Part shown: in pieces, positions 1 to 50,191 of the stretch
Layout of the letters: each line of letters opens with the position of its first letter
Numbering within the stretch: position 1 is the first letter of the stretch
From: Saccoglossus kowalevskii
Taxonomy: Eukaryota; Hemichordata; Enteropneusta; Harrimaniidae
Direction: 5' to 3'
Assembly: GCF_000003605.2 (NCBI RefSeq)
Contig: NW_003105607.1
Coordinates: 334,550 to 384,740, forward strand
Length of the DNA stretch: 50,191 bases
Translations under genes and position numbers: made by a program
The notes under the pieces: model-generated
The model's database searches: none
Told to the model about the DNA's origin: nothing
Seen by the model: the letters and a program-made list of their open reading frames with translations, nothing else

Positions 1-484
1 GACATGTTAGATCGTTCATGGTTATATTAGTCGTTGTGCTAAGGCCTCCAAATAAGTTGTCCATTACCATTTTCTTTGGTATCGGCGGGTAATCTTCTCA
101 ATATCTGTCGACAGTATTCAAAATGGTGTCTTCATTTGGTACTACACTCAGCTTGTGGAACAATCTGTGAATGATATACTAGTACAATACAATTTGCCTA
201 TTATATTGCGCCCTCAACGACGAAGCGTGTAAGTGACGTAAAGAGGGCGTTGACATCATTGATGTAATTTTGTTTGTTATTGATGCTTTCAGAGATTTGT
301 TTTCTGAATGTCGAACGACTATAAGAAAAGTGTCTTAACGATGAAAATTTGAGGCAGTTTATTACTTAACAATATATTGAACTAAAAGCGTTGAATGTCA
401 TATAGATATTCGACGTCACTAGATTGTTTTATCAGTAGGAAGCTATGATTGCGTGTAGTGCAAATAATCATGTGAATAGCTTAC

Positions 485-604
485 CTTGTCGGCATACAGT
501 GCTAAACTCACTAACATAGCTTTAACAATCACTTTAACATCACTCGTGCATGGCCGGAAGTTCAGTTTTTTAGGTTGTTCACGTACAACATAAGCCTTTA
601 TTTT
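485..604 (-). CDS. Candidate internal exon of an unrecognised gene (partial)
   Basis: A 120-nt block on the minus strand is flanked by a good acceptor (TTTATTTCAG) and donor (AAG|GTAAGC). It is open in only one of three frames, phase 0 to phase 0, giving 40 residues that begin KIKAYVVREQPKKLNF and end SLALYADK. The peptide is balanced in composition, unlike most chance frames in this AT-rich DNA. A short stretch further downstream on the same strand (near 60-110, after a TCGACAG acceptor, encoding ILRRLPADTKEN) could be the next exon. A block near 780-835 (GTAATTACAG ... GTAAGT) could be upstream, but its outgoing phase does not match. I do not recognise the protein. If real, the gene runs off the left edge. 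Confidence 0.35.
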
Positions 605-2410
605 CTGAAATAAAAAATACTTTAATTTTTAGGTGTGAGTAAAATACATGCGAATGTTATTCAATTATGTATATGTCAGTGAATAATTTTACTTCCACCA
701 GGTACGGTCATTCCTTTCAGAAAATGAACCGATTGGTTCACAATGTTTTTTGGGCGCCTTGCAAAACTTACTAGCAACACAAATCTCCTCCATTGCCGGT
801 GCGCCAATGTGTTTCAACCACACGCCCTGTAATTACCGTTAAGGGAAGTATATACAAACCGGAATGCCTGGATATAGCCAGCCGAGGCGAGGTGGAATAC
901 ACAGACTGGAAATCAAGGCGAGCGCCTTGCGTAATTAACAAGATGCATTACTAGAGATGACATTTATTTTATTTTTCCAATCTTAGAAAAATAGAAGCTT
1001 GGACTAAAACGCAAAAAAGTCACTATTTACAGAAAATTATAGATATGAAATGAACAAACAAAGCGCAGTTAATCAGAGACTGTGAAATCAATCTGTGTTC
1101 GTCGAGATGGTGAGAACACAACGTTGACTGAAGGACGGTTCTAATATAAAATTAATCAATTAAAAAGAAGGCACTACATAGAGCTTATTTGAATACATAT
1201 TCCTCGACAGGAAACACTTTTTTCCAGAACTAAGTATTATTTATTGAAATACTTGAATAAACGGACATCTTTTGGAAGGGGAGAGGGTCCAAAGAACAGA
1301 ACATTAATGTGTCTACTGGTGGTAGTACATTGATCACTTTGTACGAAGACTCATCATGATCTTCTATAATAAATAGAAAACAGAGGTGATCGCTAATGAT
1401 AGAAAATGAGACTCTGTGCTGGTATTCTACCGGAAACAATTATTTTATTTAGACGAGGCCATCGAAACTGATAACTGCGCCTTGGGCTAATTACTATTCT
1501 AATTTTGCGAAACCATTCAAAGAATAAACAATAGAGAGATACACCATCCAAATGATTGCTGATGGCGATATTTCCTCCGTGATATTGAAATGGCAAATCT
1601 TTGATATAAAAATACACACCACAGGGTGCACCACAGGGTTCAATTTTAGGATCATTATAATTATTTCTTGGGAACAGTTCCATTGATATGTATGCTGTTC
1701 ATCAAACTCGTCTGAACCAAGTATCAATGAAGTAGCAAAGTGTATTAATGGTGATGTTTGGCCAATTTTGCGTTGGATTGATTGTAATTACATGTAAATC
1801 AAAATCTATGCTCGTTGGATCCCATTAAAGGTTGAATAATTATGTAGTTAACTTTAATGGTGAAATAATCAAAACAGTCAGGTTCGAAAAGTCGCTTAAA
1901 GTGGTCATAGATAAAACTCTGCTATTATAATGGGACAATCATGTACATATGTAAAAAGCTTAGCCAAAGAATTTGTGTTCTTGTGAGAGTTCGCAGGTTT
2001 TACCTACTTCCATCAGGAGAACATTGTGATATCTTTTATTCCGTATGATAACTTCCGCCAATCGTCGTTAGAGCTGTTCAAATGACATGGTTTCTTGCCT
2101 ATTGACTACAGAATGTCATACATACTTCCTAGGTATCTTTATGTACATAGTAGTCAACGGCTTGGTGCCTTTATATTTAAGAGAGATGTTTAATCCTATA
2201 TACCAAACTCATAAGTATAGTACAAGTATCCTCTTAAAAATAATTTATGCATTTCAAATGGAAAACATCAGAGGACGTTTCAGTATGGAAGGGTTTCTTT
2301 GTGTGAAATTTGTTGTAAATGGCTCAGGCCTATAGTGTGTATATTGTATTTCCTTCTACAAAGCGCCCAATGAAAATTACTTTATTGTATTTTGGCTTAC
2401 CCTCTTTAAG

Positions 2411-2563
2411 TAAAATAAAATAAAATAAAATAAAATAAAATAAAATAAAATAAAATAAAATAAAATAAAATAAAATAAAATAAAATAAAATAAAATAAAA
2501 TAAAATAAAATAAAATAAAATAAAATAAAATAAAATAAAATAAAATAAAATAAAATAAAATAA
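2411..2563. repeat. (TAAAA)n pentanucleotide microsatellite
   Basis: About 30 uninterrupted TAAAA units over 153 bp. Because the period is not a multiple of three, it produces a spurious Phe/Tyr/Ile/Leu-rich open frame on the minus strand, which is not a protein. The lack of interruptions suggests a young or still-expanding tract, possibly the tail of a retroelement. Confidence 0.95.
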
Positions 2564-3262
2564 GGGTGCCGAATGGTTCGAAGAAGTTGAGAACAAGTAT
2601 AGTTTTGTGATATTCAAATGCGAGTAATACATGTTTGTTAAAACTTCCTAGTCACAATTGATATTTTATTGAATTAATTATTGCAATTGTAGCATTTAGC
2701 AAAATTTTGAGCTAAAATATTTAAATTTGAATACTATGTGAATACTACACTGCGACGTTCTGGTCGCAGTTCCAGTTTTTGCGATCCCATCTTCGCTTCC
2801 TAGGTGTGGCATATCACATGACTGTTCTATTCCTGAAACGATCTTGTTTGCGATTAAAACATTTCTTATTTGTCGAGAAGAAAGCGTCATCTATATCATC
2901 GTCTGCTAGCAGCTACGTATGGACATAATGACACTGTTTGTTCAATTCTGGTTATCATAAAAGATAATTATTGTTCTTGACTACTAAAGGCCCGAGGAAT
3001 GAACATATTTTAATGTTTATTATCAAATGAAGCGCCACCAGCGTTCATGGACATATTCTGGCTGCATACAGTCTTATTTCTCGCAATATTGTTTCATGTT
3101 GTGCCATAGATCATAGGTCATTAACCCAGATAATTGTATTTTAAAATTACTAGAACGAAAATACTTTTACTGTGAACAAGATAACAATAGCACACGTGTC
3201 TATTCCTTGCATCATTGATGTGTTAAAATATAAAAAATATATATTCTAAAATGTGTACGTTA

Positions 3263-3350
3263 TTACTTAGCAACTAAAACCCCGAAACATACACATTGGA
3301 AGAATATTACTAAAGATATATGAGTTTCTGAGGTTTTAGTTGCTAGGTAA
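3263..3350. repeat. Fold-back element with ~26-bp inverted arms
   Basis: The left arm TTACTTAGCAACTAAAACC and the right arm (GGTTTTAGTTGCTAGGTAA read on the plus strand) are near-perfect reverse complements over about 26 bp, separated by roughly 35 bp. This is the layout of a small MITE or fold-back element; no coding capacity. Confidence 0.7.
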
Positions 3351-3765
3351 CTTTGAGGTTATGATATTACCTTCTCGCTCATGCTAGTTAACATCGATGG
3401 ATATCTCCATATTGCCTGCTGGGTAGTTCAATTGAATAGTCTGTAATTAATTCATCTTAAACATAGATGTATAAGCAGTGAACTAAATTATAGTTTAAAC
3501 TATGACCTATGAGTTTGAAAGAATATGTGTGTCACGAGAGGGCGTGTAATTATGTATATTCTTTTAGTTCTTCAAGTAAGGACACATTTGATTGATATTA
3601 ATGGATACCTGCTTGGTGGATGATTACGCAGGGAAGAGTTATAGAGCAGTTGTTACCATAATTCAATAGCTGGATGTTGGCAAATTCTGTACAATTTCAC
3701 TGACAAATAATATAATATTCATTATCATATAATATTAAACATCGATATGATAATATTGATGACCT

Positions 3766-3974
3766 TTACGGATATATTTGAGTGCTGTATCGACATAGGT
3801 TTTCTTCGTATTCAGTTTCGTATTCCAATATTGTTTCCGTGTTTACTTCTATCAGGATCACACCTGAAATATTTTAACACGGAATGATACGTCTGTTACG
3901 TATATGGTTAGCTAATGCAATACTGCCCTCAGTCGGTGAGATGTTCGTCAATGCACCAACGTAACCTATCGATA
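3766..3974 (+). repeat. Dispersed repeat, copy A
   Basis: This 209-bp block matches 48706-48910 in the same orientation at roughly 90% identity by eye, with a 4-bp indel near the 3' end. Both copies start at TTACGGAT and end at CCTATCGATA. Flanking sequences differ, so the boundaries are sharp. It has no obvious terminal inverted repeat. It could be a SINE or MITE, or a terminal fragment of the Penelope-like element that adjoins copy B. Confidence 0.85.
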
Positions 3975-6947
3975 TAGTTTTTAAAGTGAAAGGAATAAAT
4001 ACAACATAGTACAACGCAGTCGATTTAGTCAAACCATAGACTTTGTAGAATAGGGATATGAATCACTCACAAACAACGTCTAGGTTGTGATCTGTGTAAT
4101 TTATAAATGGATTAACTTGAGTTAAACAAAAGAATCACCATGTGCAGTTCTGGTACAGTGAATTTGACAAGGACGAGAAAACAGTTTAATTACCAATTAT
4201 CTCTCTCTCAACATTTCATTGTGGGTATTATGGGCATAATAAGCATGTTATACCCCCTTTTCTAAAAAAAGAACACGAATTGTATATCACGTAAAATTTT
4301 GATCCATAAATTAGTTATGTATGAGAGCAACGACCCATTTGAGAATCTTCTACGTTTTTTATATATGTAGGACATGTCATACATTGGGCATTTTTGTTCA
4401 ACAAGAAATTTGAATTTTAAGATTATTGACACAAGTTAGTAATGAATTAACAGAAGGGATCACAGACAACATGACAACAAAGAAAATGTCTCCTTTAATT
4501 ACCCCCTCCTTAAATGAGTCTATACACAAACCATTTCAGGATGTGTGAGGGCGCTGTATTTAACGGAGTCAATGACGACGTGTGATTTGAATATGAATAC
4601 ACAGTTGCTATGAACGCTTTGTGCTGTCCGTACTTGCCTGTATTGTGTAAAGTGCTAGCGTGAATGTCCAGGGCCATAATAGCCACGTACTCATCACCAG
4701 AAACCGGGCCCCAGGCACTATATTGCCAAGATAAGTAAGTGTCAATGCGAAATGTAATGATTAGTTTGTACATACTGGTATTTATTATTTTATTCGGCGC
4801 TTACCGTACAGCGGCCATTTTGCAAAGTTACAAAGTACGAAATGATAAAGTTGGGTACGGAACAATTACTCCATAGTGTTATAACAATATACTGTGTTGC
4901 GAGGGTCACTACTGGTGTACTGAGAATGTATCATCGAGACGTAGAGCTCCATGGTCGAATTGACGGGTACGCGTTGGCAGACCGTTATCGTACGTACGTG
5001 ACCGCGTAACTGAACGAGTGGTATCAAGGTGAAGCCACGAGTGTGATCGGGAAACACGATTTAATAACATACTTTGGAATAGAATTAACTATAGAGTTCA
5101 CTTCATCCACTTTCTAAAATTTCAAGATATGTGTTTGTGTGTAAATATCTCGATGCATTGTTGTTCCCCGTTGCTCTTGGCTAACTCCGTGTAGTTACGT
5201 CACGTCCGGCAGTCTGAGCATGTAACTACAATGGTCGTAGCTAATCGATGGCCTGTAAGTGTAAATACAACGCACAATAGTGGCTCCATGTGAAACGAGG
5301 TTGCCTTACAATCAGGATTATAACGCCCACCAATCAATCAAACGGCGAAACTAAGTTTCTAACTCCAACGGAATGCCAGTTTATTCAATAAACATCACAT
5401 TGTAACAAGTACTGCCTGTAATTCCTAAAAAAAACGTCATGATTGTTGACGATTGGCAACTTTTATTAGCGAAGCCCTGTATACATGATGTATGAAGCTT
5501 AAACATGTATGTGAAAAGTAAGGTGATTAATAACAACAGGAATTGCCGCGACTTCGTAGACCTGATTATTTATTGAGAAGCGACACTTGGTCAACACATA
5601 TATGTTTGAAGACCAACATTGATTATCCACGCCTATCCAGTGGCACAGTAATAACTTGCATATATTGTACACTCCCTATAGTCATTTGTTTTCGATTGTA
5701 ATACAATACGTCACGGTAATAAATCTGATACTCGGGATATTCTTTGCAACCTAAAACCTTTGTAACCTAAAACATATATGTCGGCAATTGCATATATTTG
5801 GCAGAAAGCTGCGATGCCAGAGAATATGACACAAGCAAATAATGTACAGACGTATTATCCTACGACAAGTTTCCATGGAAAGATTTACATTGCCATAGTT
5901 ACGATTTAGTAAACTATGGAGAATGTCTTAACGATGCAAAATGGATGAGGAGGGCACGTATTGTTTAATACGTTGGGTTGATACTGATATATACATATTG
6001 ATGAATACATTGGAATATACTTTATCATTCGTAAGCTGAAAATGCTGTTTTGTTGGCACATCTCTGAGTTTTCGTTCCATGAAACAATTATATAATTCTT
6101 TAATACGCACGCGCACTGGTTGTTTCGGTAATACCAGTACACAATAATAATCGATGGACGTGCGTATTATAGTTTTTGGTTTTTCATGCACCAAATATTG
6201 TTGTGTGTCTTGCAAACGCATTTTTTTAGTTTATGATAAATCATAGTCCGATTTATCGAGTATCGAACAAAAATATTAAATATATATATGTTTTTGTCGA
6301 TAGTGTATCTTGAATTACATTATTTATATTTATGCATTTTCACTGCCACTATTTAAGTCACAAAGCAAGACGATTTCGGATAATGTGATAATATTTTACT
6401 AAAATCGTGTTAATATTACTTAATATAATTTTACATTTACACCCGCCATGACAAACTATTATATATGTATATCGGAATGCATCAAATCGCCGCGAAGTAT
6501 CACAGTTCCGTGTATAACATTCAACTGAGACCATTCATGGGCAATCTTTACACAAAATCAGTTGTATATTTACAGGGTAGTATTTCTTAATACAGTAATA
6601 ACATTAATATATACCTGTATGCAGAAATAGAACACACTGTTGTGTATTATCTATTTTTGCGCTCGTAACACATACATATTTTATCTTGTAGATATATAAT
6701 CTAGATTATAGTTTCGCATTAGTCTGTAAACGTGATTATAAGTATGACCGACCGTCGTGAGCATTACCAATACAGTGACAAGCAGCCATCTAAAACACGA
6801 AGCTCTACACAAGGTAGGTAACGCTCGGGTTCTCATTCAGGGAATCGTGACCATAAGATACCTGTTATTTGTCAGTTCTTGTTGTTTGTTTGCTTTTCGT
6901 TTTGTCTATTTAAAATAAGTTGTTGTCATTTTTATAGTTATTAGCAT

Positions 6948-6969
6948 AGTCCCTCTAGATAGAGGGACT
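6948..6969. other. Perfect short hairpin
   Basis: Nine-base arms AGTCCCTCT / AGAGGGACT surround the loop AGAT. There is no T-tract or gene context to make it a terminator. Confidence 0.5.
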
Positions 6970-7684
6970 GTGGCTCCAGTAAGTTCAATGCATGATATTT
7001 TCGTTGTTCATTGTTCCCATGAGTAGGACAATGAATGAGAAGGACTGTGCACGTGTACAAGGCAACAATCGTGACACTCTTTCACAGTACTATTTATTCA
7101 ACACAATAACACAAGTGTTTGGCTTGTTTACAAGATTAGATTATACTGTCAGGTAAAATCTGATCATGTAAACTGCAAAAAATGATGCATGATCAAATTT
7201 TAATAAAACAGGCATGATCAATTTCATCTAACTTAACTGATACGATATCTATCTTTTTACCTCACAGACAAATTGGATGCATGTTAGTGAGATAAATCTG
7301 GTCTGCGTAAAGCGACATTCAGTCAAAAAAACAAAAACAGTATAGCATTACCATGTGACTCGAAGTACATTATATGTTGACATGACGTCATGTGATCTCC
7401 TTATTTGGAATGTAATTTGGTATTAAACTTGAATATCAAACCAAATGTTGCTAATGTAATGATCATGCGTTGCATGTTGGCCAGTCTCCTTCACAAGCTT
7501 TAGACGAGTTCCATGTCCAGGGTTAAAATTTAAACTTATATAACACTGGCATTGATGCGTACGTAACGGCATATCAGGAACACTTGACCATATTTGGCAG
7601 AATTATTATGAAAATTTATGAAATCGTGAATTATGACAAGAATCTATTTTTGAATTTTGCAAAGAAAACTTCTTTATTTGTTTT

Positions 7685-8188
7685 TCATTCCAGCCGGGCG
7701 ATTAGCTGCCAGATACAAGGGGAGAATATCTCATTTGGAAAGGTCACCATGGAAACCATCCTCCAGCTATGCCCATAATTTGTTTCCACGACTTCACATC
7801 CACATTCCCCGGGCCGTCGATTCCTAACAATATAATGATTAACGTCACTTCCGGTTTGCAGAATTACTGACGTACCGCTAGTGACGATGTAGAGACGAAC
7901 ATGAGATGGGTCCTCACAGTCATAAACACATCGCGAGTCGCATTTGTTGTTGCTTTTATTCGCTCTTTTACACTTTTGTGCCTTTTTACAAAAAATCACT
8001 TTTTGTGGGAGAACCGCACGCTGAAATGCGTTGAGATGATTCACATGTTGTGTTTTACAAATAGGTTTCCCTTTAAATTGGGATTTCCTAATCGCTCGGC
8101 ATTGTTTTCTGTGTACATCACTGTATATAACGTATAAAAAACACGAAACATTTTGATTAAATATTATTATTTTAAAACTAATTCGCAT
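7685..8188 (-). CDS. Possible cysteine-rich ORF, unrecognised
   Basis: An uninterrupted 167-residue frame on the minus strand. It contains about a dozen cysteines, concentrated from the middle onward (for example CKKAQKCKRANKSNNKCDSRC, then GECGCE). The first residues are hydrophobic (FLYVIYSD) but do not make a clean signal peptide. A possible acceptor (ATATACAG) lies just inside the 5' end, so the frame may be an exon rather than a single-exon gene. A shorter frame overlaps on the opposite strand. I recognise no family and a frame of this length can arise by chance in a 50-kb window, so confidence is low. Confidence 0.2.
   Translation of the reverse strand: MRISFKIIIFNQNVSCFLYVIYSDVHRKQCRAIRKSQFKGKPICKTQHVNHLNAFQRAVLPQKVIFCKKAQKCKRANKSNNKCDSRCVYDCEDPSHVRLYIVTSGTSVILQTGSDVNHYIVRNRRPGECGCEVVETNYGHSWRMVSMVTFPNEIFSPCIWQLIARLE
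7743..7756 (+). promoter_or_regulatory. RFX X-box-like 14-mer
   Basis: GTCACCATGGAAAC fits the X-box consensus GTHNYYATRRNAAC at every position. It lies about 3.2 kb upstream of the plus-strand paralogue's start and inside the weak minus-strand cysteine-rich frame, so its relevance is uncertain. Confidence 0.25.
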
Positions 8189-8293
8189 TAACGTTTTCCT
8201 GTTTCTCGAAAAATTGATTTACTTCAACTTATCTCGTCACTGGTAGTCAGACCGAGATATCGAAACACTGGCAATAATCCTGTATTATATCAA

Positions 8294-8309
8294 CCGCCAG
8301 AGGGCGCCA
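8294..8309 (+). promoter_or_regulatory. CTCF-like core motif
   Basis: CCGCCAGAGGGCGCCA closely matches the core of the CTCF consensus known from bilaterian animals. It sits in a gene-free stretch about 2.6 kb upstream of the paralogue pair. Motif match only; no occupancy information. Confidence 0.35.
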
Positions 8310-10935
8310 TTTGTTTTGAAATCTATGACCTTATCAATTAGCATAAGAAAGGTTGGCCTGCTGTTGCTATATTCGCTTTATGTTGACTCCAAACAGTACG
8401 GCGATCGGCGTTGCTAGTGGGCCTTGGTGAACACTGATACAGTGATTTCCTTCAGTGCAATTCTCATTACTGACGTTTACTACCTCGGTAGCTGGCAAGG
8501 ACTGATCGAAATAGTACGGTAAGTTATTGATTTAATACCGTCAAGGTGTAATGGCGTTCGCCGAACGTTTGTCACACGAAGCCGTCAGTGACAGACAGGA
8601 GAATAAACAGGCTTCATCATGACTACAGTGGTGTTATCGTTTAGATCACTGTGTGATCTCGCGTACGCACGCATTAATAACTCCTACATTTTTTTTTTAA
8701 TTCGAGTGATTGTCCCTTCACACACATCACGCTTATTAAAATAACTTAGGCAATATTACCGTGCTTTTGGTATTATATCGCTTATTGCATGACTTCAGAT
8801 CAATATGTGGTATCGGGTGTGTTCGTTCTCCTTGCACAAACGATCCATTCATATAGCACTCGAAAGGACGTCACGTCGCATTGTGTGACTGTATTCCCCT
8901 TAGAGACGCATTTCTTTCTTTTTTTACGGAAATGCCGCGTTTATTTAATTTTATCGATTTTTTTTCGTCAAATATATTTCTTGTTTTGCGTAATATCATG
9001 ATGGTGACGTTGGGTGGACGCCATCCCGTTAATACTCAATGTTCATGCTGATGTGAGGCCCAGCCAGTGAACGGTAAACGCATTTTATTTCACGCGGAAA
9101 GAAAAACACAGAAACAACTCGCCCACAAAAGCAAGTAATACAAACGCTAATGCACTAGTCAAAAGAGAAAGCTGGCTGAACGAGTATTATCTTTTAACTG
9201 TGTACATTACAAGGTCAGTGAGCAATGAGTGCACTTCATGTCATTTCGACTCGGTATTTGCTTTCACCGTGACATACCAACACGGTAACACATCGGCCCC
9301 GTGTGAGCTACGCAGCAGGGGCTTTGTCGTGCAAACTCGCGTTAAGTTCAACTCGTTAATTCGCCTTCAGAACGTACTTGACAGTCAATTTGTAACGCGC
9401 TTCCGAAGTGGAAACCCTACTCGACATCGACAACCCCGGCCAAGTTTGACAATGACTCACGTGAACTTCATAAAATTTACGACTACCTATATATGTGTAA
9501 ATGTTGTTATACACTTCTTGCACTCTGTAGAGGTGTCGCTCACCCCGGTAAACAACGTGTTATTGTCCCATGTATACATCATTATTCATCGTATCCCCTT
9601 TACGCGCGGCTACACAATGGGTTAGGCTGTCTATAAAACAGTAGTCATTGTTCTCATTAACCTTTTTTCTGGATTGACTCATAGAACTAGTCTTTGGACA
9701 TTTCACTAAATTAACTTCTCCGCCATTCAAGTGGTGGGATCAACCGTTTGCATGGCAACGGATATTACGACAGCGTTTCTTGATGTTGAGTTGAATGTAA
9801 TGTCATGTTTGTAAAGCTAAACTCCTCATCCCTGTGGCTGGCCCCATTGTCGAGAAATCAGACAATATATAAACGAAGGCCATCTAGCTGCACAACCACA
9901 GTCCTGATTTATATACCATTTTTATTTCGTTGGGCAGTAGGAGTTGCATTATTATTGGCCTACCAAGTGCAACCAGTGTCAATTTGATTGTTTACTCGCT
10001 GTTTGTAAATTTATGCAAACGCAATTATGGTTAGACGTCCGATGTTTCTTGTATTCATTTCTATCATAAAACTAACTCACGTTTCATGTTACTATTAACT
10101 TTTATATTACGGTTGCTATGGCGATAACACACGAATACAAGTATGTGTTATTAAGGTCGTTGGCGGGCATGGGCGACACAGATTATTGCGTTTGTTATAA
10201 GTGATTTCCTCATCCCAGCATCAAACCGACAACGTTATGAGATATGATGAGATGTGTTTACCTTAGAAACCAACGGTAAATCACTCAAAATTGAATGGTA
10301 TTCAATTACCTATCTTTTCCATAAGTCTTGTATTGCTATTAACGACTCCTTAGTCGCTGATTTAAACTGTCTCCACCCCTAAACAAAAGAAGGTCGCTAT
10401 CTCCCTCTCTAAATTTGTTCTATCTGCATATACATGTGAATGCCAATAAGTGCTTTTCAAATTTCAATCATATTTCACGTGTATTCGACGATTCGTGGGC
10501 AATGCTTCAATCGCCGACACTCGTCAGTGTTTGTCGCTGCAGTCAGTGACGTCGTTTAATTTGCTAACCGCTACTGTTGATCTTGCAATATCGCTGTGTC
10601 AATTCACCTGTACTTACCACACGGTCCTCGTATCCCAGCAACCACCACGACTGTTACATATGTGTACATGTAGCTAAAGATAGCCTTGCATGCATGGACG
10701 TACATTAGTGTAAGGGTGTTGGAAATATTTTCGGGGACTCAGAGAGATTGGTGGACAAATGTCATTTGCATGTAGGGGAGGAAATGAAGGGGCATGCCAG
10801 TCACGTGTTCGACAACGTAATGCGTCCGAATACCATATTCACTCTTGGCAGAAACAAATGGCTTACTCCTAACTTCCTTTTAGATTTCGGTTGAAGTAAA
10901 CTTGCATGTTTTCATATCCTTCTGTTGGTATACAG
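8310..10935. other. Upstream region of the plus-strand paralogue
   Basis: No supported coding exon. Several frames of 60-141 codons occur here but lack convincing splice signals or composition. An excellent donor (AGTACG|GTAAGTT, splice point near 8519/8520) on the plus strand could end a 5'-untranslated exon that splices to the acceptor at 10935; this is speculative. The X-box-like site at 9746-9759 lies here. Confidence 0.4.
9746..9759 (+). promoter_or_regulatory. X-box-like 14-mer (one mismatch)
   Basis: GTTTGCATGGCAAC matches the RFX consensus GTHNYYATRRNAAC except at one pyrimidine position. It is about 1.2 kb upstream of the start codon of the plus-strand paralogue at 10947. Confidence 0.3.
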
Positions 10936-10946
10936 GTGGCATCAAG

Positions 10947-12966
10947 ATGGCATGGAACTTGGCAACATGTGATCACCCCGCTGTGCTGCAGCATATGCAA
11001 GAAGCAAACACCCAGCTCCTCAACGAAATCCGCAAAATAAGATGCAGCGAGTACAAGAAGTTGTTTCAGCAGACGAGGAGTTTTCTGGATGCGTTGGAGC
11101 GTACACCATTGGCACGCCATCGTTCTTACGGTCCGAGCGTGCGGACAATGAGACAGATTCGAGATTGCTACCACACTTCGCAAAAGATGGACGGTGAGAG
11201 AACGACACACTACACAGTTTTACTCGGCTACTTTATACATCTGGGAGACGAACTGCGACAGCTTGCCATTAACGTGAAAGAGTGGTTGGGGGAACCCGTG
11301 GAACAACTCACCGTTCACCCTTCCCAGGAAGCCTGCGGCAGGAAAATATTGGAGGAACTGGCATTCTGGGACACTTTCCTGAATGAAGATAATGATTTCA
11401 CTGATCTACATAAATACAAAACTTTGGAAGAATTTCGTGGTTTGAATACTGGGGAAGTCAGCATATATGGCGCCGTCGTTAATCTGTTGCCTGTAATGTT
11501 GAAAACTATCGAACTCATCACACAGGAGGTAAGAATAAACGAACATTGACATAGAATGCGAAACTTGCATCACAATGTGATCTATAGTATGATGTGTTAA
11601 TCATGATGTGCGTACGTTTTTGTGTTTAAATTATAAAAGTAATAAAATAAAATACTTTTATGATTTGAATGAAGATAATTTTCTAAAATTGCCAGATTAT
11701 ATATTTTAGTTATATTTTACGACAATATATTATGTCAAGAATACGAACTTCTCAGATGCTCGAATTGAAGCTGTTAGATCTGATCGTATGATTTGATGTT
11801 CATTTGTTTTTAATTTAAGTATTTGCAAAATATTAGGTTGGCAATATTATAAGATGACAAGTTGAATTAAAACACGTTTAAAGAAAACTTCTGATATCAA
11901 CACGAAATATGAAAATGTCAGATCTGCGGTTAATTTGGTTTGACACATTTTTTTTCGACAATCAAGCCAGAGAAGACAATGAGTCATAAATTGATATAAA
12001 ATCTACCAATCATCGAATCAGGACTTATGCAGTATTATGTGATCCGGTAATCACTACATTATTGTTACGTCATAGAATCACAAGACTGTATTATCTATTT
12101 AAATGTTCTATATACCATTGTAACTTTACAACTCATATGATGTGTTTTGTTACGACAGGTAACCAAATGGTTAAATACGACCTACCGCCTTGGCATGGGA
12201 ATCTTCAGAAATGGTAGAAGTATTCTAGTTCAAGAGTCCTCAAACGGCCCGGCTGTGCGCCCGGGATCAAGAGCAGGTTCATACGCCGGTTCACGCTCAG
12301 GATCACGTGCTGAACCTCGCCCAGTAAGCAGTCGAGACCATCGCCCCAGCAGTCGTGCCAGTTACGAACACCAGAGACCCGGCAGCAGAAGCAGCGCCAT
12401 GGTGGAGCGCCCGTCGACGGCGAGAGACAGACCGTGCAGTCGATATGGCCACACAATAGCTACACAGACAGATTTTCAAAGACCAGCCTCTAAAGATATC
12501 ACCAGGCCTGCTTCGAGGGACGCTCCGCGAACACGAATTGTGTCAGCACCAGTTTCCAGACGATCGTATGGTAAGTCTCAGGTAAAAAAAAACTTTCCCA
12601 TTTTGTAAGTAGAAGATAGAAATCCAACCCGCCACTATCCTTGATAAGTTAGTAACATACACCGAAGATAAAAAAAAAATACAGACAATACATGAGTATA
12701 GTGATACACGGTAAATTGCACCACTTATTATTATCTCGATATGAATGCATGCAATGGAATAATACACAAATATTCGATGGCATCGATGGGTTGCTATTTT
12801 TCTACAACGGTTCCGATTATTATTTTTATCAACAGCTGAACAACTTGCATCCCGATACAATGGAAGAATATCCCTATTGGAACGACCTCCATGGAAGCCC
12901 TCCTCCCAGGTACCACATAACCTCTACCCGAAATTGCACATACACCTCGGAGACAACGGATACTAA
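10947..12966 (+). CDS. Unrecognised helical protein with RPxS-repeat tail, paralogue 1 (374 aa)
   Basis: Three coding exons: 10947-11528, 12159-12570 and 12836-12966. The joined frame is 1,125 nt with a TAA stop. Exon 1 (194 residues) is predicted largely helical and shares SFLDA, ERTTH, ELTVHP/QLTVHP, NDF-DL-KYKTL and RGL--GEV with the minus-strand gene at 17009-18300 (roughly 45% identity by eye). Exon 2 opens with a conserved W-----LGMGI block. It then encodes a basic, disordered stretch rich in RPGSR/RPASR-type repeats and the motif ATQTDF, a TQT core typical of LC8 dynein light-chain ligands. Exon 3 ends in a conserved ERPPWKP block. Donor GTAAGT at 12571 was chosen over CAG|GTAAAA at 12582 because only phase 1 gives the RPPWKP tail shared with the paralogue. 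The ATG follows a TATACAG acceptor by 11 nt, implying a 5'-UTR intron. Function unknown; a ciliary or microtubule role is inference. Confidence 0.85.
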
Positions 12967-13920
12967 CGTCGACATGGTCGTACCGCCGGATTATTTCGAT
13001 CGAAGTCACATTTACCATCCTCGCTACTGAGAAGAACGCCCCCTTCACCAACAATTAATGTTGGTTTATCTACACAATTAAGAATACAGTCAAATAATCT
13101 GCAATATTTTAGTGGATACCTTCAAGTTGTTGAGCCACCATCATTGGCCACCACCGTCGTTTTAGATAAGCCTGCCAAATTATTTTCTATGGACACATTG
13201 GTTGTCAACATTCGTGCCTTATTGTACTTTTTAGTCTAAAACATTCATCCCGTGTCAGTGCCAGTACTGTACGGTTGTCTGTACCAATTCTAGTGTCCTT
13301 ATAAAAACCTGTATATATTTTAAGGTGAATGACTATCATTATTATCGTAGTATTTAAACTCTTCCTAATTGGTAGAAAACGCTGTATATATTGACATTTT
13401 TTTCTCAGGTTTATTTTCCGTTTACCGCGCTTTCAACTTTTTACAGTTTTAAGTCATGGTTCCCGGAATGAAACTCCCTCTGAATAGTATCGTAGAGGGC
13501 GCATTCTACGAAACATGCCCCGTTCTTGCAATATTACCCTGGGTTGGGAATTTGCCATTAAACACTCTGAGGGAGATGGTTGTTTTTCAATCTATACTGA
13601 AAAAAAGTTATAAATTATATATCTGTTGAAAATAAATAACTACAATATCCTAAAAGCTAGTTCAAAACAAAGAAACGCAATAATTTGCCATCCTCTCATC
13701 CCGTAGTTTATAATGGCAACCCCAACGTAAATAGCTGTTAAATATAAACAAGTTGTACCATGTACCAAGTAACTAATCACTCTGGGCGTAATCGCACGTG
13801 ACTACATGTATTGTCAGTTTCAGTAATAAAACATTTTTTTGTAGAATATTTTTGTACCGTATCAATATACTAGTGAATATCGTAACGAATAATGGAAGTC
13901 TATAATGATATATAAATGTA

Positions 13921-13956
13921 TTCACATATTAAATTTAGTTCACATATTAAATTTAG
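13921..13956. repeat. 18-bp perfect tandem duplication
   Basis: TTCACATATTAAATTTAG occurs twice head to tail without mismatch, in an AT-rich stretch about 1 kb beyond the stop codon of the plus-strand paralogue. Confidence 0.9.
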
Positions 13957-14144
13957 TTTATATGTACTTTTTATAGCATTGAAATAAACAGATAATAATG
14001 CGGGTTAAGTCGTTTCTGATTCTGCTCAAGTTCAATCTTGTATGTTTTGTTTGTTTGTGTGCGACTGTATGGTGGACTTTTGTCGTCCCATCAATCCCTA
14101 ACTAACCAGACATGGTCGGCGATAGTTAAGCGTTCGAGTGAGTC

Positions 14145-14176
14145 CGTCGGTGATAGCGCTATAACTATCACCGACG
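14145..14176. other. Perfect 12-bp-arm hairpin
   Basis: CGTCGGTGATAG and CTATCACCGACG are exact reverse complements around an 8-base loop. It is more GC-rich than its surroundings. It could form in the 3'-UTR of the plus-strand paralogue if that transcript extends 1.2 kb, or be a regulatory palindrome. Confidence 0.6.
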
Positions 14177-16524
14177 ATGTTAGTCTAATCCACAGCGTTC
14201 CCAGCTCGACATCAATCGTGGTATCACACCCCCAGAATCAACAGCATGAAATACACTTGGACTATAGAAGATTAGTAACGCGAATTAACCCATACTTTAA
14301 ACGAGCGTCGGTGAAACTCATTAAATGTATTTAATTTCAATTAGTAGTGAAATGCATGTCAAAACTGTAAGAAACTGTGTTAAACCTAAATATGAATCTG
14401 TGAAAAAATAGGAAACTGGCACTACAATTCAGATGGCTATGTTTATTTTGAAACAGTACTTTCTGTTCCATGGAGTACGTATGGATAACCATGTATTGTA
14501 CATATTGTATTGTAATTACGTGTTCCAATGGGAATGTGAACGAATTTAATTTTATAGGTTATGGGTACTTTTAATTTAATTTTAATGCGACGTTTTTAGA
14601 GGGTGCCCGACTTAAAATTCATTGAGAAAATATTGCTAATTTTAGTATTAGTTAACTGTGAACAATATAATGTTGTTTATTTTAAAGCGGGGGAGTCGTC
14701 GCCATAGCGTGTCATTTTTTACAAATAAGCGTCTATCCATGAGCCTTTGCATTTTAGCGTGTGTTGTTATCGTCGCTTGGGACTCAATTCCCGCGCGTGC
14801 GCAGGTGACGCCCCTCCCGCTTTATCCTTGTCATGTATGATATACATGTATACATCATAGTAACCCATCACACTAGAATTTGGAATATAGAAATATGTTG
14901 TCAGCATAGCGACAACCAATGGTAAAACTAACACTATAAACTCTAGAATTGTACAACTTCATTCTGGTAATAAACGTAAATTTGATGCCTCTGCCTTCAT
15001 CTGATTGTAACCATGGTGATAATATTAACTGTAATCGATAAATATAATGTTGTACTGAATCAGATGTGGATTTAGAGAAAACATAGAAAAATACGTCAAC
15101 AATATTTATTGTTGTATCCAACGTCTAGTACTCTATGACATGTTACTTCTTGAAAACGCACCAATCCCGTATCTGCTGATTGATTACCATTTGGATACAT
15201 ATTTAAAACAAGCTCTTCCGCTAATCTATTTTTCTCGGCACTGAGTGTGACAATCGTCATCTCTGACTCATTATCCAATAAAATCATCCTTGAATCACGG
15301 TTCAACCCTAGCGCTAGAGATGAAAGCTGATTTTCATCCTTGAATCTGGTAAAAAGTACTTCTTAGTAATTTCCAATTAACAGTGTACTAATGTGATTTT
15401 CTCAGTATGATGCCCTCTATTTTTCTCCTCTAAGTTACATTTTCGACGTAGAGGGTGTAATTCAAAGGTGTTTTGTTAACCTGCCACGCAACGCTTACTC
15501 AAAAGAAAATTTTGAGACCTGATGAATAATTATGTCATCAGAGTTCGCAACAACACATACAAATTGAACTGGTCCTTAGAAAATGATTACTGGGTTTCAG
15601 TGGTCAGAATAACCGACCTTCAACGTTGTACTTGACCGCGGGAATATGTTTACATCTTTTTAATTAAAGTTCGTTGTTAAATGAGGTTTGAATACTGGCC
15701 CGGTCATGCCACACCTCTCTGGTAAGTAGGCACAAACTAGGATTTTTTTTTAATCAAAATATTTACTATAATATCGTATTTCATTTAATGTTGTTATTAT
15801 TCTCTGGGGATATTTATTTTGTTGGGGAAATTGCCAACATTTTGTCAGCGCGTAAACTCGACGCACTGTTTCCAATAGGAACTGCAATCAACACACTTTT
15901 TGCAACACTCATTACAAGTTATACAGCCCCCCCCCCAGAAGAAAAAGACGTTTAGTGTCTTTGTTTTGAATGCCTTTAATATGGCGTATTTTAATTTAAT
16001 GGCAAATTCGAAAGTGACGTTCAAATAACGCGTTGAACGAGGATATATTTGTTAAAGTAAAATTCACATTTAAGGTTGTCTTATGTTTTCTGGTAATCTG
16101 ATATCATCCAATCAGGCGCGTCGATACATTCATGATCAACTATTCTTATCCAATCTGACTTGTTGACACATTTATGATAAACCAGGTGTGATAGTCACGT
16201 GACACAAACACGTTATCGGACTTGCAAATTCAATACCATCATGTACCTCTAAATGTGTAACGAAGAATTTGCCTTGGTGTTAACATATCTTTATTAATTT
16301 TGAAGTATTACATTTGACAACATTTCTCCAACAATGCAAGTTTATTTTAATCATTGCCACTGAGCACAATGCATGCTTTAAAAGAATTCATTTGCGCTTC
16401 TTTCTCTGTAATTCTATGTAGTTTTGATTTAGATATAAAACGAGCTCTAAGCATTTCCGTCAATTATTCACATCTTGATGTAGCTATTTTACACTGACAT
16501 ATGGTTTCCAAGGCTTAACCTTTT

Positions 16525-16735
16525 CACCACCAGAACTAGACTTTCTGCACTTTTTTATAATAATATTCAATATTTTTTTATATCAACCATAATTTTGGAG
16601 CAAACAGGAAATTTGAGTAAATTTTCAGTCACCACCAGACTTTCTCGCCCAAATTTGTCTCTGCACTTTCAATACCTTTGCGAATGAACCTTAATTTTGA
16701 AGCCAACAGACTAAACTTTAGTCACTTTTCAGTTT
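16525..16735. repeat. Degenerate tandem repeat, ~105-bp period, two units
   Basis: CACCACCAG recurs at 16525 and 16630. Each unit then carries a TTTCTGCAC/TCTCTGCAC block, an AACC(A/T)TAATTTTG block and a closing TTTTCAGT. The two copies are strongly diverged. Confidence 0.55.
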
Positions 16736-17008
16736 TTAATTAAAAATTTAGGCTACTTTTGTTCCCATATTCCGAAGGAAAGTGCAGACTATAAACAGGA
16801 CTATTTTGTGAATTTGTGATGAAAGAGGGAACTGGCGGTGCACACACACATTGGCGTTCAATGATTTCCACTAAGACCACAAGAAACATCGCATTGAAAG
16901 CTAAGCCCCATACCACCCGTGACACAATTTACTTTCAAATACTACTATATATACAATTCTCTTAGAACGGGGTCTATATATTACGATGAACCAGAACTGG
17001 AAGAGCGT

Positions 17009-18300
17009 TCATTTTCTCCTGGGGATAGGTTGGTGTATTTTCCCGGGAAATAAGTTGGTTGGTTGTTTCGATGGCGGTTTCCATGGTGGTCGTCCTTCCA
17101 TTGTGTTTTTATCTGCGGGAAAAAATAGCAAAAATAATCAAACTAACGATTTGTATAAAAAGAGTAGGATACTAAAAAAATTGTTGGACATATTCATTCA
17201 CAATAATAAAAAGGTTTGGACGGGCTTACTTTATGCTTTTTTATGATAACGTATACATTACCAAATAAATATATTATACTTACCGTTGACCCCCCCCCCC
17301 ACCTCTTCCTCAAATAAGATGTGTTATCGCAATCTTACCTTTATTGTCATTCGTGTCTTCTTTGGGCGTCGGTGGCGGTGTTGGTACTGGTGTATTTACT
17401 AACAAATGACTGTAAATACCCATTCCCAGTTGAGTGGTAATGTCGATCCAACTTGCTACCTAGTAATACAAGAGATATAACTTCCGTTATAATAGTGACA
17501 TAAATAATAACAAAGCTTGGTTTTTATTAGGATTAGTATAAAACGGGATAAACGTATGAATATGGCAGTCTAAAGAGTGATTTCGTTTCGTCATCCCCAC
17601 CCCGTCTGTTTCGTCGTTACCCTTCTACGATACGTGCCTCAGCAGATACTATGTCCCGGAACCAAGCATCTATAAGAATTTAAAATTAGAAGAAGCTATA
17701 ACTTACCATTCCTGGGACATCTTCGAGACATTGTAAGAGTACGGGAGGTAGATTAACTACGGGTGCCCACCCCGGAACCTCGCCGCAATCTAAACCGCGT
17801 AATTCCTGCAGAGTTTTGTACTTTCCTAAATCCATGAAATCATTCTCTTCTTCGATGTATTTAACAATAAAGTCGATTTCGCAGCATAGTTTTTTAGAAG
17901 CGGCCTCTTGATCTGGGTGGACTGTCAGTTCTTTTATGCCATCGCCGATCCACGCCCTCACTCGGTTTGCCAGGTCACGTATCGCCTGACAGACGTGTAA
18001 ATAGTAACCTAGTACAATGGTGAAGTGCGTCGTTCTCTCGTCGCCGTCCATCTCTCGGGACAACGCGTAACATTCGCGGACGTCGCGGATTGTGCGAATT
18101 CCGGCGAAGCTGTGGTCGTTTTCGGGGACTTTGCTGGTACGTTGCATGGCGTCCAAGAAACTACGTGACTGGCGGTACAGGGAGTTGTATTCACCTGCAC
18201 GGATGTGAGATATCTCCCGTATAAGCTGAGCGGTGGCGTCCTGCACGTACTCAATCATTAAGACCGGATCAAAACGAGCCGGTTTCGTGCCGTTACTCAT
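17009..18300 (-). CDS. Unrecognised helical protein, paralogue 2 (272 aa)
   Basis: Three coding exons on the minus strand: 18300-17707, 17459-17339 and 17112-17009 (TGA). The joined frame is 819 nt, with exon phases 0 and 1 identical to the plus-strand paralogue. Exon 1 encodes 198 residues with the family blocks SFLDA, DGDERTTH, KELTVHP, ENDFMDLGKYKTL and RGLDCGEV. Exon 2 is only 121 nt: it keeps the W-----LGMGI block, then a short PTPPPTPK linker, and lacks the 97-residue Arg/Ser repeat and TQT motif of paralogue 1. Exon 3 carries the conserved GRPPWKP block and a basic end. The start follows a TTATTACAG acceptor by 8 nt, as in the paralogue, so the longer open frame upstream to 18477 is intron. 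It is convergent with paralogue 1, consistent with an inverted local duplication. Function unknown. Confidence 0.85.
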
Positions 18301-18595
18301 CTTGACACCTGTAATAAACAATAAGAGAATCATCAAGTGAAGGCAACAGTTTAAATATGGCCCAGACCGACAATAAGGAGTACAGAAGATACACATGATG
18401 GGCACAAATCTTGTACTCAGAAGTAAGATAATGTTAACTATCTCTTCTTCTGTTGTGGAGTTATAATTATGAAGCAATCTTGATTGGTGGTTTAAGCGTA
18501 ATGTAAGAGTTACAACTTTCGCGTGACGTAGGTACGATACACTTCATTTTAACGAACTCTTTTGGAATCACACAAATAGTTTGTTATAGTGAAAT

Positions 18596-18690
18596 GTTCA
18601 TTATAATGAAGCACATAATATATTGGGTTTGTTATGTGTTCATTATATCAGGGGGAAAATATTGAGGTGTTCATTATAACGAGGTTACAA
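18596..18690. repeat. GTTCATTATA triple repeat, MITE-like remnant
   Basis: GTTCATTATA occurs at 18596, 18638 and 18669. The last is followed by ACGAGGTTACAATGTA, which resembles a transposon terminus. About 5 kb from any confirmed element end; treated as a degraded element. Confidence 0.4.
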
Positions 18691-18925
18691 TGTAATAATA
18701 AAGCGAGCATTGATATTAAACTAAATCCCAATGTAGCAATAATAATATATCCATCCGACGCAGTTTTTAATAAATTGTGGACACTTAACTGAAATTGTAA
18801 ATTAATAATTTATGCACATATTGGTTTGTTTTGAATATTCCTTGGTGACACGATAATATAATGACCACCATTGAATATGACATGTATAGCCGTATGTCAC
18901 ACGTTTTTTTTCACGACTAACCAGC

Positions 18926-18939
18926 GTTACTATGGCAAC
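18926..18939 (-). promoter_or_regulatory. Perfect RFX X-box 14-mer
   Basis: GTTACTATGGCAAC matches GTHNYYATRRNAAC at all positions. It lies 626 bp upstream of the start codon of the minus-strand paralogue, where a promoter or 5'-UTR intron is expected. RFX-bound X-boxes are an established mark of animal ciliary genes. A single chance match in 50 kb is not improbable. Confidence 0.4.
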
Positions 18940-21900
18940 CAATGCAATTTAAGTTTCATCTGCAAATTAGTCCGTTCATTATTTCGGGCGTGGTGAGTTG
19001 CAATTGCCGTACCGCTGTACAAGTACTTGATTTTGATGTTTCAAATTTGAAATTAATATATAATGGGAATAATAGCGGGAATGTTGTCACAATGTTATAA
19101 CGTTTACTGTTTATACAAGTGAGATTTGTTTCAAGACTGAACTCGGTGTAGCGGTAAGTTTCACTGAAAACGACTTTCAACTTGACTGTGAAAATTGACT
19201 TATCAATTTGTTCGTAAAATAAATATTCAGCTATCCGTCAAATAAAATGAGTTGAAATGTCAGATGACGTCATATCCGGTGACTTACAGTGCGTATATTA
19301 CTGTTTAACTCAGTCAACAACAGTCAAATCCACGTATTGTAGCTGATATATAGTTACACGCACTTTGAGTTAGGAACACAGTCGAACACCGAATTCGAAT
19401 TTATGTTCATGCTGAGAGATTGGTGTACAATGGCATTGCGTTTATACGCGTCGGAACCGAGCCATAAAACAGACACCCTTAAATATTATGAATGAGAGTT
19501 GTCACTATTGTCATTTCACGGTTGGTGGGTTTCCAATGGATTTGTATTGTCCAACTACTGATCAATGACGCGAAACGCCGGGTGCAGGACACTGGGTGAC
19601 GAAGACGCTTTTACGGCTTTATAGTCTGTATCTATAAAGGTGAACCCGGGCCGCAATGTTTATAAGTTGAGAATTTGAGATCGGACCATTGAATGTTAAA
19701 TCTGTTCTATATTTAATCTGGGAAATAACATAGACTTTTAAGTAGGTCCAGGTTTAAAAGTCATTTTCTGCACTCTTTATATATTACCGGGATATATTAC
19801 ATAATGATTGCGGGAGTCACCGGCGAAAGATTCTAGAATCTTGTTACAAATTGTCAACAACAAAAATTTTCATTTAAAATTTAGTGAGTTTCTTTAAACA
19901 ATGTTTTCAATCATGTAAGAATAGCTGGAAAACAAACCGCACAGAACAATGCATTCTTGCCATGTACATAACTGTTTAACTTTTCAAAAGAATAAATTCA
20001 AGGTTGGCTCGGCGTCTCCATAGGGAAAGACTCTACTATAATTGATTACAAATTTGAAACCATTTAAAAACGCCAGAACACAAATGTACTACTCCTTGGG
20101 GCCCAGCACGACGCAATGAATTGGAATAAGTCATCCGACTAAGCACCGGTACCACGTGTATAACAACCAGTTAAACTCACATATACGTGAATTATCATAT
20201 ATATTGGTCTTGGCCGCCGTGAGCCAGCACAGGTGTGGACGTGACACAAAGGTATAATCTAATCGTATTCTATAACCACATATAAATACATCGGTATCTG
20301 AGAATCCGCGTTGCCATAGTTACTATATTATAAAAACGATTGCAACAGACAATACAAATGTCGATAGCGAATTATTTTGTTGTATCGTTCAGAAACTGAA
20401 CATCGTAATTGTGATAAATATTTTAAACTGTAGGTTGTGACTAAAATATTGGCAACTGCACATATACAACTATAGTCTTAACGTATTGAAATCAATAAAC
20501 AGCACAATTAGGGTAATACATTATAGGAACGCTTTCCTTTATTCTATTGAAAAATGGCGGCGTTGCATATGTTCATACGGTGAACGTACACTCAATATGA
20601 TATTTACTCGCTGTTCAACAACAATTTATTCAGTATTCCGATAGCGGTCAGAAATATTATATTATTATTTGATTGATTAAAGGTTTCGGTAGTCATGCCT
20701 TGAATATGTAATTTGTGATTTCACCGACGATAATTGGCGAGAACGAGCCGAGACGTTGACCTGAAATCTGTTCGTATTTATATATAAACGGTGTAGGTTT
20801 CAATGTGTTGTCGTGAAATACTGAACAGACATCGATTTGGTAATGAAATATCAGCTGAACAATATCACTATTTAGAACGTGGTTATAAAATAACAGACCG
20901 CTGTGTGGTAGTTATGGGTCTCTTTGACGTTTGTATTGCACAGGAAATTAATTACCGCGTGGTTAAAACGGGCATATCAATTTAACACCGACGACGAAAA
21001 AAACATATCACGGCAACAAATGACGAATTGATCGACACATATTTCATCATGATATTTACATGGGAATTCACAGAAAGACTAGATGGTTGGTTGGTTGGAG
21101 ACGATCGTTTCTGACCTCGGGTCGAGTATCATGACATTAAATCTAACGGTAAATCTTATCCATGTACTTTAACTCGATGGCTTCATCAGTGGAATGTAAA
21201 TAAGTGAAATAGAAAGTGTAAATACTCACGCTGATTACAGCTGAAATCTGCAACAGAGTGTCTATTACAACCTATGAAATAGTGTAGTAATGTACCTTGT
21301 CGACTGCGATAACCACGAGCGGGGTGTCTATTGCCTCGTTACGAAGTAAACACGAGTTTCAACCCTGGCGACAACCATGGCAACGGACAGATCCACTGCT
21401 GTCATGCATGTTAGGTGTCATGGAGGTCACAGTCAGCACAATACTAGGCATAGTATTTTGCTGGGTTAAATGCCGCTATTCACCGGGGACGTCTTTGTGT
21501 AGACAAGGGGTGGATCGCAAATATGAACTTGTGTATGGTGAGTTGAAGGGGGAGATTAATATTTACGTCCATTAATCGGGAAATAACCAACCTCGTCATA
21601 ATATCATCTGTATCATGACATCGACAACGAAATGGAACAGCTCAGTATATGGAGTGTTGGCTGTGAGTGAAAAGAACATGGCTCTTTCAGATTTCAATAA
21701 CAGAATATTGAAGACTGCTTTCTAGCGCAATGTTTTATGTTGGCACTAATACCCACCCGTTATTTTCTTCTGCATTTTTACTTAATCCTCGCAGTAACGA
21801 AGGCGTCAGCCGTGCCCCGTGGCTGTCAAGTCAGAGAGAGGCGTGTTGGCCGCGGCGCCTAGATATAGTTAAAGTGGGCCCGATGCAGTAAACATCATCA

Positions 21901-22847
21901 TGCATTGTCCATTTTAACTGCAGTTCGATTCAACTTATAAAGTATATCGCGACTGCTTAGTATGACGAAATTTAAACTAAACCGGCTTTGTTTTGTGATA
22001 CGTATCACAGGCATGGTGCAACAGGAGGTGACGTAATCTGAGGGGAATTGTTGGAGGGTAATATTACTTGTAGAAGCATTTGTATACAAACATGTACAAT
22101 GCATCAACGACTGTACAATTACCGTCCATGCGAACTAGCTAATTGTTTTACCACAAAGTTAGCAAGTATTACATTCCCTTTCTAAACATGATCATTATTC
22201 AGTGCATATACCGGTAAATGTAACACGCAGCTACAATTCCCGTCTCTGTTATATATGCCGCAGTGAATGGAGATTACCCAAAAGCTATTCAACTGTCTTG
22301 TGATCACAAAGAGATCTATTGTACCACAATCCCTCTACTGTGAATGTATCGTACAATAAAGGCTCGGATTAAGATGTTGCCCGAAGCAGTCAGTGCACGA
22401 ACCGTTATAGGCAATGTGGCGCCGGCCACGATCTAGAATACTACTACATACGTGTGGACACCGTGCACGGAATATCGTTATCCCCATCAGTCCCAATGCA
22501 CTGATTGTGCGCTGAATATATCAGTTATTGAATATACACCAAGACTGTGTCGGGATAAATTAATATAAAACAACTTATATAGACATTTCATTTGACGAAT
22601 CTGGTTCATGATCTGAGACCTCTATAACTGACTTGCATACAGTCTCTTGTTTGGTGTTTTTTTTGAAATTTGGGATAGCGATCGCCCCCCCCCCATATAC
22701 TGTAGTACTAACTTAATTAAACACCACACCCAAATAAATGCAATCGATCTAGTCAAATTAAGAGTATCTTGAAATATAACTGACTGTCATGATTTACTCC
22801 AATAATTGAGTGAGCCAAAACAAAAAGTTTACCTCGTATATAGAGTG

Positions 22848-23046
22848 GTGATTAGGGGGCGGATCTATACCTACTCAATGAAGTGGTGAACCTCCCAGTG
22901 AGTGAACATATTGAGTAAGGCGAGCGGATTGGTACCTACTTCTTAAACGGTAAACTACCCCGTGAGTAATCAGAGAAAGTATGGGAGTGGATTGATATTT
23001 ATTCCGTAACGAAGTAAGACTTCCCAACGAGTAAACAGAGAAGGTA
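22848..23046. repeat. Degenerate tandem repeat, 64-65-bp period, three units
   Basis: Three diverged copies can be aligned by the sub-blocks GCGGAT/GCGGATT/GTGGATT, CCTACT and GTGAGT-A-CA-A-A-AGTA. The GAGTGA/GAGTAA landmark falls at about 22900, 22964 and 23029. Confidence 0.6.
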
Positions 23047-23615
23047 CAACTTTTTGTTGATTAACAGCTATATGTCAAAATTTTAGGATGAACATTTTAG
23101 GGTTGTTGCTAAATCTTTGGTATAGAGTATTACATGTATTCTTCATCGGTGTGGATACATAATGTATCAGATATCTGTAGCGTACCGTCGCTGGATAGGA
23201 ACGCCGACTGTCGCGCCATTGTACCGAATTGGTTATGTATCGTCTGTTTGTTCGCTTCGTTTTACTTTCACAATCGTTACGTTGTAAGTTTATTGCCGTG
23301 AAAAGAGAACGACCTGTTTATATATCAGAACTGAAAGTTGAATGAAACGAAACGACCACACCCGGTGACGCTGGTCATTGTTTTGAATTGCAAGGCCTCA
23401 GTCGTAAATTTCAGTAAATTAATCATACCATTCAATAATCTCATTGTTGGCATGCGCTCGAGTCATTAGTGTTGAAGGATGTATTTCTGACTGCAACGAA
23501 AAACGATACAATGATAGTACTTGGTCGCTGGTGGCACTGTGGTCGATTATTTGCTGTGTTTTCAAGTGGAACAAACCTTGCTACACAATACACTCATTAG
23601 GGTAACACAATTGGT

Positions 23616-23776
23616 GTTTTGTACAAATGTATGCTAATTTGATTCGATAGATAACTTGAATAATTTATGCTAATTCAATCGGTGTTTTGTATAAATCAGA
23701 AATTATGCTAATTAAACTGGTTTCTTGAATAAATTATGCTAATTAAATACTTCTCTTGAATAATTATTGTGTGTCA
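23616..23776. repeat. Four spaced ATGCTAAT octamers in a degenerate repeat
   Basis: ATGCTAAT begins at 23631, 23667, 23705 and 23736, each linked by CTTGAATAA or TTTTGTATAAA-like spacers. It is most simply a diverged ~35-bp tandem repeat. The core resembles the POU-protein octamer ATGCAAAT but is not identical. Confidence 0.6.
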
Positions 23777-24905
23777 GAAATGTATCCGCCAGTTCAAATT
23801 ATTATTCTCGAATATATTACGAAGCATATCAGACAAGTATATCCTATTGAACTCAAAATTCTCAATAAAATGCTTGTCACATTTTTAATTGTTTCAATGT
23901 TTTTAATTGTTAAATGTTTCAAATAAAACGACGATAACAACAATATCCGAGTCATTGTATGACGTAGGTAGTTCATGCCAGACCCCGCATTTATTATGTA
24001 CGAACAAATTTATAATGTAGAAATGTTTTACTATGCATAATAATAACTTTGAAGTTTATGCAAATAGTTAAAATGACAGAACAGATATTCATTTATGTAC
24101 CCAGCTCTTATTGATTATCAACAATATCAAAAGAGATGAAATTTACATATCTACTGTGTTAGATATAAACGTATTCCGTATAATGCGCGGCTATAATACA
24201 GACCAGAAAATCAGTCAGAACTAGTTACCAAAGCACATTGTCCTGTTAATTGCTTTGGCTCTATCTAAAAGAGCACAGTGAGGATGACAAGTGTGTTTGC
24301 TTGATTAAGATACGATGACGAGAATCGCGGTGGTGTGGCTGTTTCATTTCAAGTTCAATGATTCAGTTTTCGCGCAAGTTATCATGGGACATGCTAAGCC
24401 GAGTCTGATATCGAAATTCTACCTTGAAATTGAGCTATACAACAATAGTTAATTAAATAATAAAGTGCAGACGAGATAACGCCAACAAGGCCAAATTGAA
24501 TGGTTAATAACAAAGACAGAATTCACTGGGTACAGGAATGATACAGTTTATTGCGAACTACAATCAGGGTTTCACTGAATCTACAATACAAAAGCACAAC
24601 TCCCAATACAGGACAAGTTACGGTGATTAATTTCAAGGTTACTACTAATTGTCAAGAATACTTACTGTATCAGACAGACTGCGACAGACTTCAAATACCT
24701 AATACTAAAGACGTTTTAAATACACAAATGCAAATGAACTATATTACCATATTAACTTTTTTTTGGTTAGCAGAAAAGACAATTAAACGAAAGAACGTGA
24801 CAACAAAATATTCAACATTAAACATATCCCAATAAAATTATAATAATAAATGGATAATCTCAACAATGTTTTAGGTTGAATGAATGCCAATTTTAAACAA
24901 ATTTA

Positions 24906-25768
24906 ATGTTCAGGAATATTACTCATATCGCATTGATTAATCAAATGGTAGTACTAATAATATGCATGACAATACTATACTCATGCTCCAATGGCGAAAA
25001 AAATAGATCACCAAAAATATTTCTGCAAGACGATAAAAGTAAGTCTAACATTGAGGTGAGAAAGATACACCGACATTGTGAGCAATAATGTAATAATGAC
25101 ATGTTTTTATCAGGCATGATGTTGTCCTGTGTATATATTACATATTACTATAGTGCGTATGTACACTTGTACGTTTTATTTTGAACTAATGATTCAATAT
25201 ACAAACACATTGGATTTCATGTAATTAGCATTAAATATTAATATTGACAACAATTTGAATAAATACATAACACATTGGTACCAATCAGCTAAATCGCTGT
25301 CTCAAAACATCACTGACACTGTCATGATATAACAGTTATTTCCGCTAAAATGTGCTAAATTTTTTAACATCGTATGTTTATTTAGATATGGTTTTTATGG
25401 AAATCTATATAACATCCCAAAAATGAGATCGAGTGAATTTATGAAGTTGCGGATCAGTTTCTATAGTAACAAATGTTTTCCCCAATTATGATGAGATATT
25501 ATTTGAATTAGAATATGTTTGTATGAAATGTATAAATGTTTTTTTCAGAAGTGAGTTCCCCTTGTGATATTGTTGTTAACAATAATCATAGAATTATGTA
25601 AGTGAAACTGTGAATGCTGATAATTTTCATGATGCCAGTAAATGTTTCATCCATAGAATGACAAATTGTATGATATCTGGAAAAAAACATCATAATACAA
25701 CTCACACCAAACAGGTTTTATCGTATCCGTTATGCAAAATAGCTCATCTACATATTGAATTCTGGCAG
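24906..25768 (+). CDS. Weak model: small secreted protein, first three exons
   Basis: Exon 1 (24906-25038) starts with an ATG and encodes a hydrophobic run (MVVLIICMTILYSCSNG) that looks like a signal peptide, ending at a strong donor (AAA A|GTAAGT). Exon 2 (25549-25597) has a TTTTTTTCAG acceptor and GTAAGT donor and stays open in the matching phase. Exon 3 (25657-25768) follows a TTTCATCCATAG acceptor, is open only in the needed phase and ends CAG|GTATGC. A fourth block (from 26043, after a CTCTTATAG acceptor) is open in phase 0 and could follow. Short exons of this size are often open by chance; support rests on splice signals and phase agreement. Family unknown. Confidence 0.28.
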
Positions 25769-26642
25769 GTATGCTATCATAATTTTTGATCACACATTAT
25801 TAAACTTCACCGAACAAAATGATATTTTACAGACATTTCAAATACAATCGATGAGCTATATGTTCGATTGAATCATATTTTGTGGACAATGTGTGTATAC
25901 TATAGTAAGCATTGTCAATTTGTTTGATATACAAGTCATGCAACGCAAACTTTTGTAAATCATTACTTTATACTTAGTCTAATGATAGTTATGATAATTC
26001 ATGTGTACAACCGGAATACGCTCAACGTTTTTGCTCTTATAGATGGTAAAATATCTTGACGATTACGACGTGCATTTGGCAATATTTTTTCACAAATATA
26101 AATTTGTCAATTTACTATCGCTGCCACCTGAAAGCTGTTTCAAATTATTTGATTTTTGCTTTGGTTCAGTCGATTGCTACACACTGTGTTATTATAGTGT
26201 GTTTCATTGTTTCAAGTTTTGTAGACAGGGTGAAAACAAAGTGCTGCACCCATAAAAATGTCAGGTCTTGGATAAACCTACCGCTTTTACCACTCTTAGT
26301 CTTTTCCAACCATTTCCTGATTTTCCTATTATTCCTTGTCCTTATGTATGACAACATTTTCTATACATAGTAGTCACCGACTCTAGCTGGACACCGGAAA
26401 GTCAAAATAATGTCGAGCTACCAATAGTGGGTTGTACCTACACCTCGTATCAGCCCTGAAAGTTACAATAGTATTGGATGGGCATTGAATTGACAAGCTA
26501 TGTAAAGATCTTGCAATCAAATTCGTTGAGATAAGTTGGTTTTCAATTAAGGAATATATTCTAAAAATATGATCCAATTCTGTTTAAAATGTTTGTTAAA
26601 AACACGCACTTTCGGATAATTTAGATGACAAGCAACGCCTGA

Positions 26643-29073
26643 CTAAATGAGCCCTTGCGAATTTGCTGGCCCTGCATCTGGTACATTCAAATTCAGGTGT
26701 TCCTGAACGTCTTGCTTGAAGGCTGAACCGCCAATATTACGCCTGTTCAGTAACCAATAGGTGGCCATTCTACCCTTGCCCTGCAAAATAATTTATTGTA
26801 ATTCTGACATTAATCCAAAAAAGAATGCCGAAAATCACGAGCACAAGAAATGTATCCGATGAGAGATATGTAAATGTATATTTGCTCTTGGTGCAGCATT
26901 GGTATCAGTGTATGTAACAGTCGGCCGTTTGGGTGGCACTATTGTCGTGGTGTGTGATATTCAGCCACGGGTGGGATATTGTTGGCAGGGTGTGTGATAT
27001 TTACTTGAATCTAATTACCGTAATTGTAATTTCTCCTCTTTGTTTCATAACAAAACAGTCGATGTCTTTCAAAATATCGCGGGTATGTTCACTCAGGTGA
27101 ATACGATTGGCTGCAGTAGAAATGGACATGTTGTAATGATATGTATCATACGTAGGTTCACATTCTATCACCCCCCGGGGGATACTCCAAGTCAGACCTG
27201 GTACCCATGCTGAAGTATAGCTTTTCAAAAAAGCCTCTAAACACGTACTTATTTTGGTGAAATTATACCCCTTTTCAAATACAGAAACTTAAAATAGATA
27301 CCCTATATATATATATATATATACTAAAATCATAATGTTTCCAAGTTGAGGTAACATGAATTCATGAGAAACCCTTTTTTTTACACTTTATTACTACACA
27401 CGCGTATACGCGGCAAATAACTAAATAACGTCCCTTTACGCGTTTTTTTACTTCAGCTTTCGTGCCATATTTCGTGCCATATTCAGAGACCCCCCCCCCC
27501 CCGAGTTATCACCACAATGCACCAAACCCGTCACAGATAGAATGTATAGAAATACCACGTACTGCCACAAAGACGACATCTACTTACGCAGGCCGGTGGC
27601 CTCCATTCTTGAAGCAATTCTTACTGAGTAACCAAATAAGTAGTAGCGAGGCATTTTCGTGCCGACGATTCCGGCTGCAACAGATCCAGTATGGATCCCA
27701 ATGCGTAAAGTCATCTTTGTTCCTGGTTTGTGAGGAATTACCAAACTTTCTGCGCAACTCACCATATCCAATGACATAATAGCTATCTCACTTGCATGAC
27801 GCTTACCATTAGGTTTGGGAATTCCTGTGTTAATAAAACTACAATTTTATTGGCAGTCCTATTCATGGTGACATCTGTGTGATTAGTTCGCGAGAAAAGA
27901 ATAATATTCAATGTTTTGTCATTTATTGTGCAGTTTGTATTTCACGTTTTATTACGTAATATTTAAGTGTTCATGCATTTGAAATTTTCAAAAAAATAGA
28001 ACGATCTTCAATTGTAATCTGAACGTTCATGTATAATAAACTTATGCATATATCCTATAATTTCTAAACTAAAATACAGATCGACATTTACCCACTCAGA
28101 GACTACTCAATAACTAAATATTGCTGACATAATTTTAGCGCCTGCGTAAGGTTTGTGTATACTGTGATTGGCGAAAAAGGCAGCCTCACCTGACACCACC
28201 ATATATGCATCGCCAATAGTTTCTACTTTGTACACGTCGTAAAGGTCGATGCGTCGATCGAAGGTTGTATACACATGGTTCAGCAATTCCACGACCTGCA
28301 TCGGAGAACTATCCGAGCAAATACGAGTAAAACCGACAATATCCGAAAGGAAAATGGTCGCTTCTGAGAAAGATTCGGCAGTGACAGTTGAGTTCTGCAT
28401 CAACTGCCGAGCAATCGACTTCGGCATCAAAGAGTAAAGAATGGTACTGACACGTTTCCGTTCTTTATTTAGCGCCTTGGTTTGTTTGGCCAACGTAAGG
28501 GCGTAGTTTTGAGTGTTGCCTGTCAGAACTTCCACAGCCTTGATGATAATGCCACACATTGTCAAGACCACGGCCATGGTACCTATGCGGACACCTAGTC
28601 TTGTATCGACTACGTTTATCCGTTCTTCCAGTTTGAAGACTATTATTTCGGTCATACGACGCTGACTGTCCTTCAAAGTGTCGATGTAAATGGTCATGTT
28701 ACTAAACCACCAGTTACCATCCTCCCATGATGCATCTCTCGACTGGTTATTCAGTTGAATGGGTCTTCTTAGTTTCGCAATCGTGCTTCGAAAATCGTAT
28801 GGTAACTGTTGCACCTTGTTTTCTAATAATTCACTATATAAATTGGTTGGTAGTTATTACGTTGGACAATTAATTAATTAATGCAAGTTTTATATTAGAA
28901 ATATATGTATAGAATGGAACTTACACCAGTGTCTGAGTCTGATTGCATCCATTTTCCCTGTTAAATGTGTCTATGAAGTAGCGCGTATCTTCTGGAAACG
29001 AACCGCTACTTATGAGTGATTCGCTAATAATGATAACATTTACTAATGACAATGACCACAGTTCCTCAACTAA
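26643..29073 (-). CDS. NIT-domain receptor guanylate cyclase, 5'-incomplete (419 aa seen)
   Basis: Five exons with consistent phases: 29073-28925, 28833-28190, 27824-27588, 27110-27019 and 26780-26643 (TAG). Residues 1-125 resemble the second half of the extracellular nitrate/nitrite-sensing (NIT) region of animal cyclases ([22 protein letters not shown]). About 131-150 is a membrane segment. About 166-195 is the signalling helix linker ([13 protein letters not shown]). The rest is a class III cyclase domain converting GTP to cGMP in the cytosol. Metal-binding Asp214 (FLSDIVGFT) and Asp258 (IGDAY) and the guanine-selecting Glu254 (YKVET) are intact. However, the segment usually reading YCLFGDTVNTASRM is [14 protein letters not shown]. 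Thus the guanine-site Cys is Tyr326, the Asp is Tyr330 and the catalytic Asn is Arg333. No in-frame start is visible, so upstream exons are unseen or lost. It may be a pseudoenzyme or an early pseudogene. Confidence 0.88.
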
Positions 29074-30246
29074 CTATAGTGAAGCTTTACATGACACTTT
29101 ATGTCACGTGCACAGCGCATGCGCATGCATAGACGCAGTGTATAATTCTTTATATTTAATTTTCTGATTATATTTTCATGCCAATCTTCGTTTTGGGTGA
29201 AACATAAACGAAATACAGTACCATTAGATTGTTATTCGTTTAGTTTTTATGACCAAATACTAGTACTTAAAACTGGCTTGCACTGGCAATTCCCCGCCAA
29301 TAATCATATATATCTTCATGGTTGGAGTGTCAAATCAGCAAGATATAGGTAATTATTTAGGTAATTCAAAATTCAAATTTATTTACTTTGCATGTATGTT
29401 ATGTTTGTATTTGAAGTTTTAATTTCAAAGTGTGTCTTGTAATTTTAATACATACATGTACACTTACAAAAAAATATCCAAGAAAATGTATTCTATAACT
29501 TGGACAAAATAAATCTCTAGTTGGGGTCCCTAGTCAAAAATGTTCTCTTTCTTCGAGAATTCACAAATAATGTATTCACTTTTGTGTTTACACTCTGAAT
29601 TATTTATTATTGTGCAGTCATTTACGAAAGTCCCTTTTTTCTGTTAACTCTCAACTTATTTCCGAGGACAGAAGGCTGAATTTGAATGTGAACTTCGCTG
29701 TATGTTGGCTCCAGGGATTACACGTCAGAGAAGTAGACAAAACGAAAACTATATAACAATAGAGAACTATGGAGCTTCAGCTGTCGGTGATAAAAGCTAA
29801 GGATATTTTGTATAATTGTATGGTATATATTAAACTATTTGGAACGACACTGTGTAGGTGAAAAAAACACACTTGATGTTTGATGTTTAGCGCCCATAAC
29901 AGTGTATGGTGGATACTGTGTGTAATAAGCGACATAGATTCGTGAAGTCATTCTTGAGGTCTCTCTTCCCTAAAGTACAAAATAATGAGGGAATCCTGTA
30001 CCAAGTCACTCTGGTGTTGCATGGCAACGATTTACGGGAAATCCCATCAATGACTCGTTAGCTAGATGTGCTTGTTATGAATAACTTTAGATCAAGACTA
30101 ATTAAGTGTGTAGTAGTGCTTCGAGAACATTTAAAATATCAAGTTGAAGCTCAGTTAGGGTAGCAACAGGGGAAAACAAGATAAACACATTCTGTGATTC
30201 AGTTATTCTCTAAAAGTTACTAAACATGTCACAATCTATACATAAT
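29074..30246. other. Upstream flank of the cyclase
   Basis: No further NIT-type exon could be found on the minus strand. The interval includes the NRF1-like palindrome at 29115-29124 and an adjacent E-box (CACGTG, 29105-29110). The rest appears to be plain AT-rich DNA. Confidence 0.4.
29115..29124. promoter_or_regulatory. NRF1-like palindrome
   Basis: GCGCATGCGC is the core of the NRF1 consensus and sits about 40 bp upstream of the first visible cyclase exon on the minus strand. This position would suit a promoter, but the adjoining exon has no in-frame ATG, so the link is uncertain. Confidence 0.25.
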
Positions 30247-30477
30247 CTGAAATATATTGCCAAATACGGCAGTGTACATCTGAAATATATTGCCAAATAC
30301 GGCAGTGTACATCTGAAATATATTGCCAAATACGGCAGTGTACATCTGAAATATATTGCCAAATACGGCAGTGTACATCTGAAATATATTGCCAAATACG
30401 GCAGTGTACATCTGAAATATATTGCCAAATACGGCAGTGTACATCTGAAATATATTGCCAAATACGGCAGTGTACAT
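30247..30477. repeat. Perfect 33-bp minisatellite, 7 copies
   Basis: Seven identical head-to-tail copies of a 33-bp unit starting CTGAAATATATTGCCAAATA. Since 33 is divisible by three and several frames lack stops, it creates open frames on both strands with 11-residue repeats (LKYIAKYGSVH on the plus strand). No start context, splice sites or flanking coding sequence support translation. Zero divergence implies recent expansion or active homogenisation. Confidence 0.95.
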
Positions 30478-31344
30478 GCTTATTTCGCTACTGTGCTTTA
30501 ATTCTTACTATTCCGATTTTTGAAAAAAACGTTGTTAACACTTTCTTGAGTCGCGCGAATGATCTGTGTATTGCACACGACGTCCATGAAACTCCTGGCC
30601 AGGCAATCGCGCCTATTTTATCTGCATTTGTTTTCTAGCCACGACCGAAGTGTGATGATGATTAACGTTTTTATACTCAATTTTCAGACAATTCTAAGTT
30701 GAACATATTTGGCAATAACTGTAGGGCATTAGCAATGGTGCAATTCGTCTGCTATCACATAGTACAGTATATTTTGGCTAATCTACCATTGACACAATAT
30801 TAGACACTTTCTACTACATTGGTGCTATTTTACGAATAATAATTACTGGTGGAGAAAGTGCGCAAAGAAATGCAGTTTTACAGGAAAACTATCAAATTTG
30901 CTACCTAATTTATAGCAAAGTAACTATAACTGATTTGCATAATGTTTAGCACGCACGCTTGGAACGAACGGTTTGGATGTGGCACGTTTTGGGCCGTATC
31001 ATTATCCGAGAGGGGGTGGAGAATGCAGGCGAAGATACTAACGTACTAGCAGTAGAATTATAAAGATTGGGGTAATGAAAATAATACAGTAAATAACAAA
31101 TTGTAGACATTAATTTAAAGTGTTTAATTTAATAGCTCATTGACTTTCTTAAATGCATGGTGCACAGCAGTTGCTAAATTACGCAGGAGTTCACAAAAAT
31201 GTTTGGGGTGGGGATTTAATATTAAATATAATCAAACCTATATCATGTTCGTCTTTCTTGGTGTTCCATCATACGTTGTTAAGTGCACACTAGTATGAAA
31301 TCGAAAGTCAACACTACAAATTCAGACAAGCAGCCTCTCAGCTG
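30478..31344. other. Gene-free spacer
   Basis: AT-rich DNA between the 33-bp minisatellite and the 157-bp-array element. No supported exon, RNA gene or repeat seen. Confidence 0.5.
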
Positions 31345-33005
31345 AGATAGCTCCGCTGTTAGCAATGCACATTACAATTAAAGAACTGAAGATATCATTA
31401 GAAAATGAACAATATATATGTAACAAGTCATTGAAAATGACACAGTCCCCGTTAAATTTTTGAAAGTTCTCTTTGTGCTTGTCATATTAAAGCGGGGGTG
31501 GTTGTCGCGAGCGTGTCCTTGAAACTTGAGTTCCAAGTGGCGTATACAACAGATTGTTTATTTACATCAAAACACGTGTTCCGTGTAGTAGTAATATGGC
31601 CAAAAATAAAAACAGTCGTTAATCGGCCAACTTTGATCTGATTATGAAACACACTGATATGTATGATGTATGTGCCAAATACGAATGAAAATGGTACATA
31701 AATTGTGGAAATATAGTAGTAAGGCCAAAAAGTCAGATTGCTGTCAATCTGCCATCCTTGACCAGATTTTGAAACAAATTGTCATGGACATGCATCCTAA
31801 CATGTATAAAGTACATGTATGTGCCAAATTTGAATGAAAACTGACAGAGCACTTCCAAGATACCGCATAAAAAAACAAAACAAGATGCCTGCCAGTCGAC
31901 CATCTTTGATCCAATTGTGAAATAAATCGTCATGGACATGTATCCTAACATGTATGATCGATGTACTAAATTTAATGAAAACTGACAAAGCATGTCCAAA
32001 ATACAACATTTCAAAAAACAAGATGGCTGCCAGTCGGCCATTTTGAATCGAATCGCTAAACCACTGCATGTGCATATGTCCCAGATAAAGTACTAGGCAC
32101 ATGCAAAGAATGAACGGAATCGGTCCAAGGGATTCTGAGATATGACTCCGGACGGACGCACAGACGCACGGACGGAGACCGAATTAAAAAAGCAACGGGA
32201 CAAATCTGAAAGAAGTCCACACGTAGTACGTATATATGTAATATAAAAGCAATCGGACTTGCGGTTTTCAACAAGAAGTCGAAAATATCACTTTTTACCA
32301 AAAATGACAAAAATATTCACCAAAATTCGAGAATTAAAGATATCATTACAAAATGAACAAATCTGAGAGAGGTCCACATGTAGTACCTATATATGTAATA
32401 TAAAAGCAATTGGACTTGCTGTTTTTAACAAGAAGTCGAAAATATCACTTTTCACCAAAAATGACAAAAATAATCATCAAAATTAAATAATTGAAGATTT
32501 CACAACAAAATTAACAAATCTGAAAAAGGTCCACATGTATTACCTATATATGTATTATAAAAGCAATCGAACTTGCGGTTTTCAACAAGAAGTCGAAAAT
32601 ATCACTTTTTACCAAAAATTACAAAATTATTCACCAAAATTAGAGAATTAAAGATATCATTACAAAATGAACAAATCTGAGAGAGGTCCACATGTAGTAC
32701 CTATATATGTAATATAAAAGCAATTGGACTTGCGTTTCTTAACAATAAGTCGAAAATATCACTTTTTACCATAAATGACAAAAATACTCACCAAAATTAG
32801 AGAATTGAAGATATCATCATGAAATGAACAAATCTGAGAGAGGTCTACCCAAGGTACATATACACCAAGTATCAAAGCATTCAGGCTTGTAGTTTTCAAG
32901 AAGAAGCCGAAAAAGTAAAACATTGACACAGACAACGACGGACGGCGACGAACACTCACTCATATGATAAGCTCCGCTCAACAAAGTCAACAGCGGCGCT
33001 AAAAA
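31345..33005. mobile_element. Non-autonomous element with internal tandem arrays
   Basis: The left edge has GATAGCTCCGCTGTTAGC near 31347. The right edge has AAGCTCCGCT, then AACAGCGGCGCTAAAAAGC near 32990, giving imperfect inverted ends (AGCTCCGCTGTT against AACAGCGGCGCT). Inside are a diverged repeat of about 140-148 bp (landmarks GTCATGGACATG at 31781 and 31929; GCCAGTCG at 31891 and 32029), a GGACGGACGCACAGACG block, then the 157-bp array. Elements with a core of ~160-bp tandem repeats are known from marine invertebrates (pearl and Helentron-like types). A second, shorter relative lies at 37755-38050. No transposase is encoded. Confidence 0.65.
32201..32985. repeat. 157-bp-period satellite-like array, five units
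   Basis: The landmark CAAATCTGA (or close variant) occurs at 32201, 32358, 32515, 32672 and 32829, a constant spacing of 157 bp. Each unit includes GGTCCACATGTAGTACCTAT, AAGAAGTCGAAAATATCACT and ACCAAAAATGACAAAAAT. Units two to four are most alike; the outer ones are diverged. Confidence 0.9.
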
Positions 33006-34238
33006 GCTAACTATACAGAAGCAAATGCTGAATGAAAAATCGTAAAAGTTGAAAATGGGAAAAATTGTATGATGACATCATATTTCCGAAAAAAAGAACT
33101 ATTTCCGAGTAAAAAATCTTGAGGGGTTTTTCCACCTCACCAGACATGTACGACTTTCCGCAAAGCTTTACCGTCCTCTCATAAAAACTTTATGAAGTTA
33201 CTACACCAAATACTAACCCACACACTTGTATCCAAAATGCCGCTGTGTATTTATTCAGCCATTCATGCAAAGTTGATCACATGACACATATACTTGTACT
33301 ACCGGGTAGCTTCCAGTTAAAGCTTGTATTCATTTCAAAATTTTGTTGAGCACATTTAAAATAATCAAATGCATTGTTTTAAAATGTCAGAGATCTTTGC
33401 TCAGCTGAAAAGTTAATATTAGTTCCCTAGTGTATGTGATAAAATTTAATAAATCAAATGGTCAAAAACCTTTTTCAGTTTGCATGCCACTACTGTGAAA
33501 TCATCGTTTGATATTCTTAATGCTTGGAGAACTGAATTTAAAAACTTACTTTTTTACTAACCATTACCTAATGTAGTTTTAAACTTTTTAATAACAACAT
33601 TTTTAATAGTTTTTGTACAATGCACTGATAATAGCTGGAAAATTAAATTTTTAAAAATTTATCTCCTAGCTGATGTTGTTTCTTATATGTACATAAATGT
33701 CTCAAACATTTACCATGAGTGTTCATTTAGTATCACAATAAGAATTTTGTCTCAGGATTACATGAATTAAAAAAAAATTAAAAAATTGACAAAAACACAG
33801 TTCATACTACTTTAATGACTTGAATATTAAAGAAACACTTCTCTTTATAAAAACATGATCAAGATGAATTTAACAAAAAACTTTAAAAATCTCAAACATT
33901 GTAATAAACACATGTTAACTATTAATTTAAAAAAATCTCTTCAAAATCTAGAAATGTATAAAAATAACAAAAACTACAAATTCTCACAGATTAATATATA
34001 TATCACCTTGTTGTGATCTTCAAAAATGGGCAGTATGAATAAAAAATAGGCAGTGCTGAAAGAACAATGACTAGCAAATAACAGACAACTTCTTAACTGT
34101 TATTGCTATTTTTATCACAATAAATAAGTAAAAAAATTATCTACCGTGTACACAATCTGTAAGGATTTATACTACAAATGAAAACAATTAGAAACTGATG
34201 AGATGGTAAACGATGGCAAAGTGATCCATGCGGCAATA
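33006..34238. other. 3' flank of the CENP-I gene
   Basis: Very AT-rich DNA with no supportable exon. It should contain the 3'-UTR of the minus-strand CENP-I gene immediately below 34239, but I see no decisive poly(A) signal close to the stop. Confidence 0.45.
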
Positions 34239-37200
34239 TTATTTTCTTGCATACCGCCCAACAAATGTAGTTGCAAATGTATAGATTCCATCCAGATCAT
34301 GTGACTTCAGAGAATTCAAAATAGCCAGTTCTCTAGTTCTAGGTGTTGAATGTGTCTGACAAGAAATTGAATATAATCAGCATCAGAACAAATAAGATAA
34401 ACTGAGACATTAAAATTCAATGTACATAATCATGTTCTTACAAAACCGATTGGAGTGCTTTTCAATAACCTGTCAATCCATGCGCTTTTCATAGTGATCA
34501 AGTGATCAGTAGACTGACATATCACCTGTATAACACTGGTGATGTAACTATTTTTCAGGCCATTCATTAATTCCTACGAATCCAAACATGTCTTTTTGTG
34601 TAAATATAGACTATTCGTTTGGAGACTACAAATAAAGGCCATACTTTTATTCACAAGACTGTTGGGAGGGGTGCGGTGACTCTGTGCTTTCTACACATGC
34701 CTGGACACCACAGGTCTAAGCAGCATTTCTGCTTTTTCTTTCTAAATAATGAAAACTCAGTTACAGTAAAAGATGTATAAGGAATCCAGTGGAGAATTTA
34801 AGAAATATACTATTATAGAAGTGATCTTTTCATTACAAATACCTGATTAAGTTCTTGTTGCTTTTTCACAAACATCTGTAAAGCTGGATGCAATAAAACA
34901 GAGAAACTGGCATTGGCTCTCCGTGACGACGGCAGATATGTCTCAATCGCAGAGAGTGTGCTCTGAAACTTGGCATTCTTAAACGCCTTAGACTGCCACA
35001 GAGCGTTGCAGACACATAAGACATAGTTGTTCATAATAGGTATCTTCTCCTTCAAAATATCCTATTCACAAAAGATAATGCATGATCCAACCTTTACATT
35101 CATGACTCATTCATGGGTTATTGTTAAGGCAGAAGCTATTTAGCAGCCATCACTGAGTTCTAAACAACATGTACATTTATATCCAAATAATCGAAACATA
35201 TGCATAAAAAGTACACATAATTTCTTTGCTTATCAATCACCCTCCAAACACAAAACAAAAATTTGCAAATTCCAAATGATTTTTTTTCATTTGTTAAAAC
35301 ACAATTTTGTGAAAGTAACCTCAGAGATATTTTTACAGCTACAAAGTTTCATGATTTTCACTTTAAACTCAGGAAAGTCACAAAGATTTTTCTCTCACAA
35401 GATTAAAATTAATAAAGAGAGATACTCACCACATACTCAGCTTGAGATTCCTTCATCAAATTGACCTCATCACTGTATCTGAAAAGATATAATAAATTCA
35501 AGAGTAAAGTATTAAGACAAATACTCCTATGGTATACAGTCACTGGGCTGATATGCACTACACTATACAAAACAAATTTGCGTTGGTTANNNNNNNNNNN
35601 NNNNNNNNNNNNNNNNNNNNNNNNNNNNNNNNNNNNNNNNNNNNNNNNNNNNNNNNNNNNNNNNNNNNNNNNNNNNNNNNNNNNNNNNNNNNNNNNNNNN
35701 NNNNNNNNNNNNNNNNNNNNNNNNNNNNNNNNNNNNNNNNNNNNNNNNNNNNNNNNNNNNNNNNNNNNNNNNNNNNNNNNNNNNNNNNNNNNNNNNNNNN
35801 NNNNNNNNNNNNNNNNNNNNNNNNNNNNNNNNNNNNNNNNNNNNNNNNNNNNNNNNNNNNNNNNNNNNNNNNNNNNNNNNNNNNNNNNNNNNNNNNNNNN
35901 NNNNNNNNNNNNNNNNNNNNNNNNNNNNNNNNNNNNNNNNNNNNNNNNNNNNNNNNNNNNNNNNNNNNNNNNNNNNNNNNNNNNNNNNNNNNNNNNNNNN
36001 NNNNNNNNNNNNNNNNNNNNNNNNNNNNNNNNNNNNNNNNNNNNNNNNNNNNNNNNNNNNNNNNNNNNNNNNNNNNNNNNNNNNNNNNNNNNNNNNNNNN
36101 NNNNNNNNNNNNNNNNNNNNNNNNNNNNNNNNNNNNNNNNNNNNNNNNNNNNNNNNNNNNNNNNNNNNNNNNNNNNNNNNNNNNNNNNNNNNNNNNNNNN
36201 NNNNNNNNNNNNNNNNNNNNNNNNNNNNNNNNNNNNNNNNNNNNNNNNNNNNNNNNNNNNNNNNNNNNNNNNNNNNNNNNNNNNNNNNNNNNNNNNNNNN
36301 NGTTCAATGTGGTACATACATTAAACATAATAGGACCTTGATGCACGTCTTTTATTTTCGGATCAAGTTCGAAATGGCCGACTGGCGGCCATTTTGTTAA
36401 AGAATTCAGTTCTGGATCCGTATCCAAGACATGTCTGGATTGATCAAGTTCAAACTTCACACACACATGGTACATCATGTCACAAATAGATATGTGCATT
36501 TGTTTCATGATCTGCTTAACAATAGCGGAATGATGGCCATTTTAAGGCCGAAAATGCATCAAAATCACGTATTTTCACAATTCCAGAACCGGATCTCAGT
36601 CATGCATGGATGGATTTTGTTCAGATTTAGCACAATGTGTTGTACATATGCAAGTGCATTTCGGTCATGATCTGCTTTGAATGTATATGTCACTCAAATA
36701 TGAACGGAACGGGGACGTGTCATTGACAATGACTTGTTGAATAAAAATTCAAACCAAAAAGGGATTCAGATGCACAGCACAGAAACACATGATTAGGAAA
36801 GAAACACTATGATCAGTAAAGCCTGTACTTACCGACAGAGAAGCTCATTTATCTTGGAGACAAACACAGCACTATTACCATACAAAGCTCTCTTCACTAT
36901 GGGTGATGATGGAAGCTGTAGAAATTTGAAGCCATGTCTGGAATAGAGTCCACTTGTCTATGAAGAAAGAGAAGTTGCTATGACATCATTATCCATATAA
37001 ACAGCACTGCTGTACAATCATTTCCATGTTGGAATAAACAAAATTCATCATATTTTCAAGCTAAAAAAACATGCCCTTAAGGGTAATAATAGTTGATACA
37101 CTTCGATTATAAATGATGCAATTCACACATGATTTCAGACAAATATATGCTACATTGTGATGATTTGCTCTGCTCAGCATGAGTGTAAAATGACCTGGAG

Positions 37201-40200
37201 ACGTACAAATGCACACAACATATACGCAACACATACATTTAAGTACACAGAAGATGCAGCTGTATCCATTGTATGTTCACTAAGAGCAAAGCTCTAAAAT
37301 CGGAATACAGTTGTACCATTTTAGAAACCTTAATACATGTTTTGGCTGAATCCAGAAATTGCATTAACAATCTAGATCTGGAACAGCTTGAGACGAGATC
37401 GGTATCAATAGATTTGTCTAAATGACATTTTTCAAAGTGTTTGACAGTAATTTGAGAACAAATTCTCATAATTACACAGAGTGCAGTCTAAACAGTAAGA
37501 ATACATACCACATGGAAGAAATCTAATACATAGCTCATTAACAATGCATTGTTCTTTTCAACTTGTAATCCAACCACACAGATGTTGTCAACAAAGTTAA
37601 TAAATTCCACAATTGTATTGTCAGTGCTGATTTGCTCCGTTTGTTGTCCAAATATGGTACTACAAGAGGAAAACACACAAACATGGTCAAACATTCAGCT
37701 GCTTCACTATGGGTGATGTAATATCTAAAAGCAATTAAATTGAAAATATTGTCACAGAAAGAAGTTCACCAAAGGTACCTATACAATGAACATTCATTGT
37801 ATAAAACATCAAAGCAATCAGGCCAGTAGTTTTTGAAGTCCAAAATAGCATTTTTTAACCAAAAATGACAAAAATATTCACCAAAATTAGAGAATTGAAA
37901 TTATCCTCACAAAATGAAAAATCAACTCAAGGTACCTTTCTGAACGTTTTTTAAGAAATCAAAAATGCAAAGTTTACAGTGGCGACAATGCCAACAGACA
38001 ATCAGTTATATGAATAGTTTTGCTCAATTTTGTTGACAGCAAAAATAACTAAATTAAACACGTTAAATCAAACAACATAAATCGCAGGGATTATTATTTT
38101 TCGACCCCCAAATGTTAGAGAGGGATCTCTATTTCGGTCTTGGTCCCATTTTTAATAAAAGATAGCATATTTGGAATATTATATTCTAAATCATTTCCAA
38201 TTTTGTGAATTGATGGTTATACCATGCAGATATAAAAGCCACAGTCATGGCACCACTTCTTGTTCCATGTAAATCATTAAGAATATTCATATATTTCACA
38301 ATAATGTGTTACAAATCTGCAGAACAGAAATGACCACTGAATAAAAGTGTAGGCAGTTGTGACAACATATTCAACCTAGTGAGGCAGATGCATTTTTCCC
38401 CCCAGACAAATACCATACCACACGAGAATATGTTAATCATTGTGTTCATTGTTACAGTAATTTGGCTTTATTGTTTAACCCAAAATTATATATCGTAATT
38501 GGCCCTACTGTACTCTATAATTCACAAACAAGTTTTGACTTTATGCAGTCATTATTTCATGCATACCGTTCACAGCAATCTCATTTTAAGGGTTCATCAC
38601 TACTAATATTAATAGCTTATGAATTCACATCAACACCTTCAATGCAGTACAGAGGCAGAGTCGTTATATAATAACAACTTTCTCTCTCATTCTTGTGTAT
38701 CATACTCACTCATTCAACAGTATGGTACTTTCAGCGATGTTGGTCTCTTGTTGCTTAGCGACTGCCCGTCGATGTCTGGGTACTTCTACGGACATCAGGT
38801 TTCTTAACAACTCAGTGAAACACCACAGAAGTAGACATTTGAAGTAGACACCAGAACAAAAGTACAACTTACGAAGTGGCTCCAAAAGTAAGTCATTCAT
38901 TTCTAGGAAGAATGAAAACAAATCCAAAGAAAACTTAGAACTCCTGTGTGCCAAGGCAATTGGAGGCATGAAATGTTTATAGGAAAAATTTTAAATTTAA
39001 CACTCAAGACTATTAAATACAAAAAAGTTGTCAGTTGATATAGGCTCAGGCATTAGGATTCAAAATGTGACACCAATCTGATCTACAGTGAGTTAGTAAT
39101 ACTATGAGGTTATTACAAGGATACCTCAAAGTATGCACGAAGACAGTACAGCGGCAGTATCGACCGACACGCAGCGGAGGTCGATGCAACAGCGTACTGT
39201 CTGAGTGCATATATACTTTGATGTATCGTTGTAATAACCTTATTATTATAATCTTTTCCTTCCAAGGATACATGATGGGAATGCCGAAATCCAAAAAGTT
39301 TAGAACAGAATTCACGAACTTCTTTGTATGGAGTCCGGTCAAACCCTAGTGGCAGCCATGTTTGTTTTTATTATTAGATGACGCTTATGCACGTAATCAT
39401 TCCATATTTGGAATTTGCTTTCAAATACCCAAGGAATGTGCTGTAAGTTTAGTGTGTATGCAAGGGGGATTTTCTATGCAAAAATGTGGTTAAACTTTTT
39501 TAGCCTAATCTTAATGAATTGATTGCTTGTGAAAGTTTGGTATTTTTCTTCTGATTTTTAGGAATATTTGTTTAGCTTCAGGCCAGATTCAAGATCGCCC
39601 TCATATAGTAAATATCATTGTTAAATTAATTATTATCACTTGTACATTAATATGCATGAATTTCAACCAAAAACTAACCATGTTTATAAGTATCACAGAA
39701 CTAGGACATTGCTTTTTGTTTTTGATCAAAAAACTTTCGTCAACATTATCAGCGGAAAGTAGAACTATTTTGCGGATAGTGCCTAAAGTTGACTTTGGCA
39801 CTCAGAGGGTTCAAGTGGTTCACAAGATAACAAGGAAACAGCTAAAAATTGATTATAATTAAGCAAAATAATATTCATCAATTTCAACCAAGAACTAACC
39901 CAGTTAGTAGATTATCTAAAAGCACCTATCCCACACTGGATGTAAATCAGACACAACTGAGCATTTACATTAAACTTTTCTAATCACTTTAATACTAGTA
40001 TTTGCATACGTCACATAGAATGGTTGATTCATCGCACTGCATCAGTGGCACATTGTTGAGGCCAGACTTTTTTTATTCCTTGTTTCTTGAGTTTTTATAA
40101 GTCAATTTTTTTGAAGAGGGCGAAAAAAAATAAAATAAATTCTTTTTTTCCATTAAATTTGTGTGATTCTCAAAGAATTGTAAGTGAGATCATTGATCGG

Positions 40201-43200
40201 AGAGAAGAAATGAAATAAAATTTTATTCAATGTATAACCTGGTTGGCAATGTCACCAATGGTGGCACAATTTTCAGCATTAATGAGGAATTTCTCGGGTT
40301 TTTGACGACAGAGTTTCACGGCATGTCACCACAAACCACGCCGCCGCCATGTTCGCCTAGTAGTCTCAAGCAGCACGCAGAGAGGTCAATACCCGAGATT
40401 CACTGTCAACCAACGTGCATAAAGTATTTATATTTCATTTCTCGGCTCCTGCTCATTCGGCGAGTTCGCGAAACAAGGGATAATACAAGTCTGGTCTAAT
40501 GAGCAAAAACACTACATTGCATAACAGTAACTTCAAAACTGCATCATTGCAGCATCAAATAGATACATTAAAGGGCGATGGTCGTCACACAGCGAATTTC
40601 ATGTAAACAATGTATTTATGAGTCCTATATAGAACACAACTCGAGACGACGACGACCACCATCACCACCACCACTCTTTTAAGTATGTATCAGAATTATA
40701 ATCTTTACATTGCAAATAAATATTTATGGTGTTTATGAATCAGCAACTAGTTTTTACCTTTGCTTGCTTTAGTGATTGATGGAGAGGAAGGTGCACAAAC
40801 ACATCATGCAAACCATTTAATTTCGCAATAATATAAGCATCCTTGAAACACAGTATAACATATACTTACTTTCAAACGAACATATAGGCATTCTTGTGAT
40901 TAGATTAAGTATGTGAATGCGGTAATCCAGACCATTCCAAGTATGTAGATATTGATTTAGAAACCATTCACACACAGGGATGCTTTCCTAACAACAAATG
41001 AATAGCAGTTTTTTGGGGGGTATTAGTATTTGAATTAATTAAAACAAGAATTTGTTCAAAAACAATGTAAAAGCTACATGCAATTTTAGCAAACCTGGCT
41101 CATTATGCGAATTGACTGATCAACCACTGTTGGAAAATTGTCTTTTATAAACAGGTGGTCTTTATATGGAAGTTGATTAACAAATCGTTGAACAAAAATA
41201 ATGATGATAATTTTCAGTTTCAAGGGCATCAACAAATATTTAAAAGACATGCATGTTTATTTTGATTAAATTGAAATTGTCTCATGTAGAGACATATATA
41301 ATCATCTTCCATTATTTTGGTCTTTATTCACATGTATTTGACCACACCATTGCAATACAATACAATACAGACAATTTTTGAAACCTGACTGTGGATCAGT
41401 CAACTGCAGGAAGCATTCATTACTTTTAAGGTGTATGACATTATTTAATGACATTTTATTTAAATGTAATATTAATATTTTTTCATCTTTATATAGTTTT
41501 AAATCTGTACTCTATAATTATTCTCAATTTTATTTTGTTACTTTGTTATTTTGATGTATATCTGCTTATTCTTGTATTTTGTTTGTATTTTCTTTATGTA
41601 TTGTTTATTTTTTCCAGTTCTGTTAATTAGTTTGCCGGCTGTTGACTGCTCAAAGCTATTGACAGGTGTCCTTATTGAACTCTTACATGTATGTGGTCAA
41701 GTCAATGAAAAAGTGAGATAATGGTGGTGATTGGAGATAAAGGTGGTCACTACTAACATGGGTCAGACTGACTAGTAAAAGTATGCAATATGCTGTAATA
41801 CAGTGCTGCAGTCTATATTTGATCATTTGTTTGTACCATACTTGTAAACCCAGATTGTATGATAGTATAATATACAAATGTGGGTGAGTTTATACCCACT
41901 TTATTGTTAATACTTGTATATGGTAATACTGACAGTAATTGTAATTTAACTTACTTGGAGGTGATCTGTAAAATCAGTGATCACTTGCAGTAGAGCTGTA
42001 GCTTTAGGATTTTCACCGCTTTTGGGATATGCAATGATTTCTATTGAAAATTAGACCCCAAAACAAACACAGAAATGAGAACACAACCACTTTGGATGAA
42101 TCTTAACATATGATGTCAGGTGGAAATAATATTTATTAATTATTAATTTTTAGTGAATTTCTACATTACCTCTGTATAGGGATACATGTATCCAGTAACT
42201 AAGCCTTGGAGCAATAGTCTTGTCAGGAAACAGTGTCAATACATGGTAGAGATGAGGAGACTGTAGAATAGATGCTATTCGATTGGGAAGCTGTCAACGC
42301 AATGTACAAATATTGATTGTTAAAATGTCAACAATCTTTTTATTTACTTTGTTGAAAGTTTACGCCAAAGCAGCTGACCCAGTGTCAGACTCCTCTTCTT
42401 TCTCTTAGTAAACTTACCACAACTACATCAATGTTTTGTAGTAACTGTTTGAAATTCTCTATTTGCTCTAACGGCACCATACGCTTCCTAAGAGACTTGA
42501 CACTTTGTGGCACGCGTTCATTTCTGTCGATAGTTTCAAGTACAGGGATGACATCAAGCTTGCGTCGTTTCCTCTACAAAAACACGCAAAAGATGTTTGT
42601 CAGTAGACTATGTATGTGCAATGGTTGGGAAACTCTAGTAGACTATTACAGTTGAACCTGTGTTAGTGTCCACCTGTATACAATGATCACATAGTCACCA
42701 CTTTTAGGCAGTTCCAAATCATAACATATGAGCAAACTGTGTATAAAGACCACCTGTCTTATGTGACCACTCTTTCAGCAATATTTTTGCAGATCCCTCC
42801 CTCTCAAGTCAGACTTATTTGATTTTGATGAAGTCTTTTGGTTGGTCACTATACACAGGTTTGACTGTATTATATAGTCAAGAGTGAATATATTGAATGT
42901 TGGGAGTGTACTTGCTGTATCCACTCTTTGTACATTGTATTTGTAGAAATAAGCGATAGACTCACAGGTTGATGGACATCCAATGCTCTAGAGGATGGTT
43001 CATTTGCATCCTCAGCTTCATCCTCATCTTCATTCAGTCGTTTATTCTTCTCTTGTACTAAATGAATTATCTGAGCCCATTTCTGATCACTCTGTTTGAA
43101 GTAGGACTGATTACCGATGCGGCTAGACACTGTGACCATGTTAGGAGAGTACAGTTTGTAAACTGACAACAGCGCCATAATATGTGGCTGTACTCCCTAG

Positions 43201-46200
43201 TAGTGCAAGTAATCAAATAATATTTAATTTAGTATTTAATATTGTCATCTGTACTATGGCAATCAATGGATGAATACAGATACAATATAAAGACACAGAA
43301 ATTGTCTGCTAGCTATCAAACCAACTATACATACTGGCAATAGTTTTGTCTGGGAATACATGAAACACATTTTAATTGCCACAGAAGCTATATTTCATAT
43401 CGTTTAAGTCAAAATGAAATCCCTCAAAAGTTGAGTCAGCTGTTGACTACTAAGTAGGTTGGTCTTCAAGAAAAAAATAAAATTGTATGTGACTGTTTAA
43501 GTGACATCAGACACAAAGGAAATGTTTTTGTTTATAAATTATGGATTATATTTTTCCAAATTTTTTCCGCAATCACTGCAGGGGTATATCAATGTACATA
43601 CATTTTCTTTCGCATCAATAAATTAGCATAACTAGTTGCATCACAGAAAATCAGTGGTGCATCATATTGGCTTAAGGGGACACACTAATTCGGGATTATG
43701 TGACAGGGTAGCCAGCTTTCTGTCACAATGCAATTATTGTCAGTTGCATCTGATAGTGACTTAATCCTTAGAGGCTTCGATGTGCTGTCTCACTGGGTGT
43801 AGGTCAATTCATGTCTGGTGTTCCTAGATAGGATTTCAATTCAGGACCTACTGAAGACTTGCCGCAATGACCACCATGCTACCAGTGATCAGTATATGCT
43901 CAGAATACTTACTACTTTAGACTGGATATCTAGTAGTTTACGCACACGATATTGTTTCACATCTCCCCTTTGTGTCATAAGATACAACAAACGGCATATA
44001 TGTACACACTGAAACATAACAAGAGTCGTTACAGTAGTAATTACAAGCTTAAACAAAAGTAAGATTAATGAAACTGAGAAACCTATCAAAGGCAGAACTC
44101 AGTAATTACCGGTAATAATAATTGAATAATTAGAGAATTCTAACTCACCAAGATGTCACTGTCTAGAAAAAGGAACAGGATTCCGTAGAGTGAATGCAGT
44201 GTGTCTTTATTATCTACATATTCATATATTAAGACCATCCATCTCACAAAAAGACACTGGCAAAAAAATAGTTATGCATTTAATCAATTTAACATATTTA
44301 TTAAATTATTTCATTAACATTTGTAAATCCTAGCAGTGTGGCAGCAAGTTAGGTTTCTCACAACATTTTAGACCAGACCGGGAACAGATCTATTTTTGGG
44401 GAAGGGGGAGGGGCTAAAGCCAAATTTAATATTAATTTAATAATAATAATAACTTTATTACACTACCAAACCATCAGAGGGTTCAGTATGGTAAGTAAAA
44501 AGAATTACAAGACTAGGACAATTCTAAATACAATAATAGAAATAAGAATAAAATAAAGACTGAGTTAAAAAATAAATGTTAAAAACAATTACTAGAATGA
44601 ATACAATTAAAACAAAAACTGATCTAAATAAAGTACTAAATTAATTTAATGTATAACATTAAACACTACATTTGTGTAAATGCTGCTTTAGACCCATATT
44701 ATACATCATGTGACCTAACGACTGGGATGCTTTACGGGAATAACTGCTCAGACTATGATGTTTTATTTTTCCCAGTCAGCTGACGTTCAAGTGATAATAA
44801 AATAAAAGCAATTAATTTACTGATATTTACTATAAGTGTAAACATAAGCAATCAAGGCATGTCAGAGATACAAACTCTGGAATCACATTCATTACTTTGA
44901 ATCAGATCTAAAAAAACAAAATGATGTGCAACAAGACCAAGATCTAGTTACAAAATGGCAGAAACGCTTGATTTTGAATCTGATGAAACAAGTACGTGTG
45001 CATATATGCAACAAGATTTAACATGATCGGTGAAGGCATTTCAGTGATACAGCTCAGAGAAATTCACAATCACAGCAACAATTTGATTGGTTGCGTAGTA
45101 GTTCATTATTCAGCAGGATAAAATTTTAATAAAATATGAATAATATGAGCATCTATGCTATAACATAGGTTAGAGATACATTAGATATGTACTTTAGTCA
45201 TGTCACTGTCCCCTTATGACAGGGACTATGGTTGTAACTTGTATACACACTGCTATGCTATTGATCCAGATGTTAATATAATAATTTATTAAAGTTTAAT
45301 ACCATATGCAGTATGGTACAAATGTAGTATCAAACTTCATTCTACTATCTCCACCATGCGTATGTACTTAAAATCAAACCAAAAAATACAACGCTCTATA
45401 AACTACAGACTAGATACTATATACCGGTACTCTACCTTCATATTGTCAGATATGTTTTTCGCCGATAGGCTGGACACGGCAAAAACCACAGCATTATGTG
45501 GAACATGTGCAGCAGGGATCAAGGACCTAATAAGGCGAGAACTAACAATTTCAGCTGTAAAACAAAAAGTGAAAAAAATATATCTAAGTAATTTTATCAC
45601 TGATAAATGAGTAATTACAGGACAATTATGTTATTAATAAACAAAAAAAACAGTGTTTCTGGTAACCCAAACTTGTCTAGATTAGTATGGCCAAACTGGA
45701 TATTTTCCCGTTTCCTGTTTCTAGCTGCATGTGGGACGAATTCTTTACATGAAAATATGTACATTGTGTCATGTGCCAAAATGCACCTCTAACAATTATG
45801 GACCAATATGATCAGCAGCATTTTGTTAGTGTTGATTACAATGCCAAATTAATTAAATGATAATTCCTGATTCACGATTTACCGTCAGACGTGATGTAAT
45901 TCTATTTGCGCATGTGTAACCTACCTAGCAACGAGCGAGGATAGGACAAAAATATAAAAGTCAAAAGAACACAGTAGACATGCAACTCAGAAGAAGTCAG
46001 CGTTTTTTAAAGATAGCGGAGTGTGCTGCTAGAACAACTATTTAAGTCATCTGAGAAATGAGGATTTCCAGTTGAAAAAGACAATTTTTCAGAGAAAATG
46101 GAGTGAAATAGAGATGGTATGTGTGTGTGTTTCACAGAGTAAATGTGACCGTGACAACTCCCAAAATACCTGGAAAAAAAATAAATAAAATAGTAGGCTA

Positions 46201-49200
46201 TAGCCAAAGAGAACTTGCATGCTCGTTATTCTTGCTTAGGCAAAACAGTATGCAAATTGTCAGAGACTGGTCCGAGTTAGTTGAAAGATGATGGCAGTCT
46301 TATTTCAGGGGATTTTTTCTATGTTGCGAGTTGAAAACATTGATGTTCTGTATATTGCGACTCTGCGCATTAAAGTGCACAAATGATGAACGAGCAAATA
46401 CTGTAGAATACTTTATTTTCACTTGGAATTTATTTTCGCTATTTTCGCTGAAGGGATGATTCCGTGAAAATAAAATCCGGTGAATATACATTTTTTCCTA
46501 TATTTTACATTAATCTCATCAAAAATCAGTGAAAATAAATTCTAAGCAAAACGCCCAAAAAGCCTTTTCAGCGAAAATAAATTCCAGCGAAAATAAAGTA
46601 TTCCACAGTACTATGAATTCAGGAACTGGGAATTAAAAAGTTATTCAAACAAACTTATTCTATTTTTTTTTTTTCAATGATAAAATAAATGGTGTGGTTC
46701 AGATCACCCTACCCTACCCTAAAATGTATCGCTTACTTTTTTTGTCAAAACATGAAAAAATGGTGCACACAAGATTACAATGAGACTTGAATGCAACTAT
46801 AGATTATCAAGAATCTTGGCAAAATTTAAAAGACCTTGCGTAAACACCACGCCATTTAAATGATGTCAGATGAAACAAAAAACTAATAAAAGTTGATCCA
46901 AATTTGTACATGTACCCCATGGTTTTTGAATTGCATGTTACCGGAACCGCACAATTTTTTTTTTTTTTTTGGCTTTACCAAAAACACACTATTTAATATA
47001 TTTGGCATAATTGTGTGAATATTTTTAACTTACTCCATTTTCCTGTGGTAATGCTTTTAACAAGTTTCAGAATATGAGGAGGTGTCAGACCACTGCTCCG
47101 GGAGGACTGTTCAATGTTTTCCAATGCTAGATGTAAATTTAGATTTCCTCTATACTTGGCACTTGACCTTGCTGTAGAAAAAAAAGTTGTCAATATATTA
47201 AAAACTTAGATCGTATGGATCTACCGGTCATTGGTAGCATCAGACTCATGATCGGTAGACCCAAGTTCAAATCATACCTTAGGCTCGTCCCCTACCCTGG
47301 GTGAGTGTGCCACAAACTCAAAGGGAAGGTCAATACCACTGGCCGAGATTAATTCACTAACAAATGAGACTTTGGTGGAACCTTGGTTAAGGTCTGCAGG
47401 TGCTTGTGTTCGACCGGGCCTGGTTGACGCCAGGATAGTGCATTAAAATTTCCATTTGATAGAGAGACACAGCCTTGTCATGTAGTCCCAAACATGAATA
47501 TAACTTCTGTGGCAAAATGTGTCAGCACTTGCAATTTCCAATTACAAAAAAAAAGTCAGGAGAGACAACAGTAATACTCAATGTCCAGAACTGTCGCCTA
47601 GCACAAAAACATTTAAAAAAAAAAAGATTGTATGGATCTAATCGAGATTAAATTTTTTCGTGATTATACCTGAATAAATGTCCAAATATATACATCACAT
47701 ACAACATGTTACAGGAAAACATAAATAGTACATCCATGCATAAATGAACTAGAACATAAAAGTTTTCTCGTGCATGTTGTGATTTCCTTGTAAATTTTCA
47801 ACAAAACGGACATAATGAGTTATAATCAAAATCATAGAAAAAATAGGAACAGAAAACAGATATGAGCGAAATTATTACTGCATTAAAAAACACAAAAAGC
47901 AAGTATTACACAGCGACTAGCAAAAACAGTCTGAGATGAACACAAACCAGTTCTTTCACAAGCTTACTATTTTGCATTAGGATTTGTAAAAATTGTAGAT
48001 TTCTCTTGCAATTTTGGGATCATCTTGCGGTTCAAATGACTCTGTCCATACAATCAATAACACAAAACGCAATAGACACTTCTCACGTAAGAAACACATT
48101 GCAAGATGCAAACGAATAAAAAATTACAATGCAAAACTGGCTAAAAATAAACTGTTAGGTGATCAAGCTCAGTTGGTTTCAAATTTTATTCAGAGTTTTT
48201 CGAGTAAAATTCTAACCCCAACAGAGGTCATTGCCCTTGGCAACGGACTCAAATTTATACCAACCCCACCTAAGCCAACCTATCACACTTTGCTCAGATA
48301 CATGTCTATGCTATTTAGGAGAATGCGTATCAAATATCTAATGCGTGATAAACAATCTCAACAACATCCTTTCAAAATGAAATCAACATGGAACCCACCA
48401 GACTCGCATAACAGTAGCCTTGAAAATTACATTGAGGCAACCAAAGTTGAGATATCCAAAATTACTACCAATGAACCCAAACAAAACATGAATACAACTG
48501 ACTATATATATGAAAGCTTTCATCAACTAAACAATGAGCAATACTATACTAAAATTAGTTGTAACGATATCATAGTTACAACGAATTTGATCCATGAGCT
48601 CATTACAGAAATGTACATTTTGGATTTAATCGATTTTTATACTAAATTGTATAATGAAAGTAATAACGTCGAACATCAGCACCATCACACTAGTGAATGA
48701 TCCAATTACGGATAAATTTGAGTGCTGTATCGACATAGGTTTTCTTCGTATTCAGTTTCGTATTCTAATATTGTTTTCGTGTTTACTTCTATCTGGATCA
48801 CACCTGAAATATTTTATCATGGAATAATACGTCTGTTACGTATTTCGTTAGCTAATGCAATACTGCCCTCAGTCCATAAGATGTTCGTCAATCCACCACC
48901 CCTATCGATAATAAATGAATTGTTTGAGACAGTTTATAGAGAAATACAGCAGAAAGTCATTGTGAAAGAACTGTTAAACAACATAGTTGAAGAAATTGTT
49001 GAGGGAAAGGATCAATAAAAATCATTCTTTAAAAATTGTATTTTTTGTCCTGTCTTGTCTTGTTTTTTTCAAGGGGTCTAAAAGTTTCAGATTTTTTTTT
49101 TACATGCATAGTCATAGAATTTTTTTTTCACAACCCCCCCCCCGATATCAAATGGTCCTTCCCTAATAGCTAATAGTTCACAATATTGACCATACGTCGA

Positions 49201-49422
49201 GGTACTAGCCCGCGAACGTAGTGGTTGTATTCCCCACACGATAGTTCTACGACTTTTTTTCCATTTACATGTAATATTATCGTTGATCGACAAAAATATT
49301 CATAAATTCATACCGTCAGTGAAATACGTTATAGCATTCCTTAAAGCCACCAGTGTTTTTTTCTTCCCATTGCCCGATTTGGACGCTTGTTGTTTTTGTT
49401 GATCATTCTCTGTCAGGGGCAT
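34239..49422 (-). CDS. CENPI: Centromere protein I (CENP-I/Mis6), complete, 16 coding exons, 711 aa
   Basis: Inner-kinetochore CCAN subunit that, in other animals, works with CENP-H/K/M at centromeric chromatin. Coding exons (minus): 49422-49314, 47171-47034, 45554-45436, 44256-44149, 44008-43913, 43196-42966, 42573-42418, 42290-42170, 42040-41955, 40987-40870, 38902-38710, 37659-37509, 36957-36833, 35478-35430, 35061-34843 and 34355-34239 (TAA). All phases agree; 2,136 nt in total, close to the human 756 aa. Diagnostic matches to human CENP-I include CRLLYLMTQRGDVKQYRVRK (exon 5), LLSVYKLYSP (exon 6), VYFKC (exon 11), NNALLMSYVLDFF (exon 12) and an exon 4 segment with RWMV...LYGILF. Residues of exon 6 form an acidic linker (EDEDEAEDANE). 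The ATG lies 8 nt after a TTACAG, so a 5'-UTR intron is possible. Introns are loaded with repeats and one assembly gap; matching phases across the gap show no exon is needed there. Confidence 0.95.
35590..36301. other. Assembly gap (712 N)
   Basis: A run of N inside CENP-I intron 13, adjoining a repetitive block on its right side. Its length may be estimated rather than real. Flanking exons (36957-36833 and 35478-35430) join in phase 2, so no coding exon is required within it. Confidence 0.97.
36302..36720. repeat. Degenerate interspersed repeat next to the gap
   Basis: Contains recurring blocks: GGCGGCCATTTTG / ATGGCCATTTTAAGG, CATGATCTGCTT at two places about 150 bp apart, and CTGGATCCG / CCGGATCTC. 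The GCCATTTTG block also resembles that of the repeat at 31740-32060. Probably a fragment of a related tandem-repeat element whose remainder caused the gap. Confidence 0.5.
37755..38050. repeat. Degraded relative of the 157-bp-array element
   Basis: Shares AGTTCACCAAAGGTACCTAT, CAATCAGGCC, AACCAAAAATGACAAAAATA and TTCACCAAAATTAGAGAATT with the 157-bp units. It ends ATATGAATAGTTTTGCTCAA then TTGTTGACAGCAAAAATAACT, a decayed form of the right end at 32960-33005. It lies within CENP-I intron 11, downstream of exon 12 sequences in genomic order. Confidence 0.7.
39107..39240. repeat. 134-bp imperfect palindrome (fold-back) in CENP-I intron 10
   Basis: The left arm 39107-39149 (starts AGGTTATTACAAGGATACCT, ends AGACAGTAC) pairs with the right arm 39194-39240 (starts GTACTGTCTG, ends GTAATAACCT) over about 43 bp with few mismatches and one small bulge. 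Within the 44-bp centre, ATCGACC and GGTCGAT form a second, inner stem. The product would be one long two-tier hairpin. It may be a MITE remnant or a structured RNA source. Confidence 0.75.
42647..42869. mobile_element. MITE, 223 bp, with CAGTYRAACCTGTGT termini
   Basis: Left end TACAGTTGAACCTGTGTTAG and right end (reverse complement) TACAGTCAAACCTGTGTATA are inverted repeats of about 25 bp with few differences. TA at both edges is the expected duplication of Tc1/mariner-type insertion. No coding capacity. Located in CENP-I intron 6. Confidence 0.8.
43815..43895 (-). mobile_element. Probable tRNA-derived SINE head, minus strand
   Basis: Read on the minus strand, CTGGTAGCATGGTGGTCATT resembles a pol III A box and TGAATTGAAATCCT a B box, spaced as in a tRNA-derived SINE. 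It lies within ~20 nt of the 5' splice site that follows CENP-I exon 5. The body and tail, if present, extend below 43815 and are not clear. Confidence 0.4.
44433..44660 (-). mobile_element. Candidate LINE 3' end, minus strand
   Basis: On the minus strand this T-rich segment ends with AATAAAGTTATTATTATTAT, a tail style common to non-LTR retrotransposons. No reverse-transcriptase coding was seen. It sits in CENP-I intron 3. Confidence 0.35.
46399..46610. mobile_element. MITE, 212 bp, with long inverted termini
   Basis: The left end TACTGTAGAATACTTTATTT and the reverse complement of the right end, TACTGTGGAATACTTTATTT, continue as inverted repeats for about 44 bp through GGAATTTATTTTCGCT; the left arm has a 9-bp duplication (ATTTTCGCT). 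The interior repeats GTGAAAATAAA. It starts and ends with TA. No coding capacity; in CENP-I intron 2. Confidence 0.8.
47208..47640 (+). mobile_element. tRNA-derived SINE with target-site duplication
   Basis: A 16-bp direct repeat, AGATCGTATGGATCTA at 47208-47223 and AGATTGTATGGATCTA at 47625-47640, flanks the element. The 5' part reads ATTGGTAGCATCAGACTCAT (A-box-like, with a CAT anticodon position as in a Met tRNA) and then AAGTTCAAATCATACC (B-box-like). A ~330-bp unrelated body follows and ends in an A-rich tail (AAAAACATTTAAAAAAAAAA). A complete, fairly recent insertion in CENP-I intron 1. Confidence 0.82.
48014..48700 (+). CDS. Penelope-like element N-terminal ORF, truncated before the reverse transcriptase (228 aa)
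   Basis: An intact plus-strand frame, antisense within CENP-I intron 1. The N-terminus is very basic (RNRHFSRKKHIARCKRIKNY). Then come LTPTEVIALGNGLKFIPTPP and, about 45 residues later, FKMKSTWNPPDSHNSSLENY. These blocks match the region that precedes the reverse transcriptase in Penelope-like elements (LTP...LSKGLKFIPTP; K-x-W-PP-x-LE). The frame stops at 48700 with no RT or GIY-YIG domain. Right after it lies the 205-bp repeat copy B. A further frame from about 48911 to 49018 (IINELFETVYREIQ...) looks like a continuation of coding sequence. So an ORF may have been interrupted by insertion of copy B, or the repeat may be part of the element's end. Confidence 0.6.
   Translation: MGSSCGSNDSVHTINNTKRNRHFSRKKHIARCKRIKNYNAKLAKNKLLGDQAQLVSNFIQSFSSKILTPTEVIALGNGLKFIPTPPKPTYHTLLRYMSMLFRRMRIKYLMRDKQSQQHPFKMKSTWNPPDSHNSSLENYIEATKVEISKITTNEPKQNMNTTDYIYESFHQLNNEQYYTKISCNDIIVTTNLIHELITEMYILDLIDFYTKLYNESNNVEHQHHHTSE
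48706..48910 (+). repeat. Dispersed repeat, copy B
   Basis: 205 bp matching copy A at 3766-3974 in the same orientation. It starts six bases beyond the stop of the Penelope-like ORF and ends at CCTATCGATA. Differences from copy A are scattered substitutions plus a 4-bp indel. Confidence 0.85.
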
Positions 49423-50191
49423 GGTTGTTCTGTAACATCAGCAAACCGAGAATCTGTAGAGAAACTAGCATAGTCCGGGAATACCATTCATAAATCAAGT
49501 TTTCTTAGCGTAAAGTAAATCAGTCAAAATCGCGTGATTTAAAAACAGTAAAAACATAGCAAACCATCTACAGTCAAAATCAGACCGCGGTTACAGTTCA
49601 AATCTCGCGCAAGTCTCGCATGAACTTTGACCTCCCGGAAAAACTGGCTTCCGCGTTGTGTCGTCACAGAAAGCGCTGTCTTCCGGGCTAAGAAAAGGCA
49701 GTCGGCAAATACAGCTACAGTGATTAAACACTGGATCATCGGCAATAGTTCGCTGGGTTTTATTTTCGCCGATGACAGCCAGTTAAAGTCGCTCAATAAA
49801 AAAACAGTGAATAAACAACGTTAAACATAAAGCATGCAAGCGCACTGTTTCTATCACATCACCGTGAAATTAAGACCTGCGAAACGCCAAAACCACTAAA
49901 ATGTGAGCACAGCGAATATATTTTACTTCTACAGTGTATATTTCTGTCAGATAATCATGCATCAGCTATTATTCATTCTTGAAGTGACTCGTGGGCTCCA
50001 ATGTGGTGCGCCCTCTTTCGGTCATTCATTTCATGGCTTAGATGTCATTTTGGTCGCCAAAAAAGTGCGTGAATAATAGCGTCAAAGTCTTATACAGGCA
50101 AAACATCGCATTTGAATGTAAATACGATGTATAATTTTGAGAAAAAACAAAGAAAAACGACAAAGAAAAAGCCTACGGCACGTGGTATTCC
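49423..50191 (-). promoter_or_regulatory. Presumed 5' flank/promoter of CENP-I
   Basis: No other gene is visible up to the window end. The stretch 49580-49760 is locally more GC-rich, with CpGs and TCTCGCGC (near 49605) resembling the TCTCGCGAGA promoter element. A TTACAG just upstream of the ATG could be a 5'-UTR acceptor, placing the true start site within this interval. No TATA box is evident near the start. Confidence 0.35.

Follow-up and report, generated by a model that had tools for sequence, protein, structure and literature searches.

Two convergent genes and a third copy of the tail exon

The window, a 50,191-nucleotide stretch of the Saccoglossus kowalevskii genome that adjoins the end of its contig (334550-384740), carries two three-exon genes, A on the forward strand (374 aa, stop TAA) and B on the reverse strand (272 aa), arranged tail to tail (Table 1). 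A sequence-only reading had proposed both models in this convergent orientation, and we rebuilt them exactly, including the equal intron phases (0, then 1), the predicted GT/AG internal junctions, and the 5'-UTR splice acceptors a few nucleotides upstream of each ATG. Judged from the sequence, A and B are real genes, in which a SPACA9-like domain, encoded by exon 1 and the first codons of exon 2, is joined to a basic low-complexity tail. Both tails end in a conserved exon, (R)PPWKP...NL(Y/F)P, and that of A contains eight RPx[ST] repeats, as many as were found in none of 10,000 shuffles.

A tblastn search of the window with A revealed a homologous third tail exon, copy C (68% identity over 38 aa, E-value 5.5e-12), so the locus holds more than the gene pair first described. 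A candidate preceding exon would, if joined to this last exon, give a 67-aa product, a weak prediction. No exon-1 relative for C was found within the window, by a profile search of the preceding 8.5 kb, or genome-wide; if expressed, C would yield only the tail end.

Table 1. Predicted features of genes A and B and of copy C, with positions in the window.
Feature	Positions	Strand	Basis
A 5'-UTR end behind splice acceptor, 11 nt before ATG	10936..10946	+	sequence
A exon 1: ATG, SPACA9-like domain, 194 codons, phase-0 end	10947..11528	+	
A residues 34-189: part aligned with SPACA9	11046..11513	+	hhalign
A exon 2: VTKWLNTTYRLGMGI, then basic tail; phase-1 end	12159..12570	+	
A tail, eight RPx[ST] repeats, residues 228-313	12258..12515	+	shuffle test
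A exon 3: RPPWKP block at 12883-12900, stop	12836..12966	+	
B 5'-UTR end behind splice acceptor, 8 nt before ATG	18301..18308	-	sequence
B exon 1: ATG, SPACA9-like domain, 198 codons, phase-0 end	17707..18300	-	
B exon 2: VASWIDITTQLGMGI, then proline-rich linker; phase-1 end	17339..17459	-	
B exon 3: RPPWKP block at 17092-17075, stop	17009..17112	-	
C: third last-exon copy, RSPWKP at 7741-7758, phase 1, stop	7694..7827	+	tblastn, acceptor before it
C: candidate upstream exon, from its ATG through a phase-1 donor	6744..6813	+	open frame and donor only, weak

A and B are old paralogs under protein-level constraint

The exon-1 products of A and B are 46% identical, with 89 of 192 aligned codons giving the same residue, which bears out the likeness of the two first exons. 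Differences are heaviest at third codon positions (0.42, 0.29 and 0.62 for the three positions), and maximum-likelihood dN is 0.51 with a saturated dS of about 3. The other two frames of the alignment share 44 of 191 residues each and contain stops. Thus, both frames are constrained at the protein level, and A and B were duplicated long ago. We conclude that likeness so specific to one frame cannot come from chance or from a shadow frame.

The motifs were also searched in the six frames of the window. W-----LGMGI, proposed as the start of exon 2 in both genes, occurs twice, once in each, and the RPPWKP block assigned to both third exons also occurs twice, in addition to the RSPWKP of copy C. 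An isolated KPWKP at 16516 (-) was taken for chance; by eye it stands in another phase and lacks the NLFP block. A 124-aa frame (12656-13030) overlaps exon 3 of A, and we rejected it as a shadow, as had been suggested for the longer frames there, since A and C agree at 26 of 40 last-exon residues in the proposed frame, and the two alternative frames give 13 of 39 and 11 of 39.

The arrangement of the genes and the sisterhood of A and B (99/99 in the tree described below) fit the inverted local duplication that had been proposed. However, at 1e-5 a blastn comparison of the window with itself did not match the A arm to the B arm at the DNA level, indicating that the tail-to-tail duplication is old, and C lies in tandem upstream of A. 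We conclude that the locus, ordered C(+), A(+), B(-), goes beyond a simple pair, and that it arose as a small, old cluster rather than through one clean inversion.

The exon-1 domain is very probably homologous to SPACA9

Curated HMM libraries were silent on A and B, and only at their level of sensitivity does the earlier reading, an undescribed pair with no recognised domain, stand. Pfam had no match for either protein or for the exon-3 pieces, and Pfam, NCBIfam and PHROGs together returned nothing convincing for exon 1; the best candidates, TIGR03299 (E-value 0.082) and phrog_22365 (0.035), with one member each, were not usable. Searches of the PDB by sequence found nothing with the A+B profile or the exon-3 profile, and two rows for A were judged to be chance. 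No relatives appeared among the viral contigs and prokaryote genomes searched, and thus those sets give no sign of a horizontal origin. Rfam and tRNA searches of the window also found nothing.

We also searched the 572-Mb assembly (4,830 contigs). It contains a canonical SPACA9 gene, S, which scores 140.4 bits against PF15120; S, the introns and a cyclase gene point to an animal genome. A genome-wide exon-1 query from A matched only A, B and a gene on another contig, D (G000:C2785; 31% identity, E-value 0.016). D aligns with positions 8-148 of the 164 in PF15120 (E-value 0.003), and its 17.7-17.9 bits fall below the gathering score of 25 bits; A and B have no match to this family. A further gene, E (G000:C4226), is a weaker relative, and less surely one than A, B or D. 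The genome-wide exon-3 query from A matched A and C and missed B; D and E were absent from its matches.

Profile-profile comparison, unlike the curated libraries, did connect the domain with a known family. In hhalign, where each E-value refers to a single comparison, the A+B profile matched four mammalian SPACA9 proteins at 2.2e-4 over 130 columns, ending in a shared Y-G-x-V-V-x-L-x-P-x-x-L helix. A repeat run scored 33.5, against 19.2 for the best of 60 column shuffles and 14.1 for reversed SPACA9. With D added to the query and S to the mammals, the probability was 95.9 (E-value 5.9e-9) and the score 59.7, where the shuffles reached at most 19.1; with gene E also included, in a run made without shuffles, the values were 97.2 and 2.9e-11. 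A+B alone matched D at 94.3 (1e-7) and gene E at 31.6 (5e-4). The SPACA9 alignment spans about 134 columns, from a Y..(L/F).QQ...F..AL helix to a YG.VV.L.P..L helix, and A and B are 19-21% identical to human SPACA9. The chain from A and B through D to SPACA9 makes homology the best reading, and we consider it very probable that the A/B domain descends from the same ancestor as SPACA9. The link of the exon-1 product to a named family is thus this remote homology rather than a strong match.

The structural evidence is weaker. Structure prediction, which the sequence-only reading had proposed for the helical exon-1 domain, placed SPACA9-bearing entries at the top of the VIA-align ranking for both exon-1 AlphaFold models, but these models are of low confidence (mean pLDDT 48.8 for A and 51.1 for B). 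At this low pLDDT, the B model has two short helices after its third long bundle helix and one of 15 residues after the first.

A seven-row tree, with the bovine and pig rows left out, makes A and B sisters (99/99) and places S with human and mouse SPACA9 (96/96). D and E are weakly placed (72/74), with E on a long branch.

Gene structure offers a partial link to SPACA9

S also has a 5'-UTR acceptor near its ATG, 12 nt upstream, and the letters around the acceptors are alike in S, A and B (GTTGTGTCAACA, GTGGCATCAAG and GTGTCAAG, respectively). The intron phases of S run 0, 0, 1, and KKVPWRGASK is encoded in the final exon, behind the phase-1 intron. The near-ATG acceptor and the phase-1 last intron fit an origin of A and B in a SPACA9-type gene whose introns within the domain were lost. 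Against that origin, the first intron of A and B, in phase 0, falls at none of the intron positions of S, and the likeness of the PW motif is not significant: 1 of 60 shuffles was as good, which leaves its inheritance from canonical SPACA9 only a suggestion.

A and B as probable microtubule-binding proteins

Human SPACA9 is described as a bundle of four helices, capped by short helices that bind lumenal tubulin at the intradimer interface, every 8 nm (PMC9564825). Contacts are listed to tubulin (Q20, Q21, T61, R64 and N123) and to SAXO proteins (Q20, H37 and Y117) (PMC9564825). In the SPACA9 fold two short helices follow H1 and two follow H3, making eight in all. All five tubulin contacts are present in S, two in A (Q20, Q21) and one in B (Q21). 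T61, R64 and N123 are kept in none of A, B, D and E, and Q21 is kept in all of these and in S. In both A and B a Thr is found in the column next to T61, and the alignment may therefore be misplaced at this site. Of the SAXO contacts, A has Q20 and H37 and B has H37, with a Tyr one column off Y117 in both. The loss of most tubulin contacts means that identical docking is not supported; because of this loss and of their place below the Pfam cut-off, we call A and B divergent SPACA9-like paralogues, not SPACA9. Divergent, long-tailed paralogues are what they most likely are.

Taken as a whole, the data are probably best explained if A and B are divergent SPACA9 paralogues with a tubulin-bound head and a basic tail, and their association with microtubules, taken by itself, seems fairly likely to probable. 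The head would be a four-helix bundle capped by short helices, sitting on tubulin at the microtubule wall or in the lumen, in motile cilia or sperm, with a footprint altered relative to that of SPACA9. The positively charged tail would add a further attachment, either to the acidic lattice or to a partner, and the PWKP peptide may be its docking end. The tails of A, B, D and S are basic (pI 11.4, 10.0, 10.1 and 10.2), and that of E is not (7.3). We suggest that A and B are most likely microtubule-binding ciliary or sperm proteins.

Alternatively, A and B could have kept the SPACA9 fold by descent and left the microtubule, becoming soluble scaffolds or adaptors whose tails bind other partners. 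A and B, like D and E, lack three of the five tubulin contacts, their identity to human SPACA9 is only 19-21%, and long low-complexity tails are frequent in adaptor proteins. Yet Q21 persists in A, B, D, E and S, H37 in A and B, and the tails of A, B and D have the basic charge expected for binding acidic tubulin; we consider this alternative unlikely. It is much harder to credit that exon 1 encodes a helical bundle unrelated to SPACA9, alike by convergence or statistical accident, given that none of 60 column shuffles reached the observed score in any of 17 completed hhalign comparisons with shuffles, of which three used A+B, and that D connects A and B with SPACA9 from both sides. That A or B, or both, are decaying functionless copies is extremely improbable: C, for which none of the regions searched yielded a domain exon, shows that decay does occur in the cluster, but the A and B frames are open, their splice sites intact, and synonymous change is saturated against limited amino-acid change.

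Alongside canonical SPACA9, a single animal genome here carries a tail-only copy and as many as four divergent relatives: A, B, D and, with less certainty, E. Should these also sit in microtubules, SPACA9 would be one remaining member of a broader set of microtubule inner proteins, and the cilia of such animals may hold lumenal proteins that curated domain libraries miss.

Comparison with known systems

Gui et al. (2022) reported that Foldseek searches of the PDB and the AlphaFold database found no SPACA9-like fold, and termed it unique among human proteins (PMC9564825). Among the literature matches listed, the term 'SPACA9-like' occurs only in that paper (six times), in excerpts where it describes densities and striations, not paralogous genes. 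PMC10973386 names SPACA9 in its reference list only. The matches for the RPPWKP and LGMGI motifs were papers unrelated by title, and those listed for amphioxus and tail-to-tail genes held nothing relevant.

The low-pLDDT model of B resembles SPACA9 in its order of long and short helices, and A and B share the near-ATG UTR acceptor and the phase-1 last intron with S. Unlike SPACA9, they have an N-terminal helical extension and insertions after the first and third helix, A has a long tail with RPx[ST] repeats, and both end in RPPWKP. Their domain lies almost wholly in one exon, whereas canonical S splits it over three. D and E follow the same plan as A and B, with a SPACA9-like region at the N terminus and a long low-complexity tail after it, but encode both in a single open frame (stop to stop, 534 codons in D and 439 in E), and the tail of E differs in charge.

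SPACA9 overexpression is reported to bundle microtubules and shield them from nocodazole, and a single SPACA9 knockout seemingly leaves mouse fertility unaffected (PMC13373224). The same source describes MNMIP1/SH3D21, an SH3 protein, as the partner of SPACA9 at the microtubule seam, where a polyproline stretch with Arg/Lys contacts tubulin (PMC13373224). A and B might even be self-contained seam or lattice clamps, with a lumenal SPACA9-like head, a Pro/Arg tail running through or along the wall and a PWKP anchor, one chain doing the work of mammalian SPACA9 and MNMIP1 and forming with D and E a second, unnamed SPACA9-fold branch in this animal; we regard this as a long shot. The Pro/Arg segments of the A and B tails loosely resemble the MNMIP1 stretch, and in A and B the segment is on one chain with the SPACA9-like domain, whereas MNMIP1 is a separate partner.

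A probable SPACA9-like relative elsewhere in the genome

Outside the window, a long open frame in the same genome, gene E, is probably related to the window's convergent paralogues A and B. Its N-terminal part is probably SPACA9-like and went unrecognised by Pfam. On another contig, the stretch G000:C4224:201087-201383 (L019) shares 38% identity with E over 100 residues (E 0.063) and contains four stops; it is either a decayed copy or a chance likeness.

Other features of the window

Features in the window and gene E.
Feature	Position	Strand	Details
Gene E	L017 856-2175, G000:C4226	-	439-codon frame
Exon-like frame	485-604	-	40 codons
(TAAAA) array	2411-2563		perfect, 30.6 copies
Guanylate cyclase exons	26640-28853	-	two frames matched by Pfam
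Putative additional guanylate cyclase exons	27001-27288; ~26650-26780	-	by eye
33-bp array	30245-30477		perfect, 7.1 copies
157-bp array	32200-32845		4.1 copies, 88% matches
Two open frames	47999-49018	+	233 aa and 98 aa

The exon-like frame is AG/GT-flanked (KIKAYVVREQPKKLNFRPCTSDVKVIVKAMLVSLALYADK) and had no Pfam match; it is perhaps a piece of a further gene extending beyond the window.

The 33-bp and 157-bp arrays are accompanied by a related piece at 37835-37923. A run of 712 N (35590-36301) is either a masked stretch or an assembly gap, and 39097-39248 is an imperfect long palindrome, aligning with its own reverse complement at 74% over 159 columns.

The longer of the two plus-strand frames, which had no match in a Pfam search, may resemble a Penelope-like retroelement protein, and the shorter had only weak matches below the cut-off. 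Comparing the window with itself, we found 48706-48910 repeated at 3766-3974 with 91% identity.

Guanylate_cyc was matched by Pfam in the minus-strand frames 28107-28853 (E 7.8e-22) and 27580-27846 (E 2.5e-20), the former also carrying an HNOBA match slightly under the cut-off. The region preceding HNOBA may resemble a NIT-type sensor.
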